Source: Gari tellinella (Eukaryota > Mollusca > Bivalvia > Cardiida > Psammobiidae). From it: a DNA stretch of 64,000 nt. The notes under the pieces were generated by a model. The model saw only the letters and a program-made list of their open reading frames with translations. It was not told where the DNA came from and searched no databases. This document shows, one piece after another, positions 1-64,000 of this stretch. Position 1 is the first letter of the stretch. Every line of letters begins with the position of its first letter. The translations under genes were made by a program, and so were the position numbers. Location: contig OV277859.1 of assembly GCA_922989275.2 (NCBI GenBank), positions 85,742,198 to 85,806,197 on the forward strand. Reading direction: 5' to 3'.

Positions 1-128
1 CTGCCAGTATTTGTCTGAGTTCTGACTCCAACAAGCCAGCTGCTGAAGCCTCCAGTAGACACAGAGTGGCAACAATCAATGTGCCACCCTTCTCACTCTC
101 TAAACGCTTTAGAAGCTCCTCTAGTAAA
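1..128 (-). CDS. STAND gene exon 13 (cut by the window edge)
   Basis: Residues 513-554, reading off the left end. 'VATLCLLEASAAGLLESELR' is the 'CLLExSRxGLxExEL' winged-helix signature after the ATPase. Acceptor TTTCAG at 131-129. TPR or WD40 exons should follow beyond the edge. Confidence 0.85.
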
Positions 129-3100
129 CTGAAACATAACACACAATATTGAAAACTCAATATAGAAGCATCTGACTTCATTGAGGAATAAGAGTTTACT
201 CCTTCCTTCATAGGAACACAAAGTCATTTTAACATGTTTCTAAGCAATTCTGATGGACTTTCTGATGCCTTTCACACGTTAACCAGTTTTGATAGAGATA
301 GCTTCTCACATGTTTATCAGTTCTGATAGAGATGCCATTTCACATGTTTACTAGTTCTGATAGAGATGCCTTTTCACATGTTTACTAGTTCTGATAGAAA
401 TGCCTTTTCACATGTTAACCAATTCTGATAGAAATGCCTTTTCACATGTTAACCAATTCTGATAGAGATGCCTTTTCACATGTTAACCAATTCTGATAGA
501 TATGCCTTTTCACATGTTAACCAATTCTGATAGAAATGCCTTTTCACATGTTAACCAATTCTGATAGAGATGCTTTTTCACATGTTAACCAATTCTGATA
601 GATATGCCTTTTCACATGTTAACCAATTCTGATAGAGATTGCCTTTTCACATGTTAACCAATTCTGATAGAAATGCCTTTTCACATGTTAACCAATTCTG
701 ATAGAGATGCCTTTTCACATGTTAAAAATTCTGATAGATATGCCTTTTCACATGTTAACCAATTCTGATAGAGATGCCTTTTCACATGTTAACCAATTCT
801 GATAGATATGCCTTTTATTATTATTATTATACCAGATTTATATAGCGCTCTTTTCACACAGGGGTAGTGTGTTCAAAAGTTAACCTGTTCTAAAGACTTC
901 CAATTTATCACCACCCATTACAATTGTTTTCTGTATTATAATGCTTATGTTGCTCACTTGAGTATTCCCTCTGGCAAGGAATTGATGATCTGTCCCTCTA
1001 TATCATCGTGGTCTATATAATGGCACAACTCCTCACACGCCACACTCAGCCATAGCGGGTTCTCAGACGATGAATGGGCCAGTAGCCGCTCTATGTGTGA
1101 ATTGGATAACTTCTTATCATGCTTCTTAATCATTTCCTCTACAATTCCCTGTCATATAGAAAGTAAAAGATAATGATAAGAATAAAATTTAGTTCATGTT
1201 GAATTTCATGAAAAGAAATTTAACAAGTAGAGTTATGGTATAAACAAACAAACAAACTATATGAATTTCTTACTTACTTTTCTAGACTGCATATCTAAGG
1301 GTGAGATGCTGATTTCAAGGGGTTTAGTCTCTCTCTTGACTAGAGTTTTATGCTGTATAGACCCATTGACTGTTGAGAAAACACAGCGAACATCTGGCGA
1401 TAACTTCCGTGGAAGCCAAGACATAACTTTGGCAGCTTGATCATCCGAAAACTACAAATACACAATTAATAACTAGTTTACCTGAGCACTAAACACAACA
1501 CAGAAAGTTTCATAATATTCATCCAGTCAAGCATCAAAAATATAAAATTGAACCCCAAAAATGACTATTTTAACCCATTACCCCATAGCCTGTTTCTAGT
1601 ATTGAATATAGGTGACCACTTAAAGCGGGTTGAAAGTAAAGCAGAATCTGCCTCAAGGCGCATTCTGCTTTACTTTCAGCCTGCTTTAAGTTTCCATTTG
1701 CTAGAATAAAGGAAATATTTCTTATGATACATATTTGTGACTGTATAAATTGAAACTATTTTCTTCAGTGGGGAATTAAATAAAAGGTTTAAAAAGGTGA
1801 ATGTATGGGGTAATTGGTTAAAATCTAATCAGAATTATGAAGGTAAGTTCAATACCTGGTTTAGGGCATCCACAAATATGATCACAGGTCTGGTGTTAGG
1901 GTTTGACAACATACTGCAGCACATCTGAGCCGTGGCATTGACATCCCGGGGCATGTTAGAGTCCTACAATTATGAACACATACACTTAGTCTGGTCTCTT
2001 TCCCAGAACTATAAATTCATTGATAAAAATGAATGAATGATGTTTAAAAGTCCATCAACGAATTCATAGAGTACGACTTTGGTATCACAAGCTTGTATGG
2101 CAAGAGGTTTTCAAATATTGGGTTGCTTATTTTGAAGGCATTTTATTATTTAACCCTTTACCCAACAGCCTGTTCCTAAAATTGAATATACATGTAGGTT
2201 ACTACTAAAAGAGATTGAAAGTTAAACAGAATGCAGGTTAAGGTGCATTTTTCTATACTTTTAGCCTGCTGTAAGCTACCATCTGCTAGAATAAGAAAAT
2301 ATTTCTGTTGATTTCTGCGCTAAAAGGGGATTCTCATCCCTTCAATTGTACATAAGATGCACATACATTTATAAAGTCCATCTCTCTCAGCAGCCTTTTC
2401 AGCATTGGTTCTAAGGAAGTAGATCCCGGCACAGCACCAACAAAGTGGAAAAATATATGCCACTCTTTTCCATCAGATCTGAAAATATCGAGCAAACAAT
2501 GTGAGTGTAATCAAACAAGATAAAGAGCCCCAGATAAAGGGAGTATTTCAAAAACAAAATCTTTATTTCTGCATTAAACCCTATGGTGTCACTACTCATT
2601 AGAATTGTCTTGAATAGACGATTCTAATGAGTAGTAACACCATAGGATTTGGTTCTAAAATTAGTGAGAAAATGTTGGATTTGTTTAGTTTACTCCCTCT
2701 TAACTGGAGCCCTGAATATATCAGTAGGACACCCTGAATATATCAGTAGGACAAAAGTACAGCAAAAAGCTCCTATATGAGCTCTCTGCTCTGTTGTCCT
2801 ACATTAAGTAGTCACCTTTCTGAAGACACCACAATGCTTCATCATACAAGGACCATTTATATTTTTATTTAAATTCTGACAATTACCACAGTAAAAGTAC
2901 ACTTGGCATCTGATCCAAACTGTTACTATGATTGTATTTCTGGCTGTATATACAGTAGGAACATGAAGCACCTGTTTATTTTACAATGTCAACAGATGTA
3001 CAGTGGAGAGGACATAATTCTTTCCCACACTAAAACTATTATTTCCATTGCAAACAATTTGGAGCCAGATCAGACTCTGGGTAATCCGGCGTTTGATCAG

Positions 3101-3665
3101 GCTCCAAACTTTTTGCCACTCTCAATAAAATAGTTAATTAGAATTGTCAAATTGTCCCCATATTGACAAGCAAGGTTCTGCCATCTGCAACCAGAGGAAG
3201 AGTCTACTCAGCCTGTGTAAGGAGTGTTATGCTCTACGGATCTGAAACATGGGCTGTATCTGCAAGTACACTCAGACATATGCAGCGAAATGACAAAGCC
3301 ATGATACGATGGATCTGCCAGGTCAAGCCAGATGAAGATGTCCCTTTTGACTCTTTATTATCTCAACTGAACATAAGAGGCATTGCAGAGATCCTGCAAT
3401 CAAATAGGTTGAAATGGCTTGGCCATGTAGAGAGAAGCTCTAGTTGGATCTCTCAAATTAGATGCCTGAACATCACAACACAGCGGGGTCCAGGCAGACC
3501 AAAGCTATCTTGGGAGGACCTTGTAAAACGTGACCATGAAGCTCTCGGGTTGGAAAACACCAACCCACAAAACTGCCAAGCTTGGAGAGGGAGACTTCGT
3601 TCCAGACTAGACAGCCAGGCCTCACCCTTATAAGAAGGATTAATCAATGGCCTGGTTAATCAAAA

Positions 3666-3704
<39 letters not shown>

Positions 3705-6700
3705 CAAATTGTCTTTTTCTATGTTTTATGGCAGTACATTTGCATTTTGTTTGAAATCACTACTAGGCAATATATGCAGTTTAGTGCTGAAACGGTTACC
3801 AGAAATTTGTAACTGGTTAATCGTTGCTCGTAACCGTGGTTAACCGGTTAATCGTAACTTTAATATGCCTGACACTTCATTAGTCAGTAAGGGTCCGACG
3901 TTGCACGTGTACACGGTAACGTTCAACTGTTTTACCTATAAACACTTACAAATTTGGAGACAGTTTGCGTGTGTAAACGATACTACAATAATAAAGTCGT
4001 GGTGCCAAAGAATTGTTTACGAATGTTATACTTTTTTTCTAACTATTTTACCATGCATGCCGACGTAGGTCTTTAATAAAGTGCAAAGAAGGTCTATTGA
4101 TCTTATAAAATGAACTTACATGTATACTGCATGAATCTGTTGATCTATAGATCGTTTAAAAAGTGGCTATTCGATGTCTTCTCTAAATAAGTTGCATTTG
4201 TAAAATAACTCCAACACACGGAATAATTATGCGCAGCCGAATATGAAGACTTTGTATCCCACATTGTGTTATAGATAATTAATTGGTCCCATTCTTGTCT
4301 TATTTTAAATTTTGGCAAACTATGAGACGATCCGATTGAAGTGTAGATCAGTTAACCGGGTTTTATTATTGTATCAATTTTGATTGGGTGGTCTAAAAAT
4401 ATATTTGAAATTGACATGCAGATATTCCTGGAATTCCCTACTACACGAACGTCATATATAGCTACTAGGGTAGAAATCCAAAGCAAACCGAATATTTCGA
4501 GGTCAGAAGGTTAGTAAGCGTGTCAAGTTCAACTGGCGAAGGAAACAATATTTCGACGAAAAGTTTGTTGTAAATTAAAACTGTCCAATCGGCATTTATT
4601 GTAAAGACAGGTGCAATAAGGGTTCTTTAACTCAACGTAGAATAAAATGACACGATGCAGCGAGTATTCAGTGTTGAGAACACCTGAAAAGTATATTGAA
4701 TTGTGCACATAAAATAATTTGTTAGCAACTTAGCTGAATCGTTTTGTGTATTGAGCTCCGTGTACATGTTTACAAAATTCAGGAAACGCCCTACCCTTAT
4801 CAATCAACATGCTACTGTATTTTAAAACTTAAATATCATGTATATCTTGGAGTAAAAGACTTCAAGTGAACGGAAAACATAGCTGAAGGCTGTAGCTCCC
4901 GACAAATTGGGCTTCATTTTTGATATACAAAATGGCTTCCGAGTAACCGGTTACCGACTTAGTAACCGGTTAATCGGCAGTTCATAACCGTTAACGGTTA
5001 CCCGGGTAATCGTTTCAGCACTAATGCAGTTACATTAAAACTAACTTAAATCAATAATTAAATAAAAAACTTTGCTGATTTTGTTTCTGCATTTACCCTC
5101 AAACATGTTTTTGGTGTTAAAGACGACTGTCTGCTTGAACTATAGCATAAATCTCCTTAATGGATACTTTCAGTATAAATTCAGCCATCTGTCAAGATGT
5201 GTGTGTTTTGAGGGGGGGATTCCTATGGCCAATCACCGGGAAGATAGACAACCATGAAATGGAATCTATATAGGCAATGTCTATGCTAATGGCAGCAAAA
5301 GGTATGCCTTGGTGAGAAAAGGTTTAATTGTAAAAAGGCAGTCTCATTTTATTTTGAAAAAAAATTGAAGACTCACATCCTGCTATGCACTATGGTGGGC
5401 TTATGACAGGCTTACCTTTTTAATGTACCATTTTTCATCATTTGGCCAAGATCATGTGCACATTTACATAAGACTGAGGACTTGCCCAGCCCAGGATCTC
5501 CTAACAATAACAAGGGGACATCCTTCTCCTCCTTCAGCAGATAGTCCATAATCTGGAAAGACAAATACAGTGTAACCAGGGCTCCAGATAAGAGGGAGTG
5601 AACTGAACAATATCAACTTTTTCTCACTCATTTTAGCACAAAATCTTATGGTGTTACTACTCATTAGAATCGTCTCTTCGAGACAATTCTAATGAGTACT
5701 GACACCATAGGGTTTAATGCGGAAATAAAGATTTTAGTTTTAGAAATACTCCCCTTATCTGAAGCCCTGTAGTACTGTAACCTTTGAGAAACAGACCTTA
5801 TAAAACCTAGCAGTCACTGAATACTGAAATATTCTCAATCAAGACATAGTTGGTTTAATTGCAGACAGTGGTTCAATTAGGTTGCAAAAAGAGCTATAAA
5901 GATAGGTGGCTGTTTAACCATTTACTCCATAGATACTAATTTTTATGCATTTAATTCATTCCTCCCCTGACGAAAAGAGCTCCAATTTATACAGTCATGG
6001 ATGTTTATCGTAAGAAATCTTTTCTATTATCTAACAGATGGTAGCCTAAAGCAGGTTGGAAAGAAGACTGTGTTCAATAAACACTTATGCCCCCGAAGGA
6101 ATCCTTGACAATATATCTGAATCTCTATTCTGAAGTGCAAATTAGGTCATGGTCAAGGTCAAATTTAGGCTGGGTAATATGAGTGAATTGGTAATGGTCC
6201 ATAGCAATAACTGTATAAGTACTAACTCTTTGAACCCTAGTCCCGCATATAGGCGTGCTTTTCAAACAATGTACGTGTGAATAGTACACATGTCCTATGC
6301 AAACAGTGAAGACCCAGATCAGAGGGCTCCGAAAGGAGCCCTCTGATCAGGGTCTTCACTGTTTGTCACAATGCCAAACATGGACAAAATCAACCCTTAA
6401 AAGTCAGAAATGGGCTACTCTAAAATGGAAACTGGAATTGTCCATTTAAAGTTTTAGGGAGGAAAGAGTTAAAGCATTGTAATAAAAAGTGCTGATGGTA
6501 GAAGAAACAGTAAAATCCAGTTAACCAAGAAATAGACCATTTAAAATATTCCTAATTCGGTCATAGTCCAGGTCTAAATTAAGGTTGGGTAATATGGTGG
6601 GATTGGTAGTAATCCAAGGCAACAACTGTATTGGTATCAAAACATTGTTTTCAATTGTGTTGACACTAGACGAAATGGTAAAATCTAGTCAACCACGAAT

Positions 6701-9700
6701 TAGCCCATTTATTCTAAGTCCAAATTGGGTCATGGTCAAGGTCAAAATGATGGTTTGGAGATATTGGTGGATTTGGAATGGTCAAAGGCAACAACTGTAT
6801 AAGTATCCAAGTATTTGAGTAAGCAGTATTGATGCTAGTAGATGAAACTGTAAAATCTAGTTAACATTGTTACAGATGGAAGGACAGATGCATGTACGGA
6901 TGATCACTATATGCCTCCTCATCTATAGATGTCGGGGGCATAAAAAGCAGAATCCACATTTAGGCGCATTCTGCTTTACTTTCAACCTGTTTTAAGTGGT
7001 CACCTGCCTTCAAAACTAGAAATAGGCTATGGAGTAAAGGGTTAATACCGGATACCAGCAATGCAAAAACACTTTGAAAAGCATCAAACCTAATCAAATT
7101 AAGTACTTGAAATCTAAACAACAAACCAATGGATTTTAGATGGATAGTCATGTGTCTGATATTTGCCTCAATATTTCATCCTCTCTTGAGTACAACTCAA
7201 AGAATATGGCAGCTCAATGAACTTAAAGTAATGCATAAAGCTCCTAACTGTATCACTTCCATCCTGCATTAACTCATTCACCCCTTTACTTTAAACTCTA
7301 AATGGACAAGTCCAATTTACAATTAGAAGTTAGTCCATTTTGAATAATTAGGGTGGTTTTGTAACAATATTTTACAAAATGACAAACAGTGTAGACCCTG
7401 ATCAGAGGGCTCCTTATGGAGCCCTCTGATAAGGGTCTACACTGTTTGCATAGCACAAGTGTATTCTTTATAGGTATATGATTTGTTCATTGCTGGAGAA
7501 TTTGTACTGTAACTCCATGCTGAATATACCTTAAGATATAGAAGCTTTCTGCATTAAACAGTCATTTTGTCTTTTGCACAATATACAATTGGCAATTCTA
7601 GGTCATATGAATGATAATGTCCCACCTTTTGTATGGTGTCCTCCCTGCCTAGCACAGTTGCACCTTTCAGCTCCATGAAGGTTTCATGTTGATGTCGTAC
7701 TAGGTTATCCTGTGTGTTGAAAGACTGGGGCTGCTCACCACAGAAGTCGTATAAAATCCTCTGCTTACAGAAGTCCAATATCTGCAGGTTCAAACAATGA
7801 TTTACAGTAATGAGAATGTGATAAATGGTTTTCCAACATCACAATGTGGTGGTTGATTAGGGTTGACAGTGTGTTAATTGTCACAGGGCTCCAGCAGCGT
7901 GTTCAATTACCACTGTTTGGTGTTTAGGTTACCAGTTTGTGCCCCGTGTGCAGCGTGCAGAGTACAGTAGAGAAAACATATTCTTTCCAAATAATCGCGT
8001 TCACACTTAAACTAAACTTAAACTATTATTTTCATTGCAAACAGTTTGGAGCCAGATCAGACGCCGGGTAACCCGGCGTCTGATCAGGCTCCAAACTGTT
8101 TGCCACTCAGATTAAAACAGGTAGTCAGAATTTTCAAAAAATTGTCATTTTCTATATTTCATTGCAATGTCTTTGCTTTTGAACGAAAGGATAACGTTTA
8201 CTCCACTGTATATTAGACAGGTAGCCAACTCACAATCGATGGCCAACGACGGCCCTCAGTTTCTTTACTGAACTCATAACAGATAAGAGGGAGTTAACTG
8301 ATCAAATCAAACATTTACTCACTCATTTCAACACCAAATCCTATGGTATTACTACTCATTAGAATCGTCTCAAAGAGACGATTCTAATGAGTAGTGTCAC
8401 TATGGGGTTTATAATGCAAAAAAAAAAAGATTTTATTTTTGAAATACTCCCCTTATCTGTTGACAGTGTTAACATCATTTGTAGTTTGCCATTATATAGT
8501 ACAATGCTGCAGCTAATCATGGTCTTCATGTTGTACAATGTCCAACAGCTCTTTTCTTTGTGATTTTGCTAGAATTAATACTTAAAGGACAAACAAAACT
8601 GTTACCTCTGAAATCTCAAATAAACAATTTCAGTTTCTAATTTAGTCTAGTCCATTTTTTTACTATTTAGGAGAATTATTTACAACATATTGCAATATGA
8701 CAAACAGTGCAGACCGTATTAGTAGGAGTCCTCTGGACAGAGTCTGCACTGTTTGTATAGGATAAATGTTATCTTCACTGGTAGACTGTTAGTAAAGGAC
8801 ACCTACAGTTAAAACCTCTCTATAACAACCACTAAATTATGTTCAGTACCAGGTGTTTAAGGCGGGTGACTGCTCAAAGCAAGGTGAATGTAAAACAAAA
8901 AGCTCCTTTAGGAGCTTTCTGTTTTAAGTACACCTCACCTTGCTTTAAGCTGTCACTTGTCTGTTATACAATCAATTAGCCTTCTTTTTAGTGGTTGTAG
9001 TAGAGAGGTTTTACTGAATACACATTCAGGGCTCCAGATAAGAGGGAGTAAACTGAACAAATCCAACATTTTCTTGCTTATTTTAGCAACAAATCCTATG
9101 GTGTTACCACTCATTAGAATCATCTCTTTGAGGCGATTCTAATGAGTAGTGACACCATAGGGTTTAAAGCAGACATAAAGATTTTAGTTTTTGAAATACT
9201 CCCCTTATCTGGAGCCCTGCACATTGTTAGAGTTAATAAACCCATCTCATCTCTCTCAATTAACATAGATGTCTATCATAGCAAACAGTACAGACACTGA
9301 GTTTAGTGCGTCTCATACACTGTTCACATATACCATTTATAGATGCTAAATATTAATTTATTAACCAATAGCCACATAAATACATCTTTTAATGATTTTT
9401 TATTCCCCCACTAACCCGTTACCATATAACTTGTTTTTAGTTTTGAAGATAGGTGACCACTTAAAGTAGGTTGAAAGAAAAGCAGAATGTGCCTTAAGGC
9501 GCATTTTGCTTTACTTTCAGCCTGCTTTAAGCTATCATATGTTAGGATTTAGAAAACATTTCTTATGGTTCATTTTCATGACTGTCCGAATTGGAACTAT
9601 TTTCTTCAGTGAAGGAATAAATTAAGGTGTAAAAAGGCTATTTATGGGGGAATGGGTTAAATACTGAACACAAGCCATGGGGAAAAAAGCACCTACCACT

Positions 9701-12700
9701 TGTTTTAAGCTGTCTTCTAACTTCAGCCGTGGGTGTTTCTTAGAGTCCAATCCCTTGTATTCACTATGGTACTTTATCAGTCTTGATGGCTGAAAATAGA
9801 AGACAATAACACACTTTACAAGTGCTTTAAAACTGCAGAAAATTGTCCAGCTCATAACTTAACCTTAATTCTTTCAACACCATGGAACTGTTAAAATATA
9901 CTCATGCCATTAGCAAACAGTGTAGACCAAAATCAGAGGGCTCCTATAGGAGCCCTCTAATCTTGGTCTATACTGTTGGCTAATTTAGAGCAGTATTTAT
10001 TAAACTACCCAGAATTCCAAGTAGACTGGTCATGCTTTGGTAACTAAAAAGACCCACAAGGGAATCTAATTACCCACAAGAGTTCAGGATATAGTAATGC
10101 AGAAAGCTCCTCTCTATACTCACTGGGAATTTCTGAGCTATTTTATCAGCACAACAGCGCAGCTTGTCAGACACTGGGGTACGCTGCAGGAAATACTCCT
10201 TCTGATTCTCTGGCACTTTGTCCATCACAGAGTCATGCCGAATCAAGAACAGCACTGAAATTCAGTTGATAAGATTATGTACATTGATGTAGCCACAATG
10301 TAGCTATAGAAAAGGTAAGTACCGGTAATTCAAATACTACTCATGTTTCCATAAAAAACTAAGTTATCTACTCATTAGAATCGTTAAACAGAATGTTGTA
10401 CAGGTAAACCAAGTAAGCCAGTCATTTCAGGGTTTTTAATATTGTATATTCACTTATTACAAACATTACTTGTTTCCTTGAATATACTCTTCTCTTCATT
10501 CATAGCTTTGAAGTGTTTAAGACTGATTGCTTAACTTTTTGCATGCTGGGTAATTTTTTCGTCTTCAACAATTGTCATCTGCTGATGTTCTTAAAAAATA
10601 GAATTTTCTAATTTTCTGGTGCTGATACTCAATGAAAGAGAAACTAATCTGGTGTAACTCATATGGACAGACAGCTAGGACAACCACTAAACAGGGCTCT
10701 AGATAAGAAGGAGTAAACTGAAACAAATCAAACATTTTCTCACTTATACAGCACCAAATCCTATGGTGTTACTACTCATTAGAATCGTCTCGAAGAGACG
10801 ATTCTAATGAGTAGTGACATCATAGGGTTTAATGCAAAAATAAAGATTTTAATTTTTGAAATACTCCCCTTATCTAGAGCTTTGCCACTAAATGCCTTCT
10901 ACATCAGTAGAAGCTTGGGGTATAAAAACTGGTCATGGGTATTTGACCGAGTAGTGATTCAATACAAGTTTGAGTGTACATGTATTACCATTGTGGTTAT
11001 CTTCTCTGTAGGCCCCGTACATCACCTCCAGGTCTTCCATTAACAGGCCATAGGTTTCTATGTAGTCCTCTATTGCCTCGTCTGAACACTCTCCCCACAT
11101 CGGTACCCAACCAACATTTTCACTGAAATTGTATACAGCTCTATAAAACATGGATAGTTAAACCTTCCATTCATAATTGTTTTAGTACTTTATAGTAATT
11201 GGATACTTCGAGCACTTAGGAGGTAAAGCAGAAAGTTCCAACATGAGCTTTCTTCTTTACTTTCAGCCTGTTTTAAGCAAACTGTCAGGATGAGGTAAGT
11301 TTCTTACAGCTCTACATCAGGATAGGATAGAAGCATGCAAAGGCAACGAGAAATAAGATCAGTTATACATTTTACTAGGGTTGAATGTGTTAACCCTTTG
11401 AACCCTAGTCCCGCATATAGGCGTGCTTTTCAAACAGTGTACATGTGAATAGTACACTTGTCCTATGCAAACAGTGAAGACCCTGATCAGAGGGCTCCGA
11501 AAGGAGCCCTCTGATCAGGGTCTTCACTGTTTGTCACAATGCCAAACATTGACAAAAACAACCCTTAAAAGTCAGAAATGGACTAGACTAAAATGGAAAC
11601 TGGAATTGTTTATTTAAAGTTTCAGGGAGGAAAGAGTTAACCCAGTATAGTGGTTATTTGCAAATATTTTGGATCCTGATCAGACACTATGTACTGTGGT
11701 GTTAGATCAGGATCCAAACTGTTTATCAATGTTTCTGCAGTCAAAATGTCTAAAATATGAATTTGCAAACTTTCTTTTAAGCAGATGATGTGACAGCAGT
11801 GAAAGAGTTATTTGCTTGTTTTACATTTAGTCTCCATTAACCATTTACCCAGAAGAAGAAAGGTGTCCACTTAAAGCAGGTTGAAAGTAAAGCAGAATGT
11901 GCCTTAAAGCTCATTCTGCTTTACTTTTGCCTGTTTTAAACTGCCATATGCTTAGAAAGTATTTGGGTAGATATTCATGACTGTATACCGTGGAACTATT
12001 TTCTTCAATGTAGGAGTAAATTAAAGACACAAAAAGGCTTATTTATAAGGTAATGGGTTAATATATCCTTTGTATATACAGAATAGATGCTATGTTTACT
12101 TAGGGATAAGGCCTGACTGGCAATTTGCTATATAACTGATGATTTGTAACAGTCATAATTTGGCAAAAAGTGAAAAGAATTTACAGCAAAAATAAACCAG
12201 CCACTTTTGCAATCATTAAGAAAACTATTTATATTCTTAATGTTCTTAACTATTAACCCTTTCAACCCTACAGCCCTCTGTAGAGATTACTGACAGTGTA
12301 GACCATGATCAGAGGGCTCCCATAGGAGCCCTCTGATCAGGGTCTACACTGATTAAAAGTTTCATTGTGTTTTATTGTCATACCAGAAATGTAACAGTAG
12401 ACTGGTTCAAAATGCCTTTACTTGAAGAGTCCAAAAGGATCATAAATACCCACAAGATAAATTCAGGGTTGAAAGGGTTAATATAATATAACTGTACCAT
12501 GAAAAGTTGAGGAAAATGGGCATAATGTTGTTGTAGTAGCAGTTTTCTATGCTTGTCTGGATCTTCTCCTGGGCCGTGGGTTCACGGGTCTCAGGATGAC
12601 GGGAGCCCTGAATTGAAATACATGTACAACAAAATAAATAACATCTCGCATTCATATACAGTAAAACCTCTCTATAACAACCACTAAAACAGGGCTAATT

Positions 12701-15700
12701 GATTTCATAAAATACAGGTGACGGCTTAAAGCAAGGTGACAGTAAAACAGAAAGCTCCTACAGGAGCTTTCTGTTTTACTGTAACCCTGCTTTAAGCAGT
12801 CACCTGTCATAAACACCTGATAGTTAACCCTTAGCCCGCCAAATAAATTGTCGTCTGCTATATTTCTCGTCTGCTTCAAGTTTCAAAGTGCTACAAAGTT
12901 GCTCAAAATTGCTGAAAATGTTGTTCGAGTGTCAAACAGCTTGGATCCGGATGAGACGCCGAGTTACTCGGCGTCTCATCCGGATCCAAGCTGTTTGCAT
13001 ATGGAGCTATAGTCGTGAGTGGCAGGCTAAGGGTTAACACTATTTTAGTGGCTGTGATAGAGAGTTTTTACTCTATTACAAAATAACAAGCTTTCCATTG
13101 AGTTAGACGTATGGCAGTGACAAAGAAGCAAACATGAGAATTTGAGAAATAGTGCTACAATGAAAACTAATTGTAAGAGCGAAATCCACAAGTTGAAGCC
13201 TAGATATTCAATAGTAGTACAAAGAAAGACAAAGACAAAATGACACTAACTGTGGACTTTTCAAATGTTTCCTTTATCAAGCCATACATTCAGCCCCATT
13301 CCAATTTCCAAATTATTAATACAGTTAACCCTTTACCTGATATCCTATTTCTAGTATTGAAGACATGTGACCACTTAAAGCAGGTTGAAAGTAAAGCAGA
13401 ATGTGCCTTAAAGCCCTATATCAAGTTCTATATAGCAGCCCCCCCCCAATCACAGCTTGATACTTGGTGATTAGATCGCCCTTATCAGGGTATGTTTATT
13501 ACAAACAAATTATCACAGCAGGGTACTAATTGATAGATGTAGACCAATATAGGGGCAAGTGATAGCTGTGCATTTAACCCTTAAGCTGTGGATCGTGAGT
13601 TGACTGTTATTTTTTCAAACAGTTTGGATCCAGATCTGATGCTGCATAATGTCGCATCTGATCTGTATCCAAACTGTATACCAGTTATCGCTCAGACTTT
13701 TTTAATTGAAATATGTACAAATCTAATTTAAATATTGTTTGCAGACGACAATTTAAAAGCAGAAGCTATTACTGCAGGGTAAGGGTTAAGCACACAGTGA
13801 TATTGTCTGTAGATTAAAAATTGATGAAATTGATTTTATTTTATTAATCTGTAATTTTGGGTCTTATAATATAATACATAACAAAACAGTGGGTTAGCAA
13901 TCTAGCTTTAATAAATAACATCAAGCATAATACCAAGCAAGTCAAAACATTACATTTACAATCATCAACTATCAAACTACATTTAAAAAAGGCAAACTGC
14001 ATAGATCCAGATCAAATTCTCAGTTACAAAGCACATGAGCTGGAGCCATACTAAAGACTTTAGGGCAAATAGTTATTAGCTAAATATTTGATATGTTTGA
14101 TCAGCATGAATCTTTTTAATAACAATTCCAGTTTCTCAAAAAGTCTAGTCCATTGTAACTATAAAGAAAATGCTTTACTTTCTTGGCATTTTCTTGTGAT
14201 TTAACCCATTACTCCATAAAAACACATTTGACACATTTTATGTATTAGATCTACTACTCTGAAGAGAAAACTTCCACTTTTTACTACATGAATATGCAAA
14301 ATAATATATCCTAGCAGATTGTAGCAGAGATTAATCGGAATTTGCCTTCTGGTTCATTCTGCTTTACTTTCAACGTGCTGTATGTGGTCACATGTTGTAT
14401 TCAAACAAAGAATTAATCCTCTGCAAACATGGTCTTAATATATATATTACTCTAAATAAGTACTTTACGAAATATAGTATTTATCCTAGCAGACGGTTGC
14501 TTAAAGCAGGCTGAAAGTAAAGCACATTCTGCTCTACTTTCAATCTGTTTTAAGTGGCCACTTGTATTCAAACAAAGAATTAATCCTCTGCAAACATGGT
14601 CTAAATATATATATAACTCTGAATAAGAACTTTACGAGATATAGTATTCGTCCTAGCAGACGGTTGCTTAAAGCAGGATGAAAGTAAAGCACATTCTGCT
14701 CTACTTTCAACCTGCTTTAAATGATCATCTGTATTCAAACAAAGCATTTTAAAGGGTTAATCTTCTAGAAAAAATTGTATACATATAACTTATATGACAG
14801 TTTTTAGTTGACAAAATATAGATGTTAAATAGTGTAGAAAAAGGTTTCATAACTTGATAATTTGACAATTAAATCAAATGATCTAGATGCAAACTTTTGA
14901 TTTTTTGTGAAGGCCTATTCTTATCTTTATATTTATGCAACAATATCACAGTGTTGAAATGGTTCAGCTAGATCCCTTATCTACCTGTATTAATACCTAG
15001 TACCCTATCCCATGATGCCCTATGTGCCCCTGGGTAATATGATGTAACAGTTGTGTATTAAGCCTGTTGTGTGACCCTGGCACAATATACAATCCGATAG
15101 ACATCCTGCTGAGCCAGAAATAGGTCTTTAAGGCACATTCTGCTTTACTTGCAGCCTGCTTTAAGATATCATCTGCTAGGATTTAGAATTTGTTTCTTAT
15201 GGTTCATTTTCAAGATTGTATAAATTGGAACTATTTTTTTCAGTGGAGGTATAAATCAAATATGCTAAAAGGCGCTTCTATGAGGGAAAGGGTTAAACCT
15301 CCATAACTCCAACTTGAGTCTAAATTTAATAACTTGAGGCCTCTGAAGTTGAACATACAAAGTCAAGTTTTAACTTTGAAATAAGGGGATGTCTGACTTA
15401 AGGTATTTAAAATTATCGAGATTAAACTGTAGAAGTATTTTTCCCAAAGAATTTCCAATGACAATTACATGTACCGGTAATTAAAAATATGGTGCTGCCA
15501 TTTTGCCGCCAATATTTAAAACACCAGTCCGTGAATTGTCATGTCCACAACTTTTTGTAGGCTGACTTTTATATTTATTGTTTGCAAAGAAATAATAGTT
15601 ACAACATTTTATATACTTTTCCATTGGTGCTAAATAAAGTGTTTATAGCAACAGGGTTCTGCTATACAGTCAGATCATTTCACTGCAACTTTCTCTTACC

Positions 15701-16304
15701 CATTTCACATATTTCTCAGACAAGCGAAGGCCTTTAGTTTCACACCAGGTTCGAAGGTCAGGAAACACCTAAAATATCAAGAATTATTATTAAAGTGTTT
15801 TAATTATTTGACATATAAAAAGAACAGAATTTCTTTGCTATCAGTTGAATCACTTGCAAATAATGACTGTGAATTTGTGTGTTGCAATCAATATGTGCGT
15901 TTTAATATTCACCAGGAGCTTGAGATAAGATTGAACAGTTTCAAATATGAGGCCTGACTGTTAAATTTGATAGTTTGGTTAGTAAAACCAATTAAAAAAA
16001 AACTTGGGTGTGAATATGTCAGGGCCTCTCTAGACAACTTGAGATTGGTGACATTGGTTGAGCGCACTTAATTACTCCTGCTTTACAGTTACTTTCATGC
16101 CTATCGAGAACAATGAGGGGGGAGTCCATCAAAGGACCGAGGAAATGTCTTTAAGTGGTAACCTTTATCTGGTGCTCTGCTTACCTCATATTTCAGAAAT
16201 TCTCTTTCTGCGAAAAAGTCATCTGTGTAGGAAGTTACAAAGAGTTTGACAGTGCTTCCTTCTGGCCTTAATGTCTTATCAGACGTCCCGCCGCCAGTTG
16301 CCAT
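1..16304 (-). CDS. STAND NTPase gene, DUF4062-NACHT (nephrocystin-3/TTC41/NWD1-like), 3' part off the left edge
   Basis: Thirteen exons (16304-16185, 15768-15700, 12607-12498, 11122-10989, 10254-10124, 9789-9697, 7781-7626, 5552-5416, 2478-2367, 1963-1856, 1451-1278, 1148-958, 128-1) join in a single frame with GT/AG introns and give 554 residues before the window ends. Residues about 18-100 resemble the DUF4062 domain found N-terminally in NPHP3, TTC41, TEP1 and NWD1 relatives ('KLFVTSYTDDFFAERE', 'FPDLRTWCETKGLRLSEKYV'). Residues about 265-510 are a NACHT-type ATPase with Walker A GDPGLGKSS (K295) and Walker B VIIFVDAL (D386). Such proteins normally end in TPR or WD40 repeats and act as nucleotide-driven scaffolds or sensors; the C-terminus is not visible, so the exact orthologue is open. 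No coiled coil precedes the DUF4062 part, unlike NPHP3. The role in the cell is inferred from family only. Confidence 0.86.
246..826. repeat. 34-bp tandem array in STAND intron 12
   Basis: About 17 head-to-tail copies of a 34-bp unit containing 'TGCCTTTTCACATGTTAACC'. Copies differ by one or two bases and are more degenerate at the left end. The array lies between exons 13 and 12 and is followed by an (ATT)n tract. Confidence 0.92.
817..868. repeat. (TTA)n followed by a dispersed tail sequence
   Basis: A short (TTA)n run is joined to 'CCAGATTTATATAGCGCTCT', which looks like the microsatellite-bearing terminus of a dispersed invertebrate element. Only this end is present here; family not determined. 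Confidence 0.4.
958..1148 (-). CDS. STAND gene exon 12
   Basis: Residues 449-511 plus two bases; acceptor GACAG, donor GTGAGC. 'ENPLWLSVACEEL' is the 'NPLyLxxxxEEL' helix of the winged-helix part of the NACHT module, and 'INSLPEGIL' follows as in relatives. Confidence 0.86.
1278..1451 (-). CDS. STAND gene exon 11
   Basis: Residues 391-448, phase 0 to 0. 'WLPRKLSPDVRCVFST' matches the 'WLPxxLPxxVRxIxSTL' sensor strand of NACHT proteins of this group. Acceptor TTGTAG, donor GTAAGT. Confidence 0.87.
1570..1821. mobile_element. TTAA-K3 MITE, intact
   Basis: Bounded by TTAA on both sides (1570-1573, 1818-1821) with ends CCCATTACCCCATA and CCAATTACCCCATA (reverse complement). A K3 palindrome lies at about 1615-1690. 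It lies in intron 10. Confidence 0.85.
1856..1963 (-). CDS. STAND gene exon 10, Walker B
   Basis: Residues 355-390, phase 0 to 0; acceptor TTGTAG, donor GTATTG. 'RPVIIFVDALNQ' is the Walker B strand with Asp386 expected to coordinate magnesium; the family consensus reads 'VIxIDGLDQ'. Confidence 0.87.
2150..2305. mobile_element. TTAA-K3 MITE, left half only
   Basis: Starts TTAACCCTTTACCCAACAGC and runs through a mutated K3 hairpin (about 2205-2275), then stops without a right terminus. Confidence 0.65.
2367..2478 (-). CDS. STAND gene exon 9
   Basis: One base plus residues 318-354; acceptor TTTCAG, donor GTATGT. 'FFHFVGAVPGSTSLEPMLKR' corresponds to 'FxHFVGxxPxSTxxxxxLRR', the strand and helix after Walker A in this family. 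Confidence 0.87.
2523..2714. mobile_element. hAT-like MITE with K5 hairpin
   Basis: Ends resemble CAGGGCTCCAGATAAG in inverted orientation. The centre is a palindrome built on CTACTCATTAGAAT. Located in intron 8 only about 45 bp from exon 9 (ends at 2478). Confidence 0.75.
3001..3760. mobile_element. TA-K1b MITE split by a LINE insertion
   Basis: Left end CAGTGGAGAGGACATAATTC follows TA at 2999-3000. The K1 hairpin variant with GGAGCC arms is at about 3054-3112. The right flank is interrupted at 3157-3704 by a retrotransposon fragment, and the right terminus is not recognisable. Confidence 0.7.
3157..3704 (+). mobile_element. 5'-truncated LINE (non-LTR retrotransposon), C-terminal end of the reverse transcriptase
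   Basis: The frame 3163-3633 encodes about 156 residues with the conserved tail of invertebrate LINE polymerases: 'SVMLYGSETWAV', 'RNDKAMIRWICQVK', 'RLKWLGHVER' and 'GRPKLSWEDLVKRD'. It ends in a stop followed by a (GAT)n tail at 3669-3700, typical of such 3' ends. A 9-bp target duplication, CAAATTGTC, flanks it (3148-3156 and 3705-3713). The polymerase active site and endonuclease are absent, so it cannot move by itself. It is antisense to the host gene, in intron 8. Confidence 0.88.
3782..5023. mobile_element. 1242-bp non-autonomous hAT-like element with 8-bp target duplication
   Basis: Inverted ends TAGTGCTGAAACG are flanked by the perfect 8-bp direct repeat ATGCAGTT (3774-3781 and 5024-5031), the hAT hallmark. 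Both subterminal regions are packed with GGTTAACCGGTTAATCG-like direct and inverted motifs, probably transposase-binding sites (inference). No transposase-like frame exceeds about 70 residues. Unlike the MITEs around it, the middle has no palindrome. Lies in intron 8. Confidence 0.88.
5416..5552 (-). CDS. STAND gene exon 8, Walker A (P-loop)
   Basis: Residues 272-316 plus two bases. 'VPLLLLGDPGLGKSSVLCKC' is a textbook NACHT/STAND P-loop with Lys295 and Ser296 in the expected places. Acceptor TTCCAG, donor GTAAGC. This motif is the best single evidence that the gene is functional rather than decayed. Confidence 0.9.
5577..5769. mobile_element. hAT-like MITE with K5 hairpin
   Basis: CAGGGCTCCAGATAAGAGGG on the left, CTTATCTGAAGCCCTG on the right. 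Central near-perfect palindrome around the loop TCTTCGAGA. Begins 25 bp upstream of the exon 8 acceptor, so it is part of the intron just before the P-loop exon. Confidence 0.85.
6086..6942. mobile_element. 857-bp element with TATGCCCCCGA inverted ends and three internal repeats
   Basis: Starts TATGCCCCCGA and ends TCGGGGGCATA. Inside are three diverged repeats carrying GGTCATGGTCAAGGTCAAA and GGCAACAACTGTATAAGTAT-like blocks (near 6150, 6560 and 6730). No coding capacity. A TTAA-K2 MITE is inserted at 6225-6472. Family not recognised. Confidence 0.7.
6225..6472. mobile_element. TTAA-K2 MITE nested inside the TATGCCCCCGA element
   Basis: Reads CTCTTTGAACCCTAGTCCCG at the left and GGGAGGAAAGAGTTAA at the right. 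K2 palindrome at 6306-6365 with loop GAAA and one mismatch. Confidence 0.8.
7269..7500. mobile_element. TTAA-K2 MITE
   Basis: Left TTAACTCATTCACCCC; K2 palindrome at 7384-7450 with loop TTAT. The right end is degenerate and runs up toward the exon 7 donor. Confidence 0.65.
7626..7781 (-). CDS. STAND gene exon 7, linker into the ATPase domain
   Basis: Residues 220-271, phase 0 to 0; acceptor CTGCAG, donor GTGGGA. 'RHQHETFMELKGATVLGRED' matches the 'AHxxFxxxRxxxFVGRxxxL' block that precedes the P-loop in NPHP3, TEP1 and NWD-type proteins. Confidence 0.86.
7965..8208. mobile_element. TA-K1b MITE, intact
   Basis: CAGTAGAGAAAACATATTC at the left and AACGTTTACTCCACTG at the right, flanked by TA (7963-7964, 8209-8210). 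K1 palindrome at 8036-8103 with GGAGCC/GGCTCC arms and loop TAA, one mismatch. STAND intron 6. Confidence 0.87.
8274..8460. mobile_element. hAT-like MITE with K5 hairpin, left end lost
   Basis: Begins inside the left terminus (AGATAAGAGGGAG) and ends CCCCTTATCTG. The K5 palindrome is centred near 8382 with loop TCAAAGA. Confidence 0.75.
8590..8790. mobile_element. K2-type MITE remnant
   Basis: Contains AATTTAGTCTAGTCCATTTT and a shortened K2 hairpin at 8700-8760, as in TTAA-K2 copies; no clear TTAA borders. Confidence 0.5.
8806..9016. mobile_element. TA-K4 MITE
   Basis: Inverted ends CAGTTAAAACCTCTCTATAA and GTAGAGAGGTTTTACTG. K4 palindrome with AGCTCCTTTAGGAGCT centre. TA precedes the left end. 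Confidence 0.85.
9027..9219. mobile_element. hAT-like MITE with K5 hairpin, intact
   Basis: Ends CAGGGCTCCAGATAAGAGGG and CTTATCTGGAGCCCTG; a short direct repeat CACATT flanks it (9021-9026, 9220-9225). Landed 10 bp from the right end of a TA-K4 MITE. Confidence 0.88.
9411..9660. mobile_element. TTAA-K3 MITE
   Basis: CTAACCCGTTACCATATAAC to GGGGGAATGGGTTAA; K3 hairpin at about 9465-9535. It ends 36 bp from the exon 6 donor (9696-9695). Confidence 0.8.
9697..9789 (-). CDS. STAND gene exon 6
   Basis: Residues 189-219, phase 0 at both ends; acceptor TTTCAG, donor GTAGGT. 'LIKYHSEYKGLDSKKHPRLK' is the 'IxxYxCxYGGxDxxGxxRL' element, leading into the linker helix 'LEDSLKQV'. Confidence 0.83.
9880..9990. 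repeat. K2 hairpin remnant
   Basis: A palindrome at 9909-9980 in which both arms carry the shared change GACCAA for GACCCT, so the pairing is partly kept despite mutation. Flanks too decayed for borders. Confidence 0.6.
10124..10254 (-). CDS. STAND gene exon 5
   Basis: Residues 146-188; acceptor TTTCAG, donor GTGAGT. 'LFLIRHDSVMDKVPENQKEY' corresponds to the 'ALFYxRDxxFLxxVP' strand of NPHP3-like proteins, followed by a helix rich in Lys and Cys. Confidence 0.85.
10692..10884. mobile_element. hAT-like MITE with K5 hairpin
   Basis: CAGGGCTCTAGATAAGAAGG to CTTATCTAGAGCTTTG. K5 arms GAATCGTCTCGAAGAGACGATTC are perfectly palindromic. Confidence 0.83.
10989..11122 (-). CDS. STAND gene exon 4
   Basis: Residues 101-144 with split codons at both ends (phase 2 in, phase 1 out). 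Contains 'ENVGWVPMWGE' and 'DLEVMYGAYRED', a family landmark (xLEIxHGAxR) near the end of the DUF4062-type region. Donor GTAATA. Confidence 0.84.
11215..11282. repeat. K4 hairpin remnant
   Basis: Arms GTAAAGCAGAAAG and CTTTCTTCTTTAC with K3-like outer bases (TTTCAGCCTGTTTTAAG): a K3/K4 intermediate without visible ends, about 95 bp from the exon 4 acceptor. Confidence 0.45.
11390..11640. mobile_element. TTAA-K2 MITE, intact
   Basis: TTAACCCTTTGAACCCTAGT to GGAGGAAAGAGTTAA, with TTAA at 11390-11393 and 11637-11640. K2 palindrome at 11469-11532, loop GAAA. Close match to the copies at 6225 and 63499. Confidence 0.88.
11637..11806. mobile_element. TTAA-K1 MITE abutting the previous element
   Basis: Shares the TTAA at 11637-11640 with the TTAA-K2 element. 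Contains a degraded K1 hairpin (about 11655-11730) and AAGCAGATGATGTGACAGCAG near the right end. Confidence 0.65.
11837..12061. mobile_element. TTAA-K3 MITE
   Basis: TTAA at 11837-11840 and 12058-12061; right end TAAGGTAATGGGTTAA. K3 hairpin at about 11866-11940. Confidence 0.82.
12253..12481. mobile_element. TTAA-K2 MITE next to a splice donor
   Basis: TTAACCCTTTCAACCCTACA to CAGGGTTGAAAGGGTTAA; K2 palindrome at about 12295-12352. In the transcript it begins at intron position +17 after exon 3. Confidence 0.85.
12498..12607 (-). CDS. STAND gene exon 3
   Basis: Residues 64-99 plus two bases of codon 100; acceptor ATTCAG, donor GTACAG. Ends in 'CYYNNIMPIFLNFS', the conserved strand before the 'GWVP' motif. 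The usual 'GVPxDTT' just after the Trp is replaced by 'GSRHPETREPT'. A MITE ends 16 bases beyond the donor. Confidence 0.8.
12659..13072. mobile_element. TA-K4 MITE carrying a nested TTAA-K1 MITE
   Basis: CAGTAAAACCTCTCTATAAC follows TA (12657-12658); the partner end GATAGAGAGTTTTTAC lies beyond the insertion. K4 palindrome at about 12725-12805. Confidence 0.85.
12824..13037. mobile_element. TTAA-K1 MITE, intact and nested
   Basis: Inverted ends CCCTTAGCCCGCC / CCCTTAGCCTGCC lie between two TTAA copies (12824-12827, 13034-13037) that are clearly a target duplication inside the K4 host. K1 palindrome at 12935-12998 has the fully compensated variant GGATGAGACGCCGAG. Upstream is a CGTCTGC pair. 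Confidence 0.92.
13325..13412. mobile_element. TTAA-K3 MITE, 5' fragment
   Basis: TTAACCCTTTACCTGATATC runs into the first K3 arm and is then replaced by unrelated sequence. Confidence 0.6.
13574..13789. mobile_element. TTAA-K1 MITE
   Basis: TTAACCCTTAAGCTG to CAGGGTAAGGGTTAA, flanked by TTAA. The K1 hairpin (13610-13680) is mutated and no longer perfect, so this copy looks older. Confidence 0.82.
14201..14760. mobile_element. TTAA-K3 MITE enlarged by an internal 168-bp tandem duplication
   Basis: TTAACCCATTACTCCATAAA to TTTTAAAGGGTTAA. The block starting ATTCAAACAAAGAATTAATC recurs at 14398 and 14566, each with its own K3 hairpin (about 14490-14560 and 14660-14725), plus the original hairpin near 14330-14385. 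Confidence 0.8.
15118..15296. mobile_element. TTAA-K3 MITE, right half
   Basis: Starts in the second K3 arm (GCACATTCTGCTTTACTTGC) and runs to TATGAGGGAAAGGGTTAA. Confidence 0.7.
15700..15768 (-). CDS. STAND gene exon 2
   Basis: Residues 41-63, phase 0 to 0, acceptor TTTTAG, donor GTAAGA. 'FPDLRTWCETKGLRLSEKYV' matches the family pattern FPELRxWCxxRGLxLxExDLRW. Confidence 0.85.
16185..16304 (-). CDS. STAND gene exon 1, start codon and start of DUF4062 domain
   Basis: Residues 1-40. The ATG at 16304 sits in a strong context (ACCATGG). The exon ends at GAG|GTAAGC and encodes 'KLFVTSYTDDFFAEREFLKY', the opening strand and helix of the domain. The frame is open upstream to an in-frame ATG at 16370, but a possible acceptor (TTTTAG) near 16345 suggests that stretch is 5' UTR or intron. 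Confidence 0.82.
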
Positions 16305-16654
16305 GGTCTCCGACACTAAGTTCCAGATTGTAAATACATCAGACCTAAAACATATTGAACGTAAGGTCACAGAAATTTCTCCTCAAAAGCATACAACTTA
16401 TGCATGTATTTGTCTTAATCCAAACTTAAGAAAGTTTACTCCGCAAAAACCAATGTTTATCCTGTGCTACTGAATAGTTTACTGGTAACTATTCATGTCA
16501 TGATAACAATCATAAAAATATATCTTTTACCAACAGAAATATAAAATAAAAAGTATAAAACCAACTAAACTACTGTATATACATCTTGTGATAAGTAACC
16601 AAGGCAGTTTGCAACTTTATACCAAAATTCTATAGATCTATATGGCTAGATTTT

Positions 16655-16800
16655 AAGGTTAAACTATGAAAATAGTTGACCACTTAAAGCAGGTTGAAAG
16701 TAAAGCAGAATGTGCCCTAAGGCACATTCTGCTTTACTTTCAACCTGCTTTAATATACTATATGATTGTATATAGAAAATATTTCTTATGGTAAATAGTT
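16655..16800. mobile_element. TTAA-K3 MITE fragment joined to a copy of exon 1
   Basis: K3 palindrome at 16680-16752 is complete, followed by AAATATTTCTTATGGTAAAT; the element breaks off exactly where the exon-1 copy begins. Confidence 0.7.
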
Positions 16801-16848
16801 GCTTCCTTCTGGCCTTAATGTCTTTTCAGACGTTCTGCCAATTGCCAT
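16801..16848 (-). pseudogene. Displaced partial copy of STAND exon 1
   Basis: On the minus strand an ATG at 16848 opens 'MAIGRTSEKTLRPEGS', nearly the same as the true exon 1 start 'MATGGGTSDKTLRPEGS' at 16304. It is one codon shorter and stops at a truncated K3 MITE. It lies about 500 bp upstream of the gene, in the same orientation. It could be a relic of a duplication, or part of an alternative first exon, but no donor is visible. Confidence 0.75.
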
Positions 16849-16879
16849 CAGACTTTCAACATATTAGTCAAAGTGGTCA

Positions 16880-17335
16880 CTTTAACCCTTTACCAGGACT
16901 CGAGATAAGAGGGAGTGAGCTGAACAAATCCAACATCTTCTCACTCATTTCAGCAACAAATCTTATTGTGGTACTACTCATTAAAATCTTCTCAAAGAGA
17001 TGATTCTAATGAGTAGCAACACCATAGGGTTTAATTCAGAAAAAAAGATTTAAGTTTTTTAAATACTACCCTTATCTGAAGCCCTGCTTTCCTCTGTAAC
17101 AAAAAGTCTCCATTTCTTCCAAGATTCTTCCATCAAAATTGGGGGAAAAAGAGGTTTTCTGCAATTGGGAAGTCACCGAATTTCGGCCTCTATTATAAAA
17201 GCTAAAAAAAAACCTGTGCTAGGATAAAGAAAATGTCTTCACTGTATAAAATTGAACTATCTTCTTCAGTGGAGGCATTAAAGTGTGGAGGAATAAATCA
17301 AAGGTGTTACATTGTGTATCTACAGAGTAAAGGGT
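16880..17335. mobile_element. TTAA-K3 MITE split by a hAT-like MITE
   Basis: TTTAACCCTTTAC at the left and TACAGAGTAAAGGGTTGAG at the right belong to a K3 element whose hairpin region is lost or decayed; the hAT-like element occupies 16894-17086. Confidence 0.55.
16894..17086. mobile_element. hAT-like MITE with K5 hairpin
   Basis: CAGGACTCGAGATAAGAGGG to CTTATCTGAAGCCCTG; K5 palindrome around CTTCTCAAAGAGATG with a few mismatches. Confidence 0.82.
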
Positions 17336-17339
17336 TGAG

Positions 17340-18330
17340 CATCTATCTAACCAGCTAGAGTTATTATCTGATGTGAAAATTTGTGTCTGAAATTTACAGA
17401 CAGAATTACAACATGCTTTAAAGTCAAAGAAAGTTTCGCTTTTGCACCGATAGCTTCCGGGATTTTGAGAGGATGAGTTATGTCACTATGTTCATACTTT
17501 ATTCATTCATAAGTGATTCAGTTTTCATTGCTCATTTGGTTTACATTTTATCACATTTTGATGCATCAGCATGCGTTGAGGCATTTATATTAGGTCAATA
17601 ACTTCCAGATAACAATTATGATTCTATTTAACTGTATCTAATTACCAGAATTGGTCTATATTACATAACAGACTATTAACAATTTTTCCTATGCAAAACT
17701 GTAGCACTCTGAATTTAAAGAGTTCTATTTTGCCCTTTATGTTGTCAATTATCAAAGTGTTTTGTGTGTCATATCAACCAAATTTCTGTTGAAGCTGAAG
17801 TTCGAAAAGTAACAAATGGTACTTAATATCACAGAAACTTTTTTTAAATGAAGTATACCCGGTATACGAAGCAGCATTGATCAACATATCATATTGGTCA
17901 CAGGCAGACACTTCATCTGCTTACATGACCTAGATGATCAAAATCACGTTTATTATCGTGACTTGGCATGATATAACAATCTTATGATTACATTCAGTGG
18001 TAAGTGTGACATAGATCAGTGTGAGTTTTGCAAGATAATATGTAGTCTAACAGTGTAACAATTCAACCCAGGTCCCTAAGGCCTTACACTATATAAAATT
18101 CCCAGGAGGCTCACACATAATTTCTCCATTTCCAAAACAGTTGACAATATCTATGCTGTATGCAAATCAATCAACCCTGACTATACTATGGTGGTGCAAT
18201 AAGGAAGAAAATGAAAGCAAAGTGAAAATAGTAATAAAGGTAGAAGTGTGATCAAGAAAAAAAGACTGCAAAAGTTTAGAAAAGGAGATATGATACATGT
18301 ATCTGTATCAATACGTTGTATAAAGGCTTT
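17340..18330. other. Intergenic, no feature recognised
   Basis: AT-rich sequence without long frames, tRNA-like boxes or the local hairpins. It may include the promoter side of the STAND gene, but no core promoter motif can be supported. Confidence 0.5.
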
Positions 18331-18339
18331 TACACGACT

Positions 18340-18560
18340 GGTGTCGCGGTAGAGGTGGGTATTGATAGACCCCCTGGATAGCTCAAGTCGCTAGAGCGCC
18401 AAACTTGTGTTGAGGCGGTTGTTGGTTCGAGTCCCAGTTCAGGCGGACATTTTTCCCGTTTCACTTTAATGGTGTCAGAAGTGTATGACGGCCCATGCAA
18501 CGGGAGTCATTCATTCTTCGTGAGAGCTTGACATGCTCTTAAAAGTGAAAGGCCAGGAAT
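18340..18560 (+). mobile_element. tRNA-derived SINE (first copy)
   Basis: A tRNA-like head at about 18369-18448 has an A-box-like TAGCTCAAGTCGCTAGAGCG and B-box GGTTCGAGTCC, but the acceptor arm does not pair, so it is not a working tRNA. A short second piece of the same head (GTAGAGGTGGGTATCGATAG) follows at 18569-18620. Confidence 0.65.
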
Positions 18561-18651
18561 GTAGCAGCTGTAGAGGTGGGTATCGATAGATCCCCCGGAT
18601 AGTCCCAGCTTGGGCGGACATTTTCCCCATGCTGTTTTACTTTTATGGTTT

Positions 18652-18935
18652 TATACCGCCTCGATAGCTCATTGGTAGAGCGTCCGCTTTCGAGGCGGGA
18701 GATTGTGGGTTCGATTCCCGGCCGGGTCATGAATACCAAAGACCATTATAAAAATGGTACTAGTAGCTCCCTTGCCTGACGCTCGGCATTGAAAGGGTAG
18801 TACTAGGAAGGTGAATGTAATGCCCAGGTAAGTATGCTTGTTAATGGATACCTTGTTTGTCGCAATAAAAGCTCTACAGAGCTTATGTTGATTGTTTACC
18901 ATATGCGACGTTAAATAAAGCTTGCCTTTGCCTTT
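18652..18935 (+). mobile_element. tRNA-derived SINE (second copy)
   Basis: Head: A-box TAGCTCATTGGTAGAGCG, an anticodon-like arm with TTTCGAG loop, and B-box GGGTTCGATTCCC. Body: contains GCTCCCTTGCCTGACGCTCG, which resembles conserved central domains of animal SINE superfamilies. Tail: GTTAAATAAAGCTTGCC. The two acceptor halves do not pair well. Superfamily not certain. Confidence 0.78.
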
Positions 18936-18939
18936 TTTA

Positions 18940-20100
18940 GGTATAAAATGTAAATGTGACATGCTGCTACTATTTAACATACTCCATACCTTGTCAATTG
19001 TCTCAAATATGGAGGATAAGCCTAAATTGATGAACTATAGGTTTTATATACACTTAAACTGAGATGATAAACTAACTGAAATAAGATTTAAACAGTGCTA
19101 ATTTGACATTTCAATTATTTTAATTTCTAAAGCTCAATCCCATCCTCTTAATCACCTGTGAGTAAAGGATAATATGAAGAAAAATGTTAAAACACAATAA
19201 TGAGCGTTGGTGGATAAAAATACTTTATGAATCATTTTTAATGTTGGTGTAATTCGGGCAAGAAAAGTCCCAACTGGAACTCATGCCCTCTGCCTCTGGT
19301 ACAGGGTAAACATTTGTACGGTTTCAACCGTCTTTTAATTTCAAATTACGAAAACATCATTTTCTTTGGGTAGTATAATGTTGACTTTTCAACAAACAGT
19401 TATAAAACACTCACCTTACTGACGCAGAGAGTCAAAATAATTATTTTTTGTTGTTTTACTCTCTTTGGTAGTTTATTGACATATTGGTTCTCTTCCCTTG
19501 TGAAGAGTTCCGGGTACCAGTCGTTTCAGATCATTCTTACCTCCATTTTTAAAGACTCTTCAAAAATACAACGGGGTCAAACGGTCCCAAGTCAAAACGA
19601 CGTTGGGTCAAAACGGCCCACTCTACAGGATTTTTTATCTTTGATTTTTTAGTGAAGTAATACATCTGAATCTGAATAAAGTACGTCGTAGAATCCTATA
19701 ACGGCTTTTACACGACGGTTATACATTAGTTACAGCTAATTGGAAACACTTTCTATGGTGAACGTTTCCAAAGATAGTTTTGCACTTTGAAATAGATCTA
19801 TGAACAGTTATTTTCTTTGAATTAATGAAAATAGCAATCACATCTTATTAATTATATCTGTATTATACAGGCATCAATTAAAGATATTCTTGACGACCAC
19901 ATAATCACATTAAATTATGAAGCCACACAATAGTTGTTAATTATTATTTATCACCTAACTTGCGGTCTGGGAGTTGAATAAAATCATTCTTCTTTTACTT
20001 CTTCTTCTCCTTTTTCTTCTTGTAATTTCCTCCGATATGTGCGGAGCATCAACGAATTTCTTGGTAGTCACATTTTAAAGTTTGTGTCACTGTTATATAA
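18940..20100. other. Intergenic, little recognisable
   Basis: Contains a (CTT)-rich tract at 19985-20025 and the repeated phrases CAAAACGACGTTGGGTCAAA / GGTCAAACGGTCCC near 19575-19620. No gene or intact element seen. Confidence 0.45.
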
Positions 20101-20105
20101 ATATC

Positions 20106-20135
20106 CAGAGACTTTAAAAGCTTTTAAAGTCTCTG
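20106..20135. repeat. 30-bp perfect palindrome
   Basis: CAGAGACTTTAAAAG followed by its exact reverse complement, no loop. Confidence 0.85.
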
Positions 20136-20351
20136 AAATATCGTAATCCACTAGTGAAATATCGTTTTTGGGCTCCGACCAAAACTTTTCGCCAACAAGT
20201 GCTACATTTAGCGGGGCACTAAATGACGTCATTTGCGATGACGTTACCGTAATTTGCCGGAAACTTTATATTGCGAAAAAGACTACAAACTTCGGTTTCG
20301 ATTAATTTAATAGGTGTTTAAAATGATTATGTGATAAATAGAATCTCACAT

Positions 20352-20475
20352 ATGTGCTCATCATTTATCATATTTAATAAACTCGTTGACTAAAATTGAT
20401 ATGACGCTCGCCAAGGCTCGCGCCATATTATTTTAGTCAACTCTTTTATTAAAAATGATAAATAATGAGCACTCA
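20352..20475. repeat. Imperfect inverted repeat, arms about 59 bp
   Basis: ATGTGCTCATCATTTATCAT at the left mirrors ATGATAAATAATGAGCACTC at the right; the arms contain GTTGACTAAAA/TTTTAGTCAAC and meet at GACGCTCGCCAAGGCTCGCG. Confidence 0.75.
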
Positions 20476-20639
20476 TGTAATATCCTCTATTCAATTCATC
20501 CAAATATATATCTCTTTTGTCAATAGATTAGGCAAAATAAAAAAGTACATGTGTTTCCTATTACATGCCCAGAAAAATTAGTGACGGACGGTCGGATTTT
20601 TTTTAAACACATTAATAATACATTTTACATCCTGATAGC

Positions 20640-20980
20640 AGACGGGAACTGGTCATTTCGTACCCTCGCCTTTTCGTACCCTATTTTTTTGGTCATTTCG
20701 TACCCATTTTTTTGGTCATTTCGTACCCTTTCAAATTCGTTGGTCATTTCGTACCCATATTTTTGGTCATTTCGTACCCGCGATTTTTTTTTTCTTAATT
20801 AGAGATACATTTCATCATTTTTACGCAAAATTTATTAAGATATATCATGTTAGATCGGGTAGTAAGTATGACTGCTCAGAAATTAAAAAAAAATATCTTA
20901 TTCTGCTGGTTTCATAACTTGAACAGTTATCAAATCCAGTAGTAACTTCGATTCCATATGTTTAGTCATTTCTTACCCTG
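20640..20980. repeat. Dispersed repeat with GGTCATTTCGTACCC units (copy 1)
   Basis: Five or six spaced copies of TGGTCATTTCGTACCC, followed by a conserved body (CAAAATTTATTAAGATATAT, GAACAGTTATCAAATCCAGT). Shared with copy 2 at 25765-26045. Confidence 0.8.
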
Positions 20981-21049
20981 CCAATAAAAAGTTAAATACT
21001 TACTTTTACCAAATGTGAAACGTATTTAATGAATTGAACATGTACATTA

Positions 21050-21205
21050 CAGTAAAACCTCTCTCTTAAAACCACAAAAATACGATGGCTAATTGGTTTC
21101 TTTGAAAGACAGGTAACAGTTTAAAGCAGTTTGACAGTAAAACAGAAAGCTCATACAGGATTTTTCTGTGCAGTCATCTGTCTCAAACACCTAAAATTTT
21201 GGTTA
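21050..21205. mobile_element. TA-K4 MITE, left part
   Basis: CAGTAAAACCTCTCTCTTAA begins after TTA; the K4 hairpin has lost most of its right arm and the right terminus is missing. Confidence 0.7.
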
Positions 21206-21332
21206 ACATCTGTTTATTCGTGAGAATTACTTTTTATTTAGGCTTTATTATAAATTATAAAAAAAATCAAATGAATTTGCGTATTCCCAATGAGCTCCCT
21301 ATTGATATGTATGTTTTCGATTTGTATAAATG

Positions 21333-21527
21333 TTAACTCTTTGCATGCTAGCGGCGGATATATCTACCACAGTGATTGCCCTTTCAAACATTTTGGATCC
21401 AGATGAGACGTCGCGTAACGCGGCGTCTCATCAATTTAAAAAGAAATTTTGAAAAGTTCTAATTTTAGAACAAAAGCAGACGACAATTGTTGCAGACGAA
21501 AAAATTACCCAGCATGCAAAGAGTTAA
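21333..21527. mobile_element. TTAA-K1 MITE with CTCTTTGCATGCT ends
   Basis: TTAA on both sides and perfect 13-bp inverted ends CTCTTTGCATGCT / AGCATGCAAAGAG. The outer half of the right K1 arm is deleted. A related copy is at 36701-36920. Confidence 0.85.
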
Positions 21528-21539
21528 TGCTGCTGTCCA

Positions 21540-22080
21540 TGGTAGTGGACGTTATACAGATAGTTTAGGCTGAGCAGGATGCCAATTTCGTATGTTGTAC
21601 CGACATACAAAATTTACAGAGCCAATTTTATTGATGTCGGGGTACTTAATGTTCTGTTCTGTTCTAATAGTCTAGCACTATACATTTACAGGTAGATAAT
21701 AGATATGAAATTATGAAAAGGAGACTGCAATCCTATATTATTTGAAGAGTTTGAATAAATTCAACGAAAAGCAGAGGGGAAATAATGATGTAAAAATTAT
21801 ACAAAACACATGTGATTCAGATTCCCAATTGTATTAAAGTCCCATTGTGTTTTCAGACCTTTTTTTAATGTGCGAAATACAATAACGGTTAATAATAATG
21901 CTTGAACATTCTAATGGGCCAAACTGATCTATGAAATGTTGAAGACAGACCTAAATCACCAAAAAAGCGATTTAAAACCATAACAAACCGAAAGTAGATC
22001 GTCTGACTTAAATATTACCACACGGATTAGTGGCACGTGGAACAGCTGGGTTCAATATCACCGGGTGCGAACGATTGCTA
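21540..22080. other. Intergenic, no feature recognised
   Basis: No supported frame, hairpin or tandem repeat between the K1 MITE and the 160-bp satellite. Confidence 0.45.
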
Positions 22081-22085
22081 TAAAA

Positions 22086-23770
22086 TGAGTCACATTTCGT
22101 CACAACGGTGTTTCAGCCCTTTTTGCTCTCTAACACAAAGAGTTTTTATCGGATCTTCACCAAACTTGCATTAAATGTTCTTTTATATAAAATCTAGGTA
22201 CAGTTAAATTTCTACTTAAATCGAATAAGGCATGTAAGACGTTTTGCCCTTTATGTATTAAAAGTTGACTGTTTCAGCATTTTTTGCTCTCTAAAACAAG
22301 CATTTTTTAGTTGATCTTCACCAAACTTACTGAAATTGTTTATTATTATAAAATCTTGGTCGAGTTTGATTACTACCAAAATCGCATGTGGCATGTTTGC
22401 GTTTTTGCCATTTTTGTATTAAAAATGAGTGATTCAGCAATTATTGCTCTCTTTCACAAATACATTTATTGGATCTTCACAAAACTTGCTGAAAATGTTC
22501 ATTAGTATAAAATCTAGGTTTAGTTTGATAACTACTAAAATCGTATGAGGCATATCTAAGTTTTTTTTGCCCTTTATGTATTAAAATGACTGTTTTCAGC
22601 CAGTTTTTATCTCTAACACAAATTCTTTTTATTGAATTTTCACCAAACTTGCTGAAAATTTTCATTGATATTAAATCATAGTTAAATTTGAATACTAGTA
22701 AAATCGCATAAGGAATGTCGGAGTAATTGCTCTTGAATTATTAGAAATGACTGTTTCAGCCTTTTTTGCTCTCTAACACAAAGAGTTTTCATCGGATCTT
22801 CTACAAACTTGCTGAAATTCTTTATTTATATCAAATCTAGGTCCAGTTTGATTATTACTAAAATCCCATAATTATTGTCTGAGTTATTGCCCTTAATGTA
22901 TTAAAAAGGACTGTTTCACCATTTTTTGCTCTCTAACATAAATGCTTTTTATTGATTTTCACCCAATTTGCTGAAAATGTTTATTAATATAAAATCAAGG
23001 TTAAGTTTGAATATTACTAAAATCGCATAATATATATCTGAGTTATTGTCCTTTAATTATTAAAATATGACTGTTTCAGGGTTTTTTTGCACTCTAACAC
23101 ATACAGTTTTTATCGGATATTCACCAAACTTGCTGAACATGTTTATAAATATAAAATATATCTCCAGTTCGAATAGTACTTATATCGCATAAGGCATGTC
23201 TGAGTTTTTTGCCCTTTAGTTATTAAAAATTAATGTTTCAGCATTTTTTGCTCTCTATCACAAACATTTCTTTTCGGATCTTAACAAAACCTTGCTGAAA
23301 TTCTTTATTTATACAAAATCTAGGTTCAGTTTGATTATTACTTAAATCACATAAGGCATGTCTGAGTTATTGTCCTTTATGTATTTAGAAATACCTGTTT
23401 CACCATTTTTTGCTCTCTAACACAAATAACTTTTTTGTGATTTTCACCAAACTTGTTGAAAATGTTTATTAATATAAAATCAAGTTCATAATCTTAACTA
23501 CCAAAATCGCACAAGGCATGTTGAAGTTATTGCCCTTGAATGATTATAGATTGCATACTGCAGGCTTGCCAGCTTTCTGACTCAAACGGTTTTAATTGGA
23601 TCTTCACCAAATTTGCTGAAAATAATATTGGATAAAAACTTAGTCCAGTTCTATGAATACCCAAATCGCCGAAGGCATGTTGGAGTTACGGTTCTTCAAT
23701 TATTAAAAATTTGCTATTTCATCCTTATTTTAGCCCTGTCAACTCTGTAACAGGAACTGTTTTTATTCTA
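22086..23770. repeat. 160-bp satellite, about 10 tandem units
   Basis: Recurring TTTTTGCTCTCTAACACAAA and GATCTTCACCAAACTTGCTG blocks recur every 160-161 bp (near 22125, 22286, 22445, 22607, 22768, 22928, 23089, 23249, 23411 and 23570). Units are 70-85% similar by eye. Unit length fits the BIV160-type satellites reported from bivalves, but identity was not checked. Confidence 0.9.
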
Positions 23771-23929
23771 TTTAAACCAACTATTTGGTCAATAGTTGCA
23801 TGTGCTTCATCTTGGCCGTGTTGGTAATAAGTAAAGTAATAAATGACTACTCCATACCTCCTTTACCTCTTGAAGGATTTTCAGTCAGCTGTATTCGATT
23901 TTTGTCTTGATCTATATTTAAAACAAATA

Positions 23930-24180
23930 CACAATACCAGCAAGTTTGGTGAAGATCCAATAAAAAGTGTTTGTGTTAGAGAGCAGAAAAGGCTGAAACA
24001 GTCATTTTTTTTAATTATTCAAGGGCAATAACTCAGAATGCCTCATGCGACTTTAATAGTTATCAAAATTGAGCTAGATTCTATACTAATAAACATTTAT
24101 AGCAAGTTTGGTGAAGATCCAAAAATAGGTGGTTGAGTTAGAGAGAAGACAAGGCTGAAACAGTCATTTTCAGCAAGATC
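23930..24180. repeat. Inverted units of the 160-bp satellite
   Basis: CAGCAAGTTTGGTGAAGATC and TGTTAGAGAGCAGAAAAGGC are reverse complements of the array motifs; about one and a half units in the opposite orientation, 160 bp beyond the main array. Confidence 0.88.
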
Positions 24181-24248
24181 CCCCGTATTGGATTGTACAC
24201 GCTTACCACCGTGATTAATTATTTACACGTGGGGACCTTATCTCATAG

Positions 24249-24444
24249 TTTAATCCTGTGCCTACTGGTCGCAACTGTTTGACTCTAAAACAGACACCGC
24301 GTAACGCGGCGTCTCATCTGGATCCAAACTGTTTGACACTCGTCTTAAGGTTTGTTTAATCAAAAATATGCATAAATCTAAACTGAACAAATATTGCACA
24401 CGACAATGTCAAAGCAGACGTCTTAGCAGCAGAATAAGGGTTAA
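24249..24444. mobile_element. TTAA-K1 MITE
   Basis: TTAATCCTGTGCC to CAGCAGAATAAGGGTTAA. The left K1 arm is shortened (TAAAACAGACACCGCG) while the right arm is complete. Confidence 0.7.
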
Positions 24445-24456
24445 ATTCTTCATTTC

Positions 24457-24647
24457 ATCCGGCTCCAGATAAGAGGAATAAACTGAACAATCCAACATGT
24501 TCTCACTCATTTCAGCACCGAATGCTACGGTGTTACTACTGATTAAACCGTCTCTTCGAGACGATTCTAATGAGTATGACACCATTGTGTTTAAAAGCAG
24601 AAATAAAGAGTTTAGTAATCGAAATATTTCCGTTATCTGGAGCCCTG
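24457..24647. mobile_element. hAT-like MITE with K5 hairpin
   Basis: GGCTCCAGATAAGAGGAATA to GTTATCTGGAGCCCTG; K5 arms around CGTCTCTTCGAGACG. Confidence 0.82.
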
Positions 24648-24649
24648 TA

Positions 24650-25760
24650 TTTACAGAGTTGTCCTTCTTTCCATTCACAAGGAGGCTCTTTAAATTGTGC
24701 TAGCACAAAAAAATTATAAAAATAATTCAAAAGCGAATTTCTTAGATAAAGCCGCTTTTTATGAAAGAATCACGTCCCATGTAGTTCTAATGGGATCCCA
24801 AACAACCGTTTTATGCAGGTTTCCCAAAAACACAATGCGGCTTTAATTGAACGGGATAAAATTAAGATATATGTATAAACTATTTGCAAACAGCGTAGAC
24901 CTAGTTCAGGTAACTCCTTTTGGAGATCAGGGCCAGGGTTAGTTAGATTCTACGCGACTTGTCATTAGGATCTAATCTCTTTGGGACGCACAATGTGAAT
25001 GTATCAACTGATCCCTACTGTGTTAAATGATTCTTAATAAAACACACGCTTTAATGCTGATATTATCACCCGACACAATGCTGTGTTAAAATATAGTCCT
25101 TTAAAGCATTTATGTTCTTCTGTTGATATAACGGCACGTGCCGATTAAAGCAGCGATTATTGACATTGGAAGATAACGTTATTTTGATAATGAGTATGCT
25201 TATATATAACTTTAGTCAGTTTATATATTATAAAATGTTAAGAAATAAATAAGTATTGATCCTTGTGGTAGCGTGGCATCTGATCAGGTATAAAACTGTG
25301 AGATTATAACTATATTCAATACAGGCTGGAAACAGATTAATAATGATTAATTTTATTTCTCAAAGTCTATTTATATGTTTGTTGACATCAGAAAAACGTT
25401 TGGATCCTGATCAGACACCGCGTTACGTGCCTGATAAGGATCAAAGCTGTTAAATAACTAGTGTACCTCGGACAATGCAGAGAAGAGATTAACCTTTATA
25501 ACCACAAATAACAGCAGATTAACTAACACTTTTATGCAATCAAACAATTACGGTAGTCGCCTGTCATTCACGTGCGTCACACTTTTGCGGCACACTTTGT
25601 ACATATCTTATTTTACCGTGTTTATGTGCCACGCGTTTGATAAGGTAAAAACTCACAGTGTACCTGTGAAGAGTACATTTGTCAAGTTTACTGTTATAAT
25701 TCATATTGTTTAAAGTTATTATTCGCAAATAGTTATGATCCAAATCAGAAGTAACCGAAT
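24650..25760. other. Intergenic with decayed hairpin remnants
   Basis: Weak K2 traces near 24890-24960 and K1 traces near 25260-25300 and 25395-25450 (TTTGGATCCTGATCAGACAC). No gene seen. Confidence 0.45.
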
Positions 25761-25764
25761 AACG

Positions 25765-26045
25765 CGATGTTTTTTTGGTCATTTCGTACCCACATTTTTG
25801 GTCATTTCGTACCCTTTCAAATTCACTAGTCATTTCGTACCCATATTTTTGGTTATTTCGTACCCTCGAAAAAAAATCTTTTTATTACATATATTTCATA
25901 ATTTTTACGCAAAATTTAATAAGATATAATTATGTTAGATCGGGTAATTTGTCTGCTCAGAAATGAAAAAAAAAATCTTATTCTGCTGGTTTCATAATTA
26001 TTTGAACAGTTATCAAATCCAGTAGTAACTTCGAATCCATATGTA
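25765..26045. repeat. Dispersed repeat with GGTCATTTCGTACCC units (copy 2)
   Basis: Four TGGTCATTTCGTACCC-type units, then the same body as copy 1 (AATTTTTACGCAAAATTTAA, GTTAGATCGGGTAA, ATCCAGTAGTAACTTCGA). Confidence 0.8.
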
Positions 26046-26521
26046 CATTTAATACAAGCTATAGTGAAGACACGTACGTTAACTTAAGTGATGTAGTTAG
26101 CAACAACAATCCTGTTTAAAATACAGTGCTCCATCTCTAAAACAGCCATACGAAGCTCCTGTTCTTTGGTATCAAGACTTATATACATTTGAAAGATTAT
26201 TAGGATTATTGAACAATCGTAACATCTTAGACGAGTCGTTTGTTAACCAGCTCTGTTATAGTAGTGTCATAAGGTTTGAGGTACCAGCACGGAATGTTGC
26301 AGAGTGTGCCAGTTTGTGCACAATGACTGAGGACTGCAATAGCGTGATTGTAGTACGGAACATAACCAATGCATGATTTGGTCTTACGATCTACAGTGCA
26401 TGTCTAGGACATGCTTCTTCCCTTCAAGGTGCACAATTCTACGGACAAGAGGAACTAGGGGATACACCCAACAGGAGACACAAATTGTGGGCGTTGTTTG
26501 GAGTGAGTCGTTATCGGAGGG

Positions 26522-26705
26522 AAATTTGCAAACAGATTGATTCGAGATCAGACGCCGCGTAACGCGGCGTCTAATCTTGAATCAAGCTGTTTGTCACTCA
26601 TTATTAAGTTTTTTATGTCAAAATGTCCATTACGTAACTTTGAGAAAAACAGCAGATGACAATTTTAAGCAGACGACAATTTTAAGCAGACGACATTGCA
26701 TCCAG
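26522..26705. mobile_element. K1 MITE part with repeated CGTCTGC motif
   Basis: K1 palindrome at 26525-26595 (GATTCGAGATCAGACGCCGC). To its right GCAGACGACAATTTTAAGCA is repeated head to tail at 26645-26695. Termini unclear. Confidence 0.65.
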
Positions 26706-26877
26706 ACAATGGTGTGTGTCAGTCATGAACCAAAACGTAATTCGACAAGCTATATAGCGAACAATGATTCTAACCAACAAAGACTAAACATGTCCTTTAT
26801 CTGCGTTATTTACCCACAAGTCAATACAATTGGACTTCTTTAAAAAAAAAATAAAGAAAAAAGGAAAAAAAACTTTT

Positions 26878-26953
26878 GATTCGAATGAGACTCGAACCTA
26901 TGACCTTTTGATTGTTAGTCAACCACACTACCGACTGAGCTATCAGCACTTAG
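26878..26953 (-). mobile_element. tRNA-like sequence (tRNA-Val-like pseudogene or SINE head)
   Basis: On the minus strand: A-box-like TAGCTCAGTCGGTAGTGTGG, anticodon-like loop CTAACAA (AAC), B-box GGTTCGAGTCT. The acceptor ends do not pair, which argues against a functional tRNA. Confidence 0.55.
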
Positions 26954-27404
26954 GTAGAATAGTGGTACATGTATGAGCTGGGTGCTGGGATCCTAACACC
27001 TTTTATTCATATGCTAATCTAGGACCAGTGGCGATACGGAGTACAAAACGACTGATGTACGTTTTATAATTTTCATTAAAATTAATTCAGATAGCACAGC
27101 TAGTATAAGATTGAATGAAGAATTAATTATTATGATATATTTCCACGTAACCATGTGAATTTAAAAGCTTTTTGTATTACTTTCAGAATTTATTTTAACT
27201 TGCTGAATGTTAGAAATGTTTTATTTAAGATGTCATAAATTTCCCTTCTGCCAATTTCATTGAAAAGTGCAATACTTGCGTTCTTTGAATATATTCCCGT
27301 AAGGGTAATCACTGACGCCTTTGGTGTCATTTGTATTTGTATGGTCTTGCACCGACGGGGTGAATTAGACTGTGCGTTTGCTGCTCTTTTACAAGAGCAG
27401 CAAT

Positions 27405-27512
27405 CGAGTGCCTGACTATGTCTGTAAGTCACTCGGCTTCTTTGAGTGCTTGGCTATGTCTGTAAGTCACTCGGCTTCTTTGAGTGCTTGGTTATACCTG
27501 TAAGTCACTCAT
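27405..27512. repeat. 37-bp direct repeat, three copies
   Basis: GAGTGCTTGGCTATGTCTGT and AAGTCACTCGGCTTCTTT alternate three times with a 37-bp period. Confidence 0.85.
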
Positions 27513-27723
27513 TTTTGCTTTGCACCATTCCTTTAAGGGGATAGTGCATCAATGGATAGAAGTCCGACATATGGTCGTCGGATTCTTCCACTTCCAACTA
27601 GTACATTCCCAAAATGGTCTGCTTTATTTCTGCGTTCGATTCTCAAAGCTTGCTTAAATCAAACATACATACTTCTTTTAAAGCTTTAGTTTTGAAATAC
27701 ATGTATGTTTGTTCTGAGTAATA

Positions 27724-27891
27724 ATAAAACGTCTCTAATACGACCACTTAACTATGTTAATTATTAGGGTTTTACAATAGTTTGATTGCTTAAAGCAAGG
27801 TGACAGTAAAACGAGGAGCTTTCTTAAACTGTCACATGTCTTTAAACACTCAATTAGCTTCTTTTAGTGGTCGTAATAGAGAGGTTTTACT
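27724..27891. mobile_element. TA-K4 MITE, hairpin partly deleted
   Basis: AAAACGTCTCTAATACGACC to GTCGTAATAGAGAGGTTTTA. The K4 core lost its centre (ACGAGGAGCTTTC), leaving unequal arms. Confidence 0.75.
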
Positions 27892-28241
27892 ATTTATAGC
27901 AATAGAGTTGTGTTCGACTGATTACAGTGGAACCTTTGAATCCCGAACACCTATATTATACTTCAAATAAACATTAACTGGCGAGATGCTTTCCGTTGGC
28001 GCAGAAATTGAGTGTAACCTGTCACGAATTCGCCTATAACATCCAGATGCCCGTTGCGTGTTATTCCCCCTCCCCACCCCACCACCTTTCACGAAAACGT
28101 AACACAAACGCATAGTATTAGTGTTTTCTTCTGACCTGTCGGAGTTATTTTTAGATTGGAACATTCTAAAACTTTAAAAGGGATGAGTTTTCTCTACATC
28201 CAGTTAGAGATACGGATAGCTGTAATTTTTGTGCGTAATGT

Positions 28242-28273
28242 CACGGAGTAATTAGAGCTCTAATTACTCCGTG
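28242..28273. repeat. 32-bp perfect palindrome
   Basis: CACGGAGTAATTAGAG followed by its exact reverse complement. Confidence 0.85.
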
Positions 28274-28281
28274 GCAATATA

Positions 28282-28590
28282 CAGTAGAGGATACATTATT
28301 CTTTTCCGTTTAAACGCAATGCACTAAACTGGGGAAAATTACTTTTAGAAAGGTTAACTATGGTTTTAATCTGAGTAGCAAACAGGGGTGCCTGGTTTAA
28401 ATTTTCATTTTCGTTTTGCTTGATATTGAAATTCCTATAATGCGGCGTCTGATCAGAGTCTACACTGTTTGCCTATTTCCCTTTTGTAGGATGGAGTAAA
28501 TACAAGAATGAGGAGAAGGCGTTATTCTTTCCAAATAAACGCGTTAAAGCTATTATTTCCACCGGAAACAATTCATATCTTGCAGTCAAC
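28282..28590. mobile_element. TA-K1b MITE, rearranged
   Basis: Left end CAGTAGAGGATACATTATTC after TA; half of a K1 hairpin near 28435-28475; then a second internal start (AAGGCGTTATTCTTTCCAAA) at about 28515. Two copies seem to have recombined. Confidence 0.6.
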
Positions 28591-28604
28591 AATGAGTGGT
28601 CGTT

Positions 28605-28830
28605 AAGTACTTTGTTGTTGATTAAAACAAAATTACTTTTGGAAAAACAGAGTAATTTAATTGGTAATTTAATTGCATTTTATCCAACTAATTGGTAATT
28701 TAATTAATTACTTTGCTAAGTAATTGACCCACATTAAATTACTCTGTTTTTCCCAAAGTAATGATTAAATTAAATTACTTTACCCCTCAATTAAATTAAA
28801 TTAACAATTACTTTTCACCGTTACACTACA
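28605..28830. repeat. AT-rich TAATTGAATTAC-type repeat (copy 1)
   Basis: Interspersed AGTAATTTAATTGGTAATTT and AAATTACTCTGTTTTTCC motifs in both orientations. Confidence 0.6.
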
Positions 28831-29106
28831 TGATACAAGTTTATTAGTTCTTTGCAAACAATATAGACCCAGATCGGAGGATTTTGAAGGTGCCCTCTGA
28901 TAAGAGTCTGCTCTATGTACTATTTTGCACAATCCTATGCATTGGAAAATGTCACTGCCAATCACAACTATGTAGAATTATTAAACCAGTGTGGAAACAG
29001 ATCAGACTTATTTTGAAGCTGATCAGCTGATTATGCCGGGCTAAGGTTTGTTATGAAATTGTCAAAATTTAAGTGTTTAGTTTTCAAAGCAGATGACACA
29101 TCATGA

Positions 29107-29297
29107 CAGGGCCACACACAAGGGGGTATAAAATAAATATTTCCAACATTTTCCATTTATGTTTAAACCAAACCTGAGACTATGCATTAGAATCATCTCA
29201 ATGAAACAATTCCAATGGAAATTCCTATGCACCATAGGGTTTTGAGCAGGCATAAAGATTTTAAGTCTTCAAAACATTCCCCTAATCTGGATCCCTG
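29107..29297. mobile_element. hAT-like MITE with K5 hairpin, decayed
   Basis: GCATTAGAATCATCTC / GAAACAATTCCAATG is a mutated K5 palindrome; right end CCCTAATCTGGATCCCTG. Confidence 0.65.
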
Positions 29298-29299
29298 AC

Positions 29300-30130
29300 A
29301 CTATCAGCAGATGACAACATTAACACTTAATGAATCACTTGGATTGACCAGTGCCCAATGTGTGAAAAATAGCTTTGTGTATTATAAGAATGCTAATGTC
29401 ACCTTTCTTAAACAGGCGATGAATGACCTTTAACCCAATGCACCTTAAGTGAATGTTGACAGCAAAGTTGTTGTCTTTGTCTTTAAGAAAACACTTGTAT
29501 TTCTGTCTAATACTTTCTCAAATATATAAAATGAAGTTTAAACTGTTGGGATCTTTGTGTGACTTGATCTGTATTCAAACTAACTTTTCAAGTGAAATGA
29601 ATTCATAGTATATTTCCAAAGTCTATTTGGTCAATGAGCAACTCCAGTAAGGGTTAAGCAATTCGATTTTGCAAATTGAGAATTGAGAATAATTAAGAGC
29701 TAGCTAAACATAGTGGGTATTGCCTCATGGTGCATGTATTGTTGCAGCTAATAAGGATTTATGTCCATCCATGATGAAGCTACATTATCAACATGCATGT
29801 ATTTTAACACCTTTTTAACAAATCATGTTTTATTGACCTGAGAATTAAAACTGTTTAAGCATTAGCACATTTGTATCATGTATACTTGTAGGTTATTGAC
29901 AGGTTATTGACAAAATAGAGAGGATCCAAATAAGCTTTTAATCTAACCCTTTTCATTATTATATGTGTTTCAATCATGTCAGTTTGTAAATATTATGGAA
30001 TTAAATGTTTTAACTAAGATGAGGTCTATCTTAAACACTAAAATGAACATGCTTAGAAAATGTATAAAAAAGGCTTATCTTGTTTTCAATATGAGTTCAG
30101 AATGTTATTGTTCCAACTCATGTACATATT
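29300..30130. other. Intergenic, no feature recognised
   Basis: AT-rich with short frames only; the frame at 29965-30153 has no family resemblance. Confidence 0.45.
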
Positions 30131-30134
30131 GTGC

Positions 30135-30300
30135 AGGGTTAATTGAAAAGTAATTGAAATTCAATTAACAATTACCCACTTTTTTCAAAAGTAATGATTA
30201 AATTACAATTAAATATTGCTCAATTAACAATTATCTCCAATTACTTCACTTTTGTTAATTAATTAATTAAATTATCAATTTCAATTACCCCATGTCTGCC
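30135..30300. repeat. AT-rich TAATTGAATTAC-type repeat (copy 2)
   Basis: TTAATTGAAAAGTAATTGAA to CAATTTCAATTACCCCATG; same motif family as 28605-28830. Confidence 0.6.
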
Positions 30301-31570
30301 TGATAGAGTATTTTATATAATAACATTAATATACGTAAATATACATAAATATATAAATGTGTTTTATTGTGCAGAGCCCTAGTTTATGCATAAAGAACCC
30401 TTATAAATAATCAAATATCCATTCAAATTGTTGACTTTTTGGTAGGCACCATTACCAAAAGTTACCACAAAAATATAAACTGCAATGATTGTTACTTCCA
30501 AATATTGTTACTTCCTAATTACTCATGATTTGATTGTTGATCAATATTGGTATACCAAGACGACACAGTAGTGACTTCTATATGATAGATGGAATTAATA
30601 ATGTTTTGACATCTGTTGTATGCATATTAAATGTGTCAATGAAATGTGTTGTCTGCATGTTGAATGTGTCAATTAACTAGCAGATCATATATACAAGGAA
30701 GGTACTTTGACAGATTTAAAGCAAATTTCGCTTAGATATTTGCTAAATCTTATTTAAAAATCAATTTTTAAAACACTTAAACATATGTAAATTAGCTTTT
30801 CAAACAATTAAGTAAAGAATAGCTTTTATGACACGCTTCTCAAAAAACGAACGTCACATACGTCGCAATAATGACCGACATTCGCCGATACATTTTTCGA
30901 AAAATGAAGAAAAAAAGTTTAGGGTCGGAGAGAAAAACTAGGAATGGTCGGATTACCGAAACACAGATATTTTTTATTTGGCCTTAAGGGAATAAGCTCG
31001 ATTATCGATTATCACCTGATATTTACACTGGAATGTTTAACATGTAAGCATCTTTTTAATCAATTTCATCTTAGTGAGTTTTTAAAAAAGACTATTACAA
31101 ATAAGTGTAGTGCCAGATCGGACGACCCCAACAGCCGTCTAATCTGGACGTACACTGTTTAGTACCGCTAGTATTGTCCAGGACCGTACATTAGTCATAA
31201 ACTCGTTAAAATCTTAACTGACTTGAAATGAGATTAACAATTAATATGTAAATCAGGGATAAAATGTATATATTATACTACCGTACTTCAGTATACAGTT
31301 GCACAGTGAGTCTAACAGCTCAATCGCTACATATGCTCTCAGCTATATTTTGTGGGGAATGGCAATTAGTGCAGATGGTTTCCGTTGAAGTAACTTTGAA
31401 CGCACTCAGACTCAACACAAACAAATAAGCTCTAGGCATGTGTTGTATGACAGCGTTTACAAAATAAACAAAGAGGTGCAAAATTGATCAAATTTAGAAA
31501 ATACATGTAATTCGTCTTTTAAGTAAAGTAAATCACTTCATTACGACAGGAATGTATATAATGTACGTTC
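30300..31570. other. Intergenic, nothing supported
   Basis: Only a weak K1 trace near 31105-31160 (GCCAGATCGGACGACC). No gene or intact element. Confidence 0.45.
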
Positions 31571-31579
31571 CTGATTACG

Positions 31580-31769
31580 ACCACTCCAAAAAGGAGAACT
31601 GATTGTATGGGGATACTAAAATACAGGTGACAGCTCAAAGCAAAGTGACAGTAAAACAGAAAGTTCCCAATGGAGCCCTCTGTATTACTTTTACCTTGCT
31701 TTAAACAGTCGCCTGTCGTAAACCCTTAATAGTTAATACAATTATGTGACCCTAATAGAGAGTTTTACT
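31580..31769. mobile_element. TA-K4 MITE, degenerate
   Basis: K4 palindrome at about 31630-31705 (AGTTCCCAATGGAGCCC centre) between GATTACGACCACTCC and AATAGAGAGTTTTACTA. Confidence 0.75.
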
Positions 31770-31898
31770 ATATATCATTAATGTTTGAGTGTTTAATACA
31801 GCTATCTGCATATCTACAGACATCATCTGCTTGGAGGTCACCTGTATTTTGAATGTTTCGGCCCTTTATTCCCAGTATATTCTCGAGGTGATGGGTCT

Positions 31899-32047
31899 TG
31901 GGTCCAAGTATATAAAGCCACTGGTTTGAGTCTGCTATCGTTCTTAATCATTTAATTGGTCAGATTTGAGCATAGGCTCAAATCTGACCAATCAAATGCT
32001 TGAGAACTACTCTAGACTCAACTCAAAATCTTTATAACCTTAGACAC
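31899..32047. repeat. Long imperfect inverted repeat (snap-back family, copy 1)
   Basis: Arms meet at GATTTGAGCATAGGCTCAAATC; outer parts GGGTCCAAGTATATAAAG. Related to the better preserved copy at 34531-34678. Confidence 0.75.
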
Positions 32048-32162
32048 ATTCCTTCTCCTTTCTTCTCACAGCTAAAGTCTGCTGGATGCTTTCTCTGCTG
32101 TCCGACAAAACTTCTATACTATCCCTGTTCTGTATCTCTCTATGAGGATCAGCATGCGGCAA

Positions 32163-32397
32163 AGTGAAGCGCCTTTTAGCGTATTCAGTTTATTTCTCCG
32201 CTGAAGAAAACAATTCCAATTTATACAGTCATGAATATGTATCATAAGGAATATTTTCTTTATTCTAGCAGGTAGTAGCTTAAAGCAGGCTGAAAGTAAA
32301 GCAGAATGCGCCTTAGGGCGCATTCTGCTTTACTTTCAACCAGCTTTAAGTAGTCACCTATTTTCAAAATTAAAAATAGGCTATGGGGTTAAGGGTA
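32163..32397. mobile_element. TTAA-K3 MITE
   Basis: Perfect inner K3 arms (CAGAATGCGCCTTAGGGCGCATTCTG) at 32275-32350, right end GGCTATGGGGTTAAGGG. Left TTAA lost. Confidence 0.75.
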
Positions 32398-32499
32398 AAA
32401 CCTATGTCTGACCAGTGCTAAGATTAATGGGGAAAAATTAAGTTCCAAGTTCTCGTTTCTGACAAAACTCATGTAGCACGACATAACTGGCTTTTTACC

Positions 32500-32653
32500 T
32501 TTCAAGTGTTCCTTCCCATCATTGTCCAAGCGACAGTAAGCTCGATCATGATATATTTCTTTTCTGGGTATGACCACCAGGTAATGTCTGGTCTCAGTTT
32601 GGTATGTAACTGTCTGGAAAAACTAGCTTCTTTTCCATTTCTACCGCCATGTC
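32500..32653 (-). pseudogene. Frameshifted fragment of a transposon-borne protein ('RPDI...IELTV' type)
   Basis: On the minus strand 'EKKLVFPDSYIPN' runs into a stop, while the next frame continues 'TKLRPDITWWSYPEKKY' and 'IMIELTVAW'. From memory of the family, proteins of animal retroelements carry 'FPxxIxxTxLRPDIVLWSxxxKxVxxIELTVPWE', resembling an endonuclease-like fold. At least two frameshifts break it. Not a working gene. Confidence 0.5.
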
Positions 32654-34372
32654 TAATTTGTTTTCGGCAATGCTTACTTCTTTCAGCCTAAACTTTGGGA
32701 CATGTCTAGTTTGTTTTCGGCAATCTTTACTTCTTTCAGCCTATACTTTGGGACAAGTCTACTTTGTTGTCGGGAATGCTTGCTTCTTGCTGCCTATACT
32801 TTTGGACATGTCTAATTTGCTGTCGGCAATGCTTACTTCTTTCAGCCTATACTTTGGGACAAGTCTAATTTGATGTCGGCAATGCCTTCTTCTTGCTGCC
32901 TATACTTCGGACCATGTCTAATTTGTTTTCGGAAATGCTTACTTCTTGCTGCCTATACTTTGAGAAATGTCTCATTAGTTTTCAGGAATGCTTACATCTT
33001 GCTGCCTATACTTTGGGACATGTCTAATTTGTTGTCGACAATACTTACTTCTTGCTGCCTATACTTTGAGAAATGTCTCATTAGTTTTCAGGAATGCTTA
33101 CATCTTGCTGCCTATACTTTGGGACATGTCTAATTTGTTGTCGGCAATTCTTACTTCTTGCTGCCTATACTTTTGGACATGTCTAATTTGTTTTCGGAAA
33201 TGCTTACTTCTTGCTGCCTATACTTTAGGACATGTCTTATTTGTTGTCGGAAATTCTTACTTCTTGCTGCCTATACTTTAGGACATGTCTAATTTGTTAT
33301 CGGCAATTCTTACTTCTTGCTGCCTATACTTTAGGACATGTCTAATTTGTTGTCGGCAATTCTTACTTCTTGCTGCCTATACTTTGGGACATGTCTAATT
33401 TGTTGTCGGCAATTCTTACTTCATGCTGCCTATACTTTGGTTCATGTCTAATTTGTTGTCAGGAATGCTTACTTCTTGCTGCCTATACTTTGGGACATGT
33501 CTCATTTGTTGACGATAATGTTTACTTCTTGCTGCCCTAACTTTGGACCACGTCTTATTTGTTTTTGGAAATGTTTACTTCTTGCTGCCTATATATACTT
33601 TGGTTTTTGTCTACTTTGTTTTCGGGAATGCTTACTTCTTGCTGCCTATACTTTGGGACATGTCTTATGTGTTGTCGGGAATGCTTACATCTTGTTGTCA
33701 TTTCTTTTGACCATGTCTTATGTGTTGTCGGGAATGCTTACTTCTTGCTGTCATTTCTTTTGACCATGTCTTATGTGTTGTCGGGAATGCTTACATCTTG
33801 TTGTCATTTCTTTTGGCCATGTCTTATGTGTTGTCGGGAATGCTTACTTCTTGCTGTCATTTCTTTTGACCATGTCTTATGTGTTGTCGGGAATGCTTAC
33901 TACTTGCTGCCTATATTTAGGGTCATGTCTCATTTGTTGTCGGGAATGCTTACTTCTTGTTGTCATATTTTGGACCATGTCTTATGCGTTGTCGGGAATG
34001 CTTACTTCTTGCTGCCTATTTTATGAGCCATATCTCATTTGTTGTCGGTAATACTTACTTCATTCTGTCTATACTTTGGGACATGTCTTATGTGTTATCG
34101 GGAATGACTACTTCTTGCTGTCTTTACTTTAGATCATGTCCAATTTGTTGTCGGGAATGCATATTTCTTGCTACCTTTACTTTGGCCATGTCTACTTTGT
34201 TGTCGGGAATGCTTACGTCTTATTGTCCATACTTATGGACATGTCTAATTTGTTGTCGTGTACGCTTACTTTTTGTTGCTTATACGCTATTGGTCCAATA
34301 TCGCCATCTCTAACTACTGGAATTGCAGATTGCATTACTGTCTGTATCGGACTGTTGTCGGGAATGCTAAGC
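32640..34372. repeat. 53-bp minisatellite, about 31 units
   Basis: Unit ACTTCTTGCTGCCTATACTT + TGGGACATGTCTAATTTGTT + GTCGGGAATGCTT recurs every 53 bp with 80-95% similarity by eye. Because 53 is not a multiple of three, each plus-strand frame reads a 53-residue super-repeat over three units, and long stretches in all frames lack stops. Variant blocks (TTCTTTTGACCATGTCTTAT) near 33690-33880 show local homogenisation. Confidence 0.93.
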
Positions 34373-34530
34373 CACGTTTTAACTTTGAAATATGGGTATG
34401 TTAGAACTAACGCGAGTTCGAAGTATCGAGTTTCGACTGTACATGGAACGACGATAGCTTATGTATAGGGCAATGCAAGTAACATTTAAAGTCGCTCGTT
34501 CTAGCGGGAAAGCAGTGTCTGATTAATTTT

Positions 34531-34678
34531 GGGTCCATGCTTATAAAGCGTTTGAGTTGAGTCTGAAGTAATTCTCAAGCATTTGATTGGTCAGATTTGA
34601 GCCAAGGCTAAAATCTGACCAATCAAATGCTTGAGAATAAAGTCAGACTCAACTCAAACGCTTTATAAGCATGGACCC
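34531..34678. repeat. 148-bp snap-back inverted repeat (copy 2)
   Basis: Outer 36 bp of each arm are perfectly complementary (GGGTCCATGCTTATAAAGCG ... ending at 34678), and inner arms pair almost fully around GAGCCAAGGCTAAAATC. Confidence 0.9.
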
Positions 34679-34958
34679 AGTCATAACAATTGTAGAACAA
34701 CGAGAGTTAGTAACGGCTTATGTACACATAATCATGAATTGGAAAAACATTGCCTAATTTGGTCAAAAGGGCATAGGAATCATAGAAAACTGAACGCACG
34801 TGAATAGTAGTTATATAATATAATTTGATTTGATCTTTAATAGTACAAATCATATATCTTAAAATAAAGCTATATAATATATCTAAACTATATTTATTCA
34901 ATATTATGTATATTTGGAATTAGTTATTTTTATCACATAAACTATTGCATATGTAAGA

Positions 34959-35156
34959 TTAATCCCTTTACTGTCGCAACTCGAGTACATTATTTATATG
35001 CAAACAGTTTAGATCCTGATCAGGCGCTACGTAACTCGGCGTCTGATCAGATTCCAAACTGTTTGCCACTCATTTCAATATTTCTTTAGTTAAAATACCT
35101 AATATAAGACTTAAAGTTGAGACAATCTGATGACGTCATGACAGTGAAGGGGTTAA
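34959..35156. mobile_element. TTAA-K1 MITE
   Basis: TTAATCCCTTTACTGTCGC to GACAGTGAAGGGGTTAA; K1 palindrome at 34999-35068 with a few mismatches. Shares its right TTAA with the next element. Confidence 0.85.
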
Positions 35157-35378
35157 TCCGTTCACTGCCTTGCCCCGAGCAAACACTTTGTATCTTATTT
35201 AGAGTGGTTTTTTATTATAATATATTGCAAACTGACAAACAGTGAAGTCCCTGATTAGAGGGCTCCTGCAGGAGCCCTCTAATCAGGGACTTCACCTTTT
35301 GAGTGAGACAAATGCACCTTTCACAGGTACACTTTTGGTAAAGGACGCACATATGCGTCACTAGGGCTCAATGAGTTA
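35153..35378. mobile_element. TTAA-K2 MITE
   Basis: TTAATCCGTTCACTGCC to GGGCTCAATGAGTTAA. K2 hairpin at 35236-35296 carries compensated changes in both arms (GTCCCTGATTAG / CTAATCAGGGAC), a perfect palindrome around TGCA. Confidence 0.87.
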
Positions 35379-35785
35379 AACGGAAAAGAATAACGTATTT
35401 TCCACTGGTTTGTGTAATTAGACTACAAATTCATTTTAATGTAACCAAGGATGTAGTGAATGATCATGTTCAATACATCATACGTAGTTACATGTACATG
35501 TAAATGATTAAGAAAACAAAATTACATTCTTTGAAAAATAGTCATTTAACACATAATATAAGTTTTAGCACTTACATTGACTTGAAAATGCCATTTATTT
35601 CACAGTTACTACGGAGGAACATCCGGAACATCAAACTGTTTGTACCCTGTTGAGATGTGAAGTAACTCGGCATCTCATCCTGATCCAAACTGTTTGCAAA
35701 AGTCACCAATTAATGCCCTTAGCACGAGAAAGATCAACATAGCAATACAAACAGAATTCAATAAGGCACATACTCATGAAAAAGA

Positions 35786-36019
35786 TTAACCCACGTTTGC
35801 CAACACTGCCCAGCGTCCTAGTTATAGGCAAACAGTGTGGACTCTGATCAGACGCCGCATTATGCGGCGTCTGATCAGAGTCCACACTGTTTGCTGATGG
35901 GAATTTCAAATATAAAACAAAAAGAAAATGAAAATTTAGACCAGACACCCCTTAAATAAAAAGAATGAACTAATCCAAAATATACGTATGGAGCAATCCA
36001 CTGGGCGTAAATGGGTTAA
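35786..36019. mobile_element. TTAA MITE with a K1/K2 hybrid hairpin
   Basis: TTAACCCACGTTTGCC to CTGGGCGTAAATGGGTTAA. The hairpin at 35828-35894 is perfectly symmetric, with K2-like outer arms (CAAACAGTGTGGACTCTGAT) and a K1 inner part (CAGACGCCGCAT). Confidence 0.87.
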
Positions 36020-36534
36020 TACAACACGAAAGGAACACGATTCAACAAGGCACATACTCGTAGATCCATTGCACAACGTATACAGACTTCTAGCACCATA
36101 CATCTACTATCAGTTTTATAATCCGCTCTGAGTGAACGGATATTTGCAAAGTTTGGATATTCAGGTTGGAAAAAAACAACCTTTTGAGATCTTGCATACA
36201 ACAATATTGAAGCAGACGACAATATGACAGTGAAAGGGGTAAAGACCTCACAACAATTTGGACAATGAAAGGGTTAATGCAGGGTTAAACTTAGTCTGGT
36301 ACCCGCCTTCTTCACAAAGTAACTCTCTGAATTTAAAGGGACATAACCAGGCTAGGTTAAACTTTCATGTTTAGGGCGTTAGCTGAGCTACAAGAAGTAA
36401 TATGCCTGTTATCAACTTATAATACTCTTGAGCAATAAGGGAGACAACAATGAGACCTTGCGCAGATATAAAGCGTTATTCTTTCCCGTTTAAACTAAAC
36501 TTGACGCATTTAAGTCTAGCGTCTACCAAAGATG

Positions 36535-36610
36535 ATATTGGCAAACAGTGTAGACCCTGACCGGACGTCTAGAAATACAGTGTCTCATCAGGGTCTGCAC
36601 TGTTTGCTTT
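36535..36610. repeat. K1/K2 hybrid hairpin remnant
   Basis: GCAAACAGTGTAGACCCTGA ... TCAGGGTCTGCACTGTTTGC with K1-like centre GGACGTCTAG; no termini identified. Confidence 0.65.
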
Positions 36611-36700
36611 TTCAAATGTATGAAATGTTCTTCTGTATGGAGAAAAATCTCTGCAGTGTCTTTAGATTACTCGGCCCTGTAAAATATACAACTATATGTG

Positions 36701-36920
36701 TCTTTGGATGCTCGCGGCGGATATATCTGCCAAAGCGATTGCCTTTGCAAACAGTTTGGATCCAGATGAGACGCCACGTAACGCGGCGTCTCATCAGGAT
36801 CCAAACTGTTTGACTCTCTGACCATGTTTTGAAAAGAAATTTAGACAATTCTCTTTTTAGAACAATAGCAGACGACAAATGTTGCAGACGAAAAATATTA
36901 CCCAGCATGCAAAGAGTTAA
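36701..36920. mobile_element. TTAA-K1 MITE with CTTTGCATGCT ends
   Basis: Left end CTTTGGATGCTCGCGGCGG, right end CCCAGCATGCAAAGAGTTAA; K1 palindrome at 36748-36812 nearly perfect (GGATCCAGATGAGACGCC). Sister of 21333-21527. Confidence 0.8.
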
Positions 36921-37507
36921 TTGAATCTGGTAGTAAGCAATCGTGGAGAGTTCATAGCAATGCAATATTCAGATATAAATGGGTAAGCGCAAACGCAGTG
37001 ACCTAAAACGAAAAGAATTATTTTTTTTAAATGCTTGAAAGAATTTTTCAAAAACAATTCCGATTCAAATTTCATATTTCAAATTTCTTTAATACTCTCA
37101 GTGTATGATTCTACATGAAAACATCAAACCATTTGGATCCTGGTCAGATCGACGTCTGATCTGGTTCCAAACATTTATCGATGGACTCCCGATCTTGAAT
37201 ATGAACTCGTTCTTCGGAAATAATGACGCTTTACATACAGTAATGCATTTCATTATAACATGCGTTTACAAATTATCATTCTATATAAATCCATAGATCA
37301 AGACAAGTGTCAAATGGCGCTATTTCATATTAACCCTTTCATGATCAAATTTATCGTGAGGTTTTGACCCCATTCGCCGCCATATTTTCGTCTGCTTCAA
37401 TAATGTTGTCTGCAAACCAGAACAACGGATAATAAACGTACGATCAGCCCTAAAGCAACACATGTATATGACTTGCATAAATTCCTAAACACCTTGCTAC
37501 ATTGATA

Positions 37508-37756
37508 CAGTGAAGAAAACGTTATTCTTTCCCAATAAACGCGTTTACGCTAAAACTACTATTTCCATTGCAAACAGTCTGGAGCCAGATCAGACGCCGG
37601 GTAAACCGGCGTCTGATCAGGCTCCAAACTGTTTGTCACGCAGTTTAAAACGAGTCTTCAAACTTGTAAAAAAAGTTGTCATTTACCCATTTTAATGCAA
37701 GTTGCATTTGCGTTTCGTTTGTGTTTAAACAGTAAAGAACAATGTTTTCTCCACTG
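37508..37756. mobile_element. TA-K1b MITE, intact
   Basis: CAGTGAAGAAAACGTTATTC to AATGTTTTCTCCACTG, flanked by TA (37506-37507, 37757-37758). K1 hairpin at 37568-37636 with GGAGCC arms and GCCGGG centre, as in 7965-8208. Confidence 0.88.
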
Positions 37757-37840
37757 TAGTAACATGGACAACAATTAGTATTCCGAATCACGTGTTAACT
37801 CAGAGTACTTAACCCTCTTAACTAACAGGGTACCGTTTGT

Positions 37841-38074
37841 TTAACCCATTACCCCAGAGCCTATTTCAAGTATTAGATATAGATGACCACTTAAAGCAGG
37901 TTGAAAGTAAAGCAGAATGTGCTTTACGTTCAGCCTGCTTAAAGCTACCACCAACTAGAATATATAAAATGTTTCTTATTATACATATTCATGATTGCAT
38001 ATATTGGAACTATTTTCTTCAGTGGAGGAATAAATTAAAGGCGTAAAAGGCGTATGTATGGGGCAATGGGTTAA
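37841..38074. mobile_element. TTAA-K3 MITE with shortened hairpin
   Basis: TTAACCCATTACCCCAGAGC to TATGGGGCAATGGGTTAA. The hairpin lost the centre and one inner arm (GCAGAATGTGCTTTACGTTC). Confidence 0.83.
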
Positions 38075-38409
38075 AATTACCCGCTGCTTCTTAACTGAAA
38101 ATATATCGATATAAGTGTCAAATCTGGACCAGACGTCGTCTTAGGCTTGGACACTGATGAAAAGGCAATGAAAGGATTAAATCAAACTTATCTTATACGT
38201 ACTTATATCTGTATGAGTTGCTTCAAGTTCGCAATACGCATAGTTGGTTACATATTTAAGGCAGTAGGTCCCTGATGAGATCGGACTAGTGTCGGTCAAA
38301 AGCGAGCATTATTCAGTTCGTCCCGTCAGTTGACGAGAATGGTTGATCGCTCTATGTAGAGTATAATAAGTTTTATAGATCTAGCTCATAAATACTCTAT
38401 CATGTTCAT

Positions 38410-38500
38410 CTAGATAAAAATGACAAACGGTGCAGACCGTGATCAGAGGACTCATTAGGAGTCATGTGATCTGGGTCTTCACTGTTTACACAGGACAAGT
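38410..38500. repeat. K2 hairpin remnant
   Basis: ACAAACGGTGCAGACCGTGA ... GGGTCTTCACTGTTTACA with several mismatches. Confidence 0.55.
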
Positions 38501-38550
38501 GTACACTTAACATAGGCACTTTTTCAGATGCTTAAGATACTTTTGTGCAA

Positions 38551-38727
38551 ATTGCTGCATCACGGTTGGTATTGTTATATTGTTGTTAATTATTTGTTTT
38601 GTATGAAAATGCCTTTTGTTTTGTGTGCTTGTATATATGTTGAGGGCCTCATGGAAGATTGGTATTTACCAAATGAGCTCTCTCATTAAATAAAGTCTTT
38701 ATTATTATTATTATTATTATTATTATA
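38551..38727 (+). mobile_element. Retroelement 3' tail, AATAAAGTCTTTA(TTA)n (copy 1)
   Basis: GCAAATTGCTGCATCACGG through GAGGGCCTCATGGAAGATTG to a poly(ATT) end. About 165 bp shared with 48690-48862. Looks like the 3' UTR end of a non-LTR element; no coding part. Confidence 0.75.
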
Positions 38728-38830
38728 CTGATAATGAACTACATAGGCCCGATTAGATCTCGTCAGTGGTGTACTACCCTAAGGAATCACAATTTTCCTG
38801 ACGTTCAGGTAACACTAATAGTGACGTATG

Positions 38831-38939
38831 TATATGTTACAGTCAATCTGTGTAATCAGTCATTTCACGAAATGAATGACACTAAAATTTTCAGTCATTT
38901 CATGAAATGACTGATTACACAGATTGACTGTAACATATA
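38831..38939. repeat. Perfect 37-bp inverted repeat just after the transporter stop codon
   Basis: TATATGTTACAGTCAATCTG at the left end has an exact partner at 38903-38939; 35 bases lie between the arms and contain a second, smaller repeat of TCATTTC. It would fold in the 3' UTR of the transporter mRNA if the UTR reaches that far. Confidence 0.9.
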
Positions 38940-38999
38940 TATACCATTACATGAGAGAAGAATGGAACTTTGATGATTCGCTGACGACTAAGCTCAGCC

Positions 39000-39214
39000 T
39001 TACGGTACACTTGTTTTTTCTGGAAGGCACTTTTGGGCTTCATCAACTGCCGTAACGTAAACACTTTTCCTACGACTAGAGAGATCCGCCATCCTATCTC
39101 CCCCACATCGCATTACTGCCATCGCAGGTACTAGTATTGCACACCCGCATGCCATCAATCCACCGCTGACGTAGAAAGACGTCGTGTAACGACCGGTGGC
39201 TTCATACAGAACAC
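39000..39214 (-). CDS. Transporter exon 5, C-terminus and stop
   Basis: Residues 413-482 then TAA. 'VLYEATGRYTTSFYVSGGLM' is the typical SLC16 TM12 entry (GxLxDxTGxYxxxFYxxG). Acceptor TTGCAG. Confidence 0.92.
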
Positions 39215-42200
39215 CTGCAAACAAATTAAGGTTGAAGACCCCTAATGAGATCGGACCAGAATCGGTATTCTACGTGCAGCGTTCGGCCATTTTCGTCAAC
39301 TGCATGGCTGTCACTTCTCCGGATATTTCCGAAATATTCGAATTTTTAATCCTGGCAGACGGTAGGTTGAAATTAAAGCAGAATGCGCATTCTGCTTTAC
39401 TTTCAACCTGCTTTAAGTAATCGCGCTTGAAAAATAGATAATTTGGAAATCTATTTGGAAATCAACTTATGGTAGCCATGATACTGTCGACCCGTCGGAA
39501 CAGGTCGACATTTGACGAGAATTACCGATCGCTGCACGTAGAGTACCGATATTGACCGACATTGGCGCGATCTCATTGGGGGTATTATTTGTCCTGCTAA
39601 ATTATCGTCTGCTTCAAAAATGATACAAGTGCTAAACAGTTTAGATCCTGATCAGATGCTGATTTACTCGTAGTCTGGGGCCCGTCTTACGCCAGGTCGT
39701 ACAGCAAATATTGTCGTAGGTCATATTCTAACATTCTCAATTATTAGTTAGATCTATTTCTTCATCTGAAAGACGATTCCAAAGATATGTCACAAGACAG
39801 GATTAGATGGAGAAATCAGAAATTAGATGTATTTAAAAGTTTTGACTAACGAGCGTTTTTTTTTATCGTTTCGTAAGATGGGCCCACTCATGCTGATCTG
39901 GATTCAAACTGTTAAAGTTGTTAATGTAAGCAAGTTCATAGAATGAAGTCGTTAACACGTGAAAGCAGAAGCAGTTTCTCAATAAATTGTTGAAGTTTTT
40001 AATCTATTACTGCATGAAAAAGCCTTAAACCCTTTGATTTATTAAAAAAAAATATAGCCGTAAATTTCAAACATCGAATACATCTCACACCTGTTTATTC
40101 ATGAATAATTCATACTAGTTCTTCACATGTGTGAAGTTTTCGAAGTGTGAAATTTACGGCTAAACACACGTGTCCCATGCAAACAGTGTAGAGCTTGATC
40201 AGAGGGCTCATGCCCTGTCATTTTGCGACATATTGTTAAAATCAACACTCAATAGACAAAAATGGACTAGGCTTAAAGGGAAATTGGAATTGTTCATTAA
40301 AAGTGGGTGAATGGAATTGACAGCCTATGGTAGCTGAACATAGGGTTGACAATAAATGAATATCGAGATTATCGACCCGTCTTGATGCGGGTGGTGAAAG
40401 TATATAATAATTCAGCCATGTCATTGACCGGCCATTAGTCTTCTACTTTAAAAAAGATGAGTGTTAGTATACAAGGTTCATCCAAAGGCCAAGGTCATTA
40501 TAAAAGCCACTACGGCTTAACCCCTTATATGCCTTGTCCTTGGTTCAATAGTTACAGTATAACCTCTGTTATCCGACACCCCATGGTTCCACGTTTATAA
40601 GTCGGTTAAGAGAGGTTGTCGGTTAACGGAATTATGCCTAAATTCACAAGTTTACATACCCAAAGATTCAGTCCATTTTTCGCTGCGAGGAGAATTTCTC
40701 GATGCCAACTGACATATTAAATATGTATGACTGCAGCATACAGCATATATCCTGATCAGATCATTCCAGATTAAACTAAGAGTCACCTGGTCTGGATCTA
40801 CACTGTTTTCCCCATTATTCTTTTAAACTACAGTAGGCATAAAACATGTATATTGTACAGTCGGAAGTAAACACGCATGTACATATCAAGGGCTCGATAT
40901 CGGCATATTTCGTATTTACATTTTATGTACAAGTATAGTCCATTGTCGTTATGTCGAACTCGCTGGAAATTAACAAAAACTTCAAAACGCGTGAATGTAC
41001 TTATTTTCTCTCAATATAATTTTAGCATATATTTTTACGCCTACGACTATTGATATAGACTCGAATTGTGCGGAGGGCGAATTAGTTATATATTTCGTAC
41101 ATTCTCATGTTGACAGTGAGGACGGTTGGCAGACACCTGTGCAATTTAAACACGAAATCATGGTTAGCCATTGTTGGAAAGGATTGATGAATTGGGGTTT
41201 CGGCATCTTATTAACCCTCACATTATTCACTCACTGTAAAAACAACACACTTTGTTTTACACGGCCATCCGAGCGATGTGTGTCATTATCACCTTCGCAT
41301 GCATAGTCGCTGTCAATGATCACAGGTCAGCATATCGTCGGATAACGGGGTGTGAAAAACCTCTAATTTGCTTTCATCGGACCGTCAAGGTATGTCGGAT
41401 AACGGTTAACAGAGGATCCGATCAAGAGAGAGTTTGGTTACATAAAACAAATAGGGAAACTGCCGGGACCAAACAGCAGGGTCGGATAACAGAGGTTTCC
41501 GGCTAAGAGAGGTGTCGATCGACAGAGGTTATACTGTATCTAATAACAGTTTGGATCCTGATCAGACGCCGCGTTAAGCGGTGTCTGATCAGGATTCAAA
41601 CTGTTTGGTACTCTTGAATATGTTAACTCGGTCAATTGACATAAAATTTAAATTTGAGAAAATAAAAGCAGACGGCAATGTTTAGATTAGATGACGTTAT
41701 GGCAGTGAAAGGCCTAAGAGGCTATTGGTACTCTCAGTATCCCTAAAAAGCAGAGTCCAATGCCCAGCAATAGTTTTAATTAGGAGAACCTTGGCACTGT
41801 AAATAGTACTTTACACTTACACTCATTTATCTAACCCTTTCAATCTCAATGACGCTTAAAAGTGCAGTTGCAAACAGTTTGGATCCTGATCAGACGCCGC
41901 GATACGCGGCGTCTCATCAGGACACAACCTGTTTGACACTCGTATCGATATTTATTTAGTCATGCAACCTTAAAACCTTTCCGCCTTGAAACGTTTGACA
42001 CAGCTCATAACGATGTTTCTTCAGTCATATATCCTAAAGTCTAAATTGGGAAATACCAGGCTATAAGCTGACAACAGATTTAAGTATGCCTACTCCTGTT
42101 ATTAGTGTATATGTATGGGCACTTTTTGAAAACTGTGTAAACTCAGATTAGAGAGCTCCAGAAAGAGTCATCTGATCAGGATTATACATGTGTATACTGT

Positions 42201-43771
42201 GTTCTTACACGAGATGTTTGATATATATAAATATGTACTCTTTCTGGTGATACATGCTTATTATTTTAGTTAATGTAATAGTTTAGATGATAGTTGTTCA
42301 TAGTTTGATATATGAATATTCAGCATGACCCACACGGGTTAAGTAGAAGGTATCCTGGCAGTGATTGGGTTAACAACTTATGTATACACAATTAACCCAT
42401 TACCCCGTAACCTGTTTTTAGTATTGAAGATAGATAAAGCAGGTTGAAAGTAAAGCAGAATGCGCCTCCAGGCGCATTCTGCTTTACTTTCAGCCTGTTT
42501 TAAGCTACCTTCTGCTTGAATACAAAACTTTTTGCTTACGGTACATAATCTTGATTGTATAAATTAGAGCTATTTTCTTTATTGGAGGAATAAATTAAAG
42601 GTGTAAAAAGGAGTATTTATGGGGTAATGGGTTAAAATATTTACCTGCCAGTGGCCCTGCAGTGAGCATACCGATGGCTTTGCACATCTGTAAAAACCCT
42701 ACACCACTGGTAAACTTCTCCGGGCCTGTGAGGTCTAGCACCACCTCCATAGTATGTCCACCACACACGTTAAAGGAGAAAGCCAGAACAGCAACAACAA
42801 CCACGACCCACGTGACCGTGTCCATTACAGGCAACAGAGCCGACGATATGGCGTACACGAGCAGGAACCCATTGTATACAGTGACTGGATCCGCCCTTAC
42901 AAACTGGCCCACGATGCTGCATATAACCTTGGCCAAAGAATTAGATATAGCAAAAACAGTCAACGTAAGGGACGCTGTTGCTGGGCTAAGGCCATACGAA
43001 AGCACTAATGATGGTAAATGTAAAAAGCCCAATGAACTTGATAAAGAAGAGAATAATGAATGTAAACAAAACAGAACAAACTTACTTATTCTGAGCACAT
43101 CAAAAAACGACGTTTTCTCAACTTTTACCAAGGATTTGATGGGAAATAAGACACTCGCACACACGCAGATATTTAAAGATATTCCCCCTAGGATTAAGAA
43201 GCTTCCTCTCCAATGGATTCGAGTGATGAGGAATGGAATTAAGAAGGAATAGAGCGACATGCCGACCATTGGACCCAGTGTTGTCAGTATGGTGATCATT
43301 GCTCGGTATTTCTTGAAGTATCTCGTAACAGATGTAATGAACCCGATGTACATAATGCCATGTCCAAATCCTGCAAAACAGAGGAGTACAATAAGATGAC
43401 TCTTATCCCTAACCCATATCGTTTTGACAACCTGATGGACATTTGCAAACAAATTGGAATCAGATCAGATGGCGTGTAACTATGTACAGTCGAAACTCGA
43501 TACTTCGAACTCGCTTAAATTGAACTTACCAGTATAAGTTTTATGAAACGGGCCCCAGTATCCTAACACACAGAGAGGGAAACGCCATACTTTTCCTGCC
43601 TAATTAAGACAAGCGCAATGCAATGAAATGTAGAACAAGATACATATTTTAGAATATTGAGAGAGAGAGAGAGAGAGAGAGAAAGAAAGAGATATATAGA
43701 GAGAGAGAAGAGAGAGAAACTAAGACACGCACACATACACAGAGAGACAGATGCACAGAGAGACAGAGAGA

Positions 43772-43807
<36 letters not shown>

Positions 43808-46800
43808 CAAACAGAGACAGATAGACAGACAGAGAGAGAGTTCCACACAATACTGTGTTTTAAAAATGTGCTTACGTCAACAGCTTCTTACCTGCAATGA
43901 TCCCATATCCAAGAAAGACGACGAAGAAGTTATTTGTTAGGAATGAGATGACGAGGCCCGTGGACGCCAAGCAGCCCCCGACGTATGAGCAGACCCGAGG
44001 ACCAAACTTGTTTGTCAGCAAACTGCCTATAGGACCTGTAAAACATAAATTAACCCATTTGTGACCACCGTCCTATGACATAGACAAACAGTGTAGACTG
44101 ATCAGACGCCGCATAATGCGGCGTCTGATCAGAGTTTACACTGTTTGCTGATGGGAATTTCAATATAAAACGAAAATGCAAAACCAGGCATCCCTGAGAT
44201 AAAAAATGGACTAATCCAATAATTATATAATCATGCAGAATCCACTGGGCGCAAACGGGTTAAACGTCTGTACATGTACAGTCAAACTCGTGACCATCGA
44301 CCCTTTCAAAAGAGATTGGTTTTGACTTGTTGCAGCTTAATGCAGAACATACAAATAGCTCATTGTTCATTTCTACATTACTTGTTCTCTGATTTAACAA
44401 ACACGTGTCTTTTAAAAGTCGCATTGCTTTTTTTCTAATTGTACACTTTTGGATTTAATACTGGCTAAACTAGAATACAGTAAATTCTGAAAGCTTTCTG
44501 CACTACATTTCCCCTCCTATAAGCAGCCGTATATCTTTAAAGATCAATTTGCTTCTTTATTAATATAAGTCTTACTAAATGTGTATATAAATGTATTTTT
44601 TTTAATGTTGCCTATATAACATGTCTTAAGCGGACATTCTTGAAAGAGGATGATACTTTTGAAGATATATGTGCTTTGAAGGTACATCTCCTGTGTGAAA
44701 AAAGTTATACAGCGCTCCCTCTCTACAACGGCCCTACCAACAACGATTCCCTCCTTACAACGACCCTTGTCTCAGATCCCTAAACAGAACAATTACGTCC
44801 AACCTATTCACGACTGCAATGTCGTCTGCTTAAAATTGTCTTCCGCTGTTTTTCTAAAAATTACATATTTGACCATTTCAGAGTAAAAGAACTTAATGAC
44901 GAGTGACAAACAGCTTTAATCCAGATCAGACGCCGTGTTACGCGGCGTCTGATCTGGATTCAAGCTGTTTGCAAATGTAAACCAATTCCCCTCCCTATAA
45001 CGACTCCCTCCGAAAAACGCACATATTTTTTGTCTCCCATGGCATTGGATGTCGTTGTAGAGAGGGGGCACTGTATATATAAATCTTGTACGGGGTGACA
45101 GCTTAATGCCAGCCAAACGTCAATTAGATAGCTCTTTTACAAGCTTTCTTTTTTTTTACTTTTTGTCATGCATTAAACTGCCTACTGTATTATACGTTGC
45201 TAAGTAACTTAATTTTAAGTGTTCTCGAAACTCTAGTTAACCCTTTACCTGATAGCCTGTTTTTATTATAGAAGATAGGTGACTACTTAAAGCAGGTTGA
45301 AAGTAAAGCATAATGCGCCTTAAGGCTCATTCTGCTTTACTCTCAGTCTGCTTTAAGCTTCCATGGCATGTGCTAGAAGATTGAAAATATTCCATATACA
45401 TGTACTATATATACATGACTGATTGAATTGGAACTATTTTCGTCAGCGGAGGAATAAATCATATCCGCTAAAAGTCGCTTCTATGGGGGAAAAGGTTAAA
45501 CTGTAAAACGATAGAAATGTGCAAACAGTTTGATTCTAGATCATACGCTAAAATAACTCTTATCACTTCATTCAGTTAGAAACATGTACAAACTGATATT
45601 TTGATGTTTTTGCTGACGACGATTTTAGCAGGTTGTTTGATAGGAGGAGGAAGGCATTGGTAAAACAAAAAGCTTAGCTTGCAACCTGGAGACGCTAACG
45701 AGCTAGAAAATCTAGTTGTAAAAAGTAAATAATGAATAATGCGATATAATATAACAGCTGATGTTGACGCCCTACGCAAAAATAGGAGTTACAACATACA
45801 GACGAATTGCAATAACACCCACCTGTATAAAGCGACCATTCTACATAATATCAGTACAGTAAAAGCCCCTGAAGAGACCCTATACATTACATGTATATAT
45901 ATCCATCATATGTCTTTGATTTGCTGTATGCTTTCTCCAAGAAAGGTTTCTAAATAAAGTTTGACTGTATACCGACAAACAATATCACGTAATATTCAGC
46001 AAAAAAAGAATGGATATAAAAGTTATTTCTCTTATACTTGTATATTATTTTTCTTACAGTCAAGCTTGTATATTTACATTCACCCTGTAAAGTCTTTATG
46101 TAATCCTATTAAAACTATGCAGTACATCTGCCGATGAACCTACAACTCGAAACTGGATCTAGCCAGTTCGGATTTCCCCCGTGCTATTCGTGGACTTCTT
46201 CAAATAGACTACATCGGGCACTTAACACTAAGCTCCCATTGGTCGACGATCATATGACACTAGCGGAGTGATACAGACCCATAGGTCGTTGCCATCGCGT
46301 TGCTATGTGTGTAAATGGGTCAAGAAAACAACCGCGACCTGTATTTCTAGAATGTGCTTTTGCAATAGATATTCAAGTTACACTGTTATTTGTTTGCCTT
46401 GTAAGTCTTTTCCATTTACAGAGAGACAGTTTACTGGAAAAAATCCTGAATTTTTAATACAGTTACAGTACATGTAGTTGGGACTACTTTCTCACCATAT
46501 TTAGAAACTGGAATGGCTATTACATCGACATTACATCTATCAAACCTCTTTGACCGGTATATGATAAATTCTTATACAGAAAAACAAATCTGGCCAATAA
46601 ACACATTAAATTGACAAGACAGAAAATATAAATATAAATATAAGGAATAAACAACATCTCTTTGCCGCTCATGACGTTATGACTACATTAGCTTCGGGGG
46701 TTAAATTAAACGTAAACGCCCTTGGGCGTTTACGAAATTTACCCTCTGCGAAGCTAATGTAGCCATACCGTCATGAACGTCAAAAATATGTTGTTTATTC

Positions 46801-49800
46801 CTATAATGGCCCCTTATTGTAATCTTGTGATGATGTTTGGTTACTGTTGTTGTAAAAAAGTTTTATCTCTTGCGCGTATTTTTAGAGTACATGTAATAAA
46901 ACACTTGCATAGTTTGGACGAAAACAATAGGGATGAACATGCAATAATTACGACCACTACAAAGAAGGCTAAATGATTGTATAAAAGACAGGTGGCAGCT
47001 TAAAGCAAGGTGGAAGTGAAAAAGAAAGCTCCTGTAGGAGCTATCTGTTTCACTTTCACATTTATTTAAGCAGCCACATGCCTTTATCACCAAAAATAAC
47101 ACAATTTATTGATTGTAACACAGAAGTTTTATGGTACAGTACAATTATTTAAACGTCCTTGGAAAACGAACTTACTTCCCATGAACCATAGTGTGACAGG
47201 CAGATTACAAAGCCAGCTAACAGCCACCGTACCCATCTCTTTATACTCCTCTATGAACACCGTGTAGTATATACCACCCGTATATACATACCCACCAAGC
47301 ATCACCTGAAATACCAATACCAATTATAATACACTGAAACATCTCTATACTCCTCTATGAACACTGTGTAGTATATACCACCCGTATATATATACCCGCC
47401 AAGCATCACCTGAAATACCAAATTACCAATCATAATACACATAAACATCTCTATACTCCTCTATGAACACAGTGTAGTATATACCACCCGTATATACAAT
47501 GTACATACCCGCCAAGCATCACCTGAAATACCAAATTACCAATTATAATACACTGAAACATCTCTATACTCCTCTATGAACACTGTGTAGTATATACCAC
47601 CCGTATATACATACCCGCCAAGCATCACCTGAAATACCATATTACCCATTATAATACATGTACACTGAAACATCTCTATACTCCTCTATGAACACCGTGT
47701 AGTATATACCACCCGTATATACATACCCGCCAAGCATTACCTGAAATACCAAATTACCAATTATAATACACATAAACATCTCTATACTCCTCTATGAACA
47801 GAGTGTAGTATATATATACCACCCGTATATACAATGTACATACCCGCCAAGCATCACCTTAAATACCAAATTACCAATTATAATACACTGAAACATCTCT
47901 ATACTCCTCTATGAACACTGTGTAGTATATACCACCCGTATATACATACCCGCCAAGCATCACCTGAAATACCAAATTACCAATTATAATACACTGAAAC
48001 ATCTCTATACTCCTCTATGAACACTGTGTAGTATATACCACCCGTATATACATACCCGCCACGCATAACCTGAAATACCAAATTACCAATTATAATACAC
48101 TGAAACATCTCTATACTCTTCTATGAACACTGTGTAGTATATACCACCCGTATATACATACCCGCCAAGCATTACCTGAAATACCAAATTACCAATTATA
48201 ATACACTGAAACATCTTTATACTCATCTATGAACAACGTGTAGTGTATACCACCCGTATATATATACCCGCCAAGCATCACCTGAAATACCAAATTACCA
48301 ATTATAATACACTGAAACATCTTTATACTAATCTATGAACAACGTGTAGTGTATACCACCCGTATATATATACCCGCCAAGCATCACCTGAAATACCAAA
48401 TTACCAATTATAATACACTGAAACATCTTTATACTCATCTATGAACAACGTGTAGTGTATACCACCCGTATATATATACCCGCCAAGCATCACCTGAAAT
48501 ACCAAATTACCAATTATAATACATGTACATTGACAACGCTAAAACAGGGCTAATCCTCTTTGAATAAAGTCTTAAATATTATAAATTATTATTATATGTA
48601 TTGATATAATTGATTTCATAAAATGCAGGTGACAGCTGAATGAAAGGTGAACGAAAAACAGAAAGCTCTATGAGCTTTCTGTTTTATATTTGCAAATTGC
48701 TACATCCAGTTAGTAGTGTTATATTGTTGTTTGTTTTGTATGAAATGCCTTTTGTTTTACGTACTTGTATACATGTTGAGGGCCTCATGGTTGATTGGCC
48801 TTTACCAAATGAGCTCTCTCGTTAAATAAAGTCTTTATTATTATTATTATTATTAATATTATATTCACATTGCTTTAAGCAGTCACCTGCCTCAAAAACT
48901 TGCTAATAAACATACTTTAGTGGTCGTAATAGAGAGGTTTTACTGTTTATGGATACATTTGTACAGTAAACCCAACTTATAAAGGCTTGTTTTCAGTGTG
49001 TCGTGCAAATACATGCATTTCGTTGAAATAACCAAGTGCTATAGGAACACAGCATACATGTAGCTCGCAAACTTCAACCTTTGTAATGCCAAAGCTGACG
49101 TCGGTGAAGGCGTGTTATTCTTCGAACAAGCCAACAACAACAAAAACACTGCTTCATATTTACTATGTTGGGTAGGTGACCGCTTATAGCAAGATGGAAG
49201 TAAATCAGAAAGCTCCTGCAGCAGTTTTCTTATTCACATTGACCCTGCTTTAAACTATCACCTGTCTTTAACACAATAAATAAGTCGTCGTTTGAGTTGT
49301 GGAATGCGGAAATTAACACTACATGTAATTGTACTAAGACTGAAGCTGAGATCTCATAAAACCCCTTATAGCTTGTATAATGTACGTGTAGGACAAAACA
49401 AGTCTTATTGCATTGCACCATTGTACACACCAAGCACAGTTGTCATCTCAGGCTCTGTATCTGTGTTTGGTATACACTGCCAAATGCCGTATCTGATACA
49501 GCTACATAAAATGCGTTAACATCATGTGGGTTTCAAACAATGTATATATTAAGGCCAGTCTTTGACGCGGCAACTGGCCTTGATCTATACACTGTGCGAA
49601 ATGCAATAAGTCAGGGTTTATCATAGCACGGCTCATATATCATTGTACTCTTACAGCAGAGAAGAAGTCATTATTTCCCGTTTAAACGAAACTAAAACAG
49701 AAACGTAATTTTCCCAGTGTCTGATCTGGCTCCAACCGGTTTGTAATGAAAATAATTATTTTAGAACAAATGTGTATATTGGGATGGAATAGAACGAACC

Positions 49801-52800
49801 TTTTAACGTACTTTTAGCTGGAAACTGTTCAAAAGAAGATACTTTGGCGATCTTTAAGACAGATGGCTTCTTAACCCATTACCCCATAAATACGCCTTTT
49901 TACGCCTTTGATATATTCCTTCACTGAAGAAAATAGTTCTAATTTATACGGTCTTGAATATGTATTATAAGAAATACATGTATGTTCTACATTCTAGGAG
50001 ATGATAGCTTAAAGCAGGCTGAAAGTAAAGCAGGATGCGCCTTAAGGCGCATTCTGCTTTACTTTTAGCCTGCTTTAAATGGTCAACTGGCTTCAACACT
50101 AGAAACTGGCTATGGCGTTATGGGTTAATGCAAACTTTACACACTATTAGGCAGAATACAGTTCATTGTTGAACAAAAGGTAGTTGAGAAAGCTTTTCTA
50201 GACAAGCATAAAGCAGCCATTTGTTTCAAAAGACAATACTGCTTGTTAATTGAAAGTTCACCAAAGTTTAATTGTAAGTTCATCTAAGTTTAATTGTTTA
50301 ATGCTTGTTAATTGAAAGTTCAATGCTTGTGTTCGTCAAAGTTTAATTAGTTATATACACCATATTTTATGGCCAAATGAAGGAAGATGTGCCTTTTGGC
50401 ACTTAAGGCAGATGCTTGTAGCAAGATGAAAGTAACAGGGTATTTCTGTGTTGCTGTCATCATAGATTAATCTTGGCTCAGTTTTAACACCATACATGAG
50501 TACATTCAGTACAGTATAACCTGGCTTATCCGACACCTAGTAAATCCGGAAACCTGCTTTATCTGACAATGCTTTGTCGAATTGCATAAGTCGAACTTCG
50601 CTATCTCGAACACGTTTAAGTCGAGCTAACTCGTATTTCTTTTAATGAATTCCTATATCTTAAACTCGCTTAAGTGGAGCATATCCGTATTTCAAAGTTA
50701 AAACGTGGCAAAGCCACGTTTTAACTTTAATATACGGGTATGTTTTACTTAAGCTAGTATGAAATATCAAAGTTCGGCTGTATATCTAAAACCTGCTTTA
50801 ACCGACACACTGCTTTAAACGGCATTATCAGTTGGTACCGAGCAGTGTCGGATAATGCAGGTTATACTGTATTCGTTTGAATTGTCGTAAAACGGGGTTT
50901 TACTGTATCCGGCAGCCATCTATTTATACATTTGCACAGCCGCTGTGACTCTTCCAGAAGATGTACAGTATGTTTTTTGTAACACATTTGTGACGAGGTC
51001 ATGTCAATGTACCTTTTTTACTTTTTACGATCTTTCATGCGTTCATTGAGTGATCAGGCCATGGCTACAGATATTCTAACAGACATCCCAATATTGGTTG
51101 GTATCATTAAATCGAGTAAGTTTATTTCAATATAAACATCTTTTAAAAGTCGTATACATACATATACACAAAGAGGAGAACAAAAGCAATGCTTGCTTAT
51201 TAACCCATTACTATATAAACACGCCTTTCTACGCCTTTTATTCTTTCCTCCGTTGAAGAAAATAGGTTCTTTTTTAACAGTCATGAATAGTTACCATAAG
51301 AAATATTTTCTATATCCTATCAGATAGTAGCTTAAAGCATTCTGCTTCACTTTCAACCTGCTTTAAGGGGTTAACTATTTTCAATACTAGAAACAGGCTA
51401 TGGGGTAATGGGTTGAATTTTCTCCTAGTAAGTTGATCGACTTCTAATTCAATCCACTTTCCGTTTCGTTTCGGTACTGCTTGTCTCATGTAATTTGTAT
51501 GTATATATCCTGCTTAATATGTAAATGCTGATGTACATGTATAGTTACTTGCTGATGTTTCCCGTTATACGGGACTCTGCGGTTGTTATCAATCAAATTG
51601 GGAAACTTGGATTTAAAGTCACACTAACTCTAAAATTTTAGGTTAATTGATTAATGTAATATCGCAATGTGTGTAACGCGACGTTTGACCAGGGTCCAAA
51701 CTAGGGGTGTAACAATATGGTGAAAACCGAATTGCAATATAGTAAAACCTGTCTATAACGGCCACTTAAACGAGAACTAATTGTTTTTTTAAATGACAGG
51801 TGGCAGCTTAAAGCAAGGTGACAGTAAAACAGAAAGCTCCTACAGGAGCTTTCTGTTTTACTGTCACCATGCTTTAAGCAGTCACCTGTCAAAAACAACT
51901 TGGAAATTATCACACTTTAGTGGCCGTTATAGAGAGGTTTTACTGTATATTGCACTACAGAGGAAACGTATTGCAATATATTGTGGCAACTTTTAAGAAC
52001 AAAAATTGGACAAGAATCAGCCTTGCAAACTTATTTAGAGCATTGAAAGGATAAAAGAAGTGCTTTAAATACAGAGGGTCCAAATTAGTATAGACATTTT
52101 CTGGGAATGTTATAACAGTCTTTGTATAACGTTCAAAATTAACAGGGCACCCCTCTCGTATGTGCTCAAATAATATATAGAATATTGCAATACGGAAACA
52201 CCGTATTGCAATACACGTATTGCTAAGAGGAGTATTGCAATATAATAATATATTGCCGTAGAGTTACACCCATGGTCCAAACTGTTTGCAAAGTGCCATT
52301 GTACTCGGTGTAATGCGGTGAAGGGGTTAGATATATAGTGTCATGTGAGTATTGTGCTCACATTATTTGAACCCTTGATTGAATAATACATAAGTGTAAC
52401 CTAATAACCCGTTCACTGCCATGACGTCATCAATGTTGAACAATGTTCGTCTGCTTTTATTGCTCAAATTCAAAGTTTAGGTATTTTCACGCAAGACATA
52501 TTGAAATAAATTTCAAACAGTTTGGATCCTGATCAGACGCCGCGTCAGGTTCCAAACTGTTTACAAATAGCTAGTGTACTCGGGACAAGTCATTGAAGGT
52601 GTTGACCCGTGCTCTTATATGTACAGTAAAATCTCTCTATTACGATCAATAAATTGTTTTTAATTAATTTGTGTTTAAGGCAGGTGACTGCTTAACGCAA
52701 GGTGAAAGTAAAACATAAAGCTCTTGTAGGATCTTTCTGTTTTACTTTCACATTGCTTTAACCCTTTGAACCCTAGTCCCGCATTTAGGCGTCCTTTTCA

Positions 52801-55513
52801 AACTGTATACGTGTCAAAAGTGCACTTGTCCTATGCAAACAGTGAATACCCAGATCAGAGGGCTCCTTATGGAGCCCTCTGATCTGGATCTTCACTGTTT
52901 GTCATAATGCAAAACATTGACAAAAACAACCCTTAAAAGTCAGAAATGGACTATACTTAAATGGAAACTGGGATTGTCCATTTAAAGTTTCAGGGAGGAT
53001 CTGTATATTTTATAATCCATTAGCCTTCTTATAAGTGGTTGTAATAAAGAGGTATTACGGTGCATGTTATCCAATATACTGTTATTATTATTATTGTTAT
53101 AATATCGTCTGCTTGAAATACTTGTCGTCTGCTTTTATTTAATTCAAAGTTAACCATACTAACATTATGAAGCACGATTAGCATATGTGTTTTCCTTCGT
53201 CCCATATCTATCTATTATTTGAATTATCCTAAACCCTTTCACTCTTAACCCATTACCACATAGCCTGTTTCTAGTAGTTAAGATATGTGACCTATTAAAG
53301 CAGGTTGAAAGTAAAGCAGAATGCGCCCTAGGGCGCATTCTGCTTTACTTTCAGCCTGCTTTAAGTTACTATCTACTAGGATATCGAAAATATTTTATAT
53401 GGTACATGTTCATGACAGTATAAATGGAACTGTTTTCTTTGGCGGATGAATAAAATGAATGCGCTAAAAGTCGCTTCTATAAGGGAAAGGGTTAATGACG
53501 CTGAAAAGAGCGTTTGCAAACATTTTGGATCCAGATCAGACGCCGCGTAACGCGGCGTCTGATCAGGATCCAAACAGTTTAACTCTCGTATCGCTGTATT
53601 TTAAGTCATACTACAATGAATCTTTCTTTGAAACGAGCTTGCAAACAACAAAATTGAAGCAGACGAAAACGAAACGGTGAAGGGGTAAATACCTCACGAT
53701 TAATTTGGCAGCCAGAGTTAACCTAGTTTCACGGTTACCAAGTTAACACATTCAACCCAAGCGACGAGTATAGTCGTCATTAACAAACAGTGCAACTGTG
53801 AAGAGTATACTTGTTCTATGCAAATTGTGCAGACCTTGATCAGAGGGCTCCTGCAGGAGCCCTCTGATCAGGGTATGCACTGTTTGTCATTTTGCAATTT
53901 ATTGTTAAAATCAACCCTAAATAGTAGAAATGAACAAGACTTAATTGGATATTGGAATTATCCATTAAAATTTTCAGGGTTGAATAAGTTAAACCACCGT
54001 CTGCATCAAACGTGTCGAATTTATGCCTTTTAACCCTTTGTCTACCGATTGCAAATTGGCTGCATTCTACAAACAGTAAAGATCCAGATCAGTCGTCGCG
54101 TAACGCGGCACCTGATCTCGATCCCAACTCTTTGACATCCCTGTTAAGGTTTCATTAATTAAATATTGTGTAAATTTAACTAAACATTTTTTGCAGACAA
54201 CAATTTCAAAGCAGACGATAATACGGCATGATAAGGGTTAAATAGGGGAAATGTTAAATAAGATGGTAGGTTGTGTGGATCCTGATCTGACACCAAGTTA
54301 CTCGTCGTCTGATCTGGTTACCAACGGTTTAAATTAACTAGCCTGTGTATTCGCGTACACAGTACGGGATTTTTACTATCACGCACTTGGCATGCATTTG
54401 GTGCTTGAACATAAACCCCGCAAGAACATGTTGTACTAGTTCAATTCTACACCCCTCTTAAGCTTTTTACCTACTTAATGAAGGGCAGAAGTAATACGGA
54501 AAGCTCCTTAATGATCTTCTGTATAGCTTTCGCACTGCAGTAAGCTACCAGGAGGCTGAAAACCCCCAAACGACTTGGCTTATTTGTATGGATATGTCGC
54601 TGAAAAGAGGGTTTACTGTATGCTGCAGTATAGGTAGATATTAAGATACATGTATATATAGATTTAATTAACGAACATGCATTAACCCTTTGTCTGTCGA
54701 TCGGCGCTTGACAGGTATTTGAAAATCACCTGTAGCAGGCCAGACACCGCGTAACATGGAGTCTAATCTGGATCAAAACTGTTTGTTGTCCATCTTTAAG
54801 TTTCTTTATTTATAAGGAATATACAAGTTATATTTGAAGAGGCTTGCAGACAACAATCGAATCAGACGACATTACAATACGAGGGGCTGGGGTTGGGGTT
54901 GAAATATCGTTAGGGGCGTTTAGTCTTCCAAGTACATGTAAAAGCGTTTTTACAACATAACTCCCTCCCTACAACGACCCTCTAAACAACGACTCCCTCA
55001 TTACAACGACCATTGCCGCTCTCCTCAAATAAGACAATTATGTCTAACGATTGCACTGCTGCAATATAGTCTGCTGTTTTTTTCTCAAAATATTTGACAG
55101 AATCAATTTACATATGATTACGAGTGCCAATCAATCTGGATCCTGATCAGACGCCGCGCGACGCGGCGTCTGATCAGAATCCAAACTGTTTGAAAAGTGT
55201 CATGTAATCGACTATGGTTGTAAAGGAGTTTAAAACAATTACTAATCAGAAAAACTGTATGAATAAATGAATAGTTTACCTGGGCTAAAAATGATGCCAT
55301 TCCAACGACAAAGCTCCATGGACCATCCAGAATCTCATCTTGGTCCTCATCTCTACGACCCGAATACACACTACCAGACTTTACAACATCACTCAACACC
55401 ACACCGTTCTTTTCTATAATCACATCACTCTTTTCCAGCAGACACGAGTTAACCATGCACTCATCCAGACTCTTGTCCGGGTGCTTGTTGTACGCTCGCT
55501 TGTTTTCCGCCAT
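39000..55513 (-). CDS. SLC16-type monocarboxylate transporter family protein, complete (482 aa)
   Basis: Five exons (55513-55280, 47305-47176, 44035-43892, 43370-42645, 39214-39000) with GT/AG borders and matching phases give 482 residues, a usual SLC16 length. The family signature near TM1 is 'DGPWSFVVGMASFLAQ' (compare DGGWGW), and the TM4-5 signature is 'RYFKKYRAMITILTTLGPMV' (residues 186-205; compare YFxKRRxLAxGxAxAG). About 12 hydrophobic segments are visible; the roughly 60-residue N-tail is polar, and the C-tail is short and charged. Members move monocarboxylates or other small organic molecules across the plasma membrane by proton-coupled or facilitated transport; the substrate here cannot be told. 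The last residues are 'EKTSVP'. Confidence 0.92.
39350..39425. repeat. Short K3 hairpin in transporter intron 4
   Basis: AAAGCAGAATGCGCATTCTGCTTT with longer outer arms (AGGTTGAAATTAAAG / CTTTCAACCTGCTTTAA), about 140 bp upstream of exon 5; no termini. Confidence 0.65.
40517..41718. mobile_element. TTAA-K1 MITE split by a TA element
   Basis: Left end TTAACCCCTTATATGCCTTG; K1 palindrome at 41546-41608 and right flank GGCAGTGAAAGGCC follow the 982-bp insertion. Located in transporter intron 4. Confidence 0.7.
40555..41536. mobile_element. 982-bp TA element with CAGTATAACCTCTGTTATCC ends
   Basis: Inverted ends CAGTATAACCTCTGTTATCC / CGACAGAGGTTATACTG sit between TA dinucleotides (40553-40554, 41537-41538). 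Internal CGGATAACAGAGG-like motifs repeat near the right end. No transposase recognised in frames of up to about 100 residues. Confidence 0.82.
41832..41995. mobile_element. TTAA-K1 MITE, left part
   Basis: CTAACCCTTTCAATCTCAAT, then K1 palindrome at 41870-41937 (GACGCCGCGATACGCGGCGTC). Right end not found. Confidence 0.65.
42392..42635. mobile_element. TTAA-K3 MITE next to the exon 4 splice donor
   Basis: TTAACCCATTACCCCGTAAC to TATGGGGTAATGGGTTAA with TTAA on both sides. Perfect inner K3 arms (AGAATGCGCCTCCAGGCGCATTCT). In the transcript it starts at intron position +10. Confidence 0.9.
42645..43370 (-). CDS. Transporter exon 4 (main membrane exon)
   Basis: Residues 171-411. Carries the second family signature and TM4-TM11, with a basic central loop ('LFPIKSLVKVEKTSFFDVLR'). 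Acceptor TTGCAG, donor GTAAAT. The intron's TTAA-K3 MITE starts ten bases after the exon, and reading on would add 16 MITE-encoded residues before a stop. Confidence 0.93.
43440..43545. repeat. K1 half-hairpin and TA-type end in transporter intron 3
   Basis: GCAAACAAATTGGAATCAGA is a decayed K1 arm; it joins CAGTCGAAACTCGATACTTC, an end also seen in other partial copies (50750-50785, 34400-34445). Confidence 0.45.
43655..43845. repeat. (GA)n microsatellite in transporter intron 3
   Basis: Long GAGAGA and GACAGA runs; the Ser/Leu-rich reverse frames across it are artefacts. Confidence 0.95.
43892..44035 (-). CDS. Transporter exon 3
   Basis: Residues 123-169, split codons at both ends. 'LTNKFGPRVCSYVGGCLAST' is the TM2-TM3 loop and TM3; 'FFVVFLGYGIIA' begins TM4. 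Acceptor TTACAG, donor GTAAGA. Confidence 0.92.
44050..44263. mobile_element. TTAA MITE with K1/K2 hybrid hairpin
   Basis: TTAACCCATTTGTGACC to CTGGGCGCAAACGGGTTAA. Hairpin at 44087-44152: outer CAAACAGTGTAGACTGATC, inner GACGCCGCATAATGCGGCGTC. Same subfamily as 35786-36019. Begins 15 bp upstream of the exon 3 acceptor boundary. Confidence 0.87.
44710..45073. mobile_element. TA-K1a MITE, intact
   Basis: CAGCGCTCCCTCTCTACAAC to TCGTTGTAGAGAGGGGGCAC/TG, flanked by TA. K1 variant hairpin at 44907-44975 with CTTTAATCCAGATCAGACGCC / GATCTGGATTCAAG arms. Direct AACGACTCCCTC-like repeats near both ends. Confidence 0.88.
45237..45499. mobile_element. TTAA-K3 MITE
   Basis: TTAACCCTTTACCTGATAGC to TATGGGGGAAAAGGTTAA; K3 hairpin at 45289-45355 with two mismatches. 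Confidence 0.83.
45500..46638. other. Transporter intron 1, nothing supported
   Basis: A K1 trace at 45523-45560 only. No exon-like frame was found between the flanking repeats. Confidence 0.4.
46639..46806. repeat. 168-bp imperfect inverted repeat
   Basis: TATAAGGAATAAACAACAT at the left mirrors ATGTTGTTTATTCCTATA at the right; inner arms share GACTACATTAGCTTCG / CGAAGCTAATGTAG and meet at GTAAACGCCCTTGGGCGTTTAC. Confidence 0.85.
46940..47105. mobile_element. TA-K4 MITE, ends lost
   Basis: TTACGACCACTAC then K4 hairpin at 46990-47075 (AAAGCTCCTGTAGGAGCT). Lies just after exon 2 in intron 2. Confidence 0.75.
47176..47305 (-). CDS. Transporter exon 2
   Basis: Residues 79-121 plus one base: 'VMLGGYVYTGGIYYTVFIEE' completes TM1, then the TM2 start 'VAVSWLCNLPVTLWFMG'. 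Acceptor TTTCAG, donor GTAAGT. The first half of this exon is the source of the tandem array just upstream in intron 1. Confidence 0.91.
47332..48520. repeat. Tandem array made from the front half of transporter exon 2
   Basis: Eleven units of mostly 104-107 bp (some 113-117) follow the real exon on its upstream side. Each unit, read on the minus strand, has the acceptor TATTTCAG, then about 70 bases matching exon 2 ('VMLGGY', 'YTGGIYYTVFIEEY'), then about 35 bases of intron. No unit has the second half of the exon or its donor. Units near 48230-48480 form a subgroup (AACGTGTAGTGTATACC), a sign of recent local amplification. Confidence 0.93.
48535..48954. mobile_element. TA-K4 MITE interrupted by a retroelement tail
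   Basis: K4 left arm at about 48630-48685, right arm at 48866-48890, right end GTCGTAATAGAGAGGTTTTA/CTG. The left end also contains a second short AATAAAGTCTTAAATATTAT tail at 48562-48600. Confidence 0.8.
48684..48868 (+). mobile_element. Retroelement 3' tail, AATAAAGTCTTTA(TTA)n (copy 2), with target duplication
   Basis: GCAAATTGCTACATCCAG through GAGGGCCTCATGGTTGATTG to (ATT)n. A 7-bp direct repeat TTATATT flanks it. Inserted in the right arm of a K4 hairpin. Confidence 0.82.
49165..49290. mobile_element. TA-K4 MITE remnant
   Basis: K4 hairpin AGCTCCTGCAGCAG with flanking GGTGACCGC and TATCACCTGTC; ends lost. Confidence 0.6.
49871..50128. mobile_element. TTAA-K3 MITE
   Basis: TTAACCCATTACCCCATAAA to TATGGCGTTATGGGTTAA; K3 palindrome at 50005-50085 nearly perfect. 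Reverse orientation to the 42392 copy. Confidence 0.87.
50512..50869. mobile_element. TA element with CAGTATAACCTGGCTTATCC ends and a second palindromic element inside
   Basis: Inverted ends CAGTATAACCTGGCTTATCC / GGATAATGCAGGTTATACTG between TA dinucleotides. The middle (about 50579-50790) has its own palindrome AAAGTTAAAACGTGGC-AAA-GCCACGTTTTAACTTT. Confidence 0.82.
51200..51415. mobile_element. TTAA-K3 MITE with half hairpin
   Basis: TTAACCCATTACTATATAAA to TATGGGGTAATGGGTTGA; one K3 arm is missing (TTAAAGCATTCTGCTTCAC). Confidence 0.8.
51702..52273. mobile_element. 572-bp hAT-like element with 9-bp flanking repeat
   Basis: Ends TAGGGGTGTAACAATAT and GTTACACCCAT, flanked by GGTCCAAAC (51693-51701 and 52274-52282; 8 bp is usual for hAT). 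Subterminal ATTGCAATA motifs repeat in both halves (GTATTGCAATATATTG, GGAGTATTGCAATATA). Confidence 0.82.
51740..51945. mobile_element. TA-K4 MITE nested in the hAT-like element
   Basis: AGTAAAACCTGTCTATAACG to GTTATAGAGAGGTTTTACTG; K4 palindrome at 51805-51895 with a perfect centre AAGCTCCTACAGGAGCTT. Confidence 0.9.
52403..52601. mobile_element. TTAA-K1 MITE with truncated hairpin
   Basis: TAACCCGTTCACTGCCATGA; the hairpin at 52507-52565 lost its centre (GACGCCGCGTCAGGTTCC). Flank carries AATGTTCGTCTGC. Confidence 0.7.
52624..53060. mobile_element. TA-K4 MITE with a TTAA-K2 MITE inserted in its hairpin arm
   Basis: CAGTAAAATCTCTCTATTAC follows TA; the K4 hairpin at 52680-52757 is broken at its own TTAA; the right part TTAGCCTTCTTATAAGTGG continues at about 53028. 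Confidence 0.82.
52758..52998. mobile_element. TTAA-K2 MITE nested at TTAA in a K4 arm, right end deleted
   Basis: TTAACCCTTTGAACCCTAGT; K2 palindrome at 52837-52905; stops at TTTCAGGGAGG without AAAGAGTTAA. Confidence 0.82.
53245..53495. mobile_element. TTAA-K3 MITE
   Basis: TTAACCCATTACCACATAGC to TATAAGGGAAAGGGTTAA; perfect K3 centre (AATGCGCCCTAGGGCGCATT). Confidence 0.86.
53492..53690. mobile_element. TTAA-K1 MITE sharing a TTAA with the K3 element
   Basis: TTAATGACGCTGAAAAGAGC then K1 palindrome at 53512-53580 and GAAGCAGACGAAAACG near the right end GGTGAAGGGG. Confidence 0.78.
53743..53992. mobile_element. TTAA-K2 MITE
   Basis: TTAACACATTCAACCCAAGC to CAGGGTTGAATAAGTTAA; K2 hairpin at 53823-53890 around CTCCTGCAGGAG. 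Confidence 0.83.
54029..54241. mobile_element. TTAA-K1 MITE
   Basis: TTAACCCTTTGTCTACCGA to CATGATAAGGGTTAA, TTAA both sides. Hairpin (54065-54135) with several mismatches. Confidence 0.8.
54682..54900. mobile_element. TTAA-K1 MITE, decayed
   Basis: TTAACCCTTTGTCTGTCGA; left K1 arm mostly lost (CAGACACCGCGTAACATGG), right arm present. GCAGACAACAATCGAATCAG flanks the right side. Confidence 0.65.
54955..55231. mobile_element. Chimeric MITE: TA-K1a left half, TTAA-K1-like right half
   Basis: Left side ACTCCCTCCCTACAACGACC and ACGACTCCCTCATTACAACG match TA-K1a; the hairpin at 55126-55193 is nearly perfect; the right side GTCATGTAATCGACTATGG ... TTGTAAAGGAGTTTAA matches TTAA-K1 flanks instead of CCCTCCC. 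Lies about 50 bp from the exon 1 donor. Confidence 0.7.
55280..55513 (-). CDS. Transporter exon 1
   Basis: Residues 1-78. ATG in a good context (GATATGG) and no longer in-frame alternative. Polar, acidic N-tail ('SGRRDEDQDEILDGPW') leading into TM1. Donor CAG|GTAAAC splits TM1 between exons 1 and 2. Confidence 0.9.
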
Positions 55514-55671
55514 ATCACCTATACTCTTTCACTTTGTGTTTATGTTTGATTTTCCTTAAGGCTACCGATCCATATTGCATCTATTCCACTCCGTCAGTAA
55601 TAATGTGGATGGTGTTGCTACACTTGTACATATTCCATTCCTAGTCCTGAATTGTTAAAAAAAAAAGAGTT

Positions 55672-55919
55672 TTAACCCTTTCACTGCCAAATCTTTCGTG
55701 AGATTTTTACCCCTTCGCCGTTTCATTGTCGTCTGCTTCAATTTTGTTGTTTGCAAGATCGTTTCAAAGTAAGATTCAAAGTAGTATGACTTAAAATATA
55801 TCGGTACGAGTGTCAAACAGTTTGGATCCTGATCAGATGTCACGTTACGCGGCGTCTGATCAGGACCCAAATTGTTTGCAAACGCGCTTTAAGGCGTCAT
55901 TGAGAGTGAAAGGGTTTAA
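55672..55919. mobile_element. TTAA-K1 MITE upstream of the transporter gene
   Basis: TTAACCCTTTCACTGCCAA to TTGAGAGTGAAAGGGTTTAA; K1 hairpin at 55813-55880; GTCGTCTGCTTCAATTTTGT in the left flank. Only about 160 bp upstream of the transporter ATG. Confidence 0.86.
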
Positions 55920-56039
55920 AGACCCGCTATGACGAACACTAAGTCTTGCAAATGGTCAATGATAGTGATAAACCGAGAGACAATTTAAAGCAATGTGATC
56001 TTAAGGCAGATAACTCCCTTGTGGTGATATATTTAGAGA

Positions 56040-56420
56040 CATCTGAAAGCAGGCGGACAGTAAAGCAGACAGTCCATATACATGTATAGGAGCTTTCTGC
56101 TGTACTTTCAATCTGCTTTAACCCTTTCCCTTATAGAAGCGACTTTTAGCATATGCATTTTATTCATCCGCTGAAGAAAATAGTTCCAATATATACCGCA
56201 ATGAATATGTGTTATATTTAACACTTTCCTTATTCTAGTAGGTAATAGCTTAAATCAGGCTGAAAGTAAAGCAGAATGCGCCATATGGCGCATTCTGCTT
56301 TACTTTCAACCTGCTTTAAGTAGTCACCTATTTTCAAAACTAGAACAGTCTATCAGGTAATGGGTTAAGCCACCTGTCACTAAATGTTACTAACATCGAA
56401 CACATAATGTCCGTTATAGT
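56040..56420. mobile_element. K4 MITE remnant hosting a TTAA-K3 MITE
   Basis: K4 hairpin TATAGGAGCTTTCTGCTGTA up to CTGCTTTAA at 56121, continuing after the insertion with AAGCCACCTGTCACTAAATG. Confidence 0.7.
56118..56368. mobile_element. TTAA-K3 MITE nested at TTAA in a K4 arm
   Basis: TTAACCCTTTCCCTTATAGA to CAGGTAATGGGTTAA with the host TTAA duplicated; perfect K3 centre (ATGCGCCATATGGCGCAT). Confidence 0.88.
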
Positions 56421-56596
56421 TTGACTTTATCGCTCTCATATAGTACCGACACAGATATAGGGCAACCATCAGTATCCCAAAACCTAGTAACTCTCTACAG
56501 GCGAGCTTTGCGTTTTATATGACTCGTTGTACAAGTCAAAGGTTACAGGAGTCGACGTTCTCCATAGGTACAGTAACACCTAAACAGTACAAACTA

Positions 56597-56839
56597 CCCT
56601 TTCATGATCAAATTATTAGAGAGATTTTTACCCCTTCACCGTTTCATTATCGCCTGCTTCAATTTTGATGTCTGCAATGTCGTTTTAAAGTTTAAAAAAG
56701 ACAGTACGACTGAAGAAATTTCAACCCAAGTGTCAAACAGTTCGGATCCTGATCAGACGCCGCTTTACGCGGCGTCTGATCAGGATCCAAACTGTTTGCA
56801 AACGCGCTTTTGATGCGTCATTGAGAGTGAAATGGTTAA
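56597..56839. mobile_element. TTAA-K1 MITE
   Basis: CCCTTTCATGATCAAATTAT to TTGAGAGTGAAATGGTTAA; perfect K1 hairpin at 56732-56800 except one base (GTTCGGATCC). Confidence 0.83.
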
Positions 56840-56948
56840 TGAGGCCGATGATCTGTTTTCTTAAGCGTTACTAAATGCAGGATAAAACAATGCAGAAAAC
56901 TCTTGTTAGAGATTTCAACATTAATTATATCCTGTATTGTTACGTGTC

Positions 56949-57210
56949 GTAACCCGTTTATTTCATGACCTATTTCTAGCTTTTAAGACAGATGAACGCT
57001 TAAAGCGGTTTAAGGGTGAAGCAGAGTGTGCTTTATGATACATTCTGCTTTACTTTCAGTCTGCTTTAGACCATCTGCGAAAATGTAGACATATTTTCTT
57101 AAGGAACATGTTCATGACTACATGTATAAAAATTGGAACTACATGTACTTTCTTCAGTGGAGGAATAAATTAAATGTGCTAAAAGGCGTTTCAATAGGGT
57201 AAAGGGTTAA
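56949..57210. mobile_element. TTAA-K3 MITE
   Basis: GTAACCCGTTTATTTCATGA to ATAGGGTAAAGGGTTAA; K3 hairpin at 57000-57068 with several mismatches. Confidence 0.78.
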
Positions 57211-57471
57211 GAGGTATCCACGATTATTCACCGAATGATAGATTAATACACGATTGGCGATATTCCTAAATCATATAAAACGAATAATGCATGTTTCATA
57301 TAAAGCGTTTTCTGTTATCCTTCATTGAGCAAACATAATCGAGCTATTGATCATACTTACCTAGTTATACCTTTTCATTGCTGTAATCTAGTTTCTGTTT
57401 ATACACTCGACTGAATTATCTTTAAAAATATAGTTTAGTGACATTTTGTTTTTTAGTGTGTCTTAACCCTA

Positions 57472-57704
57472 TTAACCCTACAGCCCTCTGTAGAGATTAC
57501 TGATAACATATACAAACAGTGTAGACCCTGATCAGAGGGCTCCTATAGGAGCCCTCTGATCAGGGTCTGCACTGTTTGATATGTTCATTGCTTTTTGTTT
57601 ACCTATCAAATATGCAACAGTAGACTGGTTCAAGGTGCATGTACTAGAAGAGTCCAAAAGGATAATAAATACCCACAAGATATAGTTAGGGTTGAAAGGG
57701 TTAA
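57472..57704. mobile_element. TTAA-K2 MITE
   Basis: TTAACCCTACAGCCCTCTG to TAGGGTTGAAAGGGTTAA. K2 palindrome at 57512-57577 with one mismatch. Same subfamily as 12253-12481. Confidence 0.88.
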
Positions 57705-58042
57705 CAACACAGCCATGCGGATGCTAACTGTTTAGATCGTGTCAGACGCCGCGTTATGCGTCGTCTAATTATTATTTAATTTTATTTTTTTAAAAACAAA
57801 TATATGTATTTGCCAAGTCGATCTCAGCACTCTAAGTAGTGGTTAACCATAGTTTCAATGCAAGTCCAATATTCTCCAGGGGTGCAAAGAAAACTGGCAA
57901 AGTCCAAGAACATTTATCACGTGTATACAGTATTCTTATTAGTAATTGTCTTTATACTATATTGAAACAAGAAACCCTATCGTGTAGGCCTACATTGGGT
58001 TCTGATCAAACTCCACACAGTTCAATAATCATACATGTATTA

Positions 58043-58388
58043 AATTGCTCCCTCCCATCAACGATCCTCCCAACAACGACTCCCTCAATACAACGAACCT
58101 TGCCGCAGTTCCCCAAACAAGACAATAATGTCTAACGCTTTCACTGCTGCAATATTGCCTACTTAGAATTGTCACCTGCTGTTTTCCTTGACATATTTGA
58201 CATTTTGATAGAAGAAAACTAATTAAGGGTGGCAACCAGCTTGAATCCAGATCAGATGCCGCGTTACGCGGTGTCTGATCTGGATTCAAGCTGTTTGCAA
58301 ATGTAAGCAAAGTCTTAATTTTCCCTCCCTATTATGACTCCCATCGAACAACACACACATTATGTGTCGCTGTAGAGAGGGAGCATTG
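58043..58388. mobile_element. TA-K1a MITE
   Basis: ATTGCTCCCTCCCATCAACG to GTCGCTGTAGAGAGGGAGCA; hairpin at 58230-58300 with CTTGAATCCAGATCAG arms (one mismatch in the centre). Confidence 0.83.
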
Positions 58389-58881
58389 TATCATGTAACA
58401 GCATTTCAACCCTTAATCATGCATGACAGATCTAGTATGCAAATAATTCTTCAAGTTCAATATTCATAGTCGACATTTCTGCCATTTCTTTTGAGGTTTA
58501 TTCGCAGACTGTCAAACAGTTTAGAGGTGTCGAGTTACTCGGCGTCTCATCTGAATCCAACTTGTTTGCAACCGATATCACAAATCCTACTACATGTATT
58601 GCAATCTTACGGTTAAACCACCAAGAAACACTCAAAAACGGTCATGAGTTGTATTATAATCTCTAACCCTCAGTGTTAATGTCCGTTTGTAATGCACCTT
58701 CCAATGAAAATGTCACACAGTCACGTGATATACACGCTGTCAGGTATGTCAACTATTCTTCAATGAAAGCTCACTTTTATCTATGTCAACCGCTCATTGA
58801 TAATCAATACTACATGTACAACAGATTCTGGATCTCGCCCAGTCTCTGAACGGACTCAGGTGATGCATATTCACTATAACA

Positions 58882-59085
58882 CAGTAAAACCGCTCTATAA
58901 CGATCACTAAACCTAAGGCTAATTGGTTGTAGGAAAGACAGGTGGCAGCTTAAAGCAATGTGAAAGTAAAACAGAAAGCTCATACAGGAGCTTTCTGTTT
59001 TACTTTCACCTTGCTTTAAGCAGTCACCTGTCTTAAAGTAAAATAGTCAACTTAATTTAGTGGTCGTTTTAGATAAGTTTTACTG
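58882..59085. mobile_element. TA-K4 MITE, intact
   Basis: CAGTAAAACCGCTCTATAAC to GTTTTAGATAAGTTTTACTG. K4 palindrome at 58945-59030 with AAGCTCATACAGGAGCTT centre. Confidence 0.88.
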
Positions 59086-59134
59086 TAACAGTATCGACCC
59101 TTACAGAGCTGAAAGCAACTTGAACATGTATTTG

Positions 59135-59326
59135 TGAGAAAAAAAAAGATTGTATCCTGAACAGACGCCGAGTAACTCGGCGTCTGATCAGGATCCAAGC
59201 TTTTAGACGTTCGTAACGAAGTTTTTTTTCAGTCAAAATGCCTAAACTATGGCTTTATAAATTTGAAATAAAAGCAGACGACATAATTATTTAAGCAGAC
59301 GGTAATACAGCAGTAAAAGTATTAAT
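59135..59326. mobile_element. TTAA-K1 MITE, left end lost
   Basis: K1 hairpin at 59148-59205 (GCCGAGTAACTCGGC centre); right flank has AAGCAGACGACATAATTATT and AAGCAGACGGTAATAC. Confidence 0.7.
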
Positions 59327-59658
59327 GAGGTGATGATAATAGTGAAGTGTTGAAGTCCAATTAACACCACTTCTCAAACGAAGTACTTAGGTGTTCAAAC
59401 TAACAAGCAGAACGAGAACAGAACAGAACAGAACAGAATAGTTTATTTGGTTTTAGAATAGCAGCTCATCACCATACGTACATAGATATAATGAACATGG
59501 CATGCATTGCAAGTGATGAGAGTAACGTAGAAAGCAGAAAGTTGCTGTAGGATGAAATTGATGCATAAATCCCTTACAAAGAATGTCTGCTTTATTTTCA
59601 ACCTGTGTTAAGTTGTCGCCGGTCTTGGGCATGATACATGAAGATTTTCTTTGAGCTA

Positions 59659-60050
59659 CAGTGTTCCCTCCCTACAACGACCCTCCCAACAACAACTCCC
59701 TCCCTACAACGACCCTCCCAACAACAACTCCCTCCTTACAACGACCCCCTAAACAGGACAATAGTGCCCAGCGCATTTAATGTTGCAATATCGTCTGCTT
59801 AAAATTGTCGTCTGCTCTTTTCTCTCAAAGTTATAAATAAGTGGGCAAAGTGAAAGAAAAATATAATGACGAGTGCAAACAGCTTGAATCCAGATCAGAC
59901 GCCGCGTTTACGCGGCGTCTGATCTGGATTCAAGTTGTTTGCAAATGTAAGCCAAGCTTTTAAAAAAATTCCCTCCCTATAACGACTTCCTCCGAACAAC
60001 GCACATAGTATGTATCTCCCATTGGGTGTCGTTGCAGAGAGGGGACACTG
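59659..60050. mobile_element. TA-K1a MITE, intact
   Basis: CAGTGTTCCCTCCCTACAAC to TCGTTGCAGAGAGGGGACACTG, flanked by TA. An ACTCCCTCCCTACAACGACC block is duplicated near the left end. Hairpin at 59876-59945. ATATCGTCTGC and TTGTCGTCTGC sit about 80-110 bp before it. Confidence 0.9.
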
Positions 60051-60098
60051 TACATGCATAGTAACAGCGATACATTATTGTAGAGTCGGTGAATACTA

Positions 60099-60344
60099 CA
60101 GTGGATAATCTGTTATTCTTTCCCGTTTAAACGCAAACGTACGCAAACGCAAAGCACTAAAACGTAGAAAAGAACAACTTTTGGACAATTCTGATAATTC
60201 TTGTTTATCTTGGTGGCAAACAGTTTGGAGCCTGATCAGACGCCGGGTTACCCGGCGTCTGATCTGGCTCCAAACTGTTTGTATTGAAAATAATAGTTTT
60301 AGCGTAAACGCGTTTATTGGGAAAGAATAACAGATTCTCCACTG
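60099..60344. mobile_element. TA-K1b MITE, intact
   Basis: CAGTGGATAATCTGTTATTC to AATAACAGATTCTCCACTG, flanked by TA. Hairpin at 60217-60282 with GGAGCC arms and GCCGGGTTACCCGGC centre. Confidence 0.9.
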
Positions 60345-60489
60345 TAGATACCAACTTGAACATTTCGCATCACGCTCTCTCGTCTCTACATTTGTTACAG
60401 ACAAAACGTGTGTTAACATAAATACTAATTAGTAATTAGTTCTTCTAAAGATACAGGTGACTGCTTATAGGAGTTTGCTGTCACCCGTA

Positions 60490-60744
60490 TTAACCATTTC
60501 ATGACCAAATTTATCGCCAGTTTTTTTACGTTTTTTGCCCCTTCAACGCCATATTGTCGTCTACTTCAATATTGTTGTCTGCACTATCGTTTCAAGGTTA
60601 GATTTAAGACGATTAACTGACGTCATTTCAAAACAAGTGGCAAACAGTTTTGATCCCGATCAGACGTCGCGTTACGCAGCGTCTGATCACGATCAAAACT
60701 GTTTGCAAATGCGCTTTATGGCGCTTCGTTGAGGGTGAAAGGGT
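60490..60744. mobile_element. TTAA-K1 MITE
   Basis: TTAACCATTTCATGACCAAA to TTGAGGGTGAAAGGGTTAG. Hairpin at 60640-60710 uses a GATCCCGATCAG/GATCACGATC variant. TATTGTCGTCTACTTC in the left flank. Confidence 0.84.
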
Positions 60745-60869
60745 TAGCATGAATGCTTATTAGTTCGTCTAAAGATACAGATGACTGCTTATAGGAGCTT
60801 GCTGTGTGCTTCTGTTTGATCTTGATTTAAGCTGTCACCAGTATTAAATAGTGATGGCATATGATATCC

Positions 60870-61065
60870 CCTTAATACAGACCACTGAAAACTATACGAA
60901 TTGCTGTTACCAAAGGCAGGTCGCAGCTTAAAGCAAAATGAAAGTAAAGCAGACGTCGCATGTAATGGACTTTCTGCTTCACTTTTATCTTTTTTCAAGC
61001 AACCACCTTCGTTAAGTATTGAAAACTAAATATTATTGAGTGATCGTACCAGAGGGAATTTATAA
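60870..61065. mobile_element. TA-K4 MITE, decayed
   Basis: CAGCTTAAAGCAAAATGAAA ... ACTTTTATCTTTTTTCAAGC with K3-like GTAAAGCAGA; ends weak. Confidence 0.55.
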
Positions 61066-61076
61066 GTTGTCTTGTA

Positions 61077-61432
61077 CAGTGTTCCCTCCCTATAACGACC
61101 CTCCTGACAACGATTCCCTCCTTATAACAAACATTTGCCGCTTTTCCCCCAAACGAGACAAGCATGTCCAACCTATTCACGACTGCAAATTTATCTGCTT
61201 AACATTGTCATCTGCTGTTTTTCTCAAAGTTACATAATGAACATTTTGACAGAAAAAACTTAATAACGAGTGACGAACAGCTTGAATCCAGATCAGACGC
61301 CGCGTTACGCGGCGTCTGAACTGGATTCAAGCTGTTTGAAAATGTAAACCAATGTCCCTCCCTATACCGACTACCTCTGAACGCACATATTTCTTGTCTC
61401 ACATTGGATGTCGTTGTAGGGAGGGAGCGCTG
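61077..61432. mobile_element. TA-K1a MITE, intact
   Basis: CAGTGTTCCCTCCCTATAAC to TCGTTGTAGGGAGGGAGCGCTG, flanked by TA. Hairpin at 61280-61340 with one mismatch. Confidence 0.9.
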
Positions 61433-61627
61433 TATTTGAAATTTGTCTTAGCGATTGCTGACTGATTGTGTTTTTAGGTATTTATGTTTAAATTAGTATG
61501 CATACATCATTCATGAACTTTTTTCCAATATATGTAGTTAAATGATGGCTGTTTGTTGCATGAGTGCTTCTTTACGGTGTGTTAAAATAACCATCATGTA
61601 GTTAAAATCTTTAGTCAGGCGACTCCT

Positions 61628-61857
61628 TTAACTCATTATCCCCTGAAACTTTCAATGGTTAATTCCAGTTTGCAAGAAAGGCTGGTCCATTTTCGGCTAT
61701 TTAAGGTTGATTCTTATACATTATGTAATATTTTACAGTATTACAAACAGTGAAGGCCTCTGATCAGGGACTTCACTGTTTGCATAGGACACGTGTACTC
61801 TTCACAGGTACACTTTTGGTGAAAGACGCATATATGCGTCACTAGGGCTCAATGACT
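61628..61857. mobile_element. TTAA-K2 MITE with shortened hairpin
   Basis: TTAACTCATTATCCCCTGAA; hairpin reduced to CAAACAGTGAAGGCCTCTGA ... GGGACTTCACTGTTTGC (61742-61783). Confidence 0.78.
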
Positions 61858-62122
61858 AGAGTTTAGCAAACATCTCTAAATGGAGCGTTCTGCATTGCTT
61901 TCATTTTACTCTTAAGTGGAGCGTGTCTTTAAACATCAGTAATGAGTAAATATTTCGAGGAGAAGTTACATGTAGTAAGTTTTATGACATTGGCTTACTT
62001 CTTGCTCGCTGAGCAATGTTCACAGTCTACTCAACCTTCGGCCATGGGTGATAGGAATCTTACACTATGCTCTCCGAGGTGATATATATGAAGGCACGTA
62101 ATTAAACTGCTAGAGTGTGGTA

Positions 62123-62510
62123 CAGTACTCCCTCCCTACAACGACCCCTTCGATAACGATTCCCTCCCAATAACAATATTTGCCGCTTTTCACCAGACAA
62201 TACAAGGCAATTACCCTATGTATAACGCTTTCACGGTTGCAATATCGTGTTCTTAAAGTTGTCGTCGGTTTTTTTTCTCTCTCAAAGTTACGCATTGTAC
62301 ATTTTTATAAAGACCAGTGACAAACCGTTTGAACCCAGATCAGACGCCGCGTGACGCGGCGTCTGATCTGGGTTCAAACTGTTTGCAAATGTAAGCCAAG
62401 TCAATTTCAGCATTTTAAGAATATTACCTATTCCACCCTATAATAATTCCCTCCGAACAACACACACAATTTTATCTCCCATTGGGCGTTGTTGTAGAGA
62501 TGCAGCACTG
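62123..62510. mobile_element. TA-K1a MITE, intact
   Basis: CAGTACTCCCTCCCTACAAC to TTGTTGTAGAGATGCAGCACTG, flanked by TA (62121-62122, 62511-62512). Hairpin at 62325-62385 with the variant TTGAACCCAGATCAG in both arms. Confidence 0.9.
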
Positions 62511-62900
62511 TATACCATATGCACGTGCTTAGTACGTGCACATGTGTACGTTCAATTAACTTATTGGTGTTCACTAACACTTTGGACGCGGAGTGCTAGT
62601 ATCGTCTGCAAAATATTTATCTTGGCTGCTTTTCTACAATGAGCTAATTAGAGTTCTTCGTTTCAAAATAGGGTCAGGGTGACATACAGTTTTGATCACA
62701 ATTGAATTTCGATATCAAGAAATCGCTTTTGTCGAAGTTACGAAATTTAAACCGTGGCTTACCCTCATGTTTTGATGTATGTTTTCACAGGGAAAGATAA
62801 AGGTGACCAAGCTTGCCCAACTTTGATAATAAAAACAACAACAACAAACTATGTGGGCCAAGTATGGTATGATAATATAACATGTACAGCAATGTTTTAG

Positions 62901-63126
62901 TTAATTCATTCACCCCTGAAACTTCCAATGAACAATTCCAATTGAAAAAAATAAGTCTAGTCCATTTTTGACTATTTAGGGTTGATTTTCACAATATATT
63001 TCAAAATGACAAACAGTGTATACCCTTATAAGGGTCTACACTGTTTGCATAAGGACAAGTGCACTTTTGGCAGGTATATGATTTGTTAATGACGAGTATA
63101 CTCGTCGCTAGGGTTGAATATGTTAA
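62901..63126. mobile_element. TTAA-K2 MITE with shortened hairpin
   Basis: TTAATTCATTCACCCCTGAA to CTAGGGTTGAATATGTTAA; hairpin centre lost (TATACCCTTATAAGGGTCTA). Confidence 0.85.
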
Positions 63127-63234
63127 GTGACCACTTGTGGAGATATCAAATCACAGATGACTACTCAATGCATGATAAAGGATCAATGGGATGATAAACG
63201 TCTGCATTTAGGGCGAACAAATAATGGGGCGAAT

Positions 63235-63300
63235 GTCATGCACAGTTTGGATCCAGATCAGAAACAGAGCTACTCGTCACCTGACCAAGATAGGTTTGGT
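63235..63300. repeat. K1 hairpin remnant
   Basis: CAGTTTGGATCCAGATCAGA, with the right arm decayed (CCTGACCAAGATAGGTTTGG). Confidence 0.55.
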
Positions 63301-63407
63301 TTAGTGTCAGTGCATGAATGGCAGCATTCTTAAAAGCCAAATGAATTTAAAACAGGACGCTTCATTTTTCTGTCTTATCTTTATCCCGTTTTATACTACC
63401 ATCTGTC

Positions 63408-63808
63408 TTAACCCATTACCCATGTCCTGTTTCTTGGTTTGAAGACAGGTGATCGCTAAAAGCACGCTGAAAGTAAAGCAGAATGCGCCTTGTGGTGTTT
63501 AACTCTTTCCTCTCTGAAACTTTAAATGGACAATTTCAGTTTCCGTTTTAGTCTAGTCCATTTCTGACTTTTATGGGTTGTTTTTGTCAATGTTTGGCAT
63601 TATGCCAAACAGTGAAGACCCTGATCAGAGGGCTCCTTACGGAGCCCTCTGATCTGGGTCTTCACTGTTTGAATAGGACAAGTGTTCTATTCACATGTAC
63701 CCTGTTTGAAAAGGACGCCTATATGCGGGACTAGGGTTCAAAGGGTTAAACTAAACTAGTAAACGCAAAGCGCATAGCGGCGTATCTATGGTGTAATATA
63801 GGTTAAAC
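63408..63808. mobile_element. TTAA-K3 MITE hosting a TTAA-K2 MITE
   Basis: TTAACCCATTACCCATGTCC with the first K3 arm to 63495; the right end GGCGTATCTATGGTGTAATA appears after the insertion. Confidence 0.72.
63499..63749. mobile_element. TTAA-K2 MITE, intact and nested
   Basis: TTAACTCTTTCCTCTCTGAA to CTAGGGTTCAAAGGGTTAA with TTAA at both ends; K2 hairpin at 63603-63670 around CTCCTTACGGAG. Opposite orientation to 11390-11640. Confidence 0.9.
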
Positions 63809-64000
63809 ATGATAAAATGAGTCTCCTTTTTTCCGGACGGTTGTAATAGCGTGAAATTACTACATGTAAATTTATTTTAAATTGTTCACCCTTGAAACTT
63901 CAAGTGGTAGATTACAGCTTTCAATTTAGTCTAGCCCTTTTATAGATACCCGTTCTATATAGTATCTAAAATTGGTTTAAAAAGATTACTGCAAAATGAC

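Follow-up and report, generated by a model that had tools for sequence, protein, structure and literature searches.

The closest precedent for the elements described here is the CMITE group of the coral Acropora, small TTAA-flanked MITEs with CC[C/T]T ends whose 75-bp internal region is more conserved between families than are their TIRs (PMC2872659; comparisons throughout draw on excerpts of the cited reports). One new mobile element, CMITE-IN, was born of a CMITE insertion at TTAA (PMC2872659). The Gari tellinella DNA analysed here resembles that case in that different TTAA TIR families carry the same internal region, here a common hairpin (K1) in families A, D and E, and the left TIR of CMITE family VI, CCCTTTCACTGCCA, is as in our element at 55672 (PMC2872659). 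The coral internal consensus, however, has no match to the K1 hairpin profile or to either of two A/B flank profiles, and the excerpted text contains no word beginning palindrom- or hairpin and names no TA-flanked family with the core (PMC2872659).

Other described systems share features with the locus. The T. ni piggyBac left end reads TTAACCC followed by a palindromic repeat that is bound by a transposase CRD dimer, and TA-flanked family B carries a similar motif, GTCTGCTTAAAATTGTCG (at best 16/18 identical to the published transposase-binding repeat), but the T. ni repeat is 19 bp long and the end as described has no counterpart of our 65-bp central palindrome (PMC7351741). The piggyBat left end and PGBD3/MER85 likewise have internal imperfect palindromes that are transposase-binding sites in TTAA elements, but these are about 14–16 bp long and, as far as those accounts go, their cores are not common to TA elements (PMC11707139, PMC3459987). 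MER6 has the conserved core of one element class within mariner-type MITE ends, the two amplified together, but that core is a SINE V domain and not the palindrome of a TTAA transposon (PMC6887750). In molluscs, repeat 1 of Lucina pectinata is a MITE-like sequence 210 bp long whose end repeats measure 30 bp and whose central palindrome measures 77 bp, and similar fragments were reported from other molluscs; we liken it to our elements by description and not by sequence, and its authors found no target duplication (PMC4732748).

A palindrome common to TTAA- and TA-flanked elements

K1 is a 65-bp palindrome (CAAACAG...CTGTTTG) found at about 60 loci in the window (the whole 64-kb stretch analysed), where its hosts are flanked either by TTAA or, in two further kinds of element, by TA (Table 1). 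Its arm pattern CAAACAGNNNNGANNCNGATCAGANGNC gave 87 matches with ≤3 mismatches, against 0.02 expected from 100 shuffles, and a profile search gave 74 merged loci, 61 of which make up our flank listing once 13 weak or partial loci are left out. Counting every kind of palindrome whose 24-nt arms have at least 19 paired positions gives 71, so that the roughly 50 K1/K2 hairpins per 64 kb of the initial annotation was a fair or low estimate. K1 was found by direct reading in all ten elements which that annotation had listed, and TA stands on both sides of all seven of its TA elements; its TTAA flanks, in contrast, are clean on both sides in 12824–13037 and imperfect in the other two, since the end of the 55672 element reads GGGTTTAA, with an additional T ahead of TTAA, and that of the 60490 element reads GGGTTAG. 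The annotation's list of TTAA families that carry K1 was also too short, further ones being, for example, the TTAACCCTTTCAACCC, TTAACTCTTTGCATG, TTAACCCATTTGTG and TTAACCCTTTGAACCC elements.

Table 1. Palindrome-bearing elements and the nested composite in the window.
Position	Strand	Element and ends	Palindrome and internal motif	Basis
12824..13037	+	K1 element, TTAA both sides, TIR CCCTTAGCCYGCCA	hairpin 12933–12997	sequence reading, palindrome and end-pair search
55672..55919	+	A1, TTAA, outer end TTAACCCTTTCACTGCC	hairpin 55814–55878	reading, terminus scan
60490..60747	+	A1, TTAA-type, right TTAA decayed to TTAG	hairpin 60641–60705	reading, terminus scan
12253..12481	+	D2, TTAA (TTAACCCTTTCAACCC)	GAGGGCTCC-arm hairpin, about 12290–12355
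57463..57704	+	D2, TTAA	hairpin 57513–57578
11390..11640	+	D1, TTAA (TTAACCCTTTGAACCC)	hairpin 11468–11533
44050..44263	+	E, TTAA (TTAACCCATTTGTG)	hairpin 44085–44147
21333..21527	-	A2, TTAA (TTAACTCTTTGCATG; TTAACTCTTTGCATGCT)	K1 hairpin 21385–21449, partly destroyed
56118..56368	+	F, TTAA	K2 palindrome	joined flanks, one spanning match, E 8e-8
12657..13075	+	nested composite, TA (CAGTAAAACCTCTCTATAACAACCACTAAA ends)	K2 palindrome 12714–12807; K1 TTAA element inside
59659..60050	+	B, TA (CAGTGTTCCCTCCC)	motif GTCTGCTTAAAATTGTCG 59793–59810; hairpin 59876–59941
61077..61432	+	B, TA	hairpin about 61274–61338
62123..62510	+	B, TA	inner ATAACGCTTTCACGG 99 bp before hairpin 62321–62385
44710..45073	+	B, TA	motif 44824–44841 (3 mismatches); hairpin 44907–44971
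58043..58388	+	B, TA, left end decayed to AATTGCTCCC	hairpin 58233–58297
60099..60344	+	C, TA (CAGTGGA...TTATTCTTTCCC ends)	hairpin 60217–60281
37508..37756	-	C, TA	hairpin 37571–37635
7965..8208	-	C, TA	hairpin 8038–8102

TA target duplications are present in families B, C and G, which we take to be Tc1/mariner-pogo-type MITEs from their TA sites and CAGT ends. TTAA duplications are present in types A, A2, D and E, with an empty site for 12824–13037 (below), and a piggyBac-like end pair, sought by one fixed rule, was found at 16 of 61 K1 loci and at 28 of 600 control positions. Most TTAA families have CCCTTT-like ends (TTAACCCTTTCANTGC within 3 mismatches, 44 matches against 2.96 expected), the exceptions being A2, which starts CTCT, and E, which starts CCCA; a terminal CC[C/T]T is a hallmark of piggyBac-type elements (PMC2872659). 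As candidates for a subterminal palindromic repeat bound by the transposase, degenerate GTCGTCTGC repeats occur in A, with no match in D or E. Kolobok-type MITEs, which also use TTAA and are marked by RR termini and an AGGRR motif (PMC6004289), were considered and rejected, the ends here being CC or CT. None of the four window ORFs of at least 150 aa was recognised as a transposase (of the two that were Pfam-scanned, one is an MFS transporter and the other a frame with no Pfam match), so the enzyme classes are assigned from ends and target sites.

The origin of TA family B

We consider it fairly probable (roughly 0.7, for both parts jointly) that a set of piggyBac-like (TTAA) MITEs has K1 as its conserved palindromic core and that TA family B, with CCCTCCC ends, is such an element nested in a TA MITE, its right end lost and the whole amplified together. 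The initial annotation had seen one hairpin in CCCTTT-ended TTAA elements and in B; that observation stands, but the similarity is not limited to the hairpin, since about 100 bp of piggyBac-type left arm on one side of it is also common to both. A left-flank profile built from 17 TTAA-type or unassigned flanks, hairpin excluded, matches all seven B flanks, five of them (38.4 to 24.4 bits) above the best reversed control (12.6 bits) and two, at 62321 and 55128, not above it. The T. ni piggyBac left-end motif GTCTGCGTAAAATTGACG, taken from published oligonucleotides (PMC7351741), is matched four times at ≤3 mismatches in the window, where 0.03 matches are expected, and these are confined to three of the seven B loci (two of them in 26529) and occur in no other element.

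Remnants of the inner termini were sought with a terminus scan at ≤5 mismatches, a threshold that also yields chance matches (a right end in the C element with hairpin at 8038, and left ends at 36–38 bp in two B copies). In 3/7 B copies a TTAACCCTTTCACTG-like terminus stands 84–101 bp before the hairpin, as it does at 78–119 bp in ten TTAA-type or unassigned loci; the scan recognised no inner TTAA terminus at its place in the other 4/7 B copies. The best-kept inner piggyBac-type end in B is CTAACGCTTTCACTGC (58132–58147, in 58043..58388), and in the A1 element at 55672 itself the inner end, TTTACCCC, is decayed and stands 108 bp ahead of the hairpin. A right TTAA end 39–52 bp after the hairpin was found in 10 of 12 A or A2 loci versus none of the seven B copies. 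No core-less B element was found within the window. For a B-like end at 26124, the nearest B sequence is more than 300 bp away.

The window also contains a TTAA element within a TA element. When 12828–13037 is removed from the composite at 12657–13075, the remaining 209 bp align end to end with another TA element at 51738–51947 (181/211 columns, 86%, E 1e-66). They also align, starting at base 2, with a further TA element at 58881–59087 (170/209), and the joined flanks of the 12824 element have 12 spanning matches to other repeats. Joined flanks matched another repeat across the site for 4 of 18 TTAA elements tested, clearly for 12824 and 56118 and with fewer than 20 bases on one side for 53245 and 57463; the insertion site of the 56118 element is a TTAA within the arm of another K2 palindrome. 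The composite is a present-day intermediate of TTAA-in-TA nesting, though its outer TA family differs from B.

In the proposed origin of B, a TTAA K1 element would have jumped into a TTAA site inside a Tc1/pogo-type MITE and then lost its right end, after which the outer TA transposase would have amplified the composite as one unit. The common left arm, the piggyBac-type motif, the decayed TTAA-type terminus (3/7), the absent right end and a nested intermediate are all seen directly; what we infer is that the composite was amplified, which enzymes acted and in what order the events took place.

The initial annotation rightly held that one transposon, simply decaying, would not leave the same hairpin between TTAA and TA ends, and regarded the hairpin as a module captured by or exchanged between transposon systems. 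Ends that differ in target-site type do enclose one hairpin; cruciform exchange of that hairpin alone, however, is not needed for B, given its piggyBac-type left arm and the TTAA-in-TA nest in the window. Such exchange, in which a cruciform or single-strand hairpin would be a hot spot for template switching or gap repair through which unrelated MITEs swap the module, seems to us unlikely overall and is favoured by family C, whose members have in common with other families only the hairpin and about 8 bp (GAGTG before it in 2/4 copies, CAATG after it in 3/4). No similarity of C flanks to A or B was found by profile search, and nothing beyond the hairpin and a few adjoining bases was found to link this CAGTGGAGAAAA type to the others, so nesting is unproved for C, which may have arisen by the same route with a larger loss or by hairpin-limited copying. 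D and E also have the hairpin in common with A, and the A/B flank profile finds no match in their flanks; K2, too, is common to a TTAA and a TA family (38/48 arm bases). But D and E have A-like TTAA ends, so that descent from a common ancestor, with flanks that evolve fast, is enough to account for them. Tree conflict, which the annotation had proposed as the mark of module exchange, is weakly tested by the 62 hairpin columns, and a single clade of TA-ended hairpins was not rejected (p-AU 0.276). We regard it as highly improbable that the hairpin moves independently, as a mobile unit of its own that inserts into MITEs; its limits, CAAACAG...CTGTTTG, are equal across the compared families, but no flanking target duplication was seen by eye at the 61 listed loci, and it has the same internal place in the aligned seven B and four C copies.

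Base pairing of the hairpin and its meaning

The hairpin consensuses of families A–E, of which E's was assembled manually from 3 copies, agree in their 7-bp ends, in the GATCAGA block and in 20–28 of 31 pairs, and are of almost equal length. These likenesses, and the already disfavouring excess of arm-pattern matches (above), make it barely credible that palindromes of separate origin merely look alike, even though there are other palindromic cores, as K2 and the GGGCTCCAGATAAG family attest. In all ten pairs of family consensuses there are 2–11 changes paired on both sides and 0–1 one-sided change, whereas 45 changes are confined to a single copy among 39, and of these 44 are one-sided, one is two-sided and unpaired, and none is two-sided and paired. 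Pair states present in at least 3 copies comprise 47 Watson-Crick, 6 G-T and 4 other. Family-level changes are thus paired and private changes one-sided, which indicates that pairing matters, or is re-made, in multiplying lineages; within the TTAA families the palindrome stays base-paired in those lineages, and the paired form (hairpin or cruciform) or fold-back copying probably has a role in mobilisation. Separately, a permutation test gave no support to the idea that the arms are copies of the subterminal motif of their own family (mean 5.39 for own, 5.31 for others; 4032/10000).

A broader proposal, which we think decidedly unlikely, is that the paired palindrome, in which the CAAACAG and GATCAGA blocks are fixed, acts in cis as a portable mobilisation element, increasing the copy number of whichever MITE acquires it, whether TTAA- or TA-moved, so that unrelated systems would repeatedly recruit the core and compensating changes would keep it paired.

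If the nested origin of B is right, these elements make readable in sequence how one transposon superfamily's core can pass under the control of another, through nested insertion, loss of one end and amplification with the outer element. The K1 families are also a natural experiment on why MITEs retain central palindromes.

K1 and the TTAA families that carry it

Near-perfect palindromes are unusually dense in the window, whose sequence looks like that of an animal and has a G+C of 36.5%; a scan gave 71 with 24-nt arms and at least 19 of 24 positions paired. The K1 palindrome, the core of many MITEs, is 65 bp long (66 in one class) with a loop of 3–4 bases, and its intact copies begin with CAAACAG and end with CTGTTTG. 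Its arm pattern matches the window 87 times at up to 3 mismatches (0.02 expected), and a profile search gave 74 merged matches there, 61 of which are listed with their flanks. The sole match of a literature search with K1 strings concerns zebrafish inflammasomes, and three scans of viral contigs with the arm patterns of K1 and of the second palindrome, K2, gave none.

Read directly in the window, the three end types that the initial annotation described around K1 are real, and one hairpin does lie between TTAA ends and between TA ends, as it had observed. Its account of K1 in TTAA-flanked, piggyBac-like elements also stands, but these are more varied than it said and comprise families A, A2, D1, D2 and E, whose ends are given in the table below with the other features of the window. 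The D and E flanks do not match a profile of A/B flanks over the 45 bases adjoining the hairpin (1 of 26 flanks scored, at 0 bits). When TTAA pairs with matching ends were chosen blind to palindromes, 14 of 16 rows enclosed one (K1 in 7 rows and K2 in 7; two rows overlap, and the count is without a random-interval control), so a central palindrome is usual in this window's TTAA MITEs; for the count of piggyBac-like end pairs at K1 loci, the control positions may contain K2 TTAA elements. The outer TTAA ends of the A1 elements 55672 and 60490 (loci are named by start coordinate) are 142 and 151 bp out, beyond a decayed inner end at 107–108 bp, and ends have thus been replaced in A1 too. Copying of the arms from each family's own subterminal motif was considered and rejected, the mean over 18 elements being 5.39 for the own motif and 5.31 for others (permutation 4032/10000); arm and own motif have a 9-mer in common in D2 only.

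Transposon families, repeats and genes of the window, and the K1-bearing end of bacterial contig L002
Feature	Coordinates	Ends or motif	Description
Family A		CCCTTTCACTGC and variants	TTAA-type ends
Family A2		CTCTTTGCATGCT	TTAA-type ends
Family D1		CCCTTTGAACCC	TTAA-type ends
Family D2		CCCTTTCAACCC	TTAA-type ends
Family E		CCCATTTGTG	TTAA-type ends
B-like end	26124–26464	CAGTGCTCCATCTCTAAAACAGC	more than 300 bp from the B core at 26529, with no B similarity between them
K2 insertion in K2	56059–56368		K2 TTAA element 56118–56368 at a TTAA within the arm of another K2 palindrome
D1 element in K2	52697–52901	TTAACCCTTTGAACCC	D1 element (52758) begins at the TTAA of a K2 palindrome arm; by eye without a right end
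K2 tandem repeat	14355–14748		167-bp unit that includes a K2 palindrome arm
Third palindromic family	2565–2661, 5630–5726, 8344–8402, 9078–9178, 10751–10835, 16948–17042	CCTATGGTGTTACTACTCATTAGAATCGTCTC	several copies enclosed by GGGCTCCAGATAAG end repeats; the 10764 copy has CCACTAAA on either side, an 8-bp duplication that we take to be as in hAT elements
Long palindromes	34530–34679, 31899–32048		related, of another repeat family; 74- and 73-nt arms, 95% and 75% complementary
Tandem arrays	264–816, 32648–34285, 47238–48523, 22109–23537		units of 34, 53, 106 and 160 bp
Open frame	42595–43452, minus strand		285 aa, Pfam MFS_1 match (E 2e-20)
tRNA genes	18658–18729, 26877–26949		two, over the Rfam threshold
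Contig L002 end	L002:1–140		about 140 bp resembling clam repeat DNA (TTAACCC plus K1)

A piggyBac-like arm in TA-flanked family B

Family B is TA-flanked, putatively of Tc1/pogo type, and has seven K1 copies between CCCTCCC ends. With the hairpin left out, all seven left flanks match a profile of 17 TTAA-type or unassigned left flanks (38.4, 37.8, 30.2, 28.0, 24.4, 12.4 and 7.8 bits); since the best reversed control reached 12.6 bits, the match is clear in five of the seven. Families A and B have an arm in common beyond the hairpin, which runs from outside to inside approximately as TAACGCTTTCACTGCTGCAATATCGTCTGCTTAAAATTGTCGTCTGC ... CATTTTGAC ... AAAACTTAAT.ACGAGTG, followed by the hairpin and CAAATG. 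Two parts of this arm point, by their sequence, to piggyBac: a GTCTGCTTAAAATTGTCG motif and a TTAACCCTTTCACTG-like terminus. The motif shares 16 of 18 bases with the part of the left end of T. ni piggyBac that covers most of the palindromic repeat bound by the transposase CRD dimer (PMC7351741). It has 4 matches in the window at up to 3 mismatches (0.03 expected), all of them in three of the seven B loci (two in 26529 and one each in 44907 and 59876). The terminus lies 101, 99 and 84 bp upstream of the hairpin in B copies 58233, 62321 and 55128, respectively, and ten TTAA-type or unassigned loci have it 78–119 bp upstream; in the remaining four of seven B copies it is unrecognisable at the expected place. 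A right TTAA end follows 39–52 bp past the hairpin in 10 of 12 A or A2 loci and in none of the seven B copies. These terminus scans permit 5 mismatches, at which some chance matches arise. The gap that separates the B core at 26529 from the nearby B-like end is probably an insertion in that copy.

Most simply read, these sequences make B a nested structure: a TTAA K1 element would have entered a TA element, dropped its right end and multiplied with the outer element. We put the probability that nesting and co-amplification explain family B at roughly 70%, a confidence slightly lowered by the presence of the piggyBac motif in three of seven B loci and by the weakness of two of the four nested cases described next. 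The initial annotation had proposed that the hairpin is a module exchanged between unrelated transposon systems, perhaps at cruciforms; for family B, because of the arm in common with A, nesting with co-amplification supersedes that idea, which may still apply to family C.

The TTAA element at 12824–13037, one of the examples in the initial annotation, is itself nested. When it is removed and one TTAA is kept, the remaining 209 bp align TA to TA with 51738–51947 (181/211 columns, E 1e-66), and this emptied outer element also aligns with 58881–59087 from base 2 (170/209). The outer element has a K2 palindrome and CAGTAAAACCTCTCTATAACAACCACTAAA ends, which the window matches 8 times at up to 3 mismatches (0 expected). 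A K1 TTAA element within a TA element is therefore present today. Flanks matched another repeat across the joined site in 4 of 18 TTAA elements tested, the cases at 12824 and 56118 being clear and those at 53245 and 57463 matching over fewer than 20 bases on one side. The insertion at 56118 lies in a K2 arm, so the palindrome itself provides a TTAA target, and the D1 element at 52758, its right end judged by eye, exemplifies one-ended loss after nesting.

Elements of family C, the second TA-flanked K1 family (CAGTGGAGAAAA), have in common with A and B only the hairpin, GAGTG directly before it (2/4 copies) and CAATG directly after it (3/4); copy 3051 is without one end. In two profile searches, one of them confined to the 45 bases adjoining the hairpin, C flanks gave no match to A/B. 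The origin of C fits either nesting followed by heavy loss or copying limited to the hairpin. The tree of hairpin cores that the initial annotation had suggested (39 hairpins, 62 columns; broken hairpins 39633, 54721, 21385 and 38423 dropped) places A, B and C apart from D and E (support 99/98) and unites the C hairpins (100/98), but the data do not reject a common origin for all TA-ended hairpins (p-AU 0.276).

Paired change in the hairpin arms

Ten comparisons among five hairpin families (the E consensus set by hand) each gave 2–11 paired changes, in which both arms differ and still pair, and at most one change confined to a single arm; the CAAACAG and GATCAGA blocks are alike across all five consensuses and the remaining positions vary in pairs. 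Against their family consensus, 40 copies of four families have 184 one-sided, 38 two-sided paired and 13 two-sided unpaired differences (row 38423, one base out of register, contributes 20 one-sided and 4 two-sided unpaired), and the 38 show that paired change is present among subfamilies too. Of the 45 private changes, each confined to a single copy among 39 (the same four broken hairpins being dropped), 44 are one-sided, 1 is two-sided unpaired and none is two-sided paired. Pair states found once in the 39 copies, a less stringent measure, are 64 unpaired and 9 paired, and those in at least 3 copies are 47 Watson-Crick, 6 G-T and 4 other (G-T was scored as unpaired in the family and private-change counts and separated in this last one). 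From the one-sided private changes and the paired multi-copy states, it follows that decay in fixed copies mostly affects one arm at a time and that multiplying lineages stayed paired. Arm-to-arm correction in resting copies could also make arms symmetrical, but as its chief cause it is disfavoured by the lack of two-sided paired changes among the 45 private ones. Since a plain dimer-binding site would need no pairing at the variable positions, we favour either a role for the paired form or a fold-back mechanism in which one arm is copied from the other as elements amplify.

K2, other genomes and the probable passage of cores

In bacterial and archaeal contigs the K1 arm pattern has 5 matches, 4 of them without a palindrome; only contig L002 has K1, its palindrome truncated by the contig end. 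This contig is titled Spirochaeta sp. LUC14_002_19_P3 (a MAG) and its remainder looks bacterial by eye, while the end consists of TTAACCC, 35 further bases and then CAAACAGTGCAGACCCAGATCAGACGCCACA. We take this terminal stretch to be host DNA and the contig to be a probable assembly chimera in the public record. The tie of this MAG to the clam Phacoides (Lucina) pectinatus, in whose gills a Spirochaeta-like species is described (PMC6461927), rests on the name; neither the record prefix MUIB nor the tag LUC14 turned up in the text of that paper. The haemoglobin genes of that clam contain a MITE-like repeat of 210 bp whose central palindrome spans 77 bp (PMC4732748), a layout similar to that of K1 elements.

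Coral CMITEs are TTAA MITEs with an internal region more conserved than the ends, and a new element was born when a CMITE inserted into a TTAA (PMC2872659); neither K1 flanks nor the hairpin had similarity to the CMITE consensus. In MER6, the core of one class is within mariner ends (PMC6887750). The portions of the open-licence literature that were searched gave no account of TTAA ends and TA ends enclosing the same palindromic core.

K2 also occurs in both settings: a TTAA family (TTAACCCATTACCCCATA) carries it, as does the TA family with CAGTAAAACC ends. Arm consensuses from 9 TTAA-type loci or relatives and from 5 TA-type loci have the same base at 38 of 48 positions (row 47006 is one base out of register). 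By eye, the TA-type K2 copies contain no recognisable TTAA terminus of their own. We infer at least two transfers of cores between the TTAA and TA element types. If the outer TA unit around 12824–13037 were to move, a TA-flanked K1 element would result.
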